64,000 nt of DNA from Eubacterium sp. AF36-5BH (GTDB lineage: Bacteria > Bacillota > Clostridia > Lachnospirales > Lachnospiraceae): the NCBI RefSeq assembly GCF_003460505.1, contig NZ_QTVG01000011.1, positions 15,244-79,243 on the forward strand. Reading direction: 5' to 3'. The position numbers were made by a program, and so were the translations under genes. Within the stretch, counting starts at the first letter, position 1; every line of letters starts with the position of its first letter. Below, in pieces: positions 1 through 64,000 of this stretch. The notes under the pieces are model-generated. The model was not told where the DNA came from. It did no database searches and saw nothing but the letters and a program-made list of their open reading frames with translations.

Positions 1-3000
1 GAGAACAACAACTGCACAGAAGTCGCAATTAAGATAATTTCAAAAGGAGCAGTTACATTAGACAGTAATAATGGTGACGGACCAGTCAAGGCAACATGGA
101 AACAGTCAACAGATGAAAATGTTGACTCATACCAGATTCAGTACGTTGTTGATGGAAACATAATTAAGAAAACTATTAGCAAAGATGAAGTAGACAGTGA
201 TGGTAATTATGTTTATACATTTGGAGATAATGAAGGCCTTGACAATCAGTCCCAAGTAAAAGTGTTAGTTAAATTTTCAGGAGATGAAAACTATTATAAT
301 TATGCAAGTACAACAGCTATGGTTGATTTGATAGTCAGCACTGTAAAGGGACCAAATGAAAACAACGAGAAAGTAAAAGTTGATGTAAACTTTGATTTAG
401 TAGCAACAGTTAAAAATATCGGTACAGCAAAGGTATCAGCTACAACAGATACTCAGGAAAATTATGGCAAAAAAATTTATGTGACACTTTGTAGACAGGA
501 AGGTGTAGAGCAGGTAGTGTCAGATGGTTATTATTTAGGCTTGAATGTTGGAAAAACAGCTAGTATCAGATTAAAAAATGTGTGTGCAAAAGAAACTGGA
601 ACAAAGAAGCTGATTATTAATGTAGATGATGCTGGATGGGATACAGAAGAAGGCAAAGATGTTGGATACATTCAGGAGTCTAATGAAAATAATAACAGTT
701 ACGAATATACTGTCAATGCAGTAATTGAACAAAATCCAATGGATTGGACAACTTTAAAAGAAACAGTGGGAAGCAATACACCATATCAATTTAAAGTGGC
801 ACAGGGATCAAAGGCTGCCAGAATAGAATACAAGGTAGTAGATACAAACAATAGAACATTGGATTACAAAAATATCATTACAAAAGATATTGGATATAAT
901 GCTAGCTATATGTCAATTGGTTTCAATCCAAACTACACTGTAATGACAGAAGTTAAGAATGATTCAACAGGACATATTATTAGTACAGTTCCATATTGGG
1001 CAGCAATAACAAAAAATCAGGTTGAGTCTAACATTAATGACCTGGATAACTGTACAATAATGGATGTTGAAGGTTGGGACATTGACGGTATTGGTGTAGA
1101 TGGAAATGCTGTTCAAAAACCTAAAAAACCAGGAACACACTTTAACAGAGACGGAAACGGCTTCAACATGAACGTTGATGACTTTGATTTAAATGCATAC
1201 TACTTATTGAAGTTATATAACAAAAATGGTGATTATGTAGTAGTTGCATTCAGAGTTACAGATGAAAATGGTGATATTGGAGACTGGACACAAATTCAGG
1301 GAAATAATATGGATAATTCAGCAATTCCTGTTTATTACCACACAGCTCATCGCGAAGTAAAGAGTTCAATTTATTACGATAAGCATGATATTAAATTAAG
1401 TAATATTGCAGCTTACAACGGAAATCATATTTCTGTAGATTTGGATACACAGAACAAGATTAATCCAAATGCTAACAGAGTTTTAATTACAAGAGGTTTG
1501 TTAGACAGTAGCGGTGATATGATTATTCCTTCAGTAGATGGAAAATATGTTGAGGAAGGAACAGAAACAGGTTCTTATTATGCATGTACAGGTGATTTGT
1601 TAAATACAAATTCAGTAGATTATTATAAGAGTGAGAGCAATTATGTTTCTTTAAGTGGATATGGAATTAATGGAAACAATAAGATTCAGATTATGCTACC
1701 TAATATGTTAGCGCAGATACCTGTTCATAGTGCTTTAGGTGGAAAAAAAGATAATGAATATTATTACATGAAAGTATATTGGGATGAGCAAAATTATCCG
1801 GGACAATATGTTTCTATTCCAATAAAGATTAAAGCAGATATACCTGAGATTGAAAAGGTTAATGGTTTAGTTGCTACAAACAGAGGTAGTTCGTTATCAA
1901 TCTCCTGGGTTAATTCAACACAGCAGGAAGCTGATGGATATTTATATGATGTTTACATTGATGGTGAATTAAAGGCTCAAGATGTACGGGCAGGTTCATA
2001 TAGCTTCTTAGGATATAATGAAATCGGTTCTACACATACCATTAAAGTAGTGGCAAAATGGTGTGAACAGACAACAGAAGATTCGGTAAAATACACTATT
2101 ATTGAGCCGGAAAAAGAACCGGAGGAAATAGTACCGGGTGAAGTACCTACATATCCTGATGACAATGATAACAGATGGATATTAATTTCAGGCCAGCATA
2201 TATTACCTGTTTCAGAAGAAGGTTCACTTGGAAAAACAAATGCAAAAATTTACTATTATACTGATGAAGACATTAATGGAATAACAGGTTACAATGACAG
2301 TTATATTTCATTAAACGGTAGTTCAAAATATTTTACAGGAACAACAACTAAGATTTTTGTACAAAGAGGTAATAGTACATCGTTAGTTTCGAAATCAGTA
2401 TATGATAGTTACTATGAAGGACAGACATTAATGAATTCTTCAACAATGTTTGAATTACCGAAGGGATTTACAAAAGGCACAACTTACTACTATGTAGTTC
2501 GTGTTTGTGGAAATGATGGAAATACATATAAGGATTTCTACTTTAAGATAATTCCAACAGATGATTCAATTGATTCAGGTGTTAATCATACAGGAAAATG
2601 GAGAGAGATTAGTGGTGAATCACAATTGTCTGTAAAGATGGGCTCAGGCTTGAAACTTAAAGGTACAATCAGCTTTTTAGATTATCCTGCATTCAATGAA
2701 GGTTCTTCTATAACAGAAAAAGGAGGAACAACATCTATTGGAACAAATACATATAATGCAGTTGGTTACAATGGACACTACTTATCCATAATCGGTGATA
2801 CAAATTATTATGTAGCAGGTAACACAAAAGTCTATGTTTCAGAAGGAAGCGATTCTGTTTTATATGCAGAAAATGCAAATGATTTGACTTTTACAGAGAA
2901 AAAAGTAAGTGACCAGTCTTATTCAGGTCAGATAATCTCTGAAACAGAAGAACTGTTTAGTGTTGTCTATGCAACAACATATTATTTGTTGAAAGTTCAA

Positions 3001-3954
3001 AGTGGAGACAAAGTCACATACATACCTTTTGAAGTAAAAGTCAACACAGGAAATGTAGAAGTTCTTGGCTTCCAGATGAACACAAATAAGAATGCCGGTG
3101 GAGTAGCTGAATACAATCCATCATTTAGAGTTGTTTCAAAAACAAGTAATGTAATGAAAATCAATAACAGACTGTATGAAGTTAAGAAAATGGGTACAGT
3201 TTATGCAATTGATGATGGAAATACAGACATAAAATCTAATATGAATTTGGATGCAGTTTCATCTAATGCAAATGTATCAAAATATGAAACAACAGATAGA
3301 GGCAAATTGGCAGGCTACACGACTTCTGCTAAGGACAATGATTACTATACATACTATGCGTTAACATTTAAGTATACTAATTACAAATATGCTTCATTGG
3401 AACAGAATTGGGCATTTAGAGCATATGCAGTATTAGATATGGGTGATGGTACAGAAAAAGTTGTATATGGTAAAAATATTTACACAACAAATATGTATGA
3501 CATTGCACAGAATTTATATAAAAATCAGAAAATGGGAACAAAAGAATCTCATGATTACCTATATGATAATGTTCTAAATATTGTTGATATGTATAACAAT
3601 ATGGGACAAATTGCAAATGCAATGTTTAAGGCAATGGGAGTCACATCAACATCTGACAGCAGATATGAGACAGTGACAAAAATGACACAGGACTTACACA
3701 ATTATTGCAAATGCTTATGGGGAATATCATATGATACAAGAGGTAAGTTTAGAAGCTCCCAGGTAGAAGATGAATTACTGAAATTACTTAACGGAGTGAA
3801 AAACAATGACAAGAACTATGATAGTGTTTATGATTGGATTTACAATGAAACATCCAAGTATGGAAAGAAAAATGGAACGAAATACAAAGGATGTTATAGG
3901 CTTGTAGATTATTCATGGGATAATAGCATTGATAAAGATTTTTATAAACAGTAA
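1..3954 (+). CDS. Large secreted/surface multidomain protein, 5' end outside the window
   Basis: The reading frame is open from the first base, so the protein is truncated by the window edge; at least 1317 residues are present. In order I see a fibronectin-III-like segment (about 40-260), a CARDB-like domain (about 320-715), then four related modules carrying a GYNxxYxS-type core (near 890, 1410, 2290 and 2765), with another FN3-like domain at about 1840-2080 (SLSISWVNSTQQEADGYLY). The last 300 residues form a domain beginning GFQMNTN (about 3065), repeated in the secreted protein at 4161-5126. There is no sorting signal or membrane anchor at the C terminus, so it is probably secreted or held non-covalently. 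It is followed closely by the small gene at 3986 and the secreted protein at 4161, suggesting one operon. Function is not recognised; adhesion or matrix binding is inference from the domain types. Confidence 0.8.
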   Translation, partial: ENNNCTEVAIKIISKGAVTLDSNNGDGPVKATWKQSTDENVDSYQIQYVVDGNIIKKTISKDEVDSDGNYVYTFGDNEGLDNQSQVKVLVKFSGDENYYNYASTTAMVDLIVSTVKGPNENNEKVKVDVNFDLVATVKNIGTAKVSATTDTQENYGKKIYVTLCRQEGVEQVVSDGYYLGLNVGKTASIRLKNVCAKETGTKKLIINVDDAGWDTEEGKDVGYIQESNENNNSYEYTVNAVIEQNPMDWTTLKETVGSNTPYQFKVAQGSKAARIEYKVVDTNNRTLDYKNIITKDIGYNASYMSIGFNPNYTVMTEVKNDSTGHIISTVPYWAAITKNQVESNINDLDNCTIMDVEGWDIDGIGVDGNAVQKPKKPGTHFNRDGNGFNMNVDDFDLNAYYLLKLYNKNGDYVVVAFRVTDENGDIGDWTQIQGNNMDNSAIPVYYHTAHREVKSSIYYDKHDIKLSNIAAYNGNHISVDLDTQNKINPNANRVLITRGLLDSSGDMIIPSVDGKYVEEGTETGSYYACTGDLLNTNSVDYYKSESNYVSLSGYGINGNNKIQIMLPNMLAQIPVHSALGGKKDNEYYYMKVYWDEQNYPGQYVSIPIKIKADIPEIEKVNGLVATNRGSSLSISWVNSTQQEADGYLYDVYIDGELKAQDVRAGSYSFLGYNEIGSTHTIKVVAKWCEQTTEDSVKYTIIEPEKEPEEIVPGEVPTYPDDNDNRWILISGQHILPVSEEGSLGKTNAKIYYYTDEDINGITGYNDSYISLNGSSKYFTGTTTKIFVQRGNSTSLVSKSVYDSYYEGQTLMNSSTMFELPKGFTKGTTYYYVVRVCGNDGNTYKDFYFKIIPTDDSIDSGVNHTGKWREISGESQLSVKMGSGLKLKGTISFLDYPAFNEGSSITEKGGTTSIGTNTYNAVGYNGHYLSIIGDTNYYVAGNTKVYVSEGSDSVLYAENANDLTFTEKKVSDQSYSGQIISETEELFSVVYATTYYLLKVQSGDKVTYIPFEVKVNTGNVEVLGFQMNTNKNAGGVAEYNPSFRVVSKTSNVMKINNRLYEVKKMGTVYAIDDGNTDIKSNMNLDAVSSNANVSKYETTDRGKLAGYTTSAKDNDYYTYYALTFKYTNYKYASLEQNWAFRAYAVLDMGDGTEKVVYGKNIYTTNMYDIAQNLYKNQKMGTKESHDYLYDNVLNIVDMYNNMGQIANAMFKAMGVTSTSDSRYETVTKMTQDLHNYCKCLWGISYDTRGKFRSSQVEDELLKLLNGVKNNDKNYDSVYDWIYNETSKYGKKNGTKYKGCYRLVDYSWDNSIDKDFYKQ

Positions 3955-3985
3955 TACTACATACAATTAATAGGAGGGTATTTAA

Positions 3986-4144
3986 GTGAGTCGCACAAAA
4001 AAATATGAAAAACCTATAATTGAAGTTACACGTTTTGACATAAATCAAAATATTATGGATGGCTGGGATGGTGACATTACCACAGTGGCTGATATTTCAC
4101 AACCTGATGGTGGACCAACCACTCCCATAATAGATTTGGATTAG
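3986..4144 (+). CDS. 52-residue peptide with YEKP motif, function unknown
   Basis: GTG start preceded by GGAGGG at a normal distance, 31 bp after the large surface-protein gene and 16 bp before the next secreted protein. The peptide starts MSRTKKYEKPIIEVTRFD and continues acidic and Gly/Pro-rich with a WDGD motif, ending PTTPIIDLD. It has no signal peptide, membrane helix or cysteine. The KKYEKPxIEVxxFD start resembles short orphan proteins often seen in Lachnospiraceae. The YxxP spacing also resembles leader peptides of some ribosomally made peptides (lasso type), but no maturation genes are nearby. Coding is supported by the ribosome binding site, the tight spacing and the clean stop; function is unknown. 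Confidence 0.65.
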   Translation: MSRTKKYEKPIIEVTRFDINQNIMDGWDGDITTVADISQPDGGPTTPIIDLD

Positions 4145-4160
4145 GAAAGGGGCAGATGTT

Positions 4161-5126
4161 ATGAGAAAAGAATATAAAAAGATTATATCTACAGTGTGTG
4201 TTGTAACTTTAGTTGTAGGCTCCTTAACATTTACTAATAAACAAAATGTAGAAGCTGTGGGCAAAACCACAGCAGCTACATTTAATAAATCGTTGAATCA
4301 AGGGATAAGCCTTTTAGCAGACGATACAGAAAATGGAACTTACACAGTGAAAGTTACATCCACATTGAACGGTGTGGAGTCAGAAGGTTCAGTATCTGAC
4401 GCGGTAGAAGTTGTTTCAGTTTTAACTACAGATAATTCAGCAGTTGAAGGTTTCCAAATTAAAACAAATGGGGCTGATTCAAATATTGCTTTTAGAACTG
4501 TTTGTAAGGGACTAAACGTAGGAAGCGCTATTACAGCAAGTGATGGTAACACATATACTGTTAAACAATTTGGAATAATATATGCCCTGGATCCGAACCA
4601 AAGTGGCTATAGAAAAAATGATGCTTTAAACACAGCATATACAATTTTAAATCCAGATGTAGTTACAGGACAACAGTATTCTTACGAAGGAAAAATGCAG
4701 TATGCCGGTAGTAATGTTACTTATGGCTTTTTAGCAAGTGATGGGGCAGTAATTAATAATTGGGATACTACTGATACAGAAAATACATATTATGTTGTAA
4801 CAATGAATGGAATTAATCCACAGATTACAAATTCCATTTTTGTTAGGTCATTTATAATAGCAACAGACACCGCAGGAAATGATACAATCATTTACGGAAA
4901 GAAAACTGCTGTTATGTCGGTTGCAGAAGTAGCAGATTATTTATACCGCAACAGTAAAGCACAAAACTATTCAGGACATAAATATTTGTTTGAAAATATT
5001 TTAAGCAAGGTTGCTACAACTAATCCATATTTTAGAAACACAACACTTCCGTATGGCTGGGACAATAACTTGTTTACACCATCAAGCCCAACATATACTG
5101 TTACAGACGGAACGTTGGAAAATTAG
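4161..5126 (+). CDS. Secreted protein sharing the C-terminal domain of the upstream surface protein
   Basis: 321 residues. The N terminus (MRKEYKKIISTVCVVTLVVG) is a typical signal peptide with likely cleavage near residue 32. Residues about 45-90 look like part of an FN3 domain (GTYTVKVTSTLNGVESEGS). From about residue 95 (VEGFQIKTNG) it parallels the end of the protein at 1-3954: GFQ(M/I)xTN, FRxV, a G-(T/I)-(V/I)-YA-(I/L)-D block, an aromatic-rich central strand region, then a (V/I)YGK(N/K) block and a helical segment LYxNxK...YLxxN-L. The ATG has a GGGGC-type site (aaaggggcag) upstream. Same orientation and 16-bp spacing indicate co-transcription with the 52-residue peptide gene. No catalytic motif is seen; an extracellular structural or binding role is inference. 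Confidence 0.75.
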   Translation: MRKEYKKIISTVCVVTLVVGSLTFTNKQNVEAVGKTTAATFNKSLNQGISLLADDTENGTYTVKVTSTLNGVESEGSVSDAVEVVSVLTTDNSAVEGFQIKTNGADSNIAFRTVCKGLNVGSAITASDGNTYTVKQFGIIYALDPNQSGYRKNDALNTAYTILNPDVVTGQQYSYEGKMQYAGSNVTYGFLASDGAVINNWDTTDTENTYYVVTMNGINPQITNSIFVRSFIIATDTAGNDTIIYGKKTAVMSVAEVADYLYRNSKAQNYSGHKYLFENILSKVATTNPYFRNTTLPYGWDNNLFTPSSPTYTVTDGTLEN

Positions 5127-5140
5127 AACAGGAGGTTAAT

Positions 5141-5182
5141 ATGTGTAAGGCAATAGATGCTGTTAATAAATATTATCAATAA
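5141..5182 (+). CDS. Possible 13-codon mini-ORF or gene remnant
   Basis: An ATG sits 5 bases after a perfect AGGAGG and encodes MCKAIDAVNKYYQ before a TAA stop. A start of the form MCKAI occurs in some longer Lachnospiraceae proteins, so this may be the decayed 5' end of such a gene rather than a functional peptide. It lies 14 bp after the secreted protein gene. Only the strong ribosome binding site argues for translation. Confidence 0.25.
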   Translation: MCKAIDAVNKYYQ

Positions 5183-5199
5183 TTTAATTTCTTAAACTG

Positions 5200-5283
5200 T
5201 TAATATTTATAGAGAGCTCTTGAATTATTAATATTTATGTAGATTTCTTGAATTATTAGCATCTATAGTGGTTGACATTCTTA
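5200..5283 (+). repeat. 28-bp imperfect tandem repeat, three units
   Basis: TTAATATTTAT recurs at 5200 and 5228, with TTAGCATCTAT at 5256. Each of the first two units ends in CTTGAATTA; the third carries TTGACA. The -35 hexamer of the inferred ileS promoter therefore lies in the last unit. Confidence 0.6.
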
Positions 5284-5300
5284 AATTAATTGACTAAAAT
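5272..5300 (+). promoter_or_regulatory. Sigma-A-type promoter of the T-box/ileS unit
   Basis: TTGACA at 5272-5277 and TAAAAT at 5295-5300 are separated by 17 bp. The expected start near 5307 is just before the first T-box stem. Confidence 0.65.
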
Positions 5301-5319
5301 AACAAATGTATAAAATTTA

Positions 5320-5597
5320 ATGAACAAAGACTTTGATAGAGACAGTAGTTTATCAGTGAACGTTTTAGAGAGCTTGACGTTGGTGGGAGTCGGGTATTAG
5401 TAGCAGATATATGAAAATCACTCTGGAGTTGCAGCCCGAAATGTTTTTTGACTTTTGTAGTTTATATTAATGTAGGCGCTGACGGTTTCTCCCGTTACAG
5501 AGAACACATATAAAGGGAATTCCCGAGTATGCTGTTAAAGGTGGTATAACGAAAATTCAGGCTTTCGTCCTTAACAGGGCGGAAGCCTTTTTTACGT
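5320..5597 (+). promoter_or_regulatory. T-box leader (isoleucine, specifier ATC) controlling ileS
   Basis: The leader has the T-box landmarks in order: a Stem I with AGAGAGCTT and GGTGGGAGTCGGGT-like segments, a specifier loop GAAAATCACTCTGGAG with ATC at 5417-5419, and a T-box sequence AAAGGTGGTATAACG at 5537-5551 whose TGGT can pair with the uncharged tRNA end. A terminator follows directly. In this family uncharged tRNA stabilises an antiterminator; ATC is an isoleucine codon and the next gene is ileS, so specifier and gene agree. The boundaries are approximate. Confidence 0.9.
5559..5593 (+). terminator. T-box-controlled intrinsic terminator
   Basis: AGGCTTTCGTCCT (5559-5571) pairs with the segment ending GGAAGCCT at 5588 around a TAAC-type loop and is followed by a run of T. 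It competes with the antiterminator that contains the T-box sequence. Confidence 0.85.
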
Positions 5598-5741
5598 ATG
5601 GGCATGAGCCTTGCTCAGACACATAAAAATATAAATTTGTGCTTGCACAAGAATTTATATTTTTATGTGTTTGAATAAGGCGAAGCCGGCGACGAAATAG
5701 ACCAAAGGTCTATGAGTAGACAAGGCTCATGCCCATACGTA
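5593..5741. repeat. 149-bp palindromic, cruciform-like element between T-box and ileS
   Basis: The ends 5593-5613 and 5721-5741 are perfect 21-bp inverted copies (left arm starts TACGTATGGGCATGAGCC). Inside are a second perfect hairpin (19-bp arms 5619-5637 and 5652-5670, extended by TTGTGC/GCACAA to a two-base loop) and a small hairpin ATAGACC/GGTCTAT (5697-5713). Read as RNA it folds as a closed multi-branch structure. It has no ORF of note. It may be a MITE/REP-like insertion or part of the leader; I cannot tell which. Confidence 0.8.
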
Positions 5742-5804
5742 GTGAGCAAATGATTAAACACTTAAATAGATAGCAATACTATATAAAAATGAAAGGAGTA
5801 CAGA

Positions 5805-8800
5805 ATGTACAAGAAAGTTTCAACTAATCTCAATTTTGTTGAGAGAGAAAAGCAGACAGAAAAGTTTTGGAAAGACAATGACATTTTTAAGAAAAGTATG
5901 GACAGTCGTAAGGAAGGAGAAACATATACATTTTATGATGGACCTCCAACAGCCAACGGTAAGCCACATATTGGACACGTTTTAACTCGTGTTATAAAAG
6001 ATATGATTCCACGTTACCAGACAATGAAGGGCCATATGGTTCCAAGAAAAGCAGGTTGGGATACTCATGGACTTCCTGTTGAATTAGAAGTAGAAAAGAT
6101 GCTTGGTTTAGATGGAAAAGACCAGATTGAAGAATACGGTCTTGTGCCTTTTATTGACAAATGTAAGGAAAGTGTTTGGAAATACAAAGGTATGTGGGAA
6201 GATTTCTCAGGTACTGTAGGTTTCTGGGCTGACATGGATAATCCTTATGTAACATACGATAACAACTATATTGAGTCAGAATGGTGGGCTTTAAAAACTA
6301 TTTGGGATAAAGGCTTATTATACAAAGGCTTCAAAATCGTTCCTTATTGCCCACGTTGTGGAACACCTCTTTCATCACAGGAAGTAGCTCAGGGTTACAA
6401 GGATGTAAAAGAACGTTCAGCAATCGTTAGATTCAAGGCGAAAGACGAGGATGCATATATTTTAGCATGGACAACAACACCTTGGACATTACCTTCAAAC
6501 GTTGCTCTTTGTGTAAACCCGAATGAAGATTACGCAAAGGTAAAAGCAGCAGACGGCTATGTATATTACATGGCAGTTGCTTTATTAGATACAGTTTTAG
6601 GTAGCCTTGGAAATGAAGAAGAAGGTGTTAAACCATACGAAATTCTTGAAACATACAAAGGTAAAGAACTTGAAGGCAAAGAATACGAGCCATTATATGA
6701 ATGTGCTCATGAAAAAGCTGAAAAGCAGCACAAGAAAGGTTTCTTCATTACATGTGATACTTATGTAACTCTTACAGATGGTACAGGTGTTGTTCATATC
6801 GCACCTGCATTCGGTGAAGACGATGCTAATGTTGGCCGTAACTATGACCTTCCATTTGTTCAGCTTGTTACTGAAAAAGGTGAAATGTCAGAAGAAACAC
6901 CATTTGCCGGCTTATTTGTAAAGAAGGCAGATCCTGAAGTATTAAAAGATTTAGATGCAAGAGGTTTATTATTTGACGCACCTAAATTTGAACATAGTTA
7001 TCCACATTGCTGGAGATGTGATACACCACTTATTTACTATGCACGTGAATCATGGTTTATTAAGATGACAGCAGTTAAGGATGATTTAATTAAAAATAAC
7101 AACACAATTAACTGGATTCCTGAAAGTATCGGTAAGGGACGTTTCGGAAACTGGATTGAAAATGTTCAGGACTGGGGCGTAAGCCGTAACCGTTATTGGG
7201 GAACACCACTTAACATTTGGCAGTGTGATTGTGGTTGCATGCAGTCAATTGGCAGTCGTCAGGAACTTTTTGAAAAGTCAGGTGACGAAAAAGCTAAGAC
7301 TGTTGAATTCCACAGACCTTACATTGATGAAATTACAATGCCATGTCCTGAATGTGGTGGCACAATGAAGAGAGTTCCGGAAGTTATTGACTGTTGGTTT
7401 GATAGTGGAGCAATGCCTTTTGCACAGCACCATTATCCATTTGAAAATAAAGATTTATTTGAACAGCAGTTCCCTGCAGACTTTATTTCAGAAGCTGTTG
7501 ACCAGACTCGTGGCTGGTTCTACACATTACTTGCAGAATCAACATTGTTATTTAACAAGGCTCCATACAAGAACGTAATCGTTTTAGGTCACGTTCAGGA
7601 TGAAAACGGACAGAAGATGAGTAAGTCAAAGGGTAATGCAGTTGATCCATTTGAAGCACTTGATAAATACGGTGCAGATGCAATCAGATGGTACTTCTAC
7701 ATTAACTCAGCTCCATGGCTTCCAAACAGATTCCATGGCAAGGCAGTAGAAGAAGGACAGCGTAAGTTCATGGGTACACTTTGGAACACTTATGCGTTCT
7801 ATGTACTTTATGCAGAAATCGATCAGTTTGATCCAACTAAGTACACACTTGATTATGATAAATTATCAGTAATGGATAAGTGGTTATTATCAAAGATGAA
7901 TTCTATGGTTAAGGCTGTAGATGACAACCTTGGAAACTACAGAATTCCTGAAGCTGCAAGAGCGTTAGATGAATTTGTTGATGAAATGTCAAACTGGTAT
8001 GTAAGACGTTCAAGAGAAAGATTCTGGGCAAAAGACATGCCACAGGATAAGATTAATGCTTACATGACACTTTATACAGCACTTGTTACTGTATCAAAGG
8101 CAGCAGCACCTATGATTCCATTTATGACTGAAGACATTTACCAGAATTTAGTTAGAAGTGTGGATTCAAGTGCAAAAGAATCAATTCACCTTTGTGACTT
8201 CCCAGAAGTTAATGAAGCTCAGATTGATAAAGAATTAGAAGAAAATATGGAAAGAGTTCTTAAGGTAGTAGTTCTTGGTCGTGCTTGTAGAAATAAGTCA
8301 AACATCAAGAACAGACAGCCAATTGGCAAAATGTTTGTAAAGGCTGATTTTGATTTACCTGAATTTTTCCAGGAAATTATTACAGAAGAATTGAATATAA
8401 AAGAAGTAGAGTTTACTGATGATGTTAGAGCATTCACATCATACTCATTTAAGCCACAGCTTAGAACTGTTGGACCAAAATATGGTAAGTTCTTAGGCAA
8501 GATTAAGGAAGCATTGGCAAGCCTTGACGGAAACAGTGCTATGGATAAGATTAATGCCGGCGAACCTCTTACATTTGACTTTGACGGTAATGAAGTTGTT
8601 CTTGAAAAAGAAGATTTACTTATCGACATGGCTCAGGTTGAAGGTTATGTTTCTGAAGCAGATGGCGACGTTACAGTAGTTCTTGACACTAACTTAAGTG
8701 ATGAATTATTAGAAGAAGGTTTTGTTCGTGAAGTAATCAGCAAGATTCAGACAATGAGAAAAGAAGCTGGATTCGAAGTAATGGACAAAATCGTTGTGAA

Positions 8801-8966
8801 TGTTGCTAATAATGACAAGGTTAAGGACGTTGTAGAACGTAATATTGATGAAATTAAGTCAGAAGTGTTGGCAGATAATGTCGAATTTGATACAATAAAA
8901 GGGTATGAGAAGGAATGGAACATTAATGGCGAAAAGGTTACATTAAGCGTTGAAAAAAACTCATAG
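5805..8966 (+). CDS. ileS: Isoleucyl-tRNA synthetase, long (type 2-like) form
   Basis: 1053 residues. This class I synthetase charges tRNA-Ile in the cytoplasm and edits misactivated valine. HIGH is at residues 55-58 within GPPTANGKPHIGH, and KMSKS is at 604-608. The central editing domain has the WTTTPWTLPSN segment. The length (over 1000 residues, against about 940 in E. coli) and the GWDTHGLPVELEVEK context fit the eukaryote-like type 2 IleRS, which in known cases tolerates mupirocin better than type 1; applying this here is inference. The C-terminal part is the long anticodon-binding region ending without a cysteine zinc knuckle. The ATG at 5805 follows AAAGGAG at normal spacing. Expression is set by the T-box upstream. 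Confidence 0.97.
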   Translation: MYKKVSTNLNFVEREKQTEKFWKDNDIFKKSMDSRKEGETYTFYDGPPTANGKPHIGHVLTRVIKDMIPRYQTMKGHMVPRKAGWDTHGLPVELEVEKMLGLDGKDQIEEYGLVPFIDKCKESVWKYKGMWEDFSGTVGFWADMDNPYVTYDNNYIESEWWALKTIWDKGLLYKGFKIVPYCPRCGTPLSSQEVAQGYKDVKERSAIVRFKAKDEDAYILAWTTTPWTLPSNVALCVNPNEDYAKVKAADGYVYYMAVALLDTVLGSLGNEEEGVKPYEILETYKGKELEGKEYEPLYECAHEKAEKQHKKGFFITCDTYVTLTDGTGVVHIAPAFGEDDANVGRNYDLPFVQLVTEKGEMSEETPFAGLFVKKADPEVLKDLDARGLLFDAPKFEHSYPHCWRCDTPLIYYARESWFIKMTAVKDDLIKNNNTINWIPESIGKGRFGNWIENVQDWGVSRNRYWGTPLNIWQCDCGCMQSIGSRQELFEKSGDEKAKTVEFHRPYIDEITMPCPECGGTMKRVPEVIDCWFDSGAMPFAQHHYPFENKDLFEQQFPADFISEAVDQTRGWFYTLLAESTLLFNKAPYKNVIVLGHVQDENGQKMSKSKGNAVDPFEALDKYGADAIRWYFYINSAPWLPNRFHGKAVEEGQRKFMGTLWNTYAFYVLYAEIDQFDPTKYTLDYDKLSVMDKWLLSKMNSMVKAVDDNLGNYRIPEAARALDEFVDEMSNWYVRRSRERFWAKDMPQDKINAYMTLYTALVTVSKAAAPMIPFMTEDIYQNLVRSVDSSAKESIHLCDFPEVNEAQIDKELEENMERVLKVVVLGRACRNKSNIKNRQPIGKMFVKADFDLPEFFQEIITEELNIKEVEFTDDVRAFTSYSFKPQLRTVGPKYGKFLGKIKEALASLDGNSAMDKINAGEPLTFDFDGNEVVLEKEDLLIDMAQVEGYVSEADGDVTVVLDTNLSDELLEEGFVREVISKIQTMRKEAGFEVMDKIVVNVANNDKVKDVVERNIDEIKSEVLADNVEFDTIKGYEKEWNINGEKVTLSVEKNS

Positions 8967-8999
8967 TAGGCTAGTTATTTGAACAGAATATAAATTTAT

Positions 9000-9030
9000 A
9001 AAGGAACGGTGTAAATCGTTCCTTTATGCG
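9000..9030 (+). terminator. Probable ileS terminator hairpin
   Basis: AAAGGAACG (9000-9008) pairs perfectly with CGTTCCTTT (9017-9025) across an 8-base loop, 34 bp after the ileS stop. The T-run is short. Confidence 0.55.
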
Positions 9031-9086
9031 TGTTATACGAATATACGCAACAGCATATGTATAGAATTTATCGATATAAGTTGTGT

Positions 9087-9157
9087 TATATGTTGGTGTA
9101 CATTTAATATTAGCATATAGGATATATATGTTGGTACACATTTAATATTAGCATATA
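9087..9157 (+). repeat. 38-bp-period tandem duplication
   Basis: TATATGTTGGT and TTTAATATTAGCATATA occur at 9087-9119 and again at 9125-9157 with 2-3 differences. The rest of the 8967-9353 spacer holds the ileS terminator and no convincing gene; the glgP promoter is not clear to me. Confidence 0.7.
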
Positions 9158-9353
9158 AGTGAAGTGTAAGCTTGGTAATATGTGATTCTTTGGGGAAAAT
9201 CGAAGGAGTGCTAAGCATGGAACAGTCATCATAATTAGGATTGTGGTGTTTGGATATCGAAATCATATTGGGAAAACAGCAGCACATATATTTTGCAAAA
9301 GATAGATGAATTTTATTGTATGTTACCAAATAATAAGGATAGGAGAGGGGTTT

Positions 9354-11828
9354 ATGACTAAAACAATGGACAGAATTCAAAAAGAAGAATTCAAGGAAGA
9401 ATTCAAAAAGCGTGTAAAAGATCAGGCAAAGATGCTTTACCGTAAGACTTTAGATGAAGTAAGTGACAGACACAAATTTGTATGTGTTGCTTATGCGGTA
9501 AAAGATATCGTTATTGACCAGTGGATTGCTACACAGAAGGCTTATGATGAGGCTGATGGCAGAACGGTTTATTATTTATCAATGGAGTTCTTAATGGGAA
9601 GGGCTTTAGGTAACATGATTATTAACTTATCTGCAAGAGATGAAATTAAAGAATCAATTGAGGAACTTGGACTTGATTTAAACGTAATTGAAGACCAGGA
9701 ACCTGATGCAGCTTTAGGTAACGGTGGATTAGGTCGTCTTGCAGCTTGTTTCTTAGACAGTCTTGCAACTTTAAATTATCCTGCATATGGATGTGGAATC
9801 AGATACAAATACGGTATGTTCCAGCAGAAGATTGAAAATGGATATCAGAAAGAAATTCCTGAAGATTGGTTAAGACATATTAATCCATTAGAAATCAAGC
9901 GTGAAGAGTATGCTTGTGAAGTTAGATTTGGTGGTACTGTTAAGATTGATCACAGAGACGGACGTGATTATTATGGTCAGGAAGGTTATCAGGCAGTTAT
10001 GGCTGTTCCTTATGATATGCCAATCGTAGGATATGGCAACAATGTTGTTAATACATTACGTATTTGGGATGCAGAACCAGTTGTTCATTTTAACCTTGAA
10101 GAATTTGACAAGGGTTCATATATGGCAGCAGTTGAACAGGAAAACCTTGCTAAGACAATTACAGAGGTTCTTTATCCAAATGATAACCATTATGCAGGTA
10201 AGGAACTTAGATTAAAACAGCAGTATTTCTTTGTTTCAGCTTCACTTCAGACAGCAATTAAGAAGTATTTAAAGAAGCATGATGACATTAAGAAATTACA
10301 TGAAAAAGTAGTATTCCAGATGAATGATACTCATCCAACATTAACAGTTGCAGAATTAATGAGACTTTTAATGGACGTTTATTATTTAGAATGGGATGAA
10401 GCTTGGGAAGTTACTACAAAGTGTGTAGCTTATACAAACCATACAATTATGGCTGAAGCTCTTGAAAAATGGCCTATTGAATTATTCTCAAGATTACTTC
10501 CAAGATGTTATCAGATTGTTGAAGAAATCAACAGAAGATTCTGTCTTGAAATTGAAGAAAAATATCCTGGTAACTATGACAAGATTGCTAAGATGGCAAT
10601 TATTTATGATGGTCAGGTTAAGATGGCAAACTTAGCAATTTGTGCCGGCTATTCAGTAAACGGTGTTGCTAAGCTTCATACAGAAATTCTTGAAAAGCAG
10701 GAATTAAAGGACTTCTATGAAATGATGCCACAGAAGTTTAATAACAAAACAAATGGTATTACACAAAGAAGATTCTTGCTTCATGGAAACCCTCTTCTTG
10801 CTGAATGGGTTACAAACAAGGTTGGCGATGATTGGATTACAGACCTTCCAAAAATCAAAGGCATTGAAGTATACGCAGATGATAAGAAGGCTCAGGCTGA
10901 GTTCATGAACATTAAGTATCAGAACAAAGTTCGTCTTGCAAAATATATCAAAAAACATAATGGAGTTGATGTAGATCCACGTTCAATCTTTGATGTTCAG
11001 GTTAAGAGACTTCATGAATACAAACGTCAGTTACTTAACATTTTACATGTTATGTATTTATACAATCAGATTAAAGAACATCCTGATATGGAATTTATTC
11101 CAAGAACTTTTATTTTCGGAGCAAAGGCAGCAGCAGGATACAAGATTGCAAAACTTACAATTAAGTTAATCAACAGTGTTGCAGATGTAATCAACAATGA
11201 TGAGTCAATCAACGGTAAGATTAAGGTTGTCTTCATTGAAAACTACAGAGTTTCAAATGCAGAAATCATTTTTGCAGCAGCAGATGTTTCAGAACAGATT
11301 TCTACAGCTTCAAAGGAAGCTTCTGGAACAGGTAACATGAAGTTCATGTTAAATGGTGCATTAACACTTGGAACAATGGACGGTGCAAATGTTGAAATCG
11401 TCGAAGAAGTTGGCAAGGAAAATGCATTTATCTTTGGTATGTCTTCAGACGAAGTTATTGGTTACGAAAATAATGGTGGATATGATCCAATGCAGATTTT
11501 CAATTCAGACATGGATATTAGAAAAGTTCTTATGCAGTTAATTAACGGATTCTACTCACCTGATAATCCTGAAAGATTCAGACCAATTTACAACTCACTT
11601 CTTACAAAGGAAGAAACAGGTTGTGCAGACAGATACTTCATCTTAAAGGACTTCCAGTCTTACGCAGAAGCTCAAAGACGTGTTGAAGCAGCTTACAAAG
11701 ATGAAGCAGGTTGGGCAAAATCAGCGATGCTTAACGTAGCAAACGTAGGCAAGTTCACATCAGATAGAACAATCGAAGAATACGTAAGAGATATCTGGCA
11801 CTTAGAGAAAGTAAAGGTAGAATTGTAG
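9354..11828 (+). CDS. glgP: Glycogen/maltodextrin phosphorylase
   Basis: 824 residues from the ATG at 9354, which follows AGGAGAGGGG; an upstream in-frame start at 9306 has no good site. The enzyme releases glucose-1-phosphate from alpha-1,4-glucans with pyridoxal phosphate. The PLP lysine is Lys663 in ASGTGNMKFMLNGA, followed by TLGTMDGANVEI. Other family blocks are DAALGNGGLGRLAACFLDS near residue 110-130 and QMNDTHPTL. The length is typical of GT35 phosphorylases. It stands alone between a repeat-containing spacer and a strong terminator. Whether glycogen or maltodextrin is preferred cannot be read from sequence. Confidence 0.96.
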   Translation: MTKTMDRIQKEEFKEEFKKRVKDQAKMLYRKTLDEVSDRHKFVCVAYAVKDIVIDQWIATQKAYDEADGRTVYYLSMEFLMGRALGNMIINLSARDEIKESIEELGLDLNVIEDQEPDAALGNGGLGRLAACFLDSLATLNYPAYGCGIRYKYGMFQQKIENGYQKEIPEDWLRHINPLEIKREEYACEVRFGGTVKIDHRDGRDYYGQEGYQAVMAVPYDMPIVGYGNNVVNTLRIWDAEPVVHFNLEEFDKGSYMAAVEQENLAKTITEVLYPNDNHYAGKELRLKQQYFFVSASLQTAIKKYLKKHDDIKKLHEKVVFQMNDTHPTLTVAELMRLLMDVYYLEWDEAWEVTTKCVAYTNHTIMAEALEKWPIELFSRLLPRCYQIVEEINRRFCLEIEEKYPGNYDKIAKMAIIYDGQVKMANLAICAGYSVNGVAKLHTEILEKQELKDFYEMMPQKFNNKTNGITQRRFLLHGNPLLAEWVTNKVGDDWITDLPKIKGIEVYADDKKAQAEFMNIKYQNKVRLAKYIKKHNGVDVDPRSIFDVQVKRLHEYKRQLLNILHVMYLYNQIKEHPDMEFIPRTFIFGAKAAAGYKIAKLTIKLINSVADVINNDESINGKIKVVFIENYRVSNAEIIFAAADVSEQISTASKEASGTGNMKFMLNGALTLGTMDGANVEIVEEVGKENAFIFGMSSDEVIGYENNGGYDPMQIFNSDMDIRKVLMQLINGFYSPDNPERFRPIYNSLLTKEETGCADRYFILKDFQSYAEAQRRVEAAYKDEAGWAKSAMLNVANVGKFTSDRTIEEYVRDIWHLEKVKVEL

Positions 11829-11839
11829 GAGATTTACCT

Positions 11840-11868
11840 AGGGGCAGCGTAGCTGCCCCTATTTTTTT
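11840..11868 (+). terminator. glgP terminator
   Basis: AGGGGCAGC/GCTGCCCCT with a 3-base loop (11840-11860), followed by seven T, 11 bp after the glgP stop. Confidence 0.95.
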
Positions 11869-11935
11869 GACTTGTTATGCAAACAAAACTAATATTATGG
11901 CGATAATACACCCTAAAGAAACCATAATAATTTTT

Positions 11936-12371
11936 AAGGGTGGAAAAAAGAGAAAGACAGTAGTGCGAAAAAGAGTGAGAAGTCCAGCTTTTCACCCCCT
12001 AGGAAAAATAACAAGCTGAAGGGGTGGAAAAATGGGAAAGATTGTAATGTGAAAAAGTGTAGGGAGTCCAGCTTTCCACCCCCTAGGAAAAATAACAAGC
12101 CATAAGGGTGTAAAAATGGGAAATACTGAAGAGAGAAAAAGAGTGAGAAGTCCAGATTTCCACCCAAAAGGAAAAATAACAAGCTGAAGGGGTGGAAAAA
12201 TGAGAAATACTGAAGAGAGAAAAAGAGTGAGAAGTCCAGCTTTCCACCCAAAAGGAAAAATAACAAGCCATAAGGGTGGAAAAAATAGAAAGATTGTAAT
12301 GTGAAAAAGTGTAGGGAGTCCAGCTTTCCACCCCCCTAGGAAAAATAACAAGCTGAAGGGGTGGAAATTTC
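11936..12371. repeat. Array of five 83-85-bp tandem repeats with internal hairpins
   Basis: Units start with AAGGG(G)TGGAAAAA at 11936, 12019, 12104, 12187 and 12272, with a partial sixth at 12356. Each begins GGGTGGAAA and has TTTCCACCC about 55 bp later, so each can form a hairpin. Unit ends alternate strictly between ACAAGCTG and ACAAGCCAT. Interiors fall into two types: TTGTAATGTGAAAAAGTGTAGGG (units 2 and 5) and ACTGAAGAGAG (units 3 and 4). Open reading frames on the minus strand across the array are by-products of the repeat. The rest of the 11829-12487 spacer shows only the glgP terminator. Confidence 0.9.
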
Positions 12372-12487
12372 TAAAAACAATAAAATCAACATATCTAATT
12401 AATAATAACACTTGAAAAACAAATCAACTTAACATATAATAAATGTAACATAATAGATGTAACATAGAGGATAAACAAGGACGGCGC

Positions 12488-13309
12488 ATGGAAAATTTAA
12501 AACAAATCTTATATGAAAAACAATTAGAGTTAGAAGAAATAGAAAAGACTAATAAAAAAACATTAGAAAGACTTCCTGAGGGATACGTTAATATAAGTAA
12601 AAATAAAAATTCAATTCAGTATTATTGGCGAAAAGATGATGGTACGGAAACATACATAAATAAAAAGAATCGTAGTATTATTAAAAAACTTGCTCAAAAA
12701 GAATATGAGAAAAAAGTTCAAATTATAATCAAGAAAAATAAAAAGTGTCTTAGAAATATGTTGGATAAATATGAATTTGATGAAACATTAAAAGCTTACG
12801 ACAAGATATCAGATAAAAAGAAAATATTTGTTGAACCATATACAATGCCAAACGAAATGTACGCAGAAAAGTGGCAGGCAGAACAAAACAAATTAAAAGA
12901 ACAAAATATGAGTAAAGTAAGTGAAAAATTCATATTCACAGATAAAGATAATGAGATACTTACTGAACAGGGAGAGGCGGTTCGTTCGAAATCAGAAAAA
13001 ATAATTGCGGACAAATTATATATGAAGGGGATACCGTACGTTTACGAGCAACCGTTATATTTGAAAGGCTATGGATATGTAGTACCTGATTTCAAAATCT
13101 TGAATGTTAGAACTAGAAAAGAATATTATTTGGAACATTTCGGAATGATGGACGACAGCGAGTATTCAAGGAAAGCATTAAGAAAAATCGAAACATTTCA
13201 GAAAAATAACATATTTCCTGGTGATAATTTGCTAATGACATTTGAAACAAGTGACGGTCCGCTTAATACAAGAATTTTGGAAGAACTGGTAAAAAAATAT
13301 TTGGTATAA
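12488..13309 (+). CDS. Uncharacterised protein with PD-(D/E)XK nuclease-like C-terminal half
   Basis: 273 residues. The N-terminal half (about 1-120) is lysine/glutamate-rich and probably helical or coiled. The C-terminal half has an order of motifs recalling PD-(D/E)XK folds: RSKSEKIIADKLY (about 166-178), PYVYEQPLYLKGYGYVVPDFKI (Asp in PDF) and YYLEHFGMMDD (Glu-x-His), then a helix with KALRKIE. A nuclease-type fold is inference from these residues; related proteins are common, uncharacterised, in Lachnospiraceae. The ATG at 12488 follows AAGGA. It stands alone beside the repeat array, so context gives no function. Confidence 0.75.
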   Translation: MENLKQILYEKQLELEEIEKTNKKTLERLPEGYVNISKNKNSIQYYWRKDDGTETYINKKNRSIIKKLAQKEYEKKVQIIIKKNKKCLRNMLDKYEFDETLKAYDKISDKKKIFVEPYTMPNEMYAEKWQAEQNKLKEQNMSKVSEKFIFTDKDNEILTEQGEAVRSKSEKIIADKLYMKGIPYVYEQPLYLKGYGYVVPDFKILNVRTRKEYYLEHFGMMDDSEYSRKALRKIETFQKNNIFPGDNLLMTFETSDGPLNTRILEELVKKYLV

Positions 13310-13332
13310 GATAAAAAAGATAAATGATTAAC

Positions 13333-13404
13333 ATTTGCATAAGGCGTGAAAATATAATCACCAATATTTGCATAAGGCGTGAAAATATAATCACCAATAT
13401 TTGC
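13333..13404 (+). repeat. 33-bp tandem duplication
   Basis: ATTTGCATAAGGCGTGAAAA...ATCACCAAT occurs identically at 13333-13365 and 13366-13398, with a third partial ATTTGC. It lies in the spacer after the PD-(D/E)XK-like gene. Confidence 0.85.
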
Positions 13405-13491
13405 TGTGATAGGGAATAGATTAAACTTAAAAATTAGATTAAATCACAAACTTAGAAACTAGATTAAAACAATAGGAAATAGATTAAACAT

Positions 13492-13534
13492 AAGAATAGG
13501 ATTGAGTGAGACATTACAATTCAATCCTATTCTT
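13492..13534. terminator. Hairpin between convergent genes, possible bidirectional terminator
   Basis: AAGAATAGGATTGA (13492-13505) pairs perfectly with 13521-13534 across a 15-base loop. It sits between the + strand gene ending at 13309 and the MATE gene ending at 13638 on the minus strand. T-runs on both sides are weak. Confidence 0.5.
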
Positions 13535-13637
13535 CATATAATCAAATGTTATAATGTAGACAAACTACACAAGATTCATCAAAAACTCAATCCTACTAAT
13601 TCCATAAATAAGAAATATTAAGTAAACAAACCATATT

Positions 13638-15038
13638 CTACTCCACAATTGTATTCAGCCAAATGTCTTTTTTTACCATTACGAAACCAATAAATGACTT
13701 AATGCCTTCCAACATGTTTACAAGTAGGAACATGCTTACAATATTCATGGAGGTGAATTTCGCAAGGCACATTGAAACCGGAACATTTACAAGGCAAACA
13801 AAACAACTATCAAAAAGGAATGTAATGATAGTTTTGCCACCGCTTCGCAAAATAAAATATTCAGAGTTAGTGAATGATATAAAAGGTGTTGCCAGAGCTA
13901 CCACCCAAATGAAACGTGTTGCCAGTTGGCGAATCTCCCCTGTTGTATTATAAAAATGTGGGAATATCGGTCCAAGTATAAATAAAATTACGGCAGTGCC
14001 TAATGAAATTAAAAACGAAAAAGTTGCCATACGTGTGGCTGTGACCTTTGCGTCTTTTAGTTTGCCAGCACCCAACAGTTGACCTACAACAATGGCGATG
14101 GTTGTACCAAGTGTTACAAAAATTGAATTTGAAATATTACCTAAAGTATTACAAATATTCAATCCACCGATTGTAGCAAGTCCCCTTGTAGAAAAAGCCT
14201 GTGTCTGCAAAGTAAGTCCGCCAGCCCACAAAAATTCGTTAAGCATAAGTGGCGTTCCGGTAATAAGAATTTTCTTCGCAAGTGACATAGGAAGTCTCAA
14301 AGTTCTGTAGCAATTTTTAATAAAAGGATATTCTTTTACATGTGTGTGGGTGTAAACAACCAAATAGCCACATTCCACAAAACGTGAAATAACAGTGGCG
14401 ATAGCTGCACCGGTAACGCCCATGGCAGGCACACCGAATTTCCCAAAAATAAAAATATAATTCAGTACAATATCAAAAACTACAGCCAGAACTCCGGCTT
14501 TCATTGGCACAATAGTCTGCCCGGATTCTTTTAAAGTTGTGCTATAGCAGTTAGAAACTACAAAAGGTGCAATGCCGATAACCATCACGTATAGGTAGTT
14601 TCGCGCGTAATTGAAAGTATCAACAATGTTGCCCGAGTCGCTACCTTCGTGGAGAAACATGTTAATCAAAGGTTCGTGTAAAAATAGCATAACCCCAAGA
14701 GATGCAATGATAATTGTTATGCCAATAAGAATCTTCATTCTAAAAACATTTCTCACACCGTCATTGTTTTTCTGACCAAAATACTGTGCGGAAAAAAGAC
14801 CGGCACCTGACATACCACCAAAAACCAGCAAATTAAAAACAAAAAATAGCTGATTTATAATGGCAACTCCGGACATTTGGTCAGTACCCAACTGCCCAAC
14901 CATAATATTATCAGCCATACTAACAAGATTTGTCAGTAAATTTTGAATAATAATTGGAACGGCAATTGCAAGAATCATTTTGTAAAAAGCCTTGTCACCG
15001 AAAAATTTATTTTTTAAAGAAATTGTCCCTTCGTTCAT
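13638..15038 (-). CDS. MATE-family multidrug/sodium antiporter
   Basis: 466 residues with about 12 hydrophobic segments. It starts MNEGTISLKNKFFGDKAFYKMILAIAVPIIIQNLLTNLVSMADNIMVGQLG, the characteristic opening of MATE exporters (NorM/DinF-like), with internal repeats such as AGLFSAQYFGQ and IVVGQLLGAGK in the two halves. These membrane proteins export cationic drugs or metabolites using a sodium or proton gradient; the substrate cannot be inferred here. The ATG is preceded on the minus strand by AGAAAGAAGG. It is monocistronic and convergent with the gene at 12488. Confidence 0.92.
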   Translation of the reverse strand: MNEGTISLKNKFFGDKAFYKMILAIAVPIIIQNLLTNLVSMADNIMVGQLGTDQMSGVAIINQLFFVFNLLVFGGMSGAGLFSAQYFGQKNNDGVRNVFRMKILIGITIIIASLGVMLFLHEPLINMFLHEGSDSGNIVDTFNYARNYLYVMVIGIAPFVVSNCYSTTLKESGQTIVPMKAGVLAVVFDIVLNYIFIFGKFGVPAMGVTGAAIATVISRFVECGYLVVYTHTHVKEYPFIKNCYRTLRLPMSLAKKILITGTPLMLNEFLWAGGLTLQTQAFSTRGLATIGGLNICNTLGNISNSIFVTLGTTIAIVVGQLLGAGKLKDAKVTATRMATFSFLISLGTAVILFILGPIFPHFYNTTGEIRQLATRFIWVVALATPFISFTNSEYFILRSGGKTIITFLFDSCFVCLVNVPVSMCLAKFTSMNIVSMFLLVNMLEGIKSFIGFVMVKKDIWLNTIVE

Positions 15039-15092
15039 AAAAACCTTCTTTCTTTTTGTAAATGTCTATTTAATAATTTAGTTTCCAAACCT

Positions 15093-15229
15093 ATCTAACA
15101 TACAAATCTGTTTAACCACTTAGTCTTAAAATATCTAACTAATATGCAAATCTGTTTAACAACTTAGTCTTAAAATATCTAACTAATATGCAAATCTGTT
15201 TAACCACTTAGTACTAAAAATATTTATAT
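15093..15229. repeat. 44-bp tandem repeat, three units
   Basis: ATCTAACTAATATGCAAATC is found at 15133 and 15177, with a slightly shorter copy at 15093; each is followed by TGTTTAAC(C/A)ACTTAGT. The array lies in the divergent spacer between the MATE gene and the beta-CASP gene. Apart from this and a promoter element, the 15039-15548 spacer shows nothing. Confidence 0.8.
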
Positions 15230-15455
15230 GTGTTGAAATACTATTATGCAATGAAAAAACTAATAGTTCAATATCTTTTATGCAGATTATGAAATTTTAT
15301 AAAATATCATTTCTTTTAAACAAATTGCAAAATATACATATTATAAAGCAAGAAGAGTGGAAGGAAGCCGGACTGATGTTGTATACAAAAAATAGTTGAA
15401 ACTATTTTCTGAAAAAAGAAAAACTCAAAAAACTCTCCATAAAAGTCTTTGTAAG

Positions 15456-15464
15456 TGTTATAAT
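15456..15464 (+). promoter_or_regulatory. Extended -10 promoter element for the beta-CASP gene
   Basis: TGTTATAAT matches an extended -10 (TGnTATAAT). No good -35 is visible, as is usual for this promoter type. Confidence 0.4.
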
Positions 15465-15548
15465 TAATCCATAACAGGAACGGATTAGAAGTCTTATAAT
15501 AAGACAAAACAAACTAACGAAAAATAAACTTACAAAGGGGGCGATTTT

Positions 15549-17150
15549 ATGATTCTCACATTTTTAGGCGCAGATCATGAGGTAACAGGAAGTTGTCACT
15601 ATTTACAGGTAGGTGACAAGAAAGCAGTTGTAGATTGTGGTATGGAGCAGGGCAAGGATATTTATGTAAACCAGGAATTGCCGGTTCCCGCAGGGGATAT
15701 TGATTACATTTTCCTGACACATGCTCACATTGACCACTCAGGTTTAATTCCATTGATGGTTAAGAAAGGTTTTAAGGGGCAGATTTTTGCAACCAAAGCA
15801 ACCTGTGAACTTTGCAACATTATGTTGCGAGACAGTGCGCATATTCAGGAGTTTGAAGCACAGTGGAAGAACAGGAAGGCAAAAAGAGCAGGACGTGAGG
15901 AGTATGTTCCTATTTATAATACGGAAGATGCAGCGGCCGCTTGCGAGCTGATGATACCTGTAGATTACAATCAGGTTGTAAAAGTATGTGATGAATTTCA
16001 AATAAAATTTGTAGATGCAGGTCATTTACTAGGTTCATCAAGTATAGAAATGAAAGTTACGGAGAATGGTGTAAGTAAAACAATTATTTTCTCTGGGGAT
16101 ATTGGAAACATTAACAAGCCTATAATCAAGGATCCTGAAACTTTAAAAGGTGCGGACTATGTTTTGATTGAGTCAACATACGGTGACAGATTACATGAAG
16201 AGCGACCAGACTACATTAAAACATTAACGAAAGTTTTAGAGGAAACTTTTGAAAAAGGTGGTAATGTTGTTATTCCGTCATTTGCAGTTGGACGAACTCA
16301 GGAAATGTTATATTTCTTAAGGATAATAAAAAAAGAAAATTTGATAAAAAAGTATCCTGATTTTGGGGTTTATGTTGATAGCCCGTTGGCTGTGCAGGCA
16401 ACGAATATTTTTAATAACAATGTAGTTGACTGCTTTGATGAGGAAACGAAGAAACTGATTAATGATGGAATTAACCCTCTTCAGTTTGAGGGCTTGAAAG
16501 TTTCTGTAACAAGCAATGATTCCATTGCAATTAATGAGGATACCAAGCCAAAAGTTATTCTATCAGCATCGGGTATGTGCGAGGCAGGTAGAATCAGACA
16601 TCATTTAAAACACAATCTGTGGAAAGAAAACTCAACAATTCTTTTCGTTGGTTATCAGGCGATTGGCACGTTAGGAAGAAATCTTCTTGAAGGTGCAACT
16701 TCAGTAAAACTTTTTGGTGAAGAAATTGCAGTAAAAGCAAGAATTGAAAGCCTTAAAGGAATTAGCGGTCATGGTGACCAAAAAGAATTAATAAGATGGC
16801 TTGAAGCAATGGAAATTAAGCCTGAAAAAGTTTTCGTGGTTCATGGGGAAGACAATGTGTGCGATTATTTTGCTAATCTTTTGGAAAAAGAACATGGTTT
16901 TAATACATATGCTCCTTATAGCGGTACGGAATTTGACCTTTTGACAGGTGAAATTATCAAAGAGGGAGTGCCTATTCCAATTAAGAAAAAATCAGCAAAG
17001 GAAAGAAGGGCATCTTCTGTTTACGAAAATTTACTTGCAGCAGGTCAGCGTTTGCTTGCAGTTATTAAGCGAAGCGAAGGAGGCACGAACAAAGATTTAG
17101 CTAAATTTACAAATCAGATTCAAAATTTATGTGATAAGTGGGACAGATAA
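15549..17150 (+). CDS. MBL-fold beta-CASP metallo-hydrolase, probable RNA exo/endonuclease
   Basis: 533 residues. HAHIDHSG at residues 58-65 is the metal-binding HxHxDH motif of metallo-beta-lactamase folds; SGDIGN and GAGHLLGSSSIE-like (DAGHLLGSSSIE) blocks follow, then the beta-CASP region (VDSPLAVQATNIF, SASGMCEAGRIRHHL) and a C-terminal RMMBL part (SGHGDQKELIRWLE, VFVVHGE). This is the YSH1/COG1236 type, related to RNA 3'-processing factors and RNase J; its RNA target is unknown. The ATG at 15549 follows AAAGGGGGCG. No partner gene is in the same unit; the next gene, a response regulator, starts 75 bp on. Confidence 0.9.
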   Translation: MILTFLGADHEVTGSCHYLQVGDKKAVVDCGMEQGKDIYVNQELPVPAGDIDYIFLTHAHIDHSGLIPLMVKKGFKGQIFATKATCELCNIMLRDSAHIQEFEAQWKNRKAKRAGREEYVPIYNTEDAAAACELMIPVDYNQVVKVCDEFQIKFVDAGHLLGSSSIEMKVTENGVSKTIIFSGDIGNINKPIIKDPETLKGADYVLIESTYGDRLHEERPDYIKTLTKVLEETFEKGGNVVIPSFAVGRTQEMLYFLRIIKKENLIKKYPDFGVYVDSPLAVQATNIFNNNVVDCFDEETKKLINDGINPLQFEGLKVSVTSNDSIAINEDTKPKVILSASGMCEAGRIRHHLKHNLWKENSTILFVGYQAIGTLGRNLLEGATSVKLFGEEIAVKARIESLKGISGHGDQKELIRWLEAMEIKPEKVFVVHGEDNVCDYFANLLEKEHGFNTYAPYSGTEFDLLTGEIIKEGVPIPIKKKSAKERRASSVYENLLAAGQRLLAVIKRSEGGTNKDLAKFTNQIQNLCDKWDR

Positions 17151-17225
17151 AATAATCCGCAGGTAAAGTAATGGCAAAAATAATTTGCAAATGAATAATA
17201 ACAATAATAACCAACGGAGATAAAA

Positions 17226-17936
17226 ATGGGAATAAAAGTAGCAATATGCGATGATGACAAAGAAGTGTGTACTAGCGTAAATCATATTGTGGAAAAACTA
17301 TTACACCAAACAGAAATAAAAGCAGAGATTTATACATTCTATTCAGGAAAAGAATTATGTGAAAAAATGTTAAATGTTAAATACGATTTGATATTTTTAG
17401 ACATAGAAATACCGGAAATGAATGGAGTGGAAATAGGTAAGTATATTAGGAAAAAACTTGAAAATAATGTGGCTCAAATAGTGTATATATCTTCTAAAAA
17501 ATCTTATGCAATGGAGCTTTTTGAAAACAGGCCTTTTGATTTTTTAATTAAACCATTGACAGAAGAAGCAATTAAGAAGGTTCTAAACAATTATTTAAAT
17601 GTATATGGAGACAGAGGATTGTTTTTTACATATCAAAAAAGCAAGTCAACATATAATATTGAATTAAGTAAAATAATGTATTTTGAAAGAAATAAGCGAA
17701 AGATAACTGTAAAAACAACAGAAGAAGACGATGAGTTTTACGGTTCACTAGAGGATATATACACGGAACTTAAAGATAATAAATTTTTCTTTATACATAA
17801 ATCATTTTTAGTAAACTATTCTTTTATTAAAATTTTTAATAATGACAAGGTGATTATGGCTGATGGAAGAGAATTGCCAATTAGTCAGGCAAGAAGAAAA
17901 AAAATAAGAGAGAAATACTTAAAGATGGAGGGATAA
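17226..17936 (+). CDS. LytTR-family response regulator (AgrA/VirR type)
   Basis: 236 residues. The receiver domain (1-120) has the acidic pocket CDDD at 8-11, phospho-acceptor Asp59 in FLDIEIPEMNG, and Lys in FLIKPL. Residues about 135-232 form a LytTR DNA-binding domain (YFERNKRKITV, GSLEDIYTEL, FFIHKSFLVNYSFI). Such regulators bind direct repeats spaced 21 bp apart. It ends one base before the histidine kinase ATG, so the two are translationally linked. The candidate target is the promoter at 19416-19443, 3' of the pair. Confidence 0.94.
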   Translation: MGIKVAICDDDKEVCTSVNHIVEKLLHQTEIKAEIYTFYSGKELCEKMLNVKYDLIFLDIEIPEMNGVEIGKYIRKKLENNVAQIVYISSKKSYAMELFENRPFDFLIKPLTEEAIKKVLNNYLNVYGDRGLFFTYQKSKSTYNIELSKIMYFERNKRKITVKTTEEDDEFYGSLEDIYTELKDNKFFFIHKSFLVNYSFIKIFNNDKVIMADGRELPISQARRKKIREKYLKMEG

Positions 17937-17937
17937 A

Positions 17938-19215
17938 ATGGAAAACTTAATTTATACTATATCATATGTTTTGTCAACAATATTTCAGTTATATGTTATA
18001 TCGAAATTTATGATAATGTTTTTGGACAGGGGAAAAACAAACAAGTGGATAACCTGCTGCACCTATATATTACAATTTGCAGTTGGGGCAATCCAATACA
18101 AAGTCGCACCTAATATTATTGTAAATATTGGGGTAGGCTTAATTACAATATTTATAATATCATTATGCTACGGAGGGACAATTTTAAATAAAGTCATTTC
18201 AGTAATGCTAATATACTTATGTCTTTTTGGCGCGGAACTAATAGGTACCGGAATGCTTGAAATTACAGGAACAAGAATATCCATGGATGGACAAAATGGT
18301 GATGCGTTATCTTGTATTGTTGTTGCAATAATGCTGTGGATAATTTATGAGATTATAAGAATGTTTAAGGTTTCTGATACACAATTCAAAATGCCTAAAA
18401 TATTTAGTGGTATAATTATCCTGTTAAGTGTGGCAGCTATTACATTGGAAATGGTTATATTCTTATATGGAAACGTGCCGGAACTAGTGAAAATTGTTTC
18501 AGTTATGTGTATGCTTGTAATATTGTTTTTGATAATTTTTATGTATGATATTTTAAATGATTACTATAATGAAAAGATTCGTTTAGAGCTGCTTGAAAAA
18601 GAAAAAAACTACTATTTAAATCAGGCAGAATTAGCTACTGAACATGTAAATGAAATAAGAAAATTCAAACATGATATTAAAAATCATTTGCTGGCACTAG
18701 ATGCCATAATGCAAAATGATAGAAAGGGAGCAAAAGAATATATTACAGAGTTAGAGGACAGAGTTTCCAGCGAAGAATTATATAGTGAAAGTGGTAATGT
18801 AGCAGTCGATAGTGTTATTAATTATAAATTGTCCCATGCAACAAACAAAAATATTAAAGTATCAAGTAAGATTGTAATTCCAGAGCAATTTAGCATAGAC
18901 ACAAAAGATATAATAACAATTATTGGAAATCTTTTAGACAATGCAATTGAGGCAGCAGATAAAACTGACGGTAGAAAATATGTAAATATACATATGGAAT
19001 TAAAAATGGGAAATCTTTTTATTGAAGTTAGCAATAGCTATAACGGCAAGATAAAACAAGAAGATGGAAAGTTTATAACGGACAAGACCGACAAAAAAAT
19101 CCACGGAATTGGAATTACAAATATTAAGGATACACTAAAAAAATACGAAAGTAATATAGACTTTTCTTATACCGAAAAAGATTTTTGTGTAAAAGTTATT
19201 ATGTGCAAAAAGTAA
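17938..19215 (+). CDS. GHKL-type sensor histidine kinase (AgrC-like)
   Basis: 425 residues. The first about 210 residues contain 6-7 hydrophobic segments and form a polytopic sensor. The kinase core has the phospho-acceptor His245 in KFKHDIKNHLLALD, an N-box TIIGNLLDNAIEAA (N331, N335) and a late GIGITNIKDTLKKY G-box. This is the peptide-sensing AgrC/ComD architecture, partnered with the LytTR regulator immediately upstream. No autoinducer peptide or AgrB-like processing gene is adjacent, so the signal is unknown. It is followed by a strong terminator, separating it from the putative target operon. Confidence 0.93.
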   Translation: MENLIYTISYVLSTIFQLYVISKFMIMFLDRGKTNKWITCCTYILQFAVGAIQYKVAPNIIVNIGVGLITIFIISLCYGGTILNKVISVMLIYLCLFGAELIGTGMLEITGTRISMDGQNGDALSCIVVAIMLWIIYEIIRMFKVSDTQFKMPKIFSGIIILLSVAAITLEMVIFLYGNVPELVKIVSVMCMLVILFLIIFMYDILNDYYNEKIRLELLEKEKNYYLNQAELATEHVNEIRKFKHDIKNHLLALDAIMQNDRKGAKEYITELEDRVSSEELYSESGNVAVDSVINYKLSHATNKNIKVSSKIVIPEQFSIDTKDIITIIGNLLDNAIEAADKTDGRKYVNIHMELKMGNLFIEVSNSYNGKIKQEDGKFITDKTDKKIHGIGITNIKDTLKKYESNIDFSYTEKDFCVKVIMCKK

Positions 19216-19267
19216 AAAAACTCTTAAAATTCAGTTTTTTAAAATTGGATTTTAAGAGTTTTTTTAT
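19214..19267 (+). terminator. Terminator of the two-component operon
   Basis: AAAAACTCTTAAAAT (19216-19230) pairs with ATTTTAAGAGTTTTT from 19249, followed by a T-run, immediately after the kinase stop. Confidence 0.85.
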
Positions 19268-19269
19268 AC

Positions 19270-19321
19270 AATAAGATATTTTTCCGTAATTTCTTATTAT
19301 ACAAAAACGTTCAACTAGGGA
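19270..19321 (+). promoter_or_regulatory. 52-bp element shared with 28144-28194, copy 1
   Basis: About 40 of 52 positions match the copy before the sortase gene: AATAAGA, 18 bases, TATTAT, then AAAAAC(G)TTC(A/C)ACTAGGGA. Both copies start right after an intrinsic terminator. The AATAAGA...TTATT arms form a weak inverted repeat. It could be a promoter plus untranslated leader of an unknown type. Confidence 0.4.
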
Positions 19322-19384
19322 TACCACACTGGGTGCTAATAATGTCACAAGCCACATTATTTTTTTGCTAAAACTGTAAATTTT

Positions 19385-19414
19385 TACAATTTGAGCTTGT
19401 TTTTTTACAATTTG
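19385..19414 (+). promoter_or_regulatory. Putative LytTR operator, two TACAATTTG direct repeats 21 bp apart
   Basis: TACAATTTG occurs at 19385-19393 and 19406-19414. Two 9-bp sites with a 12-bp gap give the two-helical-turn spacing that LytTR regulators such as AgrA recognise, and the second site nearly touches the -35 box. The nearby LytTR regulator (17226) is the likely binder; this is inference. Confidence 0.6.
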
Positions 19415-19415
19415 G

Positions 19416-19443
19416 TTGAAAAAAAATTCTCAGGTGTTACTAT
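19416..19443 (+). promoter_or_regulatory. Promoter of the secreted protein/ABC operon
   Basis: TTGAAA (19416-19421), 16 bp, TACTAT (19438-19443) with an upstream TG (extended -10). It lies just downstream of the putative LytTR operator and 50 bp before the first gene. Confidence 0.55.
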
Positions 19444-19492
19444 ATGGGCAGCTATCCGGATAATGAAAAATTAGTATAAGGAGAAGAAAAAT

Positions 19493-19918
19493 ATGAGAAA
19501 AAAATTAATTGCACTACTTATGTGTACATGCATAGTTTTTGGCGGAACAGTATCTACATATGCAAATACCATAACATATAATATTACTGTTACAAAAGAC
19601 TCTAGTGCTGCAAAAAAAGATGATAACAAATCGTTAAAGGTAAAAAAAGATGGTGGTAATAAGTATGAATCATGCTTTTATGTGTCACCAAAATATTTTA
19701 GCAATTCTGTTGCAAAAATGCAGTTACATTCTTTTAAGGCTGAATACCCTGAAAGAGTAATATCAGACAGAATGCTTATTAGCAAAAAGAGTGTAGGAAA
19801 AACAAAAACTGCATTATATGATTACAGAGTGGCAGCAGGCGAATATTATTGTCTTATAGGTGGATATTATTCAGGTAAAGCTGGATCAGTGCATTCAGAT
19901 GGAAAATATACACCATAA
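19493..19918 (+). CDS. Small secreted protein, first gene of a LytTR-controlled operon
   Basis: 141 residues. The N terminus (MRKKLIALLMCTCIVFGGTV) is a Sec signal peptide with likely cleavage after TYA (about residue 24). The mature part is basic in its first half, has a single cysteine (ESCFYVS), an aromatic AAGEYYCLIGGYYSGKAG segment, and ends HSDGKYTP. The short beta-rich make-up and G-x-(Y/W)-(T/S)-P end recall small secreted proteins of Firmicutes encoded beside ABC transporters (DUF2712 or lactococcin-972-like); that resemblance is tentative. It is followed after 13 bp by the lipoprotein gene. A secreted effector or signal is an inference from context. Confidence 0.75.
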   Translation: MRKKLIALLMCTCIVFGGTVSTYANTITYNITVTKDSSAAKKDDNKSLKVKKDGGNKYESCFYVSPKYFSNSVAKMQLHSFKAEYPERVISDRMLISKKSVGKTKTALYDYRVAAGEYYCLIGGYYSGKAGSVHSDGKYTP

Positions 19919-19931
19919 AAGGAGGAATTAG

Positions 19932-20981
19932 ATGTACAAGTTACTAAAAAAAATCACATTGTTAGCAACAACGTGTTTTCTTGCAACTTCCTTTGTTGGA
20001 TGTAACAATTCAGGAATTGCAAAAAATGAAACATCTAATAATTCTTCAAAACAGTATCATGTATCCGGAGATAATATATCTCTGGATACTACTGTTGAAA
20101 ATGTTCCAAACAATGTGAAGCTAATTGAAGCAAAAAGAAAAAAAATAGATACAGATAAATTAAAAAAACTACTTTTTGGGAATAACAGTAATAATGTAAA
20201 GATGATAGAAAAAGGCTATTATAGAGATAATCTCAATAATTCCTTGTACATACGAAAATATGGAGGCTTTTTCTATACTTCACAAAATTATGATTATTAT
20301 GAAAGTTCTATATATACCGACATCCGAGACGATAGTTATAATTTAGACAAGTTTTCACTAACTGAAAATTTAAAATTTATGACAAGAAAAAATGCTATAA
20401 AATGGGTAAAAAAACAGCTACAAGATATAAATATTAATTTAGGGGAAGTTGAATATAATTGTTATGCCATAAAATATGAGCAATTAAAAAAATATGAAAA
20501 ACATTACGATGTAGATGGAACAATCAACTCAAAAATCCAAAAAAGAAATTGGTCGGAAAAAGATGATTGCTATTATATTAGTATTAGACAGAAAGTTAAT
20601 GGAATAGTTGAATACCATGAATTTGAAGGTGAATTTCAAAATTACGAAGATTCAAAAGCATCTGTTGTTGCTATAGTTTCTAAAAGAGGATTTGAATATA
20701 TTGAAATCACATCAGCCTTTGATTTTGGAAATGTCAATAAGACTGTATCAATAAAAAATCCTCAGGATATTCTGGATAATATTTCAACTCAGTATTCTAA
20801 CATTGAAGGAGAAGAGAAGTATAGCATTATGAGTTTTAAGTTATGTTATTATACTAACATCAAGGAAAACGATAAAGTAACTCCAATTTATGAATGTTAT
20901 ATGCTTGAAAAAAATAAAAATGGAATAAGTAGATTGCAGTTGTTTTTTGATGCGTCTACCGGTGAGGCGTTGGAATTATGA
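19932..20981 (+). CDS. Lipoprotein of unknown function
   Basis: 349 residues with a lipoprotein signal peptide; the lipobox SFVGC places the lipidated residue at Cys24. The mature protein is rich in Lys, Asn and Tyr and shows no motif I recognise. It ends LQLFFDASTGEALEL, similar in type to proteins with PepSY/YycH-like folds, but this is weak. It lies between the secreted protein gene and the first membrane protein, overlapping the latter by 4 bases (ATGA), so it is translationally coupled to the transporter. A periphery-exposed accessory or immunity role is inference. Confidence 0.75.
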   Translation: MYKLLKKITLLATTCFLATSFVGCNNSGIAKNETSNNSSKQYHVSGDNISLDTTVENVPNNVKLIEAKRKKIDTDKLKKLLFGNNSNNVKMIEKGYYRDNLNNSLYIRKYGGFFYTSQNYDYYESSIYTDIRDDSYNLDKFSLTENLKFMTRKNAIKWVKKQLQDININLGEVEYNCYAIKYEQLKKYEKHYDVDGTINSKIQKRNWSEKDDCYYISIRQKVNGIVEYHEFEGEFQNYEDSKASVVAIVSKRGFEYIEITSAFDFGNVNKTVSIKNPQDILDNISTQYSNIEGEEKYSIMSFKLCYYTNIKENDKVTPIYECYMLEKNKNGISRLQLFFDASTGEALEL

Positions 20982-21787
20982 TAAGGTGTTTAAAAACAGA
21001 TTTATACAGAGCATTATTTAATTTTAAATTTGTAATTATTGTTCTATGTATAGCTATAATTCCTTTTCTTGGAGCAAGTGGAACAGGTGGAATAGATCTT
21101 TCAATATTAGCAAAGGGTGATTCGATTTTTGATTGCTTGTATTATGCCTTGGTTATGAGTCATTTTGGAATAATGGTATTTATATTTACTGCATTGACAT
21201 TTTCTGATTGTCTGTGTGATGATTTAAATTACAAAAATTATTTATACAGTGTCACCCGAAGTGGAAAAAATACATACATTCTTTCAAAAATTATTACTGT
21301 AGTAGTATCAGTAATTGTGTCATTTATGTTAGGAATGATATTGTATGCCTTTATGTCAAAAACGTTCTTCAGATTTAATTGGTACAAGACAGGTGCTGAT
21401 AATTTTGTATTAAGTGATTTGATGGATTCTAATCTGTTTAAAGGTTTAGTGGAAGAAAAGAAATACGTGACCATATTTATGATTATGATATTGTTTCAGT
21501 CGCTTTTATATTGTATTACTTCATTATGCTCTATGTTGGCTTCGTTATACATTAAGAACAGGCTATTAGTTTTATGTGTTCCGTGCATATTAATAACAGT
21601 AGGAAACTATATTATGATAGAACTGATTCCCAATTTTCCAGGTTATATATATGTGTATATGATAAATAGTTTTCAACAGAAAACATGGGTGGAATTAATA
21701 GTGCAGATAATAGCACCGACGTTGGGAATAATAATAGTTTTGGGAATGCTAATAACAATAAAATTTAGGAGGAATATAGTTGATTAA
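20978..21787 (+). CDS. ABC-2-like membrane permease subunit 1
   Basis: 269 residues with about six hydrophobic segments, starting MIRCLKTDLYRALFNFKFVIIVLCIAIIPF, the usual opening of ABC-2 type permeases (a short amphipathic start, then a first membrane helix). A central loop contains LYSVTRSGKNTYILSKII, a typical permease cytoplasmic-loop pattern. It overlaps the lipoprotein gene by 4 bases and the next permease gene by 8 bases. With the next gene and the ATPase at 22732 it likely forms one exporter. The substrate is unknown; the secreted protein at 19493 uses a Sec signal and need not be the substrate. Confidence 0.75.
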   Translation: MIRCLKTDLYRALFNFKFVIIVLCIAIIPFLGASGTGGIDLSILAKGDSIFDCLYYALVMSHFGIMVFIFTALTFSDCLCDDLNYKNYLYSVTRSGKNTYILSKIITVVVSVIVSFMLGMILYAFMSKTFFRFNWYKTGADNFVLSDLMDSNLFKGLVEEKKYVTIFMIMILFQSLLYCITSLCSMLASLYIKNRLLVLCVPCILITVGNYIMIELIPNFPGYIYVYMINSFQQKTWVELIVQIIAPTLGIIIVLGMLITIKFRRNIVD

Positions 21788-22652
21788 CAAAATTAATTAT
21801 GCAAAACATATATTTTATTCGTTAGAGGATAAAATTTTCACATCCCGTGCATTATCAACATTAGTCTTACTTTTTATATATAATTTTGTCTTTGCAATAC
21901 CATTACTTAATATGGCAAAAGATGTAGGATATGATATTAATGTTACAGTTTTACCAATGTACCTATATGATTTTGAGTATGACTGTGGATTTATAGCAAT
22001 AATGTTATATTTCTTCTCTGGAGTACCTTTTTTAAAGTCTTCAGAAATGTATTGTATTATTAGGGAAGGAAAGTCATACTGGGCAATTAAACAAATTATA
22101 CATATAGTTGCTATGTCATTTGTTTTTATTGTTATGGCAGCAGTTACAAGTATAATGCCATTCTTAATAAGAGGAGACATCAATAATCAATGGGGAAAAA
22201 TAGCATATACATTGTCATTGACAGATAAGAATCTAGAGTACGATTGCGTAAAGTTTCCAAGCAGTATATTAAATAAATATACTCCATGGGAAAGCTTAAT
22301 TGTATGTGCATTGTTTGTAATGGTGATAGTTATGTTTATGGGAATTTTAATGTTTACGTTTAGTCTGGTTTTTAATAGAGTAATAGGAATTTGTATGGGA
22401 GCATGTTTTGAAATACTAATGATAGTAGCATACAATCTAAGAATTGCTATAGGAGTACTTGTATATGTTTCTCCATGCTCATGGCTTGATATTACAGTAT
22501 TAGGAAAACAAAAATCGGATTTTGACTATTCTCTGGGAACACCTACAATGTCACAATGTCTTATAGAATTAATAATAGCAATGGTATTTTTTAGCATAGT
22601 AAGCGTTATTAGAATAAATAGAATGAGTTTGAATTATACAAATGAGGATTAA
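21780..22652 (+). CDS. ABC-2-like membrane permease subunit 2
   Basis: 290 residues with about six membrane segments. The start is TTG at 21780, chosen because a perfect AGGAGG lies about 7 bases upstream and because it overlaps the previous stop. Residues about 85-100 (YCIIREGKSYWAIKQIIHIV) parallel the loop of the preceding permease (YSVTRSGKNTYILSKII), supporting a pair of diverged paralogues. It probably heterodimerises with that subunit. The ATPase gene follows after 79 bp. Confidence 0.72.
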   Translation: MINKINYAKHIFYSLEDKIFTSRALSTLVLLFIYNFVFAIPLLNMAKDVGYDINVTVLPMYLYDFEYDCGFIAIMLYFFSGVPFLKSSEMYCIIREGKSYWAIKQIIHIVAMSFVFIVMAAVTSIMPFLIRGDINNQWGKIAYTLSLTDKNLEYDCVKFPSSILNKYTPWESLIVCALFVMVIVMFMGILMFTFSLVFNRVIGICMGACFEILMIVAYNLRIAIGVLVYVSPCSWLDITVLGKQKSDFDYSLGTPTMSQCLIELIIAMVFFSIVSVIRINRMSLNYTNED

Positions 22653-22731
22653 AAGCTATGGGAATTTCGGAAATATGAATTATTTGTATAAATTCAAACA
22701 AAATATTTTAAGAAATAAGATGGAGGTAGAA

Positions 22732-23376
22732 ATGTCACAAGTTACTATAAAGGTAGATAATGCTGTAAAGAAATTTGACAAATATACAGTTCTTGACCAT
22801 GTGAACATCACATGTAACAAAGGTGAAATATGTGGAATTGTTGGTAGAAACGGCTCGGGAAAAACAGTTCTGTTTAAAAGTATTTGTGGGTTTGTCAAAT
22901 TAAATGAAGGAACCATTACAGTAAATGGTAAGGTAATGGGAAAGGATATGAAAGTTCTGAAAAAGGCAGGTATTATAATAGAAGAACCGGGTTTTTTGCG
23001 AAATAAAAGTGGTATGAAGAATTTAGAATACTTATATATGATTAATAATAAAAGGGATAAGAAATACTTAAGAAGCGTTATGGAAAATGTGGGTTTAGAT
23101 CCTTATAGCAGAAAAAAAGTAGGTAAGTATTCTTTAGGAATGCGACAGCGTTTAGCCATTGCACAGGCAACAATGGAGGATCAGGATATCATAATTCTTG
23201 ATGAACCAATGAACGGACTTGATAACCATGGGGTTCAGGAAGTAAGAGAATATCTGTTACAGCTAAAGAAACAGGGGAAGACCATTTTAATTGCCAGTCA
23301 TAATAGAGAAGACATAGATGTACTATGCGATAAGGTTTATGAAATGGATAATGGAAGAGTTATAAGTGAAAAATAA
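22732..23376 (+). CDS. ABC transporter ATP-binding subunit
   Basis: 214 residues from the ATG at 22732, preceded by TGGAGGTAG; an in-frame ATG at 22642 overlapping the permease stop lacks a site. Walker A is GRNGSGKT (residues 38-45), the signature is YSLGMRQRLAIAQ, Walker B is IIILDEPMNGLD, and the switch His is in ASHNRED. This is the short CcmA/BcrA-like ATPase found with ABC-2 permeases in bacitracin- or lantibiotic-type export and immunity systems. It energises the two preceding permeases. It is the last gene before a strong terminator. Confidence 0.93.
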   Translation: MSQVTIKVDNAVKKFDKYTVLDHVNITCNKGEICGIVGRNGSGKTVLFKSICGFVKLNEGTITVNGKVMGKDMKVLKKAGIIIEEPGFLRNKSGMKNLEYLYMINNKRDKKYLRSVMENVGLDPYSRKKVGKYSLGMRQRLAIAQATMEDQDIIILDEPMNGLDNHGVQEVREYLLQLKKQGKTILIASHNREDIDVLCDKVYEMDNGRVISEK

Positions 23377-23389
23377 AAAACTATAGAAA

Positions 23390-23460
23390 ATAAAAAATTC
23401 TAAAAGCAAAAGAAAAGTTCAGAAATGAAAGGAATAAAAATTCTAAAAGCAAATTGAAAG
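23390..23460 (+). repeat. 43-bp imperfect tandem duplication
   Basis: AATAAAAA(A)TTCTAAAAGCAAA occurs at about 23390 and again at about 23433, between the ATPase gene and its terminator. Confidence 0.5.
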
Positions 23461-23500
23461 TTGAAAAAGTATGTTAAAAAATAAATAGGAAGAAGAATAT

Positions 23501-23547
23501 ATATAAAATCCTTTATAAGTACATAAAGGATTTTATATTTTTTTTTA
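23501..23547 (+). terminator. Terminator of the secreted protein/ABC operon
   Basis: ATATAAAATCCTTTA (23501-23515) pairs perfectly with 23524-23538 and is followed by about ten T. Confidence 0.92.
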
Positions 23548-23600
23548 TTACCACAAATTATTATAATATATGCGAAAAAAATAAGAAAAAAGGAGAATAT

Positions 23601-23623
23601 TGTGGTAAAACCACACCAGGAGG
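23601..23623 (+). promoter_or_regulatory. Hairpin next to the ribosome binding site of the surface protein gene
   Basis: TGTGGT AAA ACCACA (23601-23615) forms a perfect small hairpin two bases before AGGAGG (23618-23623). It argues for the ATG at 23629 rather than the GTG at 23602 as start, though the GTG also has an upstream AGGAG. Confidence 0.45.
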
Positions 23624-23628
23624 TTGTT

Positions 23629-26600
23629 ATGGGTAAGGCTAAATTAAATAAGAAATTGACATCACTAATATTGATTTTAGCATTAGTTGCAACTATTATT
23701 CCAACTAGTGTCTATGGAAATCTATTGGTGAGCAAAAACACAAAGACATTAAAGACTGCCAAAGCTGTAAGAATGGCAGCAGTAGACAGCGCTGCAGGAG
23801 GAAGTGAGGCAGCAGATGAAGCTTATATTAGTAAGCTTGCAATTATTAGTAAGAATGGAACAGTTTGGGGTGAAGGAATTGAAACAGGAACTCCAAAATT
23901 CGACGAGAATGATGAAAGAGGAAATGATTCATCAAAAAGTAATGACAGAGTAAGATCTTACGATTCTATAACCTATAATGTGGCAACAGAAATTCAATCA
24001 AGAAACAACAAGACATTTGCGGAAGGCAGAGTAGGTTACAAGGTAACTGTTGATGACGATGATGAAATACAACTAGGAATTTCATCAATGGGTTGGGTCG
24101 AAGATTTAGAGACTAAAAAAGAAAATGGTAAAAAAATATATACTTTTTATAGAAACCTTCCAACTACTAATGGGGCTGCTATTCCGGGAGGATGTACAGT
24201 ACCTATTGTATTAGAAGTAGGTGGAAAAGGCGAAGGAGATATTGTTCAGCCAACTATAGAGTCATGGGTTGAAGGATATAAGGAAACAGTACAGATTGTA
24301 CCAGATGAAGTAAAGGTAACATCAGTGCCAAAGTATAATATCCAATTAGTAAAGGGAACATGTAGTCAGAGAGGAACATTTGATTTTTCAACAGCTACAT
24401 ATAACAAGGATAAAAATAAAGTAGAAGGATATGAAGCAGTATATGGTATTGTTTTACAGTTGAGAAATGATGATTATGATAAGGGAATTAAAGGAGTGGA
24501 ACTTCCAAAGGGTGATATAACATTCGATGTGGATTTCAACTCTACATTTTTTCCAACAGGTGGAACATTACAAAATATAACAGAGACATATACACCATTA
24601 TTATTTTCAACAGATGAAAACAAAAATGATGCTTTGTCTGTAAAGAACATACCGGCAAGTAATGATGCCGGAGACACAGGATGTTATAACAGTGGAATTT
24701 GGAGTGCAGTTCAAAATGGTAGTAAAATATCTTTTACAGTAAAAGACTATAAGATTGATATGTCACAATTTCCAAAACATGATTTGGCCAATTCAAATCA
24801 ATATAATATGAGTGACGGTAAAGTTGCCATTGGATGTTTTGCATCATGCAGAATGAAGGTCATTCAGCCAACAACAACAGTTGATGGTTCGGTTAAAATT
24901 GAGGATGAATATAATAGTAAAACAGGTGAAGTTCAAATAAATGCTACAGTAGACAATATGAAAGCTGTTGGCGTAAGTGATACGGAAACTACTAAACAGA
25001 CAGTTACAACAGATGATAATCAGTCATTTGAACGTTCCTTAGTAACAGATGGAAAAAGAAGCCAGATTATTTATTTTAGTTCTAATGTAGAAGGTCATAT
25101 ACATTATGGCACAGATGAAGAAAGAGACAAAAATATTAATGATGGTTCAGATGCGTTAACTGTTGGCAGTAAATTTGCGTATACAATTGCCTATGCTGAA
25201 AAGGAAGTTAGTCAGAGCAATATAAATGGACATTCAATCGCAGTTAATCAGTTAGTTAAATTTGATGACAGTGCTATTGAGTTTAATATGGATAGGCAGG
25301 CTAATGCAATGTCAGGAAGAAGTGGCTCATTTGTTTATAACGCTGTTTTTGCGGCGAAGCCTGACAAAACAGGTTGGAATCATAAAGGATTAAAACCGGA
25401 TGAAGAAGGCTATGATGACGAAATGCTCGATACAAAAGAGGAAGATTTGGTTTATTTTACTTCTTTGGAGGAGCTGGAAAATCACGGATATACATGTGTG
25501 GGAATGCTATATGAATGGCGTGGATGTAATACCGGTACAAAAGATACATCTATTGAAACACAGGGATTTATCCAAATAAAGAAAAATTTTGACATAACAA
25601 AATATGCCTATGGAATTACAGCTACAACTAATGCTTGGCTTATAAGCGATTATGCAGATACTGTAAGTTTTGAAGAAGGAAAAGAAGAGGAAACTTTAAA
25701 AAAATGGTATCAGTATGCAGTTTCATCTACAAATCGTTATATGCAGGGAACAGGAGCACCAACACAAGAACATACAGTTGATCTTGATCCCGGAAGAGGA
25801 TACGTTAAGGCAAAATATGATGAAACAGGATATATTGGTGGCGAAAAAAATAGTTGGCCACTTGGGGACAGTGTTTACGTTGTTCCATATTATGCTAAGA
25901 TTTCAAAACAGGTTGAACAGACAAACAAAACAGAAAGAAAATCAATTTATACATTAGATAATGGCGAACGATATGTTGACTTTGTTTTGGCAAGTCAGTT
26001 AGAATTTGCACAGGATGTAACTGTACCTGATGATTTTACAACAAATGTTTACATTACTGACATATTGCCTAAAGGCTTAACGTATGTTGAAGGAAGCTCG
26101 AAATATGGAGGAACATATAAAGAAAATACACCTAGTGCAGGAACAGTGACAGGTGGAGATAATATTGAACCTGAATCAATTACTAAAAACATAGACGGTA
26201 CAACTACATTAAAGTGGAAAATACCTAATCAGAAAGTGACAAATGGTGATCTTCCTTCACTTCACTATAGTTGTAAAATAGGTGATGAAGAAAATCCGGA
26301 AAATGATGTGACAAATAATGCAACATTAACAAATGTTGCTAAGATTTCTACAGATGAAGATAAGAGAAAACAGGCAGCAGAACTTGGCAATTTATCAACA
26401 GCCGGAATTTCAATTGTAAAATTATCATCATTTAATATTACAAAAACAGGCACAAAAAATCTTGAAAGATTTGGAACTGCAAATTACAAAATGGTCATTA
26501 ATAATTCAGGAAATACTGCAACGGATAATGTTTATGCTGTAGACTCAATGCCTGTAGATGGTGTTAATGGAACCGTTATGAAGGGTAGTTACAAAATTCT

Positions 26601-28068
26601 TTCAATGAAGATTAATATAAACAAAATTAAAGATATAAATGATGTAAAAGTGTATTATACAAATGATAAGACATTTGCAGGAAAGTATGCAAGCCAGATT
26701 ACATTAGAGCAGGTTAAGCAGTGGTCTGTAGCAACAATTGATAAGACAACAGGTGAAATAACAGGAGAAGGGTTAACAAATGGATGGCCTGCAGCGTGGG
26801 CATTTGTAGATGATTCTCTCAAAGCTATGAGCTCTTCTATAATTGATATGACTTATAGTTTGGATGATGCAGCGGCAAATGATGTTTTATTTAACAGTTA
26901 TTCTCAGGAAACATTAGTCAGTACAGCTATGAGTAAGGTTTATGATCGTTCTTTAGAAGGTAAGGTATTTATTGATAAGAACAAAGATGGAATTTTCAAC
27001 AATGATGACATCGAAGTAAAGAACACAAAGGTTATTCTTTATAAAAAAGATGGTACAAAGGTTGCAGAACAGTTAACCGATGAAAATGGAAATTACAAAT
27101 TTGAAAAATTAGAAGCTGGAGAATATTATGTTGATTTCGAATCAACAGAGGATGTTGATTTGTCAAAGTATAAGGTAACAAATCAGTTTGCACAGGATGA
27201 TGATAAGAAGGGACATGATGATTCTAAGGCAGAAGGTGAAAGTAATACTGAAACCGGCAAACTTAATAAAGCTAAAATAACAGAAATAACCTTACCAACA
27301 ATTGATGAAATGGTTGAACAAAATATTACTCATGCAGAAGTTAAGTATCAGAATTTAGGTTTACTAGATACAAGCACTGAGACAACACCACAGGTGACAA
27401 CGCCTAAGGATACAACACCGGCGTCAACAACAAAAGAAACAACACCACAGACAACAACGCCTAAAGACACAACACCGGCGTCAACAACAAAAGAAACAAC
27501 ACCACAGGCAACAACGCCTAAGGATACAACACCGGCGTCAACAACAAAAGAAACGACACCACAGGCAACAACGCCTAAGGACACAACACCGGTGTCAACA
27601 ACAAAAGAAACAACGCCACAGACAACAACGCCTAAGGATACAACACCGGCGTCAACAACAAAAGAAACGACACCACAGGCAACAACGCCTAAGGATACAA
27701 CACCAGTGACAACACCACAGGCAATATCTGAAACGTCTAGTGAAAAAACAGGTGTTACAACAACTGCTGGAGAAACAAATAAAAAAACAACAAAGAAAAA
27801 TAAAGGTAAAAAGACAACCAAGAAGTCACAGAGAGCCACATCAAAGAGTGGAAGTGAAAATGGTAGTTTAAATAAGAACAACAATGCTAAAGGCAAAAAC
27901 AACAAAAATAATAACAATAATAGTGGAAATGAAAGTTCTTCAAATAGTGGTTCATTAAATACTGCTCAAACAGGAGAAGCATCAAACATTCTTTGGTTTA
28001 TTGGAATCTTTGCATTAGCATTAGGTGCATACATTTTTTATGCATCAAGAAGAAAAGCTAACAAATAA
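23629..28068 (+). CDS. Wall-anchored surface protein with SdrD-B-like domain, Thr/Pro repeats and sorting signal
   Basis: 1479 residues from the ATG at 23629. The signal peptide is residues about 5-32 (TSLILILALVATIIPTSVYG). A large N-terminal region of unknown fold follows. DUF11-like segments appear near residue 800-850 (YITDILPKGLTYVEGSS) and again near 960-1010. An SdrD-B/Cna-B-like domain starts about 1108 (LEGKVFIDKNKDGIFNNDD...VILYKKDG), with an Asp/Asn calcium-type loop. Five 19-residue Thr/Pro repeats (1262-1356) and a Lys/Asn/Ser-rich stalk lead to a C-terminal TAQTGE (about 1445), a hydrophobic helix and RRKANK. The sorting motif is AQTG rather than LPxTG. The next gene is a class B sortase, which probably anchors it. 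A 57-bp repeat region makes length variation likely. Confidence 0.88.
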   Translation: MGKAKLNKKLTSLILILALVATIIPTSVYGNLLVSKNTKTLKTAKAVRMAAVDSAAGGSEAADEAYISKLAIISKNGTVWGEGIETGTPKFDENDERGNDSSKSNDRVRSYDSITYNVATEIQSRNNKTFAEGRVGYKVTVDDDDEIQLGISSMGWVEDLETKKENGKKIYTFYRNLPTTNGAAIPGGCTVPIVLEVGGKGEGDIVQPTIESWVEGYKETVQIVPDEVKVTSVPKYNIQLVKGTCSQRGTFDFSTATYNKDKNKVEGYEAVYGIVLQLRNDDYDKGIKGVELPKGDITFDVDFNSTFFPTGGTLQNITETYTPLLFSTDENKNDALSVKNIPASNDAGDTGCYNSGIWSAVQNGSKISFTVKDYKIDMSQFPKHDLANSNQYNMSDGKVAIGCFASCRMKVIQPTTTVDGSVKIEDEYNSKTGEVQINATVDNMKAVGVSDTETTKQTVTTDDNQSFERSLVTDGKRSQIIYFSSNVEGHIHYGTDEERDKNINDGSDALTVGSKFAYTIAYAEKEVSQSNINGHSIAVNQLVKFDDSAIEFNMDRQANAMSGRSGSFVYNAVFAAKPDKTGWNHKGLKPDEEGYDDEMLDTKEEDLVYFTSLEELENHGYTCVGMLYEWRGCNTGTKDTSIETQGFIQIKKNFDITKYAYGITATTNAWLISDYADTVSFEEGKEEETLKKWYQYAVSSTNRYMQGTGAPTQEHTVDLDPGRGYVKAKYDETGYIGGEKNSWPLGDSVYVVPYYAKISKQVEQTNKTERKSIYTLDNGERYVDFVLASQLEFAQDVTVPDDFTTNVYITDILPKGLTYVEGSSKYGGTYKENTPSAGTVTGGDNIEPESITKNIDGTTTLKWKIPNQKVTNGDLPSLHYSCKIGDEENPENDVTNNATLTNVAKISTDEDKRKQAAELGNLSTAGISIVKLSSFNITKTGTKNLERFGTANYKMVINNSGNTATDNVYAVDSMPVDGVNGTVMKGSYKILSMKININKIKDINDVKVYYTNDKTFAGKYASQITLEQVKQWSVATIDKTTGEITGEGLTNGWPAAWAFVDDSLKAMSSSIIDMTYSLDDAAANDVLFNSYSQETLVSTAMSKVYDRSLEGKVFIDKNKDGIFNNDDIEVKNTKVILYKKDGTKVAEQLTDENGNYKFEKLEAGEYYVDFESTEDVDLSKYKVTNQFAQDDDKKGHDDSKAEGESNTETGKLNKAKITEITLPTIDEMVEQNITHAEVKYQNLGLLDTSTETTPQVTTPKDTTPASTTKETTPQTTTPKDTTPASTTKETTPQATTPKDTTPASTTKETTPQATTPKDTTPVSTTKETTPQTTTPKDTTPASTTKETTPQATTPKDTTPVTTPQAISETSSEKTGVTTTAGETNKKTTKKNKGKKTTKKSQRATSKSGSENGSLNKNNNAKGKNNKNNNNNSGNESSSNSGSLNTAQTGEASNILWFIGIFALALGAYIFYASRRKANK
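27412..27696 (+). repeat. Five in-frame 57-bp repeats in the surface protein gene
   Basis: Each unit encodes TTP(A/V)STTKETTPQ(T/A)TTPKD. The copies differ by only a few bases, so copy-number change by slippage or recombination is expected. The opposite strand is open over this stretch only because of the repeat. Confidence 0.95.
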
Positions 28069-28096
28069 TTAAATACTCCTTTATAAATTTTGAGAG

Positions 28097-28139
28097 ATGC
28101 TCTGACTAATACTTATCATGTATTAGCCAGGGCGTTTTT
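28097..28139 (+). terminator. Terminator of the surface protein gene
   Basis: GCTCTGACTAATAC (28099-28112) pairs with GTATTAGCCAGGGC (28120-28133), followed by GTTTTT. Confidence 0.88.
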
Positions 28140-28143
28140 GTGT

Positions 28144-28194
28144 AATAAGAAATTCCTCTGCAAATTATTATTATAAAAAACCTTCCACTAGGGA
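28144..28194 (+). promoter_or_regulatory. 52-bp element shared with 19270-19321, copy 2
   Basis: AATAAGA, 18 bases, TATTAT, then AAAAAACCTTCCACTAGGGA, immediately after a terminator and about 130 bp before the sortase ATG. It is followed by a hairpin GCATC CT GATGC. It does not fit a riboswitch class I know. Confidence 0.4.
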
Positions 28195-28327
28195 GGCATC
28201 CTGATGCGAAAAGAAAGTAAAATGCTTATCCAACAATTTTATAATTGAAAATATGCATATTGAAAAAAAATCAGATAAATGTAAAATTAAAAGAGCAAAA
28301 GCAATTATACAGGTAAAGGAAACAATA

Positions 28328-29077
28328 ATGCAAAAAGTTAAAGATAAAATAATCCCCATAATATTAATAGCAATAATGGCTGTTAGTGGCTATAAAATAG
28401 TAACGTACTTTTATCAGGCTCATGAACAGAAGAAAATTTTTACGTCAATTGAGAAAAAAATAGACAATAATCAGAAGGGGTTGGTAAAGGCTAAGGGAAA
28501 TAATATTCAAAAGAAATATGCAAAGTTATACGAGGAAAACAGCGACTTTGTAGGATGGATAAAAATTAAAGGTACAAAAATCAATTATCCTGTTATGAAG
28601 ACTACAAAACCCTATGATTTTTATTTAATGCACAATTTCAAAAAAGAGGACTCAATATATGGAACACCATTTGTAGGAGAAAAGTGTTCTGTTGATCCTA
28701 TGGATTTTAATACTATAATTTATGGTCATCATATGAAAAACGGAACAATGTTCTCTGATTTGATAAAATACAAAAATGTGGATTTTTACAAGGAACACAA
28801 GTATGTGCAATTTGATACAATAAAAGACAGCGGGAAATATTTGGTGGTATACGCATTTGTTTCGGAAGTAAATGTAAAAAAATCCTTTGAGTATTACAAC
28901 GTGGCATATTGGTCAGGTAAAAAGAAAATAAATAAATATATTAATGAAATTTCTAAACGAAGTCTTTATAACACTAATGAAAAAATAACTTATAAGGATA
29001 AAATAATTTCATTGTCAACTTGCGAAAATACAAACGAAAATAGCAGAATGGTAATCGTGTGTAAAAAAATAAAATAG
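28328..29077 (+). CDS. Class B sortase
   Basis: 249 residues from the ATG at 28328 (AAAGGA upstream); an in-frame ATG at 28253 lacks a ribosome binding site and would add a basic tail before the membrane anchor. Residues about 8-27 are an N-terminal membrane helix. The catalytic triad is visible: His134 or His135 in YGHHMKNGTMF, Cys232 in SLSTCEN and Arg240 in ENSRMVIV. The NYPVM and HNFKKEDSIYGTPF blocks are class B features. It cleaves sorting signals and links the protein to the wall; its neighbour at 23629 with an AQTG signal is the obvious substrate. It probably has its own promoter because a terminator separates the two genes. Confidence 0.93.
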   Translation: MQKVKDKIIPIILIAIMAVSGYKIVTYFYQAHEQKKIFTSIEKKIDNNQKGLVKAKGNNIQKKYAKLYEENSDFVGWIKIKGTKINYPVMKTTKPYDFYLMHNFKKEDSIYGTPFVGEKCSVDPMDFNTIIYGHHMKNGTMFSDLIKYKNVDFYKEHKYVQFDTIKDSGKYLVVYAFVSEVNVKKSFEYYNVAYWSGKKKINKYINEISKRSLYNTNEKITYKDKIISLSTCENTNENSRMVIVCKKIK

Positions 29078-29279
29078 TATGTTTACATAAATTGTGTGCA
29101 AAAAATGAAATAGTAAATTGTAATAGTTTTGCAAATGCTATATAATTGACTGTTGGAAATGAAAAAATGAAAACACTGGAAGTAAAAGATTCTCATAAAT
29201 ATTAAGAAGCAAAAACGTGAATTTTAAACAAGAATAAAAACGCAAGAAATTTGCTTGTACTAAAAGATAAGGATAAAAA

Positions 29280-29831
29280 ATGCAGGAAGTAAAAAAGTGT
29301 CATTGGGTTAACGAAAAAAATAAAAAGTATGTGGAGTATCATGACAAGGAATGGGGCGTACCTATTCATGACGACCAAAAACTTTTTGAAATGCTAATAT
29401 TAGAAGGGTTTCAGGCAGGCTTGTCATGGGAATGTGTGCTAAACAAAAGAGAAGCATTCATAGAAGCTTTTGATAATTTTGATCTGGATAAGATTTGCCA
29501 TTATGATGATGAAAAGTTGGAAGAATTAAAAAACAACCCAGGCATAATACGAAATAGGTTAAAAATTGCAGCAGCCGTAAAAAACGCAAAAGCATTTAAA
29601 AATATTATAAATGAGTTTGGCAGTTTCAATAATTATATTTGGGGCTTTACAAACAATAAAATAGTATATGAATATGACAAAACTACATCACAATTGTCAG
29701 ATACTATTTCAAAGGATCTAATAAAAAGAGGGATGAGTTTTGTTGGAAGCACTATTATTTATTCTTATTTACAGGCAATAGGCATAATAAATTCCCATGA
29801 ACCAGGTTGCTTTTTGTTTCATGGAAATTAA
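29280..29831 (+). CDS. tag: DNA-3-methyladenine glycosylase I
   Basis: 183 residues. It removes 3-methyladenine from alkylated DNA. The family zinc ligands are visible: Cys near the N terminus (KKCHWV), His in YHDKEWGVP, and the C-terminal HEPGCFLFH. The EWGVPxHDDxxLFEMLILEGFQAGLSW block is diagnostic. The ATG at 29280 follows AAGGAT. Length matches the family. Its spacer from the sortase gene (203 bp) shows no other feature, and it is likely monocistronic. Confidence 0.95.
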   Translation: MQEVKKCHWVNEKNKKYVEYHDKEWGVPIHDDQKLFEMLILEGFQAGLSWECVLNKREAFIEAFDNFDLDKICHYDDEKLEELKNNPGIIRNRLKIAAAVKNAKAFKNIINEFGSFNNYIWGFTNNKIVYEYDKTTSQLSDTISKDLIKRGMSFVGSTIIYSYLQAIGIINSHEPGCFLFHGN

Positions 29832-29938
29832 AATGAAATCAATACTATAAATGCAAATTAATGCAGGTTAATATTAATATAAAATTATATTAATATTAAT
29901 CTATATAAACAAAGCAAATGAAAAAGAAGGAATCTAAA

Positions 29939-30415
29939 ATGAAAAAAGAAGAAAAAACAAATGTAATGAGAGTATTAGATAGCAAAAAGATTAAATACAA
30001 AAGTCATAACTATGTTGCTACAGAAGCAATAGCAGGAGATGAGGTGGCGAAAACATTAGGTCAGGATCCAAATGCTGTGTTTAAGACTTTGGTAACAGTG
30101 TCAAAATCAAAGAGTTATTATGTGTTTTTAGTTCCTGTTTCTAAAGAACTTGATTTAAAGAAAGCGGCAAAAGCTGTTGGTGAGAAAAAAATAGAAATGC
30201 TTAAATCAAAAGAACTGTTGCCTCTTACAGGATACATTCATGGAGGATGCTCACCGATTGGAATGAAGAAATTTTTTAAAACAACAATTGATGAAACTGC
30301 AAAAAATTACGATACAATTATGTTTAGCGGTGGAAAGATTGGTTATCAGGTAGAATTGTCTTTAACTGATTTGGAAAATGTTATAAAATTTCAACTGGCA
30401 GATATTACAGAATAA
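29939..30415 (+). CDS. ybaK: YbaK/EbsC-type aminoacyl-tRNA deacylase (Cys-tRNA-Pro)
   Basis: 158 residues from the ATG at 29939, chosen because GAAGGA lies 7 bases upstream; the in-frame ATG at 29918 has none. The fold is the INS-like editing domain: KTLVTVSKSKSYYVFLVPVS, the conserved Lys in VFKTLV, and the GGCSPIGMKK active-site loop. Family members hydrolyse Cys-tRNA-Pro formed by prolyl-tRNA synthetase. It lies alone, with an inverted repeat 34 bp after the stop. Confidence 0.92.
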   Translation: MKKEEKTNVMRVLDSKKIKYKSHNYVATEAIAGDEVAKTLGQDPNAVFKTLVTVSKSKSYYVFLVPVSKELDLKKAAKAVGEKKIEMLKSKELLPLTGYIHGGCSPIGMKKFFKTTIDETAKNYDTIMFSGGKIGYQVELSLTDLENVIKFQLADITE

Positions 30416-30449
30416 TGGCAAACAATAGCCTATAAACAACAGCCGGCAA

Positions 30450-30485
30450 AAATCTTAACATTATAGAATTATAATGTTAAGATTT
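30450..30485 (+). terminator. Probable ybaK terminator hairpin
   Basis: AAATCTTAACATTATA (30450-30465) pairs perfectly with 30470-30485 around a 4-base loop; there is little T-run. Confidence 0.55.
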
Positions 30486-30537
30486 AGCAGAGATGCGGAA
30501 TAATTTAAGGAAAATATAAAATAGAAGAGGAAATGAA

Positions 30538-31176
30538 ATGAAGGTTTATTACTTTAATATAACACCACTTAGAAATAAAAATATATTTGCAGAAAAAGTA
30601 AAAGAAGTAAGTCCGAGAAGACTTGCAAAAATAGAACGTTTAAAGAAAACAGATGACAAGTTAAGATGTCTGGGAGCAGGATTGCTTATTAACTATATCC
30701 GTGAAAAATTTGATATAAGAGATGAAATAATGGTTGCCAAAAATGGAAAACCTCACTTTACAAGAACGAGGATGTCTTTTAATATTTCTCATTCTGGAAA
30801 TTATGTTGTTATAGTGGTTTCGGATTTTAATATTGGTATAGATATTCAAAGAATGGAAAAACATAACCATCTTATTGCTGAAAAAAATTTCTGTGCCAAT
30901 GAATGTGCTTATATCAATGAAAATGATAACTACGAAATTCAAAGACAGCGTTTCCATGAAATATGGACAATAAAGGAAGCGTACCTAAAAAATATTGGAA
31001 TAGGATTAAGGAAACCTTTGAATTCATTTGAAATAGATTTAAGTCATGGCAATCCAAGAATTATCGACAATCCTGGTTATGCCATCTTACAAATAAAATT
31101 GGATAAACTTTATATAATGGCGATTTGCTCTGACATTAGGGACAAAGAATTTACTATGGAAGAAGTGGAAATCTAA
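30538..31176 (+). CDS. 4'-phosphopantetheinyl transferase, Sfp type
   Basis: 212 residues. It transfers phosphopantetheine from CoA to a serine of carrier proteins. The two magnesium-binding blocks are present: IGIDIQRME (about 100-107) and FHEIWTIKEAYLKNIGIGL (about 138-156); FNISHSGNYVV is the family P-loop-like element. Length fits Sfp/HetI-like enzymes rather than AcpS. No carrier-protein or synthase gene is near, so the target may be the fatty-acid carrier protein or an unlinked one. GAGGA precedes the ATG. Confidence 0.9.
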   Translation: MKVYYFNITPLRNKNIFAEKVKEVSPRRLAKIERLKKTDDKLRCLGAGLLINYIREKFDIRDEIMVAKNGKPHFTRTRMSFNISHSGNYVVIVVSDFNIGIDIQRMEKHNHLIAEKNFCANECAYINENDNYEIQRQRFHEIWTIKEAYLKNIGIGLRKPLNSFEIDLSHGNPRIIDNPGYAILQIKLDKLYIMAICSDIRDKEFTMEEVEI

Positions 31177-31245
31177 TTTGCAAGAATATAAAAAGAATAA
31201 TTTAGAAATATAATCTAAAAGTAGATTAGTAAAATTTATAAAAAA

Positions 31246-31338
31246 GCAGCTATGATTTTATGTATTGTTTAAAAGGTCTTAGTAATCTGATTACTGATTA
31301 ACTTAAAAACAGTATGTTAAAATCATAGCTATTTTTTT
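31246..31338. terminator. Bidirectional terminator between convergent genes
   Basis: AGCTATGATTTTA (31248-31260) pairs perfectly with TAAAATCATAGCT (31318-31330), followed by seven T on the + side. A smaller hairpin AGTAATC/GATTACT sits in the loop. Confidence 0.8.
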
Positions 31339-31372
31339 GAAATTTTAAAATTTGTTATAATATTTCACATTG

Positions 31373-32233
31373 TTATTTACTCCAACGTCCTGAAGCCCCA
31401 CAAGGTAAAACAAGACCATTCGATGATACAGGAAGCCCAATTTCTTCTGCTTCAACTTTTCCACCAAACTTTGGCACAATAGCAGTGTTAATCATATAAT
31501 TTAAAACTGCCGGTTGTAATCCGGTTGTGTATGAGTTGATTAGGAAGAACAATGGGTCATCGCTTAAAATATTTGTACATAATTCCACAAATGGAAAAAT
31601 GCTTTCCTCAATTTTCCAAGTTTCTCCCTTTGGACCTCTACCGTAAGAAGGTGGATCCATAATGATTCCATCATATTTGTTTCCACGACGAATTTCTCTC
31701 TCTACAAATTTAACACAGTCATCCACTAACCATCTAACAGGTCTGTCAGCTAATCCTGAAGAAACTGCATTTTCTTTTGCCCATGTAACCATTCCCTTTG
31801 AAGCGTCAACATGTGTAACGTGAGCACCGGCTTCTAGAGCAGCCAAAGTAGCCCCACCTGTATAAGCAAAAAGGTTTAATACCTTAACAGGTCTACCGGC
31901 ATTGCGAATTTTCTCTGAAAACCAGTCCCAGTTAGTAGCCTGTTCCGGAAATAATCCTGTATGTTTAAAACTAAAAGGTTTAAGATTAAATGTTAGGTTC
32001 TTATAATTAATTGTCCATTGCTCAGGCAAATTGAAAAAGTCCCATTTTCCACCGCCTTTGTTGCTTCTGTGATAGTGACCGTTGTGCTTGTGCCAGCCTT
32101 TGTTTTTCTTTGGAGTGTTCCAAATAACCTGAGGGTCAGGTCTGACTAAAAGATAGTCACCCCATCTCTCTAATTTTTCTCCTGTTGAAGTATCTATAAC
32201 TTCATAATCTTTCCAATTATCTGCAATCCACAT
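31373..32233 (-). CDS. Class I SAM-dependent methyltransferase, RlmI/RlmK-like
   Basis: 286 residues. The SAM-binding glycine motif is NLFAYTGGATLAALEAGAHVTHVDAS (about 118-143) and the catalytic-type motif is GIIMDPPSYGRG (about 195-206), which places it with COG1092-like 23S rRNA cytosine methyltransferases; the N-terminal PUA domain of RlmI is missing, replaced by a short beta region (YEVIDTSTGEKLERWGDYLLVRPDPQVIW). RNA as substrate is therefore inference. The start is preceded on the minus strand by AAAGAGGATTA. It is convergent with the Sfp-type gene. Confidence 0.88.
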   Translation of the reverse strand: MWIADNWKDYEVIDTSTGEKLERWGDYLLVRPDPQVIWNTPKKNKGWHKHNGHYHRSNKGGGKWDFFNLPEQWTINYKNLTFNLKPFSFKHTGLFPEQATNWDWFSEKIRNAGRPVKVLNLFAYTGGATLAALEAGAHVTHVDASKGMVTWAKENAVSSGLADRPVRWLVDDCVKFVEREIRRGNKYDGIIMDPPSYGRGPKGETWKIEESIFPFVELCTNILSDDPLFFLINSYTTGLQPAVLNYMINTAIVPKFGGKVEAEEIGLPVSSNGLVLPCGASGRWSK

Positions 32234-32530
32234 AAATTAATCCTCTTTATCGTTAAAATTTAAAGTTAAGTATTTAATAGGTTACTTCCTATTATAATAT
32301 GATTTTTAATATCTTGTATGATTAGTTCATAATGCATCCTGAAATATAATATTTAAATAATTAATAATTTATTTTTAAATAATCAATAATGTATTGCAAA
32401 ATCCATTATTTAATAACCGCTAATATATTAACATAGAAAGCATCAATAAACAATTAAAAGTAATTAAAGTTTATTAAGTGTTAAAAGTTGAAAAGGCTAA
32501 AAATATAAAAGAATTAGAAACAATAAAAGG

Positions 32531-32566
32531 TTGTTTCTATGAAGTGTTGTGTTATAATTATTTTAA
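32531..32566 (+). promoter_or_regulatory. Rubrerythrin promoter overlapped by a PerR-like box
   Basis: TTGTTT (32531-32536), 16 bp, TATAAT (32553-32558). TTATAATTATTTTAA at 32552-32566 matches the PerR consensus TTATAATnATTATAA at 14 of 15 positions and covers the -10. Upstream to 32234 the spacer is AT-rich without other features. Confidence 0.65.
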
Positions 32567-32598
32567 TTACAAAATATACAAAATTTGGAGGTAGCGTT

Positions 32599-33138
32599 AT
32601 GACAAATAAATATGAGGGAACACAGACAGAGAAAAACTTAGAGGCTGCATTTGCAGGAGAATCACAGGCTAGAAATAAATACACATATTTTGCGTCAGTT
32701 GCAAAGAAGGAAGGATATGAACAGATTTCTTCATTATTCTTAAAGACAGCAGACAATGAAAAAGAACATGCAAAAATGTGGTTCAAAGAATTAAGCGGTT
32801 TGGGAGATACATCAGAAAACCTTGCAGCAGCAGCTGAAGGTGAAAATTTCGAATGGACAGACATGTATGAAGGATTTGCAAAGACAGCGGAAGAAGAAGG
32901 TTTCCCTGAACTAGCAAAGAAATTCCGTTTAGTTGCAGAAATTGAAAAACATCACGAAGAAAGATATCGTGCTTTACTTAAGAATATTGAAACAGCACAG
33001 GTATTTGAAAAGAGTGAAGTAAAAGTATGGGAATGCAGAAACTGCGGTCACATTTGCGTAGGAACAAAAGCACCGGAAGTTTGCCCTGTATGTAATCACC
33101 CACAGAGCTTCTTTGAAGTACATGCTGAGAATTACTAA
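32599..33138 (+). CDS. rbr: Rubrerythrin
   Basis: 179 residues from the ATG at 32599 (TTTGGAGGTAG upstream); the in-frame upstream ATG at 32539 lies within the promoter. The N-terminal ferritin-like di-iron domain has the ExxH pairs ([32 protein letters not shown]). The C-terminal rubredoxin-like domain has CRNCGHI and CPVCNH for a Fe(Cys)4 centre. It reduces hydrogen peroxide in anaerobes. The PerR-like box on its promoter fits induction by peroxide. It is monocistronic with its own terminator. Confidence 0.97.
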
Positions 33139-33172
33139 ATAGCAGAAATGTAAAACATAGGTCATGTATTGA

Positions 33173-33223
33173 AAACACCTTTGGCAATGTATATACTGGT
33201 TGTGTATATTGTCGGAGGTGTTT
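33173..33223 (+). terminator. Rubrerythrin terminator
   Basis: AAACACCT... pairs with ...AGGTGTTT in a long imperfect stem (33173-33195 with 33203-33223) ending in a short T-rich stretch. Confidence 0.75.
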
Positions 33224-33317
33224 GTTTATGAAAAATAGTCAAGATATAGGATTGCCTAAATGTTTATTGAAGAAAAAAGAAACATTTTGCAAACTTAAAA
33301 CTTTTTGAAAAAGGGTA

Positions 33318-33346
33318 TTGCATTTAGAAAAGAGTTGTGTTATGAT
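33318..33346 (+). promoter_or_regulatory. Promoter of the S10 ribosomal operon
   Basis: TTGCAT (33318-33323), 17 bp, TATGAT (33341-33346). Transcription would start near 33353, giving a 230-nt leader. Confidence 0.75.
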
Positions 33347-33352
33347 AACTCT

Positions 33353-33583
33353 TGCTGTGACATGATAGCGTTGAAACGTGAGGTTGCTACATTACATATA
33401 TGTAGGTTTTCCGTGGAGCGAATGTCAAGTTAGGAAACTGGCGACAAGTCACTGTACAAATAATTGAGTCCACCATAGAGTGGAAACGTCCATGCAAAGT
33501 TGTAGAGAATACGACACGCACGGAAAGGTTGTACGGTCACCGCTTGTCGTGCTAAATAGTACGAAAAGGAGGCGGCTTTTTTT
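33353..33583 (+). promoter_or_regulatory. Structured S10-operon mRNA leader
   Basis: CGACAAG (33442-33448) can pair with CTTGTCG (33543-33549), and ACTGTAC (33451-33457) with GTACGGT (33531-33537), closing a domain that holds a CCAC/GTGG hairpin near 33470. GC content is higher than in ordinary spacers here. In many bacteria this leader is the autoregulatory target of a ribosomal protein encoded in the operon (L4 in E. coli); the ligand here is unknown. No terminator with a T-run precedes rpsJ, so control at translation is possible. Confidence 0.6.
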
Positions 33584-33898
33584 ATGGCACAAGTAATGAG
33601 AATTACACTTAAGGCTTACGATCACAAATTAGTAGATCAGTCAGCTAAGAAAATTGTTGAAACTGCAAAGAAGACAGGAACAGAAGTTAGTGGTCCAGTA
33701 CCTCTACCAACTAAGAAAGAAGTAGTTACTATTCTTAGAGCTGTTCATAAGTACAAAGATTCAAGAGAGCAGTTTGAACAGAGAACTCATAAGAGACTCA
33801 TCGATATCATTACTCCAAACCAGAAGGCAGTAGAAGCTTTATCAAAGCTTGAAATGCCAGCAGGTGTTTATATTGATATCAAAATGAAAAACAAATAG
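33584..33898 (+). CDS. rpsJ: 30S ribosomal protein S10
   Basis: 104 residues, the normal length. S10 binds the 30S head and, as NusE, also takes part in transcription antitermination. The sequence [31 protein letters not shown] and the late [32 protein letters not shown] are diagnostic. AAGGAGG lies 11 bases before the ATG. It is the first gene of the S10 operon, after a 230-nt leader; a 114-bp spacer with a hairpin separates it from rplC. Confidence 0.98.
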
Positions 33899-33956
33899 TG
33901 AGAAATTATCCTTGAAGGTTTATATAGATAATTAATCAGACGGATTAGTTATGAAC

Positions 33957-33999
33957 TGTTCTAGGATGATCGCGGAAAGCGATCCGCTGTAGATTAACA
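33957..33999 (+). other. Hairpin in the rpsJ-rplC spacer
   Basis: GATCGC GGAAA GCGATC (33968-33984) is a perfect GC-rich hairpin with a GNRA-like loop context. Flanking TGTTCTA and TAG/AACA segments extend it. It ends just before the rplC ribosome binding site. Confidence 0.5.
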
Positions 34000-34012
34000 G
34001 GAGGTAATTAAA

Positions 34013-34642
34013 ATGAAGAAAGCTATTTTAGCGAAAAAAGTTGGAATGACTCAGATCTTCAACGAAGCTGGCGAATTAGTACCAGTAACAGTTCTTCAGG
34101 CTGGACCTTGTGTAGTAACACAGGTTAAGACAGTTGAAAACGACGGTTACGATGCAGTACAGGTTGGTTTCGAAGATATCAGAGAAAAACTTGTTAACAA
34201 ACCAGTTAAGGGAATGTTTGACAAGGCAGGCGTATCTTACAAGAGATATGTAAGAGAATTTAAACTCGAAGGTGAATACGCAGTTAAAGACGAAATCAAG
34301 GCTGAAATTTTTGAAGCTGGAGATAAGGTTGACGCAACTGCAATTGCAAAGGGAAAAGGATTCCAGGGCGCAATTAAGAGACATGGACAGTCAAGAGGAC
34401 CTATGGCTCATGGTTCAAAGTATCATAGACATGCTGGTTCAAACGGTGCTTGTTCATCACCAAGTAAGGTATTTAAAGGAAAGAGAATGCCTGGTCACAT
34501 GGGTGGCAAGAAGGTTACAACTCAGAACCTTGAAATCGTTAGAGTTGACGCAGAAAAGAACTTACTCTTAGTTAAAGGTGCTGTACCGGGACCTAAGAAA
34601 GCTTTAGTAACAATTAAAGAATCTGTTAAAGCCGGTAAGTAG
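34013..34642 (+). CDS. rplC: 50S ribosomal protein L3
   Basis: 209 residues. L3 is an early assembly protein of the large subunit near the peptidyl transferase centre. The opening [32 protein letters not shown] and the central loop [32 protein letters not shown], which reaches into 23S rRNA, are clear. AGGAGG precedes the ATG. rplD follows after 23 bp. Confidence 0.98.
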
Positions 34643-34665
34643 TATTTGAAAGGAGGAACGCACAG

Positions 34666-35286
34666 ATGGCAAAAGTATCTGTTTTAAATATGGAAGGAAG
34701 CGAAGTCGGAACAATCGAACTTAGCGATGCAGTATTTGGTGTTGAAGTTAATGAAAACTTAGTACATCAGGCTGTTGTAAGCCAGCTCGCAAACAAACGC
34801 CAGGGTACACAGAAAGCTAAAACTCGTTCAGAAGTTAGCGGTGGCGGAAGAAAACCATGGAGACAGAAAGGAACTGGTCATGCAAGACAGGGTTCAACAA
34901 GATCTCCACAGTGGACAGGCGGTGGAGTTGTATTCGCTCCAACACCAAGAGATTATTCATTTAAGATGAATAAGAAAGAAAAGAGATTAGCTCTTAAATC
35001 AGCATTAACATCAAGAGTTAATGAAGGAAAGTTAATCGTAGTTGATGAACTTAAGTTTGAAGCTCCTAAGACAAAGGAATTTGCAAAGGTTATGGCAAAC
35101 TTAAAGGCTGACAAGGCATTAGTAGTATTAAACGAAAATGATGCTAACACAGTAAAATCAGCTAAGAACATCCCTACAGTGAAAACTGCTTTAACAAACA
35201 CAATCAATGTATACGACATTCTTAAGTACGATACATTAGTAGTTGAAAAAGCAGCTGTAGCAACAATTGAGGAGGTGTACGCATAA
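34666..35286 (+). CDS. rplD: 50S ribosomal protein L4
   Basis: 206 residues. L4 binds 23S rRNA and its extended loop (about 45-95, KTRSEVSGGGRKPWRQKGTGHARQGSTRSPQW) lines the exit tunnel. In E. coli L4 represses its own operon by acting on the S10 leader; the structured leader at 33353 makes this possible here but it is unproven. AGGAGG precedes the ATG. The gene overlaps rplW by one base (TAATG). Confidence 0.98.
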   Translation: MAKVSVLNMEGSEVGTIELSDAVFGVEVNENLVHQAVVSQLANKRQGTQKAKTRSEVSGGGRKPWRQKGTGHARQGSTRSPQWTGGGVVFAPTPRDYSFKMNKKEKRLALKSALTSRVNEGKLIVVDELKFEAPKTKEFAKVMANLKADKALVVLNENDANTVKSAKNIPTVKTALTNTINVYDILKYDTLVVEKAAVATIEEVYA

Positions 35287-35585
35287 TGGCAGATATTAAA
35301 TATTATGACGTTATACTTTCACCAGTTATTACTGAAAAAAGTATGAACGCTATGGCAGAAAAGAAATATACATTCTACGTTCACACAGAAGCTACTAAGT
35401 CACAGGTTGCAGATGCAGTTGAAAAAATGTTCGAAGGAGCAAAAGTAGAAAGCGTTAGCACAATGAACTTAAACGGCAAGAACCGTAGACGTGGTTATGT
35501 AACTGGAAAGACAGCAGCTAAGAAGAAAGCTATCGTTCAGTTAACAGAAGACAGTGCAGATATTGAAATCTTCGCTGGTTTATAG
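35286..35585 (+). CDS. rplW: 50S ribosomal protein L23
   Basis: 99 residues. L23 sits at the tunnel exit and is the docking site for trigger factor and SRP. The sequence YYDVILSPVITEKSMNAMAEKKYTFYVHTEATKSQVADAVEKMF is typical, as is the basic loop MNLNGKNRRRGYVTGKTAAKKKAIV. It starts on the ATG overlapping the rplD stop (GAGGTG upstream). A 112-bp spacer with a strong hairpin follows. Confidence 0.98.
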   Translation: MADIKYYDVILSPVITEKSMNAMAEKKYTFYVHTEATKSQVADAVEKMFEGAKVESVSTMNLNGKNRRRGYVTGKTAAKKKAIVQLTEDSADIEIFAGL

Positions 35586-35588
35586 ATT

Positions 35589-35630
35589 GCGGTAAGGAGG
35601 GACCCACAAAGTGGGAGGATACCTTATCGC
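35589..35630 (+). other. Nested hairpin in the rplW-rplB spacer
   Basis: GCGGTAAGG (35589-35597) pairs with CCTTATCGC (35622-35630), and inside it CCCAC (35603-35607) pairs with GTGGG (35611-35615) over AAA. A purine-rich internal loop (AGGGA opposite AGGATA) separates the helices. There is no T-run. It looks like a protein-binding RNA rather than a terminator. Confidence 0.6.
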
Positions 35631-35697
35631 TTACAGGAAATAGTTAGACGCAGAAACAAGCGTGATAATAAATGTTTAGTTTGAAAGGAGAATTAAA

Positions 35698-36540
35698 ATG
35701 GGAATTAAGACATTTAACCCATACACACCTTCAAGAAGAGCTATGACTATGCTTGACAATGCAGAGATTACAAAGGCAGCACCAGAGAAGTCTTTAACAG
35801 TATCTCTCAAGAAAACAGCTGGTCGTAACAATCAGGGTAAAATAACAGTTAGACACCATGGTGGTGGTTCTAGAAGAAAATATAGAATTATCGACTTTAA
35901 GAGAAACAAAGTTGATATTCCAGCAACAGTTAAGAGTATTGAATATGATCCAAACAGAACAGCAAACATCGCATTAATTTGCTACGCTGATGGTGAAAAG
36001 ACTTATATCCTTGCTCCTAACGGATTAAAAGTTGGCGATGTACTTATGAATGGTGAAAACGCTGAAGTTAAAGTTGGTAACTGCTTACCATTATCAGCTA
36101 TCCCAGTTGGTACAGAAATCCACAACATTGAGTTATATCCAGGAAAGGGTGGACAGTTAGTTCGTGCTGCCGGAAACGTAGCTCAGTTAATGGCTAAGGA
36201 AGGAAAATATGCAACATTAAGACTTCCTTCAGGAGAAATGAGATTAGTACCTTTAGTTTGCAGAGCAACAATTGGTACTGTTGGTAATATTGAACACGGT
36301 CTTGTAAACATTGGTAAAGCAGGACGTAAGCGTAATATGGGTATCAGACCTACAGTTCGTGGTTCTGTTATGAACCCTAATGACCATCCACACGGTGGTG
36401 GTGAAGGACGTGCACCAGTTGGTCGTCCAGGTCCATGTACACCTTGGGGTAAACCAGCACTTGGCTTAAAGACTCGTAAGAAGAATAAGAAGTCAAACAA
36501 GATGATCGTTAGAAGACGTGACGGAAAGAACATGAAATAG
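35698..36540 (+). CDS. rplB: 50S ribosomal protein L2
   Basis: 280 residues. L2 is needed for subunit joining and peptidyl transferase activity. The opening [20 protein letters not shown], the [17 protein letters not shown] block and the C-terminal [24 protein letters not shown] with the conserved functional His in DHPHGGGEG are all present. GAAAGGAG lies before the ATG. rpsS starts 13 bp later. Confidence 0.98.
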
Positions 36541-36553
36541 GAGGTAGAAACTA

Positions 36554-36826
36554 ATGGCTAGATCATTAAAAAAAGGCCCATTTGCGGATGAGAGCTTAAT
36601 GAAGAAGATTGAAGCATTGAACGAAACTGATGAAAAGACAGTTGTTAAGACTTGGTCAAGACGTTCAACAATTTTCCCACAGATGGTTGGACACACAATC
36701 GCTGTCCATGATGGTAGAAAGCATGTTCCAGTATATGTTACAGAAGATATGGTTGGACATAAACTTGGTGAATTCGTTTCTACTAGAACTTACAGAGGAC
36801 ACGGAAAAGACGAAAAGAGAGGTTAA
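36554..36826 (+). CDS. rpsS: 30S ribosomal protein S19
   Basis: 90 residues. S19 forms a complex with S13 in the 30S head near the A and P sites. [23 protein letters not shown] and the [46 protein letters not shown] block are diagnostic. GGAGG precedes the ATG. Length and position between rplB and rplV match the canonical order. Confidence 0.98.
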
Positions 36827-36859
36827 ATAACCGTTAGAATTTGAAAGGAGGTCTCATCT

Positions 36860-37246
36860 ATGGCAAAAGGACATAGATCCCAGATAAAGAGAGAGAGAAA
36901 TGCTAATAAAGATACAAGACCATCAGCTAAGTTATCTTACGCTAGAGTGTCTGTACAGAAGGCATGCTTCGTTTTAGATGCCATCAGAGGTAAAGATGTT
37001 GAAACAGCAATCGGTATTTTAACATACAACCCAAGATATGCATCAAGCGTAATTTTGAAATTATTAAATTCAGCTATTGCAAATGCTGAAAACAACAATA
37101 ACATGGATGTTAGTAAACTTTACATTGCAGAATGCTATGCAAATTCAGCACCTACAATGAAGAGAATCAAACCTAGAGCACAGGGTAGAGCTTATAGAAT
37201 CTTAAAGAGAAACAGCCACATTACTATTGTGCTTGATGAGAGATAA
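36860..37246 (+). CDS. rplV: 50S ribosomal protein L22
   Basis: 128 residues. L22 contacts all 23S rRNA domains; its hairpin lines the exit tunnel and is a site of macrolide-resistance changes (here around PTMKRIKPRAQGRAYRILKRNSHI). The N terminus has a longer basic extension (AKGHRSQIKRERNANKDTRP) than E. coli L22. GAAAGGAGG precedes the ATG. It is followed 15 bp later by rpsC. Confidence 0.98.
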   Translation: MAKGHRSQIKRERNANKDTRPSAKLSYARVSVQKACFVLDAIRGKDVETAIGILTYNPRYASSVILKLLNSAIANAENNNNMDVSKLYIAECYANSAPTMKRIKPRAQGRAYRILKRNSHITIVLDER

Positions 37247-37261
37247 GATAGGAGGCAAAGT

Positions 37262-37909
37262 ATGGGACAGAAAGTTAATCCACATGGATTAAGAGTCGGA
37301 GTTATTAAAGACTGGGACTCAAGATGGTATGCAGAAGCTGATTTTGCTGACAACCTAGTTGAAGACTACAAAATCAGAACATACTTAAAGAAGAGATTAT
37401 ACAGTACAGGTGTTTCTAAGATTGAAATCGAAAGATCATCTGACAGAGTAAGAGTTAATGTTTACACAGCTAAGCCTGGTCTTGTAATCGGAAAAGGTGG
37501 CGCTGAAATAGAAAAAGTTAAAGCTGAAGTTCAGAAAATGACAGATAAGAAGTTGTTCATGGACGTTAAAGACGTTAAGAGACCTGATAAGGATGCACAG
37601 CTTGTTGCAGAAAACATTGCACAGCAGTTAGAAAACCGTGTATCTTTCAGAAGGGCTATGAAGTCTGCAATGTCTAGAACAATGAAGGCTGGAGCTTTAG
37701 GAATTAAGGCTTCAACATCAGGACGTCTTGGTGGTGCTGATATGGCTCGTACAGAGTTCTACAGCGAAGGAACAATTCCACTTCAGACATTACGTGCTGA
37801 TATCGATTATGGTTTCGCGGAAGCTGATACAACTTACGGAAAAGTAGGTGTAAAGGTTTGGATTTACAACGGCGAAATACTTCCAACTAAAGAAGGGAGC
37901 GATAAATAA
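37262..37909 (+). CDS. rpsC: 30S ribosomal protein S3
   Basis: 215 residues. S3 lies at the mRNA entry and helps unwind mRNA. The start [24 protein letters not shown] and the KH-type [19 protein letters not shown] motif (about 77-95) identify it; the C-terminal half has [36 protein letters not shown] precedes the ATG. Its TAA overlaps the rplP ATG by one base (TAATG). Confidence 0.98.
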
Positions 37910-38346
37910 TGTTAATGCCAAAAAGAGTTAAACATAGAAAACAGTTCCGTGGTTCTATGAGAGGAAAAGCAACTAGAGGAAACAAGATTTCATATGGTGA
38001 ATATGGTATCGTAGCAATGGAACCTGGTTGGGTTAAGTCAAATCAGATTGAAGCTGCCAGAATTGCTATGACACGTTACGTAAAGCGTGGTGGTAAAGTT
38101 TGGATCAAGATTTTCCCAGACAAGCCAGTAACAGCTACACCAGCTGAAACTCGAATGGGTAAAGGTAAAGGTGCACTTGAATATTGGGTAGCAGTAGTTA
38201 AGCCAGGAAGAGTAATGTTCGAAATTTCAGGAGTCCCTGATGAAGTGGCTAAAGAAGCATTACGTCTTGCAACACACAAACTTCCAATTAAATGCAAGGT
38301 TGTATCTCGTGAAGATTTAGAAGGCGGTGATAACAGTGAAAATTAA
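37909..38346 (+). CDS. rplP: 50S ribosomal protein L16
   Basis: 145 residues, starting [25 protein letters not shown] as in most bacteria. L16 helps position the A-site tRNA. The block [20 protein letters not shown] (as [21 protein letters not shown]) holds the Arg that is hydroxylated in some bacteria. It overlaps rpsC by one base at its start and rpmC by 11 bases at its end, indicating translational coupling across the three genes. Confidence 0.98.
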
Positions 38347-38545
38347 GGAATATGTAGAAGATTTAAGAGCAAAATCAGCTGCAGAATTAGAAGATGAATT
38401 AGTAGCTGCTAAAAAGGAACTTTTCAATTTAAGATTCCAGAACGCAACAAACCAGTTAGATAACACAAGCAGAATTAAAGAAGTTAGAAAAAACATTGCC
38501 AGAATTCAGACTTTAATAGTTGAAAAGGCAAATGCTGCTGAATAG
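38336..38545 (+). CDS. rpmC: 50S ribosomal protein L29
   Basis: 69 residues from the GTG at 38336 ([22 protein letters not shown]), 8 bases after AAGGCGG. An in-frame GTG at 38327 would overlap that site and add three residues not usual for L29. L29 is a small helical hairpin at the tunnel exit beside L23. The gene overlaps the end of rplP by 11 bases, typical for this junction. Confidence 0.96.
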
Positions 38546-38582
38546 TTACAGGTTAATCCCTAATTAAGAAAGGAGAATTGTT

Positions 38583-38837
38583 GTGGAAAGAAATTTAAGA
38601 AAAACACGTACAGGAAAAGTTGTCAGCGACAAGATGGATAAGACAATCGTTGTTGCTGTAGAGGATCATGTAAAGCATCCTTTATATAACAAAATCGTTA
38701 AGAGAACTTACAAATTAAAAGCTCATGACGAAGAAAACCAGTGCGGTATCGGTGATACAGTAAAAGTTATGGAAACAAGACCACTTTCAAAGGATAAGAG
38801 ATGGAGACTTGTTGAAATTATTGAAAAGGCTAAATAG
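38583..38837 (+). CDS. rpsQ: 30S ribosomal protein S17
   Basis: 84 residues with a GTG start after AAAGGAG. S17 is an OB-fold primary binder of 16S r[51 protein letters not shown] and [23 protein letters not shown] are diagnostic. It lies between rpmC and rplN as expected. Confidence 0.98.
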
Positions 38838-38866
38838 GCCTTATATAGAGATAGGAGGAATACAGC

Positions 38867-39235
38867 ATGATTCAACAGGAGAGTAGACTTAAAGTTGCTG
38901 ATAATACAGGCGCTAAAGAATTACTTACAATCAGAGTAATGGGCGGATCTACTAGAAGATATGCTAACATTGGTGATGTTATCGTTGCTACTGTTAAAGA
39001 TGCAACACCAGGCGGAGTTGTCAAAAAAGGTGACGTTGTAAGAGCCGTAGTAGTTCGTACTGTTAAAGGCGCTCGTCGTAAAGATGGTTCATACATCAGA
39101 TTTGACGAAAATGCTGCTGTAATTATAAAAGATGATATGTCCCCAAGAGGAACTCGTATTTTTGGGCCAGTTGCTAGAGAATTAAGAGATAAGAAATTTA
39201 TGAGAATAGTATCTTTAGCACCTGAAGTTTTATAG
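38867..39235 (+). CDS. rplN: 50S ribosomal protein L14
   Basis: 122 residues, the canonical length. L14 contacts the small subunit and the silencing factor Rsf[50 protein letters not shown] and the C-terminal [25 protein letters not shown] are typical. AGGAGG precedes the ATG; the rplX site AGGAGG overlaps the rplN stop region. Confidence 0.98.
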
Positions 39236-39247
39236 GAGGTACGCATA

Positions 39248-39559
39248 ATGTCAGCTATGAAGATTAAAAAGGGCGATACTGTAAAGGTTATCGCAGGTAA
39301 AGATAAAGGTAAAGAAGGTAAGGTTGTTGCCGTTGATGTTAAAAAGGGTACAGTAACAGTTGAAGGTGTTAATATGCATACAAAGCATACTAAGCCAAGT
39401 GCTCAGAACCAGAACGGTGGAATCGTAACTCAGGAAGGACCTATTAATGTATCTAACGTTATGCTTGTTGTAAAAGGACAGGTTACAAGAGTTGGATTCA
39501 AAGTAGAAGATGGAAAGAAAGTACGTATTGCCAAGAAGACAGGCGACGTAATCGATTAA
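39248..39559 (+). CDS. rplX: 50S ribosomal protein L24
   Basis: 103 residues. L24 starts assembly of the large subunit. The KOW motif is [26 protein letters not shown] (5-30). AGGAGG is 8 bases before the ATG at 39248; a later in-frame Met (MKIKKGD) is also possible but lacks its own site. rplE follows after 22 bp. Confidence 0.97.
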
Positions 39560-39581
39560 TTGAGAGAGGAGGTCCAGAAAG

Positions 39582-40121
39582 TTGAGCAGACTTAAAGAAA
39601 AGTATTTAAACGAGATTAAGGATGAAATGCAGAAGAAGTTCGAGTATAAGAATGTTATGCAGATTCCAAAACTCGATAAGATTGTTATAAACATGGGTGT
39701 TGGCGAAGCAAAGGAAAACGCTAAAATCTTAGACACAGCTGTTAAAGATCTTGAAACAATTACAGGTCAGAAGGCTGTTGTAACAAGAGCTAAAAATTCA
39801 GTAGCTAACTTCAAGTTAAGAGAAGGACAGCCAATCGGATGTAAGGTTACTCTTAGAGGAGAAAGAATGTATGAATTCTTAGATAGATTAGTAAATCTAG
39901 CACTTCCTCGTGTAAGAGACTTTAGAGGTGTTAATCCAAATGCATTTGATGGAAGAGGAAACTACGCTCTTGGTATTAAAGAACAGATTATTTTCCCAGA
40001 AATCGAATACGATAAGGTTGATAAGGTTAGAGGTATGGACATTATCTTTGTTACTACAGCTAACACTGATGAAGAAGCTCGTGAATTATTGGCACAATTT
40101 AACATGCCATTTGCAAAGTAA
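39582..40121 (+). CDS. rplE: 50S ribosomal protein L5
   Basis: 179 residues with a TTG start 8 bases after GAGGTCC/AGGAGG. L5 binds 5S rRNA and contacts the P-site t[45 protein letters not shown] and [41 protein letters not shown] are diagnostic. A TTG start is rarer than in the neighbouring genes. Confidence 0.97.
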
Positions 40122-40136
40122 TTAGGAGGTAGACCC

Positions 40137-40322
40137 ATGGCTAGAACTGCTATGAAAGTTAAACAGCAAAGAAAAGCTAAATTCTCAACACAGGCTTACA
40201 ACCGTTGTAGAATCTGTGGTCGTCCACATGCTTATTTAAAGAAATACGGAATCTGCAGAATTTGCTTCCGTGAATTAGCATATAAAGGACAGATACCAGG
40301 CGTTAAGAAAGCAAGCTGGTAA
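40137..40322 (+). CDS. rpsN: 30S ribosomal protein S14, zinc-binding short type
   Basis: 61 residues. The four zinc cysteines are in [10 protein letters not shown] and CRICFREL, so this is the short C+ S14 (type Z). Organisms often carry a zinc-free second copy elsewhere for zinc starvation; none is in this window. AGGAGG precedes the ATG. Confidence 0.98.
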
Positions 40323-40349
40323 GAGAAAATTTGAAGGAGGAAGTAAACT

Positions 40350-40751
40350 ATGACTATGAGTGATCCAATCGCAGATATGCTTACAAGAATTCGTAATGCA
40401 AATACTGCAAAACATGATACTGTAGATGTTCCTGCATCAAAGATGAAATTAGCTATTGCTGAAATTCTTGTAAATGAAGGATATATCACAAAGTATGAAG
40501 TTTTAGAAGAAGGAAACTTCAAGACAATTAGAATCACATTAAAATATGGTGCAGACAAGAACGACAGAGTTATTACAGGAATCAAGAAGATTTCAAAACC
40601 TGGTCTTCGTGTTTATGCTGGAAAAGATGAATTACCAAGAGTTCTTGGTGGACTTGGAACAGCAATCATATCAACAAACAAAGGTGTGATTACAGATAAA
40701 GAAGCTAGAAAAGCAAACGTAGGTGGAGAAGTTCTCGCATTCGTTTGGTAA
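40350..40751 (+). CDS. rpsH: 30S ribosomal protein S8
   Basis: 133 residues. S8 is a primary 16S rRNA binder that in E. coli also represses the spc operon. [32 protein letters not shown] and the end [33 protein letters not shown] are diagnostic. GGAGG precedes the ATG at 40350. A 104-bp spacer with a long hairpin separates it from rplF; whether S8 acts there is unknown. Confidence 0.98.
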
Positions 40752-40762
40752 TTAATTTAAAC

Positions 40763-40824
40763 AGTGTAATATGAACAAGTGAATATGAAGAGAAATCTTC
40801 ATTATTCACACTATGTTCATCACT
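40763..40824 (+). other. Long nested hairpin in the rpsH-rplF spacer
   Basis: GTGAATATGAAG (40779-40790) pairs with CTTCATTATTCAC (40797-40809) around AGAAAT; outside it ATGAACA (40771-40777) pairs with TGTTCAT (40814-40820) and AGTG with CACT. No T-run follows, so it is not an obvious terminator. It ends 25 bp before the rplF ribosome binding site. Confidence 0.6.
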
Positions 40825-40855
40825 ATTTAGACGAAATATAAGGAGGTAAGGCGAA

Positions 40856-41395
40856 ATGTCACGTATAGGAAGAATGCCTATCGCTATTCCATCAGGTGTA
40901 ACTGTTGAAGTAGCAGAAAATAATAAAGTGACTGTCAAAGGACCAAAGGGAACTCTTGAAAGAGTTTTACCAGAGGCTATGGACATTAAAGTTGACGGTG
41001 AAGAAGTCGTTGTATCAAGACCAAATGATTTAAAGAAAAACAAAGCTTTACATGGTCTTACAAGAACACTTATTTACAACATGGTTGTTGGTGTAACAGA
41101 AGGTTACGAAAAGAAACTTGAAGTAAATGGTGTTGGATACAGAGCACAGAAACAGGGTAAGAAGTTAGTACTTTCACTTGGTTATTCACATCCAGTTGAA
41201 ATGGAAGATCCAGAAGGAATCGAAACAGTTCTTGATGGACAGAACATAATCATTGTAAAAGGTATTGATAAAGAAAAAGTAGGCCAGTACGCTGCAGAAA
41301 TCAGAAGTAAGAGAGAACCTGAACCATATAAGGGTAAGGGTATCAAGTACGATACTGAGGTTATCAGACGTAAAGTTGGTAAGACTGGTAAATAA
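40856..41395 (+). CDS. rplF: 50S ribosomal protein L6
   Basis: 179 residues. L6 lies near the factor-binding site. [35 protein letters not shown] and the C-terminal [30 protein letters not shown] are typical. AGGAGG precedes the ATG. The hairpin-containing spacer before it may mark a processing or control point. Confidence 0.98.
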
Positions 41396-41411
41396 TAAAG
41401 GAGTGTAGAGA

Positions 41412-41780
41412 ATGGTTAGTAAGAAATCTAGAAGCGAAATTCGCGTTAAGAAACATAACAGACTGCGTAATCATTTAAGTGGAACAACTGAGTGTCCACG
41501 TTTAGCAGTTTTTAGAAGTAATAATCATATGTATGCTCAGATTATTGACGATACAGTTGGAAAAACTCTTGTAGCAGCATCTACAGTAGAAGCTGACGTT
41601 AAGAAAGAGTTAGAAAAAACTAATAACGTTGATGCCGCAGCATATGTTGGTAAAGTTATTGCAGAAAGAGCAGTTGAAAAAGGTATTAAGGAAGTTGTAT
41701 TTGATAGAGGCGGCTTCATTTACCAGGGAAAAGTTCAGGCATTAGCAGACGCAGCTAGAGAAGCTGGTCTGGAATTTTAG
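41412..41780 (+). CDS. rplR: 50S ribosomal protein L18
   Basis: 122 residues. L18 binds 5S rRNA together with L5. The basic N terminus ([46 protein letters not shown]) and the end [26 protein letters not shown] are diagnostic. AAAGGAG precedes the ATG; rpsE follows after 17 bp. Confidence 0.98.
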
Positions 41781-41797
41781 TTGAGGAGGTAACACAC

Positions 41798-42307
41798 ATG
41801 AGACGTGATATAATTGATGCAAGTCAGTTAGAGTTAGAAGAGACAGTAGTATCTATCAAACGTGTTACTAAGGTAGTAAAGGGTGGACGTAATATGCGTT
41901 TCGCAGCTTTAGTAGTAGTTGGTGATAAACATGGACACGTTGGTGCAGGTTTAGGAAAAGCAGCTGAAATTCCTGAAGCAATTCGTAAAGGTAAAGAGGA
42001 TGCTATAAAGAACCTTATTACTGTTCCTATGGATGAAAACAATAGTATTCCATACGACATTATTGGAAAATTCGGAAGTGCAGAAGTACTTCTTAAGAGA
42101 GCTAAAGAAGGTACTGGAGTTATCGCCGGTGGTCCTGCACGTAGTGTTGCAGAATTAGCTGGTATCACAAACATTCGTACAAAGTCTTTAGGTTCAAAGA
42201 ATAAGCAGAACGTAGTTCTTGCTACAATTGAAGGATTAGCTGCATTAAAGACTCCGGAAGAAGTAGCTACACTTCGCGGTAAAACTGTAGAAGAGATTTT
42301 AGGCTAA
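41798..42307 (+). CDS. rpsE: 30S ribosomal protein S5
   Basis: 169 residues. S5 affects decoding accuracy and mRNA unwinding. The double-stranded-RNA-binding-like N domain has [40 protein letters not shown], followed by [38 protein letters not shown] precedes the ATG. Confidence 0.98.
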
Positions 42308-42325
42308 TAAGGGAGGTAATTAGAA

Positions 42326-42508
42326 ATGGCAGATAAATTAAGAATTACTTTAGTAAAATCAACAATTGGAGCAGTTCCAAAGAATAAAAAGACAGCTGAA
42401 GCTTTAGGACTTACAAAGCTTAACAAGACAGTTGAAATGCCTGACAACGCTGCAGTCAGAGGTATGATTCAGAGAGTTAGACATTTAGTTAAAGTTGAAG
42501 AAATTTAA
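42326..42508 (+). CDS. rpmD: 50S ribosomal protein L30
   Basis: 60 residues, the short bacterial form. ADKLRITLVKSTIGAVPKNKKTAEALGLTKLNKTVEMPDNAAVRGMIQRVRHLVKVEE is the whole family pattern. GGGAGG precedes the ATG. It lies between rpsE and rplO as usual. Confidence 0.97.
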   Translation: MADKLRITLVKSTIGAVPKNKKTAEALGLTKLNKTVEMPDNAAVRGMIQRVRHLVKVEEI

Positions 42509-42528
42509 TTTAGATAGGAGGTGCGACA

Positions 42529-42969
42529 ATGGATTTATCAAATTTAAAGCCTGCAGAAGGTTCAAAGCATAGTGATAATTTCAGAAGAGGCCGTGGACAT
42601 GGTTCAGGAAATGGTAAGACAGCTGGTAAAGGTCATAAAGGACAGAAAGCTCGTTCAGGAAGCCCTAGACCTGGTTTCGAAGGTGGTCAGATGCCATTAT
42701 ATAGAAGAATTCCTAAGAGAGGATTCACTAATATCAATACAAAAGATATCGTTGGTATCAATGTTACTGCATTAGAAAGATTCGAAAATGATACAGTTGT
42801 TACAGTTGAAACATTACTTGAAGCAGGTGTAATCAAAAATGCTAGAGATGGCGTTAAGATTCTTGGGGATGGTGAATTAACTAAAAAGCTTACAGTAAAA
42901 GTAAATGCATTTAGTGAAGTAGCTAAGGCAAAAATCGAAGCGGCAGGCGGAACTTGCGAGGTGATCTAA
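42529..42969 (+). CDS. rplO: 50S ribosomal protein L15
   Basis: 146 residues. L15 is a late assembly protein. The glycine/arginine-rich N terminus ([26 protein letters not shown]) and [15 protein letters not shown] identify it. AGGAGG precedes the ATG. The stop is one base before the secY ATG, so the two are translationally coupled. Confidence 0.98.
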
Positions 42970-42970
42970 T

Positions 42971-44311
42971 ATGTTAGAAACCTTCAAGAAAGCATTAAAA
43001 GTTAAAGAAATCAGAAAAAGATTATTATACACATTTTTTATATTAATAGTTGTGAGACTTGGTTGTCAGATCCCTATTCCATTTGTGAATGGGGACGCAA
43101 TCGCTCAGGTTATGAGAAACTTTGCAAATGAGAACTTTAGTTTCTTCTCAGCTATTACAGGTGGTTCGATGGAAAAGATGTCAATTTTTGCTCTTAACAT
43201 CACACCATACATCACAGCATCAATCATTATGCAGTTGTTAACAATTGCTATACCAAAACTTGATGAACTTCAAAAAGATGGTGAAGAAGGTAGAAAGAAA
43301 ATCGCTGAAGTTACACGTTATTTAACAGTAGCATTAGCATTAATCGAATCTACAGCAATGATTATCGGTTTCGGAAATCAGGGAATTTTCGATACAGATG
43401 CTGTTAAATACTCAGCAATGCACGACATTAGAAAATGGGGTGTAATTGTAACAGGTATTTTAGCAATGGCAGCCGGTTCTGCAGTATTAATGTGGATTGG
43501 TGAGCAGATTACTGAAAAGGGTGTAGGAAATGGTATTTCTATCGTTCTTACAATTAACATCATTTCAGGTATGCCTAGTGATATTGCTAACTTATTCAAG
43601 AACTTTGTATTTAAAGAAGGAATGTCAATCGGTGGTAGATTATTATCAGCATGCGTTATTTTGGGCGTTATAGTTGGTATCATCGTATTGGTAGTAATTC
43701 TTCAGGGCGCAATCAGAAAGATTGCAGTACAAATGTCTCAGAAGGTACAGGGAAGAAGACAGGTAGGAGGACAGCAGTCAAATATACCTCTTAAGGTTAA
43801 TACTGCAGGTGTTATTCCAATTATCTTCGCTTCATCATTATTACAGTTCCCTGTAGTAATTGCATCATTCTTTGGTAAGTCACCTGAATGGTCACATTAC
43901 TTAAGCCAGTCATACTGGTGTAATCCTTCAAATATTAAATATTCAATTGGTTTTGTAGTATACTTATTATTAGTAATATTCTTTGCTTACTTCTATACTT
44001 CAATAACATTCAACCCTCGTGAAGTTGCTAAAAACTTAAATGACAGAGGTGGATTTATACCTGGTATTAGAAGTGGTAAGCCAACTGTAGAATATTTAAC
44101 AAATATTTTGAATTACATTATTTTAATTGGTGCTATTGGTCTTATTATTGTAGCCGTTATCCCAATTTTAGCTTCTGGTATTTTCGGAGCACAGGTTGGA
44201 TTCGGTGGAACATCTATTATCATCATTGTTGGTGTTATCTTAGAAACACTTGAAACAATTAAGTCAATGGTAACAGAAAAGAATTACAGCACAATTAAAG
44301 GAATATTTTAA
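42971..44311 (+). CDS. secY: Preprotein translocase subunit SecY
   Basis: 446 residues with ten membrane helices. SecY is the protein-conducting channel of the Sec system. The first helix (RLLYTFFILIVVRLGCQIPIPFVNG), plug-region GGSMEKMSIFALNITPYITASIIMQLL, and cytosolic loops QVGGQQSNIPLKVNTAGVIPIIFASSLLQFP and FNPREVAKNLNDRGGFIPGIRSGKPT are diagnostic. The GAGGTG site lies within the rplO end. It is followed by a hairpin and a new promoter for adk. Confidence 0.98.
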   Translation: MLETFKKALKVKEIRKRLLYTFFILIVVRLGCQIPIPFVNGDAIAQVMRNFANENFSFFSAITGGSMEKMSIFALNITPYITASIIMQLLTIAIPKLDELQKDGEEGRKKIAEVTRYLTVALALIESTAMIIGFGNQGIFDTDAVKYSAMHDIRKWGVIVTGILAMAAGSAVLMWIGEQITEKGVGNGISIVLTINIISGMPSDIANLFKNFVFKEGMSIGGRLLSACVILGVIVGIIVLVVILQGAIRKIAVQMSQKVQGRRQVGGQQSNIPLKVNTAGVIPIIFASSLLQFPVVIASFFGKSPEWSHYLSQSYWCNPSNIKYSIGFVVYLLLVIFFAYFYTSITFNPREVAKNLNDRGGFIPGIRSGKPTVEYLTNILNYIILIGAIGLIIVAVIPILASGIFGAQVGFGGTSIIIIVGVILETLETIKSMVTEKNYSTIKGIF

Positions 44312-44317
44312 CATAAG

Positions 44318-44349
44318 TTTAGGGGACGGTGTTGCACTGCCCCCTAAAT
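44318..44349 (+). terminator. Hairpin after secY
   Basis: TTTAGGGG (44318-44325) pairs with CCCCTAAA, with a CGGTG/CACTG inner stem. There is no T-run. The -35 of the next promoter lies in the hairpin, so read-through and re-initiation may be linked. Confidence 0.5.
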
Positions 44350-44359
44350 GTACTATAAT
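44332..44359 (+). promoter_or_regulatory. Promoter for adk-map-infA
   Basis: TTGCAC (44332-44337), 16 bp, TATAAT (44354-44359), about 100 bp before adk. Confidence 0.5.
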
Positions 44360-44461
44360 TTGAAATTTTTAATAGTAACTATTGCAAATCCATGTTTATT
44401 TATGCTTTAATAGAAGTTATGAGAATATTTATAACGTTTATTAATGTAGAAGGAGGCAAAT

Positions 44462-45106
44462 ATGAAAATTGTAATGCTTGGAGCACCTGGTGCCGGAAAA
44501 GGAACACAGGCAAAGATGATTGCTGAAAAATATAGTATTCCTCATATTTCAACAGGAGATATTTTTAGAGCAAACATTAAAAATGGTACAGAATTAGGAA
44601 AAAAAGCAAAGTCTTTTATTGATAAGGGACAGTTAGTTCCCGATGAATTAACATTAGACTTGATTATGGATAGATTTAAAGAAGACGATTGCAAAAACGG
44701 ATATGTTTTAGACGGTTTTCCAAGAACTATTCCACAGGCAGAAGCTTTAGATGAAGCTTTGAAGGCAAATGGAGAAAAAGTTGATTTTGCAATCGATATT
44801 GATGTTCCGGACGAGAACATCGTTAGAAGAATGGGCGGAAGACGTGCATGTGTAAACTGTGGAGCTACATATCATATTGTTTACAGCCCAACAAAGGTTG
44901 AAGGAAAATGCGACGAGTGCGGAGAAGAACTTATTGTAAGAGATGATGATAAGCCTGAAACAGTATTAAGCCGTTTGGAAGTTTATCATAATCAGACTCA
45001 GCCACTTATTGATTACTATAATGAACAGGGCATCTTAAAGAGTGTTGATGGAACAATTGATATGAAAGATGTATTTAATGAAATAGTAAAGATATTAGGA
45101 GCATAA
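44462..45106 (+). CDS. adk: Adenylate kinase, zinc-lid form
   Basis: 214 residues. It interconverts ATP, AMP and ADP. The P-loop is [11 protein letters not shown] (7-17); the AMP site has [10 protein letters not shown] and [12 protein letters not shown]. The LID holds four cysteines (CVNCG and CDECG) that bind zinc as in many Gram-positives. AGGAGG precedes the ATG. It is followed four bases later by map. Confidence 0.98.
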
Positions 45107-45110
45107 GAAA

Positions 45111-45860
45111 ATGCCAGTAACAATTAAATCAGAAAGAGAAATTAATTTAATGAGAGAGGCAGGAAAGATTCTTGCTAAAGTTCACGAACAGCTTGCACAG
45201 GAAGTAAAGGCAGGCATGTCATCTTATGAAATAGATAAGATATGTGAAGAAATTATTAGAAGTTATGATTGTATTCCTTCATTTTTAGGTTACGAAGGAT
45301 ATCCGGGAAGTGTGTGCATTTCAATTAATGATGAAGTTGTACATGGTCTTCCAAACAAAGATAAAATTGTCAGAGATGGCGATATTGTAAGTTTAGATAC
45401 AGGTGTTATTTGGAAAGGCTATCAGTCAGATGCCGCAAGAACAATTGCTATCGGAGAAATCAGCAAAGAAGCACAGCAGTTAATTGATGTAACAAAGCAG
45501 AGTTTCTTTGAAGGTATAAAATTTGCAAAAGAAGGAAACCATCTATATGATATATCTGCAGCAATCGGTGATTATGCAGAAAAATTTGGATACGGTGTTG
45601 TAAGAGAATTAGTAGGTCATGGAATTGGTACAGAAATGCATGAAGATCCACAGATACCAAACTTCAGACAGAAGAGACGTGGCATGAAGCTTCAGGCAGG
45701 CATGACACTTGCTATTGAACCAATGATTAACATGGGAAGACCTGATGTTGCATGGACTGATGATGACTGGACAGTTGTAACAGATGATGGTTCATTATCA
45801 GCACATTATGAAAACACAATTCTTATTACAAAGGGTGAACCGGAAATCTTATCACTCTAA
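45111..45860 (+). CDS. map: Methionine aminopeptidase, type I
   Basis: 249 residues. It removes the initiator methionine from nascent proteins using two metal ions. Metal ligands sit in SLDTGVIWKGYQSDAARTI (two Asp), GHGIGTEMHEDP (His), AIEPMIN (Glu) and the late SAHYENTILIT (Glu). The ATG follows the adk stop by four bases with TTAGGAGC upstream, so the pair is coupled. Confidence 0.98.
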   Translation: MPVTIKSEREINLMREAGKILAKVHEQLAQEVKAGMSSYEIDKICEEIIRSYDCIPSFLGYEGYPGSVCISINDEVVHGLPNKDKIVRDGDIVSLDTGVIWKGYQSDAARTIAIGEISKEAQQLIDVTKQSFFEGIKFAKEGNHLYDISAAIGDYAEKFGYGVVRELVGHGIGTEMHEDPQIPNFRQKRRGMKLQAGMTLAIEPMINMGRPDVAWTDDDWTVVTDDGSLSAHYENTILITKGEPEILSL

Positions 45861-45878
45861 AATTTAGGAGGAACAAAA

Positions 45879-46097
45879 ATGTCAAAGGCAGACGTAATTG
45901 AAATTGAAGGAAAAGTTGTTGAAAAATTACCAAACGCAATGTTTAAGGTAGAATTAGAAAATGGACATATTGTTTTAGCTCACATTAGTGGTAAATTAAG
46001 AATGAACTATATTAAGATTTTACCGGGTGATACAGTAACAATTGAAATGTCACCATACGATCTTTCAAAAGGAAGAATCATCTGGCGTGATAAATAA
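45879..46097 (+). CDS. infA: Translation initiation factor IF-1
   Basis: 72 residues. IF-1 binds the ribosomal A site during initiation. [68 protein letters not shown] is the full OB-fold family sequence. AGGAGG precedes the ATG. In many relatives a small KOW-domain gene sits between map and infA; here there is none. Confidence 0.98.
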
Positions 46098-46111
46098 GCA
46101 ACGCATTTCTC

Positions 46112-46156
46112 AATAAAAGAGCAAACTTGTGCTCGCACAAGAGTTGCTCTTTTATT
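46112..46156. terminator. Hairpin terminator after infA
   Basis: AATAAAAGAGCAA (46112-46124) pairs perfectly with 46144-46156, with an inner palindrome CTTGTGC TC GCACAAG. The inner palindrome is almost the same as in the palindrome at 5593-5741. Confidence 0.75.
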
Positions 46157-46215
46157 TGGAAATTAACTTAGGTAACTATTAATTAAAATAAATTAATAAA
46201 ATTTCAAAAAAGTTC

Positions 46216-46244
46216 TTGTAATATTTTGAAAACTATGATATTAT
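46216..46244 (+). promoter_or_regulatory. Promoter for rpmJ and the alpha operon
   Basis: TTGTAA (46216-46221), 17 bp, TATTAT (46239-46244), 36 bp before the rpmJ start. Confidence 0.6.
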
Positions 46245-46280
46245 CATACTCGGACTTTTTTGTGGAAGGAGGATTTTACT

Positions 46281-46394
46281 GTGAAAGTTAGATCATCAGT
46301 TAAACCAATTTGCGAAAAATGCAAAGTCATTAAAAGAAAAGGAATCGTAAGAGTAATTTGCGAAAATCCAAAGCACAAACAGCGTCAGGGCTAA
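46281..46394 (+). CDS. rpmJ: 50S ribosomal protein L36, zinc-binding form
   Basis: 37 residues with a GTG start 9 bases after GGAGGA. The sequence [20 protein letters not shown]...NPKHKQRQG has the zinc ligands Cys11, Cys14, Cys27 and His32. The gene is short enough to be missed by length-limited gene calling, but order (infA-rpmJ-rpsM) and sequence are unambiguous. Confidence 0.97.
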
Positions 46395-46709
46395 TTTATA
46401 AGTTTTTGATATAAAGTGAATGATTTTTATTGTTCACTTGTTTGTGTGTTTGTAGTTATTATATGTATTATAACTACATTTTAGCATGCGGCTGCAGTAA
46501 TTCTAGTGTTACATAGTATCTAGTGTGATAGAGAATTACTATTATAATATGAGGGTATTATTCCCGGAGATTAGTAGAAAATTTGCTGAACTACTAATAC
46601 GAAGAAACTTTAAACTGTGAATTTTTGGATGCGTACACATTTCAGACGTGTTACACACGGGCTACGTTATTTAATGATTCATACAAATTAACTAATGGAG
46701 GTTATACAC
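46395..46709 (+). promoter_or_regulatory. Structured 315-nt spacer/leader between rpmJ and rpsM
   Basis: No ORF is convincing here. Several hairpins are: TGTAGTTAT/ATAACTACA (46451-46478, then TTTTA), AGTAATTCT/AGAATTACT (46496-46540), GGG/CCC around 46553-46566, and ATTAGTAG/CTACTAAT near 46571-46600. This is unusually long for a spacer inside a ribosomal operon and suggests an autoregulatory leader for the alpha operon (S4 is the regulator in other bacteria); the ligand here is not known. Confidence 0.5.
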
Positions 46710-47078
46710 ATGGCTCGTATTTCAGGTGTTGATTTACCAAGAGAAAAGAGAGTTGAGATTGGCTTGACTTATATTTATGGTATCGGTATTTCAAGTTCTA
46801 AAAAGATTTTAGCTGAAGCTGGTGTAAATCCTGACACAAGATGTAAGGATTTAACTGACGAAGAAGTTAAGAAGATTAGTGAAGTTATCGATGCAAGTCA
46901 GACAGTAGAAGGTGATTTAAGAAGAGAAATCGCTTTAAACATTAAGAGATTACAGGAAATTGGATGCTATAGAGGTATCCGTCATAGACGTGGACTTCCT
47001 GTTCGTGGCCAGAATACAAAAAATAATGCCAGAACAAGAAAAGGTCCTAAGAGAACTGTAGCAAACAAGAAAAAATAG
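46710..47078 (+). CDS. rpsM: 30S ribosomal protein S13
   Basis: 122 residues from the ATG at 46710 ([26 protein letters not shown]), with TGGAGG upstream; an in-frame ATG at 46695 overlaps that site. S13 forms intersubunit bridges and contacts the P-site tRNA. The C-terminal [28 protein letters not shown] is diagnostic. Confidence 0.98.
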
Positions 47079-47109
47079 TTAGAAACCCATAAGGGAGGTT
47101 AGTTTAGAA

Positions 47110-47505
47110 ATGGCTAAGAAAGTTACAAAGAAAGTGACAAAGAAGCGTGTTAAGAAAAACGTTGAACACGGACAGGCACATATCCAGGCATCATTTAATA
47201 ATACAATTGTCACATTGACAGATGCTGAAGGAAATGCTTTATCATGGGCAAGTGCTGGCGGTCTAGGATTTAGAGGTTCAAAGAAATCTACTCCTTATGC
47301 AGCTCAGATGGCAGCAGAAACTGCAACAAAAGCAGCTTTAGTTCATGGTTTAAAATCAGTAGATGTTATGGTTAAGGGTCCAGGATCAGGTAGAGAGGCA
47401 GCTATTCGTGCCCTTGCTACATGTGGTCTTGAAGTTACATCAATTAAGGACGTAACTCCAGTTCCTCATAATGGATGTCGCCCACCAAAACGTAGAAGAG
47501 TCTAA
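47110..47505 (+). CDS. rpsK: 30S ribosomal protein S11
   Basis: 131 residues. S11 lies on the platform near the mRNA exit. The basic start ([37 protein letters not shown]) and the end [23 protein letters not shown] (as [20 protein letters not shown]) are typical. AAGGGAGG precedes the ATG. Confidence 0.98.
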
Positions 47506-47522
47506 TTTAGGAGGGAATAGAA

Positions 47523-48116
47523 ATGGCAGTAAATAGAGTTCCTGTTCTTAAAAGATGTAGATCACTTGGTTTAGATCCAATTTATTTAGGAATAGACAAG
47601 AAATCAAATAGAAATTTAAACAGATCTAGTAGAAAGATGAGTGAATATGGTCTTCAGTTAAGAGAAAAGCAGAAAGCTAAATTCATTTACGGCGTACTAG
47701 AAAAGCCTTTTAGAAATTACTACAAGAAGGCACAGAGACAGCCTGGACAGACAGGTGAAAATCTTATGATTATGTTAGAAACTCGTCTTGACAACGTAGT
47801 ATTCCGTATGGGATTCGCTAGAACAAGAAAAGAAGCTAGACAGATTGTAGATCATAAACATGTTTTGGTAAACGGTAAGCAGGTAAACATTCCTTCATAC
47901 CTTATCAAGGCTGGTGATGTAATTGAAATCAAAGAGGACTGCAAGGGTTCACAGAGATACAAGGACATTATCGAAGTTACTGGTGGAAGAACAGTCCCAG
48001 CATGGGTTGAAGTAGACCAGGATAATCTTAAGGGTGAAATCAAAGAACTTCCTAAGAGAGAAGAAATTGATGTACCTGTAGATGAAATGCTTATTGTTGA
48101 ATTATATTCTAAATAA
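47523..48116 (+). CDS. rpsD: 30S ribosomal protein S4, zinc-free form
   Basis: 197 residues. S4 nucleates 30S assembly and in several bacteria regulates the alpha operon. The N terminus VPVLKRCRSLGLDPIYLG has only one cysteine, so it is the C-minus form. The S4 RNA-binding domain is LETRLDNVVFRMGFARTRKEARQIVDHKHVLVNGKQVNIPSYLIKAGD. AGGAGG precedes the ATG. rpsD lies inside the operon, unlike in Bacillus. Confidence 0.98.
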   Translation: MAVNRVPVLKRCRSLGLDPIYLGIDKKSNRNLNRSSRKMSEYGLQLREKQKAKFIYGVLEKPFRNYYKKAQRQPGQTGENLMIMLETRLDNVVFRMGFARTRKEARQIVDHKHVLVNGKQVNIPSYLIKAGDVIEIKEDCKGSQRYKDIIEVTGGRTVPAWVEVDQDNLKGEIKELPKREEIDVPVDEMLIVELYSK

Positions 48117-48182
48117 TATATATTTATTTATATTATTGTTCCCAATAAGTTTAAGCAATTCCCAAAAAAGGAGGGGCTATTA

Positions 48183-49142
48183 GTGTTCGATTTTGAGAAA
48201 CCAAATATTTTAGTAGAAAAATCAGATGATGGAAGATACGGTAAGTTTGTAGTAGAACCACTTGAAAGAGGTTATGGTACAACACTTGGAAATGCTTTAA
48301 GAAGAATTATGCTTTCATCTTTACCTGGATCTGCTGTAAGTCAGATTAAGATTGACGGAGTTCTTCATGAATTTAGTACAATTCCAGGAGTTAAGGAAGA
48401 TGTTACAGAAATAGTTTTAAACATAAAGCAGTTAGAAATTAAGAATACCAGTGCAACAGATGAACCTAAAATTGCTCATATTGATGTTACTGGCGACCAG
48501 GTAGTTACAGCTGCCGATATCCAGGTAGATTCTGATATTGAAATTTTAAACCCTGATTTGGTTATTGCAACACTTAACGGTGGTGCTGATAGCAAACTTA
48601 GTATGGAGTTAATCATTACTAAGGGAAGAGGTTATGTAAGTTCAGATAAGAATAAAAACGATAACTTACCTATTGGAGTTATTGCTGTAGATTCAATCTA
48701 CACACCAGTAGAAAGAGTTAATATGGCTGTTGAAAATACTCGTGTAGGTCAGGTTACTGATTTTGATAAGCTTACATTAGATGTATATACAAATGGTACA
48801 TTAGATACTGATGAAGCTGTAAGTTTAGCATCAAAAGTTCTTTGTGAACACTTAAAATTATTCATTGACCTTTCAGAAACTACAAAGGACATTGAAGTTA
48901 TCGCTGAACCAGTTGATGATGAAATTGATAAAGTGTTAGAAATGAACATTGATGAATTAGAGTTATCAGTTCGTTCATACAATTGTTTGAAGAGAGCAGG
49001 TATCAATACAGTTGAGGAATTAGTAAATAAGACTTCAGATGATATGATGAAGGTTAGAAACCTTGGTCGTAAGTCATTAGAAGAAGTACTTGCTAAGTTA
49101 AAAGAACTCGGCCTTGGATTGAAACCAAGCGACGAAAACTAA
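48183..49142 (+). CDS. rpoA: RNA polymerase alpha subunit
   Basis: 319 residues with a GTG start after AGGAGG. The N-terminal dimerisation domain has [27 protein letters not shown]; the C-terminal domain (about 245-315) has [23 protein letters not shown] and [23 protein letters not shown], which bind UP elements and activators. It follows rpsD after 66 bp and precedes rplQ, the canonical end of the alpha operon. Confidence 0.98.
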
Positions 49143-49178
49143 TAAACTAGAGTTTGTTAGCATTATGGAGGTAAGAAA

Positions 49179-49706
49179 ATGGCAGGTTATAGAAAACTTG
49201 GAAGAACTTCAAGTCAGAGAAAAGCTTTAATTAGAGGTCAGGTTACTAGTCTTTTAAATAACGGCAAGATTGTTACTACTGAAACAAGAGCTAAGGAAAT
49301 CAGAAAAGTTGCAGAAGGTCTTATTGCATTAGCAGTTAAGGAAAAAGATAACTTTGATGAAGTTGAAGTAACAGCAAAGGTTGCTCGTTTAGATAAAGAT
49401 GGTAAGAGAGTCAAAGAAGTTGTTGATGGCAAGAAAGTAACAGTTTTCGATGAAGTAAAGAAAACTATTAAGAAAGATCAGCCTTCAAGACTTCATGCAA
49501 GACGTCAGATGAATAAAGTTCTTTACACAGTAACAAATAATGAAACTGGAAAGAAGAAAGATGCTAAGAAGGTAGACTTAACAAATAAGTTATTTGACGA
49601 AATTGCTCCTAAGTATGCAGATCGTAACGGTGGTTACACAAGAATCGTAAAGATTGGCCAGCGTAAAGGTGATGCAGCTATGGAAGTATTACTTGAATTA
49701 ATCTAG
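49179..49706 (+). CDS. rplQ: 50S ribosomal protein L17 with lineage-specific insertion
   Basis: 175 residues against about 120 in E. coli. The start [48 protein letters not shown] and end [36 protein letters not shown] are normal; about 50 charged residues ([20 protein letters not shown]..., about 65-130) are inserted between. The frame is intact, so this is a real insertion. AGGTAAG precedes the ATG. Last gene of the alpha operon. Confidence 0.96.
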
Positions 49707-49743
49707 TTGCGAAGCTTTGAGCGAAGCGATTTAATATTATAAA

Positions 49744-49786
49744 AAGAGAAGTATAAGTGCTGTATGCGTCTATACTTCTCTTTTTG
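49744..49786 (+). terminator. Terminator of the alpha operon
   Basis: AAAAGAGAAGTATA pairs with TATACTTCTCTTTT around a 15-base loop, then T-rich. The remaining spacer to 50050 is AT-rich, with TATAAT at 50013-50018 as a possible -10 for the next gene. Confidence 0.9.
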
Positions 49787-50050
49787 GTTTGTAATTTAAT
49801 TGAATCAAGACAATAAAACTAAAATTTATTGTCTGCAAAATTACAAAGACACACCAAAATTAAAAATACATTTACTTAGTTATAAAAGGTAGAAGGAGAT
49901 TTATTTTTTTATTATAAAATTAGGAAAATAAAATAATACATTTCAATATATATAAATAAAAAGCAAATAAGGAGAGAATAATTTTCCTCTAGTATTTTGT
50001 TAGACTTGTTAGTATAATATAATAAGTTTGCACTTAAGAAAGGAAAATAC

Positions 50051-51529
50051 ATGGAAATAAATACAATAATAGTAATAAACAAAATAGCAAATTTTATGTG
50101 TAGCATTTACTCACCAACATTGGCTATATGTGGGATAATAACTATTTTTATGAGTATTTTAGTTATACATGAGAAACCTTATATGATAATAAGTTTGTTG
50201 GTAACAAGAAAGTTCCAGCCGGCTAAGAAAAATCACAAGTATGCAGTTGTAATACCGGCTAGAAATGAAGAGCCTGTAATTAAGAACCTGATTAACAGTA
50301 TTAAGAAGCAGGATTATCCCAGCGAGCTGGTTACAATATTTGTTATAGCCGATAATTGTACAGACAATACTGCAAAGGTAGCAAGAGAAAATGGTGCAAT
50401 TTGCTATGAACATTTTAATCCTGATGAGAGAACAAAAGGTTTTGCGTTAAAATATGGATTTGAGCAGATTGAAAAGGATTATGGCATACAATCTTTTGAA
50501 GGATATTTTATTTTTGACTCAGATAACCTTCTGAAAAAAGATTATATTTCCAGAATGAATGATTCTTTCGATGCAGGAGAAAAAATCATTACTTCGTATA
50601 GAAGTACAAAAAACTGGACAGAAAGCTGGATAGCTTCAACTTATGCAATTCATTGGTTACGTTCAATCAGATGGAGACATAGGGCACGTTCATTTTTACA
50701 TTTGGCAACAAATATTCAGGGAACAGGATTTTTGTTTTCAAATGAAATAGTTAAAGATGGTTGGAAATATACATCTTTAACTGAAGATAGATCTTTAACT
50801 GCAGATTGTGTAGTTGAGGGCTATGAAATATCATATAATAACGACGCCATTTTCTATGATGAACAGCCAATAAGCTTGAAAGTGGCACTTCGTCAGCGTT
50901 TAAGATGGTCCAAGGGGCATCTACAGGCGTTTGCAGAAAGTGGCTGGGGATTGTTTAAAAACATCTTTGTTGATAAGCATACAGAGCATAAAGAAGATGA
51001 TGCCTGGTATGACTATTTATGGAGAACAATAAGACATAGATTTATGTCCTTTGATACATTTGCACAGTTAGTGCCAAAAAACATTGTATACATAGCAAAA
51101 TGGATATTGACCAAACTTATTCTTTATCCATTTATTGTATGGAAAATAGGAGCAACTTTCTGGGTTTTCAATGGAGACAGTTATATAGCAACTTTGTGTA
51201 AACACATTTTTGGAAATATAAGCATTACATTGGCTCCAGGTTGGAAATCCTATGGACTAAGCCTGTTACTTGTTATATGGGCAAGAATTTTCTATAGAAT
51301 ATGCAAATATTTCATTAATATTTGGATTGCAGTGTACATTTTTATAATAGAATACAAGAGGATACCAAAATTCAGTATATGGCGTAAAATTCTTTATTGT
51401 TTCACATGGCCTACATTTGATATTATCCAACGATATACTCAGTATGTAGCCTTGTTTAAGAAAGTTGAATGGAAGCCGATACCTCATAACAGTAAAGTTA
51501 CAATTGAGGATATTGAAGAAGGTGCATAA
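50051..51529 (+). CDS. Membrane glycosyltransferase, family 2 (processive type)
   Basis: 492 residues. An N-terminal membrane helix (about 15-45) precedes a GT2 domain: YAVVIPARNEEPVIKNLINSIKKQDYP, ADNCTDN, FIFDSDN (DxD-like metal site), the acceptor-site TEDRSL and the QRLRWSKGH (QxxRW) motif of processive synthases. Three or more hydrophobic segments follow. It makes a cell-envelope polysaccharide or glycolipid; the product cannot be named. AGAAAGGA precedes the ATG. It is convergent with the LTA-synthase-like gene. Confidence 0.88.
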   Translation: MEINTIIVINKIANFMCSIYSPTLAICGIITIFMSILVIHEKPYMIISLLVTRKFQPAKKNHKYAVVIPARNEEPVIKNLINSIKKQDYPSELVTIFVIADNCTDNTAKVARENGAICYEHFNPDERTKGFALKYGFEQIEKDYGIQSFEGYFIFDSDNLLKKDYISRMNDSFDAGEKIITSYRSTKNWTESWIASTYAIHWLRSIRWRHRARSFLHLATNIQGTGFLFSNEIVKDGWKYTSLTEDRSLTADCVVEGYEISYNNDAIFYDEQPISLKVALRQRLRWSKGHLQAFAESGWGLFKNIFVDKHTEHKEDDAWYDYLWRTIRHRFMSFDTFAQLVPKNIVYIAKWILTKLILYPFIVWKIGATFWVFNGDSYIATLCKHIFGNISITLAPGWKSYGLSLLLVIWARIFYRICKYFINIWIAVYIFIIEYKRIPKFSIWRKILYCFTWPTFDIIQRYTQYVALFKKVEWKPIPHNSKVTIEDIEEGA

Positions 51530-51535
51530 AAAAAT

Positions 51536-51583
51536 AGTTGCGACAGGCACGTACTTGATACGTAAATGTCGCAACTGTTTTTT
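51536..51583. terminator. Bidirectional terminator
   Basis: AGTTGCGACA (51536-51545) pairs perfectly with TGTCGCAACT (51567-51576), flanked by A-run and T-run, between two convergent genes. Confidence 0.9.
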
Positions 51584-51604
51584 ATTATATATTCTTATAG
51601 GAAA

Positions 51605-53488
51605 TTATTTTCCAAGTGTTTTGAAGTAATCATATTTCAGTGTTAAGTCATTTTTTCTAAATAATTTGTTTACCTTGTCGCTTGTTTCTTCAAGTTTCTT
51701 TTTGGAAATTTTCTTTCCGTTAACAACTTCGCCGTTTTCGACATACACATTACCGTCGTACCAGGAATAATCGCTGAAATAAGCAAGCCCTTTGTATTTA
51801 GGTGACAATGCATTAGTTCCCAAATAATAATTGCTATTATAGTCAATTCCAAACAAATTAAGGACAGTAGGCAGGATGTTCATCTGCATTGTAACTTTAT
51901 TAAATGACTGGGATTTAATGTCGCTGCTCCAAATAAAGAATGGAGTGTTGTTAATTAAGTTGCCCTGTGTATCTTTATATTTGTCCAAAACAGTTTTGTC
52001 ATTAATTGTGTAAAGGTAATGGTCTGCGTAGGCAACTATAACTGTGTTATCGTACAAACCGTTATCCTTAAGTGCCTGAATAAGAAGACCAACCATATAA
52101 TCAGTTTCGCCAACCATAAGTTTAGCCGATTCTTCCTCGCTTAAATCAGGAACATTCCCCTTGCCGTACTTGTTTTCGGCAACAAGCTTACCAACTTCCT
52201 TACTTGTTGTAAAAGGAGTATGTGGTGTATATGAAATAATATAATCCACAAATTTACCTTTCTGTTTAAACATCTGATTGTAGAAAGTTTTATTTAAAAT
52301 AAGCTGTCGGTCAAGTTCATAATCCAAGTCGCTGTAGTGACCAATATCTTTTAAACCAAAATAGTTGTCATAGCCCCAACTCTTGTAATTAATACCTCTC
52401 GAGTAAAAACCTGAAGTGTTCATATGAAAAGCATTTACAGAATAGCCTTCATTTTTAAACAGCTTAGCCATTGTGTGGTTGTTTGTGTTCGTATTTAGCG
52501 TATAAACATTTTCAGTATAAGAAGCAGGAGTTGTGAACCCGGTATTAACTGCAAATTCTGAGTTAAAAGTTGAACCACCACCGGTATATATTGAATAATG
52601 CTTTTTAAAATCAATAGAATTCTTCTTTAAATTATATAAGTTAGGCGTTGTTTTTTTAGTTAAAAGCCATGTGTCCATACCCTCTAACTGTAGGAAAATA
52701 ACATTTTTTCCTTTGAACATACCTGTATATTTATCACTTGTTTTTGTATCTTTTGCCTTGTAAATGCTGTCCAAAAACGCTTTGTCCTTAGAATTAATTT
52801 TTTCTTTAGGCTTAACGAAAGTAATATAAAAGTTCCTAAAAGAATATTCGTACAAACCTGAAACTCTCATACTTTTATTGCTGTCACTGTAGCTGTTGTA
52901 AACATTTCTAGGATTTTTAAAACTGCTCCATTTTAAATGGCTGTTAGCAAAACCTAAACCTAAAGGTGCAGCTAAATGCAAAACAATAAAAATAACAAAA
53001 ATAACAAGCAGTCTTTTAGGTCTGAAATCTCTCTTTGGAGAAAACTTTCTGAAAACAATTATTGCTATTATAAGAATAATAACTGCCGCAACGTAAATTA
53101 TAGGATTGGCGTGAATAATTGTATCAACAATATAAGAGCTACCCTCGCTTGCCATAAGCATTAAGTTAAAGCTAAAATAAAAACCTGTTAATGAGTAGTA
53201 AACAGTGTTAGTTAAAAACAATACGTATGCCAAAATAAAAAGCACCCAGTAAGCAATGCTACAACCTTTTCCTTTAAGACAGGTTATGATTCCAATAAAT
53301 AGGAAAATCCAAACCAAAGTAAAAATATTAGGTGCAGGATAAAAGGTTGGGAAATACCCTATGGCATAACCAAACGCCCTTGTAAAAATGTCCATTAAAA
53401 GAAATGGAATAATTAAATATAAGGTATATCTGTGAACAGATATGTATCTTCTTATTTTTAAAAATAAATCTTTGATTTTAGCGTTCAT
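51605..53488 (-). CDS. LTA synthase-family membrane sulfatase-fold enzyme
   Basis: 627 residues from the ATG at 53488 (GGGAGG upstream on the minus strand); an in-frame Met ten codons earlier has no site. Five N-terminal membrane helices (to about residue 190) precede an extracellular alkaline phosphatase-like domain: FLQLEGMDTWL, the nucleophile Thr in TGGGSTFNSEFAVNTGF, NAFHMNTSGFYSRG and a metal-binding YADHYL. LtaS-type enzymes transfer glycerol-phosphate from phosphatidylglycerol onto a lipid anchor. Whether it is a primer or a polymerase is not clear. It may act with the neighbouring glycosyltransferase on the envelope. Confidence 0.9.
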   Translation of the reverse strand: MNAKIKDLFLKIRRYISVHRYTLYLIIPFLLMDIFTRAFGYAIGYFPTFYPAPNIFTLVWIFLFIGIITCLKGKGCSIAYWVLFILAYVLFLTNTVYYSLTGFYFSFNLMLMASEGSSYIVDTIIHANPIIYVAAVIILIIAIIVFRKFSPKRDFRPKRLLVIFVIFIVLHLAAPLGLGFANSHLKWSSFKNPRNVYNSYSDSNKSMRVSGLYEYSFRNFYITFVKPKEKINSKDKAFLDSIYKAKDTKTSDKYTGMFKGKNVIFLQLEGMDTWLLTKKTTPNLYNLKKNSIDFKKHYSIYTGGGSTFNSEFAVNTGFTTPASYTENVYTLNTNTNNHTMAKLFKNEGYSVNAFHMNTSGFYSRGINYKSWGYDNYFGLKDIGHYSDLDYELDRQLILNKTFYNQMFKQKGKFVDYIISYTPHTPFTTSKEVGKLVAENKYGKGNVPDLSEEESAKLMVGETDYMVGLLIQALKDNGLYDNTVIVAYADHYLYTINDKTVLDKYKDTQGNLINNTPFFIWSSDIKSQSFNKVTMQMNILPTVLNLFGIDYNSNYYLGTNALSPKYKGLAYFSDYSWYDGNVYVENGEVVNGKKISKKKLEETSDKVNKLFRKNDLTLKYDYFKTLGK

Positions 53489-53747
53489 AATAATCCTCCC
53501 AAATGTGAAATAGAACAAATATTAAGATAGCACAAATAAGAAAAAAAGTGAAATGTTTTTAAGGTATTGAAGTTGTAAAATATAAAATTTTTTTTAACCA
53601 TTGTGGAGAAGAAAGAGAAATAGTGTTAAAAAGAAAAAAGTAGTGTAAATAAATTAGTTTTAAATTATCCAAGTTGCAAAATATGTATAAATAGAATAAA
53701 ATAGGTTCGGACCATCAAAAAGCATTACTTATATATGAAAGGAACAG

Positions 53748-54596
53748 ATGACTTTTATGGAAATGTTAAAGATAAAAAACTTAACACATGACTTCGTTGA
53801 CGAAGAAGAGGGAACCACATTGAGAGCTGTTGATAATGTGTCTTTAGATGTGGAAAAAGGACAGTTTATTGCAGTATTAGGCCATAACGGTTCAGGAAAA
53901 TCATCTTTGGCAAAACATATTAATGCACTACTTGCTCCAACTGAGGGAACAGTATTTTTAGATGGTATGGACACAAAGGATCAAAAACTTCTTTGGGACA
54001 TAAGACAGAACGCGGGAATGGTGTTTCAGAATCCTGACAATCAGATTGTTGCAACAATGGTTGAAGAGGATGTGGCATTTGGCCCTGAAAACCTGAAAGT
54101 CCCAACAGCCGAAATTTGGAAAAGAGTAGAGAAGGCGTTGGGGGCTGTAGGCATGACAAAGTACAGACACAAGTCCCCTCTTAAACTTTCAGGAGGTCAG
54201 AAGCAGAGAGTGGCAATTGCCGGAATAATTGCCATGGAACCACAGTGTATAGTCTTAGATGAACCCACAGCCATGCTCGACCCTGTAGGCAGAAAAGAAG
54301 TTATTGAAACACTTCATACATTAAATAAGGAAAAGAATATAACAATTATTTTAATTACCCACCACATGAACGAAGTAATTGGAGCAGATAAAGTTTTTGT
54401 AATGGATGACGGAAAGTTAATTATGGAAGGAACTCCAAGAGAGATTTTCAGTAAAGTAGATAAAATCAAAAAAATCGGTTTGGAAGTGCCGCAGGTTACA
54501 GAGTTAGGTCATTTGTTACGAACAAGCGGTTTAAATATAAATGAAGGTATATTAAGCATAGACGAACTTGTTAATGAAATAAAAAAAGCAAAGTGA
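53748..54596 (+). CDS. ecfA1: ECF transporter ATPase subunit A1
   Basis: 282 residues. It is the first ATPase of the energy-coupling factor module for vitamin uptake. Walker A is GHNGSGKSS, the signature is [13 protein letters not shown], Walker B is [12 protein letters not shown] and the switch His is ITHHMNE. The ATG at 53748 follows AAAGGAA. The stop overlaps the GTGA junction of ecfA2. No substrate-binding S component is adjacent, so the module is probably shared by several S proteins encoded elsewhere. Confidence 0.96.
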
Positions 54597-54604
54597 GAAA
54601 TAGA

Positions 54605-55453
54605 ATGTCTTTAAAATTAGAAAATGTAAGTTATATTTATGAAAAAGGAACAACTTCAGAAACAGCAGCAATAAAGAATATCAATTTAGAAATTGAAAAA
54701 GGTGAATTTATTGCGATAATCGGGCACACCGGTTCTGGCAAATCAACATTAATACAGCATTTTAATGGCTTGGAAAAAGCAACTGAAGGTAATGTTTACT
54801 TTGACGGGAAAAATATATATGACAAAGATTTTGATTTAAGACAGCTAAGATGCAAAGTAGGGCTGGTATTTCAGTACCCTGAGCATCAGTTATTTGAAGA
54901 ATCAGTAATTAAAGATGTATGCTTCGGACCAAACAACCAGGGCTTGTCAACAGAAGAGGCAATCAATAAGGCAAAAGAAGCTTTGAGTCTTGTAGGTGTC
55001 AAGGAAGAACTTTTTGATAAATCGCCATTTGAACTGTCAGGCGGGCAGAAAAGAAGAGTGGCTATTGCCGGTGTTTTGGCAATGGAGCCTGATATTTTGA
55101 TTTTGGATGAGCCAACAGCAGGTCTTGATCCGGCAGGACGAGATAAGATTCTTAACTGCATCGAAAATCTTCATAAGAAAAAAGGCATGGCAGTTGTTCT
55201 CGTTTCTCATAGCATGGAAGACGTGGCAAATTACGCTGAAAGAATCATTGTAATGAATAACGGAAGCGTAATGTTTGATGACACACCGAAAAAAGTATTT
55301 AAACATTATAAGGAACTGGAAAAAATCGGTTTGGCAGCTCCACAGATAACTTATATTATGCATCAGCTAAAAGAAAACGGGCTGGATGTGGACGAAAACA
55401 TAATCAATGTAGAAGATGCTAAAGAAAATATTTTAAAGGCACTTGGAAAATAA
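54605..55453 (+). CDS. ecfA2: ECF transporter ATPase subunit A2
   Basis: 282 residues from the ATG at 54605 (MSLKLENVSYIYEKGT, the usual start of EcfA2); a GTG at 54593 overlapping the ecfA1 stop is an alternative that adds four residues. Walker A is GHTGSGKST, the signature is LSGGQKRRVAIAG, Walker B is ILILDEPTAGLD and the switch His is VSHSMED. It pairs with EcfA1 and EcfT. Confidence 0.95.
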   Translation: MSLKLENVSYIYEKGTTSETAAIKNINLEIEKGEFIAIIGHTGSGKSTLIQHFNGLEKATEGNVYFDGKNIYDKDFDLRQLRCKVGLVFQYPEHQLFEESVIKDVCFGPNNQGLSTEEAINKAKEALSLVGVKEELFDKSPFELSGGQKRRVAIAGVLAMEPDILILDEPTAGLDPAGRDKILNCIENLHKKKGMAVVLVSHSMEDVANYAERIIVMNNGSVMFDDTPKKVFKHYKELEKIGLAAPQITYIMHQLKENGLDVDENIINVEDAKENILKALGK

Positions 55454-55484
55454 AGCAATAAATGACAGAATAATCCACCAGATT

Positions 55485-55578
55485 GATTAAGTAGTATACT
55501 TGAATGTATTAGGCGAATAGCCAGTCAGATAGATTAAGTAGTATATTCGAGTTTATCAGGCGAATAGCCAGTCAGATA
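55485..55578 (+). repeat. 47-bp tandem duplication
   Basis: GATTAAGTAGTATA...GGCGAATAGCCAGTCAGATA occurs at about 55485 and 55532, in the spacer between ecfA2 and ecfT. Confidence 0.75.
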
Positions 55579-55628
55579 AAGATGTTAATAATCTTAAAGC
55601 AAATGATAATAAGTTTTAGATTTTTGAA

Positions 55629-55692
55629 ATTATAAGTTAGTAAGTATAAGCATATTACAAATTATAGGTTAGTAAATATAAGGATATTACAA
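55629..55692 (+). repeat. 32-bp tandem duplication
   Basis: ATTATA(A/G)GTTAGTAA(G/A)TATAAG, then (C/G)ATATTACAA, is found at 55629 and 55661, directly before ecfT. Confidence 0.75.
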
Positions 55693-55710
55693 TTAATTTA
55701 GGAAGAAGAA

Positions 55711-56505
55711 ATGGCAAATATAACAATAGGACAATATTATCCGGAAAATTCAATAATACACAAATTAGACCCTCGAGTAAAATTATTTGGCACAATGGTT
55801 TTTATCGTTATGTTATTTTTACTTGATAGTGTTCTGGGCTATATATTATTTACGGTATTTATGGCAGCGATAATCAAGGCATCAAAAGTACCCTTTGGAA
55901 AATTATTAAAAGGAGTAAGAGCAATTCTTTTTATTCTACTTTTTAGTGCCGTATTGAACGTGTTTATGACACCGGGAGAAGAATTATTTTCAATATGGGC
56001 ATTAACAGTAACAAAAGAAGGCTTGATAAAAGCCGGTTTTATAGCAATAAGACTGGTTTATCTGGTAATTTGTACTTCGGTAATGACACTTACAACAACA
56101 CCAAATGACTTAGCTGACGGCTTGGAAAAATCATTTGGTTTTCTAAAAGTTATAAGATTTCCGGTACATGAAATTGCAATGATTATGTCACTGGCATTAA
56201 GATTCATACCAACATTAATGGAAGAAACAGAAAAAATAACAAAGGCACAAAAAGCAAGAGGCGCACAGTTTGACACAGGAAACATACTGCAGAAGGCAAA
56301 AAGCCTTATTCCAATTCTTATACCTTTGTTTATTTCGTCAATTAGAAGAGCCATTGACCTGGCAACAGCAATGGAAGCCAGATGTTATCACAGTGGCGAT
56401 AGAACAAAGATGAAACCACTAAAATACGCTAAGCGTGATTACATGGCGTATGGCAGTTACGTGTTAATTGTAGCAAGTTTATGTGTTGTTACTTATGTGA
56501 TTTGA
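55711..56505 (+). CDS. ecfT: ECF transporter transmembrane subunit T
   Basis: 264 residues with about six membrane segments. Two coupling-helix Ala-Arg motifs are visible: QKARGAQFDTG and MEARCYHSGDRTKM (usually ARG; the second is ARC here). The start ITIGQYYPENSIIHKLDPRVKLFGTMVFIV is typical of EcfT. AGGAAG precedes the ATG. The 257-bp spacer after ecfA2 holds two tandem duplications, an unusual break in this operon. Confidence 0.94.
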   Translation: MANITIGQYYPENSIIHKLDPRVKLFGTMVFIVMLFLLDSVLGYILFTVFMAAIIKASKVPFGKLLKGVRAILFILLFSAVLNVFMTPGEELFSIWALTVTKEGLIKAGFIAIRLVYLVICTSVMTLTTTPNDLADGLEKSFGFLKVIRFPVHEIAMIMSLALRFIPTLMEETEKITKAQKARGAQFDTGNILQKAKSLIPILIPLFISSIRRAIDLATAMEARCYHSGDRTKMKPLKYAKRDYMAYGSYVLIVASLCVVTYVI

Positions 56506-56551
56506 GTTTGAAATATATAATGTGGAAATCAAGTACAGAAAATAAATTAGT

Positions 56552-56665
56552 ATATGGAACTATGATGTTAAATAGCAGGTATATTGATATATAGAACTTT
56601 TATATTGAATAGCAGGTATATTGATATATAGAACTTTGATGTTGAATAGCAAGTATGCTGATAAA
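56552..56665 (+). repeat. 37-bp tandem repeat, about three units
   Basis: ATAGCAGGTATATTGATATA occurs at 56572 and 56609, and ATAGCAAGTATGCTGATA at 56646, each preceded by a GAACTnTnATnTT(A/G)A segment. It lies between ecfT and truA. Confidence 0.75.
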
Positions 56666-56719
56666 TAAGATTTGTATATTCAATGAGAATTGTATAGTTG
56701 ATAATAGAAAGATAGAAAA

Positions 56720-57460
56720 ATGAAGAGAGTCAGATTAATTATTTCCTACGATGGAACCAACTATTGTGGTTGGCAAATTCAAAAAAACGGAATAACCGTT
56801 GAAGAAATTATAAATAGAGAATTATCCTCTCTTTTAAAAGAGGATATTGCGGTAATTGGAGCAAGTAGAACCGATTCAGGAGTTCATGCGGTTGCTAATG
56901 TGGCAGTTTTTGATACCGACACAAAAATACCGGCAGAGAAAATTTCTTTTGCACTTAACCAAAGACTACCTGATGACATAAGAATTCAGAAGTCCGAGAA
57001 AGTGCCACAGGATTTCCATCCAAGATATTGCAATAGCACTAAAACATACGAATACAAAATTTTAAATAGAAGATTTCCTGATCCGTTAAACAGATTGTAC
57101 ACTCATTTTGTATATCTACCATTGGACGTGGATAAAATGAAAAAAGCAGCAGAATACATTGTAGGAGAACATGATTTTGCAAGCTTTTGTTCAGCAGGAA
57201 GTCAGGTAAAAACCACAGTAAGAACAGTTTACACTTTGGATGTGTCAAAAGAAAATGATATTATAAGTATAAAAATAAGTGGAAATGGATTCCTTTACAA
57301 CATGGTTAGAATAATAGTGGGAACCCTGCTAAAGGTAGGATTGTCAGTCTATCCGCCTGAACATGTAAAAGAAATACTTGATTCAAAAGACAGATACATG
57401 GCAGGACCAAAAGCTCCCGCAAGAGGTTTAACATTAATAGGAATTGAGTATGAGGAATAG
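56720..57460 (+). CDS. truA: tRNA pseudouridine synthase A
   Basis: 246 residues. It makes pseudouridine at tRNA positions 38-40. The catalytic Asp is in GASRTDSGVHA (about 48-58). KRVRLIISYDGTNYCGWQIQKNG and GNGFLYNMVRIIVGTLLKVG are diagnostic. The ribosome binding site is weak (AGAAAGA). truA beside the ecf genes and rplM-rpsI is the usual Firmicute order. Confidence 0.96.
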   Translation: MKRVRLIISYDGTNYCGWQIQKNGITVEEIINRELSSLLKEDIAVIGASRTDSGVHAVANVAVFDTDTKIPAEKISFALNQRLPDDIRIQKSEKVPQDFHPRYCNSTKTYEYKILNRRFPDPLNRLYTHFVYLPLDVDKMKKAAEYIVGEHDFASFCSAGSQVKTTVRTVYTLDVSKENDIISIKISGNGFLYNMVRIIVGTLLKVGLSVYPPEHVKEILDSKDRYMAGPKAPARGLTLIGIEYEE

Positions 57461-57575
57461 TGGAATGAAATATTTGGAAATAAGTGAAAGACTAAAATCC
57501 ACTTCAAGATACTAAAAGTGGAAATAAACTTTTCACTTCAGGCAGAAAAATTGTATAAAAATTGAAAAAATCGTG

Positions 57576-57604
57576 TTGACACGTAAATTTAGTTATTGTA
57601 TAAT
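57576..57604 (+). promoter_or_regulatory. Consensus promoter of rplM-rpsI
   Basis: TTGACA (57576-57581), 17 bp, TATAAT (57599-57604): a perfect sigma-A promoter. Confidence 0.9.
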
Positions 57605-57610
57605 ACATCA

Positions 57611-57720
57611 GTATTGTGACGTGTTATGCACGTTAGTTTTTTGTGTCTTAGCCAAAGCCCCGGTACGGACATGAAATGAATTAAAGAATTTAGATAAGCA
57701 AAATTTCAGGAGGTAAACCA
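57611..57720 (+). promoter_or_regulatory. rplM mRNA leader, probable L13-type
   Basis: The untranslated region has ACGTG TTATG CACGT (hairpin near 57619), then TGTCTTAGCCAAAGCCCCGGTACGGACA, which folds with TGTC/GACA ends. Firmicutes commonly have an autoregulatory L13 leader at this place; assigning this one to that family is by position and GC-rich structure only. Confidence 0.5.
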
Positions 57721-58149
57721 ATGAAAACATATATGGCTAGTCCAGCAGATATTGAGAGAAAATGGTATGTAGTTGATGCTACAGGATATACATTAGGACG
57801 TTTGTCATCAGAAGTTGCTAAGATTTTAAGAGGAAAGAACAAACCACAGTTCACACCTCATATCGACACAGGTGACTATGTAATTATTACAAACGCAGAC
57901 AAGATTAAGGTAACAGGAAAGAAATTAGAACAGAAGATTTACTATCATCATTCAGAATACGTTGGTGGTATGAAAGAAGTTACTCTTAAAGAAAAACTTG
58001 CTAAGAAACCTGAAAGCGTTATTGAACTTGCAGTTAAGGGAATGCTTCCAAAGGGACCTTTAGGAAGAAGCATGATTAAGAAACTTTTTGTTTATGCTGG
58101 AGCAGAGCATCCACATGCAGCTCAGAAACCAGAAGAATTAACATTTTAG
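57721..58149 (+). CDS. rplM: 50S ribosomal protein L13
   Basis: 142 residues. L13 is an early large-subunit assembly protein. [61 protein letters not shown] and [35 protein letters not shown] are diagnostic. AGGAGG precedes the ATG. It is followed 22 bp later by rpsI. Confidence 0.98.
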
Positions 58150-58171
58150 TTAACTGAAAGGAGAAAATAAC

Positions 58172-58564
58172 ATGGCTACAGAAAAGTATTATGGAACAGG
58201 TAGAAGAAAAAGCAGTGTTGCTAGAGTATATGTAATGCCTGGAAATGGAAATATAACAATTAATAAAAGAGATATTGATGAATATTTTGGTCTTGAAACA
58301 TTAAAGGTTATCGTTCGTCAGCCACTTGAAACAATCGGTGCAACAGACAAGTTCGATATCAAAGTTAGTGTTCATGGCGGTGGATACACAGGACAGGCTG
58401 GTGCTATCAGACATGGTATCGCTAGAGCATTAGTACAGGCTGATGCTGAAAACAGACCTGCATTAAAGAAGGCTGGATTCTTAACAAGAGATTCAAGAAT
58501 GAAAGAAAGAAAGAAATACGGTCTCAAAGCAGCTCGTCGTGCTCCACAGTTCAGCAAGAGATAA
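58172..58564 (+). CDS. rpsI: 30S ribosomal protein S9
   Basis: 130 residues. The C-terminal tail ends [14 protein letters not shown]; its last Arg contacts the P-site tRNA anticodon. [34 protein letters not shown] and [19 protein letters not shown] are typical. GAAAGGAG precedes the ATG. Last gene of the operon. Confidence 0.98.
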
Positions 58565-58594
58565 TTTGTGGAAAAAATCAAATATACAAGAATA

Positions 58595-58626
58595 CCCCGA
58601 AAACATAGGCTTTTCGGGGTTTTTCT
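58595..58626 (+). terminator. Terminator of rplM-rpsI
   Basis: CCCCGAAAA (58595-58603) pairs with TTTTCGGGG (58611-58619), followed by T-run. Confidence 0.95.
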
Positions 58627-58704
58627 TTATTTAAAAAAATCATTAATAATGGTTGATTCGGACTCGTGAGTGACAAGTGAGTGACATATTAGTGACAAAT
58701 TTTA

Positions 58705-58732
58705 TTGAATTAAAACTTTGATTTGATATAAT
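58705..58732 (+). promoter_or_regulatory. Promoter of the putative antitoxin RNA
   Basis: TTGAAT (58705-58710), 16 bp, TATAAT (58727-58732) with TG upstream. Repeated GTGAGTGACA/AGTGACA segments lie at 58665-58700 just before it. Confidence 0.6.
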
Positions 58733-58738
58733 GTACTT

Positions 58739-58845
58739 AACAAGAGAACCGAAAGCTAGGTCAAGGCTAGCCGTCTCGGTCTATTGGAAACTAAAAAATA
58801 GTCGTCCTACTTATACCAGAGAACAAGGACGACTATTTTTTATTG
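58739..58845 (+). ncRNA. Putative antisense antitoxin RNA (RatA-like arrangement)
   Basis: From the promoter above, transcription would give an about 105-nt RNA. Its 5' part folds as ACCGA...GCTAG/CTAGC...TCGGT, and its 3' end is the hairpin AATAGTCGTCCT/AGGACGACTATT (58797-58837) with a T-run. It is antisense to the last codons and the terminator of the small toxin-like gene on the minus strand. No ORF is present in it. Confidence 0.55.
58795..58839. terminator. Shared bidirectional terminator of the toxin-antitoxin pair
   Basis: A perfect 14-bp stem (58795-58808 with 58826-58839) with a 17-base loop, A/T runs on both sides. Confidence 0.85.
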
Positions 58846-58919
58846 TCGTGGTACATTAGAATAGCAATAACTAATCCAACAGTTGAAATAATTAGAGATA
58901 ACTCTTCGTATGTACTCAT
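58833..58919 (-). CDS. 28-residue holin-like type I toxin peptide
   Basis: MSTYEELSLIISTVGLVIAI followed by LMYHDNKK: a short acidic start, a single membrane helix and a charged tail. This is the pattern of the Putative Holin-like Toxin family (starts MSTYEALSL...). AAAGGCGGTGATAAT precedes the ATG on the minus strand. A TATAAT at 58990-58995 on the minus strand gives a promoter and about 64-nt leader. The convergent RNA over its 3' end is the probable antitoxin. When unrepressed such peptides damage the membrane. The gene is too short for routine calling. Confidence 0.75.
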   Translation of the reverse strand: MSTYEELSLIISTVGLVIAILMYHDNKK

Positions 58920-59202
58920 ATTATCACCGCCTTTCTCTATGTGAGTAGACGGATAGCCATGTCGCCCCCTTGGTTCCCCTGGTAAGTATATTATATTTTA
59001 AAAATATAGTTTTGTATTTTAGAATTTAATTGTGTAAATAGTAATAGGAGTTTAACATAAAGGTGAATTTGATTTTATCTAAAAAGTGTTGATATATATT
59101 TAACAACGTAGCAAAAATCGTTTCTGGGTGTTTTTCAGGTTGAACCATGATAAAATATATTGGAGCGAGCAGGATATATTAGATTTAATAGAATAAAATA
59201 AC

Positions 59203-59243
59203 AAGCGACTAATTCGAAGTTTGACTTCGGATTAGTCGCTTTT
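59203..59243. terminator. Terminator between the toxin region and the small secreted protein gene
   Basis: AAGCGACTAATTCGAAG pairs with CTTCGGATTAGTCGCTT (59225-59241) with a 5-base loop, followed by TTTTG on the + strand. It lies 30 bp after the stop of the minus-strand gene and so mainly serves that gene. The rest of 58996-59202 has no gene. Confidence 0.85.
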
Positions 59244-59272
59244 GTATAACATAATTTGCAGATACAATTCAA

Positions 59273-59905
59273 TTATTTGCAATATGGACAACCGCATCTG
59301 CAGTAGGTTTTGCTTGGCTTTACTTTTGTTGCAGGTTTAAGGGAATACTTTCGAAGAAGTATTTTAGTGGATTTCTCCGCAACATTACTTTTGCCGTCGC
59401 TAGGTCTTTTCTTTAGGTAGTCGTAAATATCTTTTTCGTCATCACGATCACCAAATTCACCACCAATGCCAAAGTAAATCTGTGATGCGTTCTTTTTGGC
59501 AACAAAAGTTTCGTTTATTTTTGTATATTTACCTTTCTTTAAATGAATCCATTTAACGTATGCTATTTTGTCTTTTTTTGCAATTTTAATAACCACCCAT
59601 TTGTTAATGTCAGTTGATTTCATTTTAAATTTTATTCTGTATTTCCGTCCTTTTGTTATATTGACATCTTGGAATATTTGTGCACCCCAGACACCACCCC
59701 AACCGATAGTTTTTAATTTGGCAGTCCATTTGTTTTTTGCAATACCGACTACTTTTCCATCAGCGGCTTCATACCAGGTATGACCAGGCTTTCCATCAAA
59801 ACCTATGTAATCATGCCAACTAGCCTTAGCAAAAACGCTTGTATTCATGCTTATGACTAACGCAAGCGATAGAGCAATAACGCCTAATTTTTTCATAAAT
59901 TTCAT
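59273..59905 (-). CDS. Secreted protein with carbohydrate-binding-like fold and Cys-rich C terminus
   Basis: 210 residues. A signal peptide (MKFMKKLGVIALSLALVISM, cleavage near VFA) precedes a beta-rich domain (about 30-145) with WGAQIFQDVNITKGRKYRIKFKMKS and QIYFGIGGEFG, the pattern of CBM4/9-like carbohydrate-binding modules. A lysine-rich linker leads to a terminal YCRCGCPYCK with four cysteines. No enzyme domain is present. GGAGG is 9 bases before the ATG on the minus strand. Sugar binding is inferred from the fold pattern only. Confidence 0.75.
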   Translation of the reverse strand: MKFMKKLGVIALSLALVISMNTSVFAKASWHDYIGFDGKPGHTWYEAADGKVVGIAKNKWTAKLKTIGWGGVWGAQIFQDVNITKGRKYRIKFKMKSTDINKWVVIKIAKKDKIAYVKWIHLKKGKYTKINETFVAKKNASQIYFGIGGEFGDRDDEKDIYDYLKKRPSDGKSNVAEKSTKILLRKYSLKPATKVKPSKTYCRCGCPYCK

Positions 59906-60056
59906 AATTGTACACCTCCATTCTTTATTAATGATAAATAGTCATATATTAATTATATAACATATAAGAAATAAATCTATAGAAACTGAGAAAATTTTTC
60001 GAAAATATAAAAAAAAATCGAGATTTTTTCTATTTTTCTCTTTAAATGAAAAAGTA

Positions 60057-60173
60057 ACTGCACGAACATATTGACACCAAATTTTTTAAACCTTAAATGG
60101 GGTGAAAATTGAGCTTTAAATGGTGTATAATAATAAAAAAGTTATTGTTTTGCTATATTTTCGTGCATAGTTA
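60057..60173. repeat. Possible MITE-like element with imperfect terminal inverted repeats
   Basis: AACTGCACGAACATATTG at the left end and, inverted at the right, AACTATGCACGAAAATATAG. The interior is AT-rich with TATAAT at 60126-60131 and no ORF. It lies upstream of the IS30-like element. The remaining spacer 59906-60237 shows nothing else. Confidence 0.4.
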
Positions 60174-60237
60174 ATAAGCGGCATAGCATTAGTTTTGAAA
60201 AAATAACTGCAACCCCGCTTCTTTAAAAGATATGGGA

Positions 60238-61603
60238 GTCTTTGTTTGATCAATTAAAATGTTAATTAACGCTTAAGTAGCTTTGGACTCAAAGTAACTT
60301 CATCGGGTGGAATAGGTGAAAGTTGTAGCAAAGACAATAACTTTTTCACGTCTTTGGAGTCCATTAAATCAAAAGGTGTTTTGTTATCTAAATTTTCACG
60401 AAGAACACTGTTTATATGACAAGAGATTAACGTTACGTCAGCAACAGTGAGGGGTGAAAAACTAACACCTTTAGGAAGTATTCTTCGTATTAAACGATGG
60501 TTGTTTTCGACCTGTGGTTTTTGCCACGAAGCTTGAGGATCACAAAAGAATACACGAGTTCTGGAAAGTCCTGTTCTTGTGTGTTCAAGTGCTTGAGGAT
60601 TTTTGAATTCAACGCCGTTATCGGTCAAGATAACAGGAAATAATCTCTTGAATAGAGAGACTCCAAGAATCTCAGTTAAGGAATCAAAAATCTGAATTAC
60701 ACTATCCTGAGTTCCATCGTTCATTAGAAAGATAAGCATAAAACCTGTCCTTCTAAAAATCATAGTAAGAAATACTTTTCCCTTATTACGACCACCCTTT
60801 ACAGTATCCATTTCTACAACAGGTAGATCTGGGTTTGCTTCCATGAAGGATTTGAAATCTTCATAGGTGCGACCTTGTCTATATTGGTATTCAAGCTTGG
60901 TAAGAACCTTTTTAGGTCTACGTTGCCTGTAAACAACCTTTTTAGGAAGGTCAATATTACGAACCTTAAAAACACCCTGGTCAATGTAATTATAGAGAGT
61001 TCTCTCTGATATACCTAATTCATCTAAGTGCGTAGCACAAATGTGATTTAGAGATTGACCTTTAGCAATAAGAGGTTCAATTATATCAGCAATTGCTCTT
61101 AATTCAGATGGAGTTTTTCTGACACCGGAATGAGCATTGCGAATGCTTTTGTGATGAGCAGCATCAGCTCTGTGAGCTGTATAGTAAGCCTTGTTACGTT
61201 TACATTGTTTAAGCATAGAACAATTAGTGCAGACATAAGGAGGTTTATCTAAAAGAGGACATTGAGAAGATTCATAAGAAGCGCAAATATTTGTGCATAT
61301 ACGATCTTCAGGACATCGCTTACAACGATATCCATAACATCCATGTACTCCAACATCATCGCAGATAGAATTCTTTAGGCAAGAGTTTTTGTGAGTACAA
61401 TCATTCTCGCCAGGGAGAGGAATTCTATCAACAAAGCATCGATATTTAATTACTTCTCTAGAAATGGTAGAAGCTGAACGTTCAAGATTTCTACCAATAG
61501 AGGCAAAAGAGTAGTCTTTACTAATCATACGTTCAATAATTATTCGTTCAGATAAGGATAATTGTTTTGGCATAAAAGCCTCCTTTCTGATCAAACAAAG
61601 ACT
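60238..61603 (-). mobile_element. IS30-family insertion sequence
   Basis: Perfect 16-bp inverted repeats AGTCTTTGTTTGATCA at 60238-60253 and (inverted) 61588-61603 closely flank the transposase gene: 12 bp after its stop and 15 bp before its start. No clear target duplication is visible, so the ends may extend slightly further. Confidence 0.75.
60266..61573 (-). CDS. IS30-family transposase
   Basis: 435 residues from the ATG at 61573 (GAAAGGAGG upstream on the minus strand). An N-terminal helix-turn-helix (LSLSERIIIERMISKDYSFASIGRNLERSASTISREV) is followed by a cysteine-rich segment (CKRCPEDRICTNICASYESSQCP) and a DDE integrase core: Asp in VEMDTVKGG, Asp in VILTDNGVEF and Glu in KPQVENNHRLIRRILPKG. 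The frame is intact, so the element may be active. Confidence 0.95.
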   Translation of the reverse strand: MPKQLSLSERIIIERMISKDYSFASIGRNLERSASTISREVIKYRCFVDRIPLPGENDCTHKNSCLKNSICDDVGVHGCYGYRCKRCPEDRICTNICASYESSQCPLLDKPPYVCTNCSMLKQCKRNKAYYTAHRADAAHHKSIRNAHSGVRKTPSELRAIADIIEPLIAKGQSLNHICATHLDELGISERTLYNYIDQGVFKVRNIDLPKKVVYRQRRPKKVLTKLEYQYRQGRTYEDFKSFMEANPDLPVVEMDTVKGGRNKGKVFLTMIFRRTGFMLIFLMNDGTQDSVIQIFDSLTEILGVSLFKRLFPVILTDNGVEFKNPQALEHTRTGLSRTRVFFCDPQASWQKPQVENNHRLIRRILPKGVSFSPLTVADVTLISCHINSVLRENLDNKTPFDLMDSKDVKKLLSLLQLSPIPPDEVTLSPKLLKR

Positions 61604-61630
61604 ACTTAAAATATACACTTTTGCAAAGGT

Positions 61631-61674
61631 AACTGCTAGTTTGCAAAAGTAGTAGCATGGAAAAACTAGCAGTT
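61631..61674. other. Perfect 12-bp inverted repeat beside the insertion sequence
   Basis: AACTGCTAGTTT (61631-61642) and AAACTAGCAGTT (61663-61674) flank a 20-base loop. It lies between the IS and the HIRAN-like gene and has no T-run. Confidence 0.6.
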
Positions 61675-61789
61675 TAAATTGCAATTAAATTCGAAAAAAT
61701 AGCGGAATCGAGTCCTGAAAAAGGGACAGTGAATGTGAGAAAATGGAGTCATAAAAGGAAAAATAGCAGCTATAAAGGAGGAAAAAAAG

Positions 61790-62107
61790 ATGGAAAATAA
61801 GATTTATTTTACAATTACAGGAACAGGATTTTTTGAAGGTGACGAATTTTTTGAAAAGGATATGGAAGTGCTTCTTGAGAAAGAACCGGACAACAAATAT
61901 GACCACGAAGCAATTCTTGTAAAAATGCCGGGAATTGGAAAAGTTGGGCATGTGGCAAATAGTTGTAGTACAGTCATTGGCGAGTCATATAGTGCAGGAC
62001 GAATTTATGACAAAATTGGCGACACAGCAGTTGGAAAAGTGCTTTACAAAATGCCAAGAGGAATTCTGTGTAAATTAGTAAAACCAGTAGATGAAATTAA
62101 ATTTTAA
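61790..62107 (+). CDS. HIRAN-domain-like small protein
   Basis: 105 residues. The pattern FTITGTGFFEG...DMEVLLEKEPDNKYDHEAILVKMPGIGKVGHVANS matches the HIRAN domain (G-x-x-x-Y/F near the start, EPxNxYDxxAIxV, (I/V)GHV), which in helicase-type proteins binds DNA ends. Here the domain stands alone. AAAGGAGG precedes the ATG. It lies between an IS and a type I restriction-modification operon, both in accessory DNA, but is separated from hsdM by 204 bp. Confidence 0.7.
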   Translation: MENKIYFTITGTGFFEGDEFFEKDMEVLLEKEPDNKYDHEAILVKMPGIGKVGHVANSCSTVIGESYSAGRIYDKIGDTAVGKVLYKMPRGILCKLVKPVDEIKF

Positions 62108-62201
62108 AGAAGTTATTGGAATTAGAATTATTGTGTAGCTGAAATGGAAAATGACAGTACAAATAATGAAATAATGTATAAATAAGGAGGCAAATATAAC
62201 A

Positions 62202-62273
62202 ATGCAAAAGTTGTATAAAATAGCCACTTATAATATAATTAATAAATATTTACAATGTGATAAAAATGAATAA
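62202..62273 (+). CDS. Possible 23-codon leader ORF before hsdM
   Basis: MQKLYKIATYNIINKYLQCD... after AAGGAGG 11 bases upstream. The composition is basic and AT-rich. Only the strong site supports translation; it may be a chance ORF. Confidence 0.25.
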   Translation: MQKLYKIATYNIINKYLQCDKNE

Positions 62274-62311
62274 ATAATTATTTGATTTACTAAAAATATA
62301 GGAGGACTAAA

Positions 62312-63907
62312 ATGGCAGAAGGAAAAGATTTGTTGCAGGTTTTGTGGAGCGGAGCAGATGTATTAAGAGGTAAGATGGATGCAAATGAATACAAAACTTA
62401 TTTATTAGGATTAGTATTTTATAAGTATTTATCAGATTCATATTTATCAAAAGTATATGATTTATTAAACGATGAAACACCAGATGATTTAGAAGAAGCA
62501 CAGGAAGTTTATGAGGATGTAATGAATAGTGAAGATGCCGAAGAACTATTGGCAGAATTGAAAGAATCATTACGTTATACATTGGACCCTGATATGACAT
62601 ATGTAAGCATATTGAAAGATGCTAAAAACAATTCTTTCAACAGAGAAAAATTACAGTCAGCATTTAATAGAATTCAGGAATCAGACGAATTATTTAATGG
62701 ATTATTTGCAGATGTTGATTTGTATTCAAACAGGCTTGGAACCGGAGACCAAAAACAGAGTGCAACAATAGCAGAAGTGATAAAAGTGTTAGATGGTGCA
62801 GATTTAATACATACAGAAGGCGATGTGCTAGGAAATGCATATGAATACTTAATAGGACAGTTTGCTTCTGAAACAGGAAAAAAGGCAGGGGAATTCTATA
62901 CTCCACATGGTCCGGCACAGATACTATGTCGAATTGCAATGACAGGACAGGAAGATAAAAAAGGATTACAGGTATATGACCCTTGTATGGGTTCAGGATC
63001 ATTAATGCTGAGCTGCAAAAATTATGCAAAAGAACCGGATTATATAAAATACTATGGACAGGAACTTATGCCATCAACTTATAATTTGGCAAGAATGAAT
63101 ATGTTTTTGCATGGAGTTTTGCCGGAAAATCAGCACTTAAGAAATGCTGATACATTAGATGCAGACTGGCCAACTGATGAAGAAACAGAATTTGATGTAG
63201 TTACAATGAATCCACCATATTCTGCAAAATGGTCTGCAGCAGAAGGATTTAAACAAGATGAAAGATTTATGGATTATGGTGGAAAGCTTGCACCAAAATC
63301 AAAAGCAGATTATGCATTCTTATTACACGGATTTTATCATTTAAAACAGACAGGAACAATGGCGATTGTTTTACCACATGGAGTTTTATTTAGAGGAGCA
63401 GCAGAAGGAACAATAAGAGAAACACTTTTGAAAAATGGTTCTATATATGCGGTAATTGGCTTGCCATCAAATATGTTTTATAATACTTCAATTCCAACAT
63501 GTATTGTAGTATTGAAAAAGCATCGTGATGGACGAGATGTGTTGTTTATAGATGCATCAAATTTGTATGAAAAAGAGAAAAAGCAGAATGTTATGAAAGA
63601 AGAACATATTGATCGTGTTCTTGAATTATATAATAACAGAGAAAGTGTAGAGAAAGAAGCATACCTTGCATCTTATGAAGACATTGTGAAAAATGATTAT
63701 AACTTGAATATACCACGATATGTAGATACTTCAGAAGAAGAACCAGAGATTGATTTAAAAGCACTTACGCTGAGAATAAGAGATACAGATAAAGAAATAA
63801 AAGAGGGTAATAATATGCTGTTAAGTATGTTAAAAGACCTAAATTTTGATAGCGATGAAACTAGAGAATCAGTAGAAGAATTCATAAAAGTCTTAGAGGA
63901 GGTGTAA
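62312..63907 (+). CDS. hsdM: Type I restriction-modification methyltransferase subunit HsdM
   Basis: 531 residues. The N-terminal helical domain (LLQVLWSGADVLRGKMDANEYKTYLLGLVFYKYLSD) and the N6-adenine methyltransferase core are clear: GEFYTPHGPAQILCRIA, SAM-binding DPCMGSGSLML (Asp223) and catalytic NPPY (300-303). With HsdS it methylates adenine at the recognition sequence and with HsdR forms the restriction complex. AGGAGG precedes the ATG. hsdS starts three bases after its stop. Confidence 0.97.
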   Translation: MAEGKDLLQVLWSGADVLRGKMDANEYKTYLLGLVFYKYLSDSYLSKVYDLLNDETPDDLEEAQEVYEDVMNSEDAEELLAELKESLRYTLDPDMTYVSILKDAKNNSFNREKLQSAFNRIQESDELFNGLFADVDLYSNRLGTGDQKQSATIAEVIKVLDGADLIHTEGDVLGNAYEYLIGQFASETGKKAGEFYTPHGPAQILCRIAMTGQEDKKGLQVYDPCMGSGSLMLSCKNYAKEPDYIKYYGQELMPSTYNLARMNMFLHGVLPENQHLRNADTLDADWPTDEETEFDVVTMNPPYSAKWSAAEGFKQDERFMDYGGKLAPKSKADYAFLLHGFYHLKQTGTMAIVLPHGVLFRGAAEGTIRETLLKNGSIYAVIGLPSNMFYNTSIPTCIVVLKKHRDGRDVLFIDASNLYEKEKKQNVMKEEHIDRVLELYNNRESVEKEAYLASYEDIVKNDYNLNIPRYVDTSEEEPEIDLKALTLRIRDTDKEIKEGNNMLLSMLKDLNFDSDETRESVEEFIKVLEEV

Positions 63908-63910
63908 AAT

Positions 63911-64000
63911 ATGGCAGATATACCAAAAATAAGATTTAAAGGATTTACTGAACCTTGGGAACAGCGTAAGTTGTCGGATGTAACAGAAAGTATAAAGAAT
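63911..64000 (+). CDS. hsdS: Type I specificity subunit HsdS, cut by the window end
   Basis: Only the first 30 codons are present: MADIPKIRFKGFTEPWEQRK and then LSDVTESIKN. PKIRFKGFTEPWEQRKL is the usual opening of a type I S-subunit target-recognition domain. It follows hsdM by three bases with GGAGGTG upstream. The recognition sequence cannot be read from this fragment. Confidence 0.9.
   Translation, partial: MADIPKIRFKGFTEPWEQRKLSDVTESIKN

Follow-up and report, generated by a model that had tools for sequence, protein, structure and literature searches.

A conserved Lachnospiraceae operon for a secreted protein, a lipoprotein and an ABC-2-like pump beside an Agr-like sensor pair: a possible bacteriocin-like or signalling unit

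Introduction

Lactococcin 972-type bacteriocins are small unmodified Sec-secreted proteins encoded together with ABC genes, the same combination as in the locus described here. In Agr systems (agrBDCA) it is the membrane domain of the AgrC-like kinase that does the sensing. Self-protection is known from lantibiotic producers, in which LanI binds and LanFEG expels the product, according to the portion of PMC5786555 used here. The same portion describes CprABC, a three-subunit pump with a neighbouring lipoprotein, and shows no role for that lipoprotein.

The locus was found in Eubacterium sp. AF36-5BH, in a stretch of 64,000 nucleotides of contig NZ_QTVG01000011.1 (the window). Its five genes look like a weapon with its immunity, or a signalling unit, of a kind so far undescribed. 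In a literature search covering mostly papers outside subscription journals, no description of this unit could be found in titles and abstract openings, and nothing on DUF6034, DUF2712 or EUBREC_2869/5coz.

Results

According to the ORF list the + strand carries, in this order, a LytTR regulator, a GHKL kinase, a terminator, and the genes for a small secreted protein (sec), a lipoprotein (lipo), two permeases (perm1, perm2) and an ATPase. The AgrA-like response regulator (17226..17936, 236 aa) consists of a receiver and a LytTR domain, both above the curated cut-offs (PF00072, 59.2 bits; PF04397, 63.9 bits). The AgrC-like sensor kinase (17938..19215, 425 aa) matches the GHKL profile PF14501 above its curated cut-off (84.4 bits) and has six hydrophobic segments by hydropathy. 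Directly after it lies a hairpin of 20 pairs with a T run, resembling an intrinsic terminator (19218..19261, +); the scanned stretch holds two such sites compared with 1.5 expected in shuffles, so that the count by itself is no evidence. A sequence-only reading of this DNA had proposed just this layout of sensor pair, terminator and five-gene operon, and it is borne out by the seven ORFs and the domain matches. The overlaps that it named, 4 bases between lipo and perm1 and 8 bases between perm1 and perm2, are also present.

The two ABC-2-like permeases, perm1 (20978..21787, +, 269 aa) and perm2 (21780..22652, +, 290 aa, TTG start), were recognised by their conserved position and by six and about seven hydrophobic segments (hydropathy), respectively. 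Both lack a family match in the Pfam and NCBIfam scans; for perm2 neither the window protein nor the homologue scanned matched Pfam, and for perm1 the window protein has no Pfam match and the homologue in locus L001 matches ABC2_membrane_4 weakly, below the cut-off. The ATPase ORF extends from 22642 to 23376 (+), and 22642 had been taken as the start. Judged from the sequence, 22732 is more likely, because GGAGG stands just upstream and the resulting protein of about 214 aa (22732..23376) fits the 213-227 aa of five relatives (loci L001, L002 and L004-L006); with this start there is no overlap with perm2. The protein matches ABC_tran (PF00005, 102.6 bits) above the curated cut-off. Its best NCBIfam model is the lantibiotic protection ATPase TIGR03740 with 164.6 bits, below the cut-off of 309.75, and to this extent the likeness to bacteriocin/immunity units that had been noted earlier has some support.

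The sec gene (19493..19918, +) encodes 141 aa with a signal peptide for Sec export, recognised by eye and hydropathy; the mature part has about 117 aa (about 12 kDa). The window protein is modelled as a beta-sandwich with a pLDDT of 83.9, and the other sec proteins are modelled likewise. It does end in GKYTP, as had been read from the sequence. In an alignment of 17 sec proteins the final P is found in 16 (exception L054) and the G five residues from the end also in 16 (exception L072), the tails being mostly GxYxP or GxWxP. No bacteriocin family was matched by sec in the scans made, and a sequence comparison with the PDB gave nothing meaningful. In particular, the Lactococcin 972 profile PF09683 has no match in the window protein, and none up to E 1 in the five sec rows of a smaller alignment, which sets the sec proteins scanned apart from that type. 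The window protein does not match DUF2712 (PF10916) either, and among the sec proteins scanned only that of locus L123 passes the cut-off (32.1 versus 22 bits). As this protein is itself retrieved by the sec profile (E 5.6e-5), it may serve as a bridge by which the sec family would be distantly tied to DUF2712. A DUF2712 locus, L078, resembles the operon in comprising a secreted protein, an anchored protein, three permease-like ORFs and an ATPase, but the profile comparison of sec with the L078 protein was negative.

The lipoprotein (19932..20981, +, 349 aa) has a Cys24 that is nearly invariant in the alignment. Over nearly its full length it is homologous in sequence, and similar in fold, to the solved protein 5coz (EUBREC_2869 of Eubacterium rectale), for which we know of no function. 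The domain DUF6034 (PF19499) matches two of nine lipo relatives and not the window protein. The model of lipo shows a YycI/YycH/YpeB-like fold. Going by this model, the likeness to the YycI/YycH kinase regulators would be a resemblance of fold only.

To assess conservation, 41 loci selected by lipo were compared. The order lipo-perm1-perm2-ATPase is kept in 34 operons, 14 of which have a sec homologue directly upstream; in the other 20 no sec was found. A search starting from sec in 348 Lachnospiraceae genomes gave 30 places in 26 genomes, 17 of them near full length. Twelve of these were already in the query alignment, and the other five fall into four new loci, each with sec followed by genes for a lipoprotein-like protein, two permease-like proteins and an ATPase (4/4). 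Recognition was by position, size or lipobox rather than by profiles for the lipoprotein of L121-L123 and for the second permease of L122-L123. All 17 near-full-length places adjoin lipo or a lipoprotein-like gene, and the pump is seen at each except L072, which is cut by the contig end. The linkage of the genes in other genomes, on which the sequence-only reading had made its proposal depend, thus holds for four genes in 34 operons, for five in 14, and for the four loci found through sec.

On the tree of perm2 and ATPase the presence of sec changes 13 times, a number that missed divergent sec genes could inflate and that comes from a tree with seven of 31 inner forks open. Sister loci differing in sec are the window locus and L061, L004 and L067, and L054 and L046. 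Such changes would fit genes for immunity or resistance that form a constant core, with sec as the cargo that comes and goes. In the four-group count the labels need 20 changes, compared with a mean of 17.8 after shuffling (as low in 192/200), and so show no more clustering than chance. In the 14 operons with sec, sec distances correlate most with those of lipo (Mantel r 0.54, p 0.0005), then perm1 (0.49), perm2 (0.33) and the ATPase (0.24), and the partial correlation with lipo given the ATPase is 0.50, a result that plain co-inheritance with unequal saturation could also produce. With median identities of 0.19 for sec, 0.20 for lipo and 0.21 for perm1, sec is not clearly the faster-evolving protein, so there is no sign of an arms race.

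Of the 41 loci, 15 have a LytTR regulator no more than 5 kb away, where about 1.1 would be expected. Upstream of sec in the window, a direct repeat ACAATTTG-N13-ACAATTTGG with a 21-base period (19386..19415, +) is a candidate LytTR/AgrA-type box, its pattern being derived from the site itself; when the 250-base upstream region was dinucleotide-shuffled 300 times, two shuffles scored as high (p 0.010). Across the loci, LytTR-linked and unlinked ones were not separated by the repeat test (p<0.05 in 5/14 versus 3/18; Mann-Whitney p 0.32). The repeat is abutted by a candidate promoter TTGAAA-16-TACTAT (19416..19443, +), a match to the consensus only, such matches numbering 59 versus 45.2 expected. 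From its position and this one repeat the operon may be controlled by the two-component system, and the regulator may bind the 21-base repeat.

Like Agr, the window has a GHKL kinase with a polytopic membrane domain and a LytTR regulator. It differs in that the kinase scores 34.5 bits with the NCBIfam AgrC equivalog, far below the cut-off of 500, and in that AgrB and AgrD are missing; the AgrA model is also absent among the best 25 NCBIfam matches listed for the regulator. No agrBD adjoins the operon, and no AgrD-like ORF of at least 20 aa is seen by eye between kinase and sec. When the 447 window ORFs of at least 30 aa were searched by phmmer with the AgrB of three relatives and the AgrD of two, there was only one match of 14.9 bits, antisense inside an ORF (39582-40121) that by eye encodes ribosomal protein L5. 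The earlier remark that AgrB is absent was therefore correct for the surroundings of the operon, and AgrD can be added to it. In two relatives (L054 and L072), AgrB (PF04647), AgrD (TIGR04223), kinase and regulator adjoin sec. A third, L123, has AgrB, a LytTR regulator and a GHKL kinase, and with an AgrD-like ORF seen by eye only it probably shows the same arrangement. These few relatives with AgrB and AgrD next to sec make the description of the window pair as Agr-like appropriate in context.

Discussion

The reading that we prefer, with a probability of roughly 0.45, is that of an Agr-type-regulated, Sec-secreted bacteriocin-like protein with its own protection by lipo and an ABC-2 pump. The two-component system would switch the operon, and sec would be a small unmodified secreted beta-sandwich protein acting on other cells. 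At the producer's surface the membrane-anchored lipo would bind sec, and the pump of two permeases and one ATPase would clear it from the producer's membrane, both working like LanI/LanFEG self-protection. That sec harms other bacteria, and that lipo and pump protect from it, is what we infer from this arrangement. It draws on the conserved gene order, the place of sec directly before lipo, the changes of sec on the transporter tree, the covariation of sec with lipo, and the linkage to LytTR regulators and, in a few relatives, to agrBD. The comparison with NisI-NisFEG type systems also favours it in that both combine a lipoprotein, two permeases (permease-like proteins in the window) and one ATPase with a nearby secreted product and two-component system (PMC5786555, in the portion used here), and in that the best model of the window ATPase is TIGR03740. 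The differences are that this ATPase stays below the family cut-off, that the window product, at about 12 kDa, is a folded protein exported by Sec, and that lipo has a modelled YycI-like fold. Furthermore, none of the seven genes codes for a modification enzyme, and no such gene lies between them: no LanBC or LanM enzyme was found among the eight proteins scanned from 17226 to 28068, with no room between them, the remaining window being viewed as an ORF list. The modelled fold of lipo, which is that of kinase regulators and of a protease propeptide, would count against the bacteriocin-like reading, as would the failure of sec to match a bacteriocin family in the scans made, the 20 of 34 operons in which no sec was found, and the repeat test across loci.

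Resistance of the Cpr/Lan type would mean that a foreign antimicrobial peptide or damage to the envelope is sensed by the two-component system, which then switches on the pump, and that sec assists by binding or neutralising the peptide outside the cell. This appears unlikely to us, although a lipoprotein with a three-subunit pump and a two-component system resembles CprABC and its lipoprotein (PMC5786555, same portion) and nine of the 20 operons in which no sec was found have a LytTR regulator within 5 kb. Against it speak the constant company of near-full-length sec with a lipoprotein gene and, apart from the contig-cut L072, with the pump, the covariation of sec with lipo, and the place of sec behind agrBD in two or three relatives, where self-density and not threat would be the input. 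Still less probable is a signalling unit in which sec is a protein ligand, lipo, with its modelled kinase-regulator fold, relays the binding of sec to the kinase, and the amount of ligand or sensor is adjusted by the pump. AgrC-like kinases sense via their own membrane domain, and in 11 of the 34 operons sec is present but a LytTR regulator was not found within 5 kb. We regard it as very improbable that sec is a carbohydrate-binding surface protein in a surface or glycan module, with lipo and pump needed for its export or placement.

Returning to the bacteriocin-like reading, we put forward only tentatively, and with some doubt, that it defines a new class: quorum-sensing-controlled, unmodified Sec-secreted beta-sandwich bacteriocins, found in Lachnospiraceae and also in other Clostridia, that mostly end in G-x-[YW]-x-P and are distantly tied to DUF2712. 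Their immunity unit would likewise be new, in that the lipoprotein which binds the product has the YycI/YycH fold. Where agrBD is missing, as it is beside the window operon, sec may itself be the ligand of the kinase.

If this is true, a conserved and so far unnamed operon type of Lachnospiraceae would supply secreted weapons (or protein signals) along with a pump dedicated to protection, a family likely missed by bacteriocin mining built on known precursors. It would provide testable functions for the DUF2712-like and the DUF6034/5coz families and indicate an operon on which clostridial agr systems act. Where sister operons differ in sec, they may represent natural pairs of producer and resistant strains.

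Genes of the window and the region upstream of the operon

An ORF check of the window sequence confirmed the sequence-only reading in its placement of all seven genes, with the ATPase start more likely at 22732. The regulator combines a receiver and a LytTR domain (Pfam), the kinase has six hydrophobic segments followed by a GHKL domain (hydropathy; Pfam), and an ABC ATPase domain was found by Pfam in the last gene of the operon. None of the four proteins encoded between them, the small secreted protein (sec), the lipoprotein (lipo) and the two permeases (perm1, perm2), scored above the cut-off of any Pfam or NCBIfam model.

A hairpin with a T run lies directly 3' of the kinase gene. Between it and sec we found a perfect repeat with a 21-base period, ACAATTTG-N13-ACAATTTGG, immediately followed by a weak promoter match (TTGAAA-16-TACTAT). 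Direct repeats with a period of about 21 bases are typical of AgrA-type LytTR boxes. When the upstream region was shuffled 300 times, two of the shuffles reached the score of the repeat, and the repeat test over the compared loci gave no significance. A period-21 repeat (TACCAAAAAATCCA/TACCAAAAATGCCA) also occurs 5' of lipo in locus L061 (about 6885-6920), where the search within 5 kb gave no LytTR regulator.

The operon is followed in the window by a gene (23602-28068) for a secreted surface protein of 1488 aa with an SdrD_B domain, TTPKDTTPASTTKE repeats and a hydrophobic C-terminal end. Near the window end the ORF list shows, by eye, a transposase-like (60266-61684) and an HsdM-like ORF (62312-63907).

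Distribution of the lipoprotein and the pump

Close homologues are few: at E 0.01, 5.8 billion proteins yielded five for the window sec and six for lipo. An alignment of lipo relatives led to six loci on genome contigs, from Hathewaya, Syntrophomonas, Blautia, Lachnotalea and two Lachnospiraceae MAGs (L003, L006). With a wider alignment, 55 of 348 Lachnospiraceae genomes gave a match at E 0.001; many of the lowest-scoring matches span one protein end only. Longer stretches were taken for 34 places (32 from this search, two from another), which together with the window and L001-L006 gives 41 compared loci; L078, L084, L085 and L120-L123 are outside these counts.

The 44 lipo genes are spread over 40 of the 41 loci, and 35 of them are followed on the same strand by perm1, perm2 and the ATPase, forming 34 operons, one of which contains two lipo genes. 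A few operons have broken or cut readings: perm1 is split over two frames in L062, the perm1 and ATPase frames are short in L071, and a contig end cuts lipo in L050. Of the other nine lipo genes, seven lack the pump (L003, L043, L049, two in L053, L059 and one of L075), one, in L055, lies close to the end of a contig with only fragments of perm1, and one, in L051, is preceded by the pump genes. In L072 sec is present and the lipo match extends to the contig end. The Blautia lipo gene (L004, about 9593-10675) contains one in-frame TAG, so that this copy may be broken or read wrong. Orphan lipo relatives, 36-37% identical and without a pump, were seen in L084 (6964-10985) and L085 (7027-11048); the order there, regulator, kinase-like ORF, membrane-anchored protein of 292 aa and lipo, resembles walRK-yycHI.

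The secreted protein family

Iterated profiles identified 16 sec proteins in the compared loci, and sec stands directly 5' of 14 of the 34 operons. According to the 17-row alignment, which includes P0002, the family is characterized by a signal peptide followed by a K-D/N-rich middle and a tail that is mostly G-x-[YW]-x-P. Searching with sec first gave 30 places distributed over 26 of 348 genomes, 17 near full length and 13 partial; twelve of the former were already in the query alignment, and the five new ones fall in four loci (L120-L123). In all four, sec precedes a lipoprotein-like gene, two permease-like genes and an ATPase; the lipoproteins of L121-L123 do not match the lipo profile. The L123 lipoprotein belongs to DUF5027, and the L123 sec scores above the DUF2712 cut-off. 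The window sec is thus probably a distant relative of DUF2712, direct tests between the two giving no match. Among 299 phylum-wide genomes the sec profile matched five; two of these had been found before (G003, G002), and the matches in the other three are weak and partial. The family thus looks rare beyond the Lachnospiraceae sample.

Two sec paralogues occur in L068 (6615-10907, either side of the operon) and in L120 (6903-7837, in tandem). The DUF2712-type operon of L123, with its DUF5027 lipoprotein, lies at 3992-11530 alongside AgrB, an AgrD-like ORF, a LytTR regulator and a GHKL kinase. In L123, as in L122 and in the DUF2712 locus L078, a second anchored protein is encoded 3' of the ATPase.

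Linkage to LytTR regulators and agr genes

In 15 of the 41 loci a LytTR regulator is encoded no more than 5 kb from lipo (12 called also by Pfam LytTR, three by our own profile only), and L072 is one extra if counted from sec. Given the density of LytTR matches over 29 genomes (262 in 97.6 Mb), 1.1 linked loci per 41 are expected. In L054 the regulator and kinase are followed by AgrD, AgrB, sec, lipo, perm1, perm2 and ATPase, and in L072 by AgrB, AgrD and sec; both AgrB (123.5 and 116.2 bits) and both AgrD (50.1 and 34.0 bits) score above the cut-off. AgrB, a LytTR regulator and a GHKL kinase precede the operon in L123, where an unscored AgrD-like ORF of 49 aa, noted by eye, ends 27 bases 5' of sec. 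L075 retains an AgrB fragment.

In the window, L004 and L067 the kinase/regulator pair stands without AgrB, and the window is not a complete agr locus. A search of the whole L004 and L067 genomes, whose assemblies may be incomplete, gave no AgrB match. AgrB was found at 43 places in 16 of the 32 genomes with such loci, nearly all distant from the operons. In the Hathewaya locus (L001) an agr-like locus (AgrB at G001:C2:26667-27188, regulator, kinase) lies about 7 kb 5' of lipo, with other genes intervening.

Evolution and possible function of the operon

In a tree built from perm2 and the ATPase of 34 operons, the presence of sec switches 13 times and linkage to LytTR 10 times, and a four-way label is no more clustered than shuffled labels. 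The window, with sec and the LytTR pair, and L061, with neither, are sisters on this tree. We therefore favour, from sequence comparison, sec as a cargo gained and lost over a conserved pump, a reading that would be weakened if sec genes were missed. The best correlate of sec distances are the lipo distances, which favours sec and lipo being tied to each other; sec did not evolve clearly faster than lipo.

Because no sec was found in 20 of the 34 operons, peptide resistance is the main alternative to sec as the pump's cargo. In lantibiotic producers LanI is described as binding and LanFEG as expelling the lantibiotic (PMC5786555). The likeness of LanIFEG to lipo and the pump lies in the way of working and is not demonstrated family membership. 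By this analogy, with sec as the cargo, lipo would take the binding role of LanI and the pump the expelling role of LanFEG, acting on a folded Sec protein.
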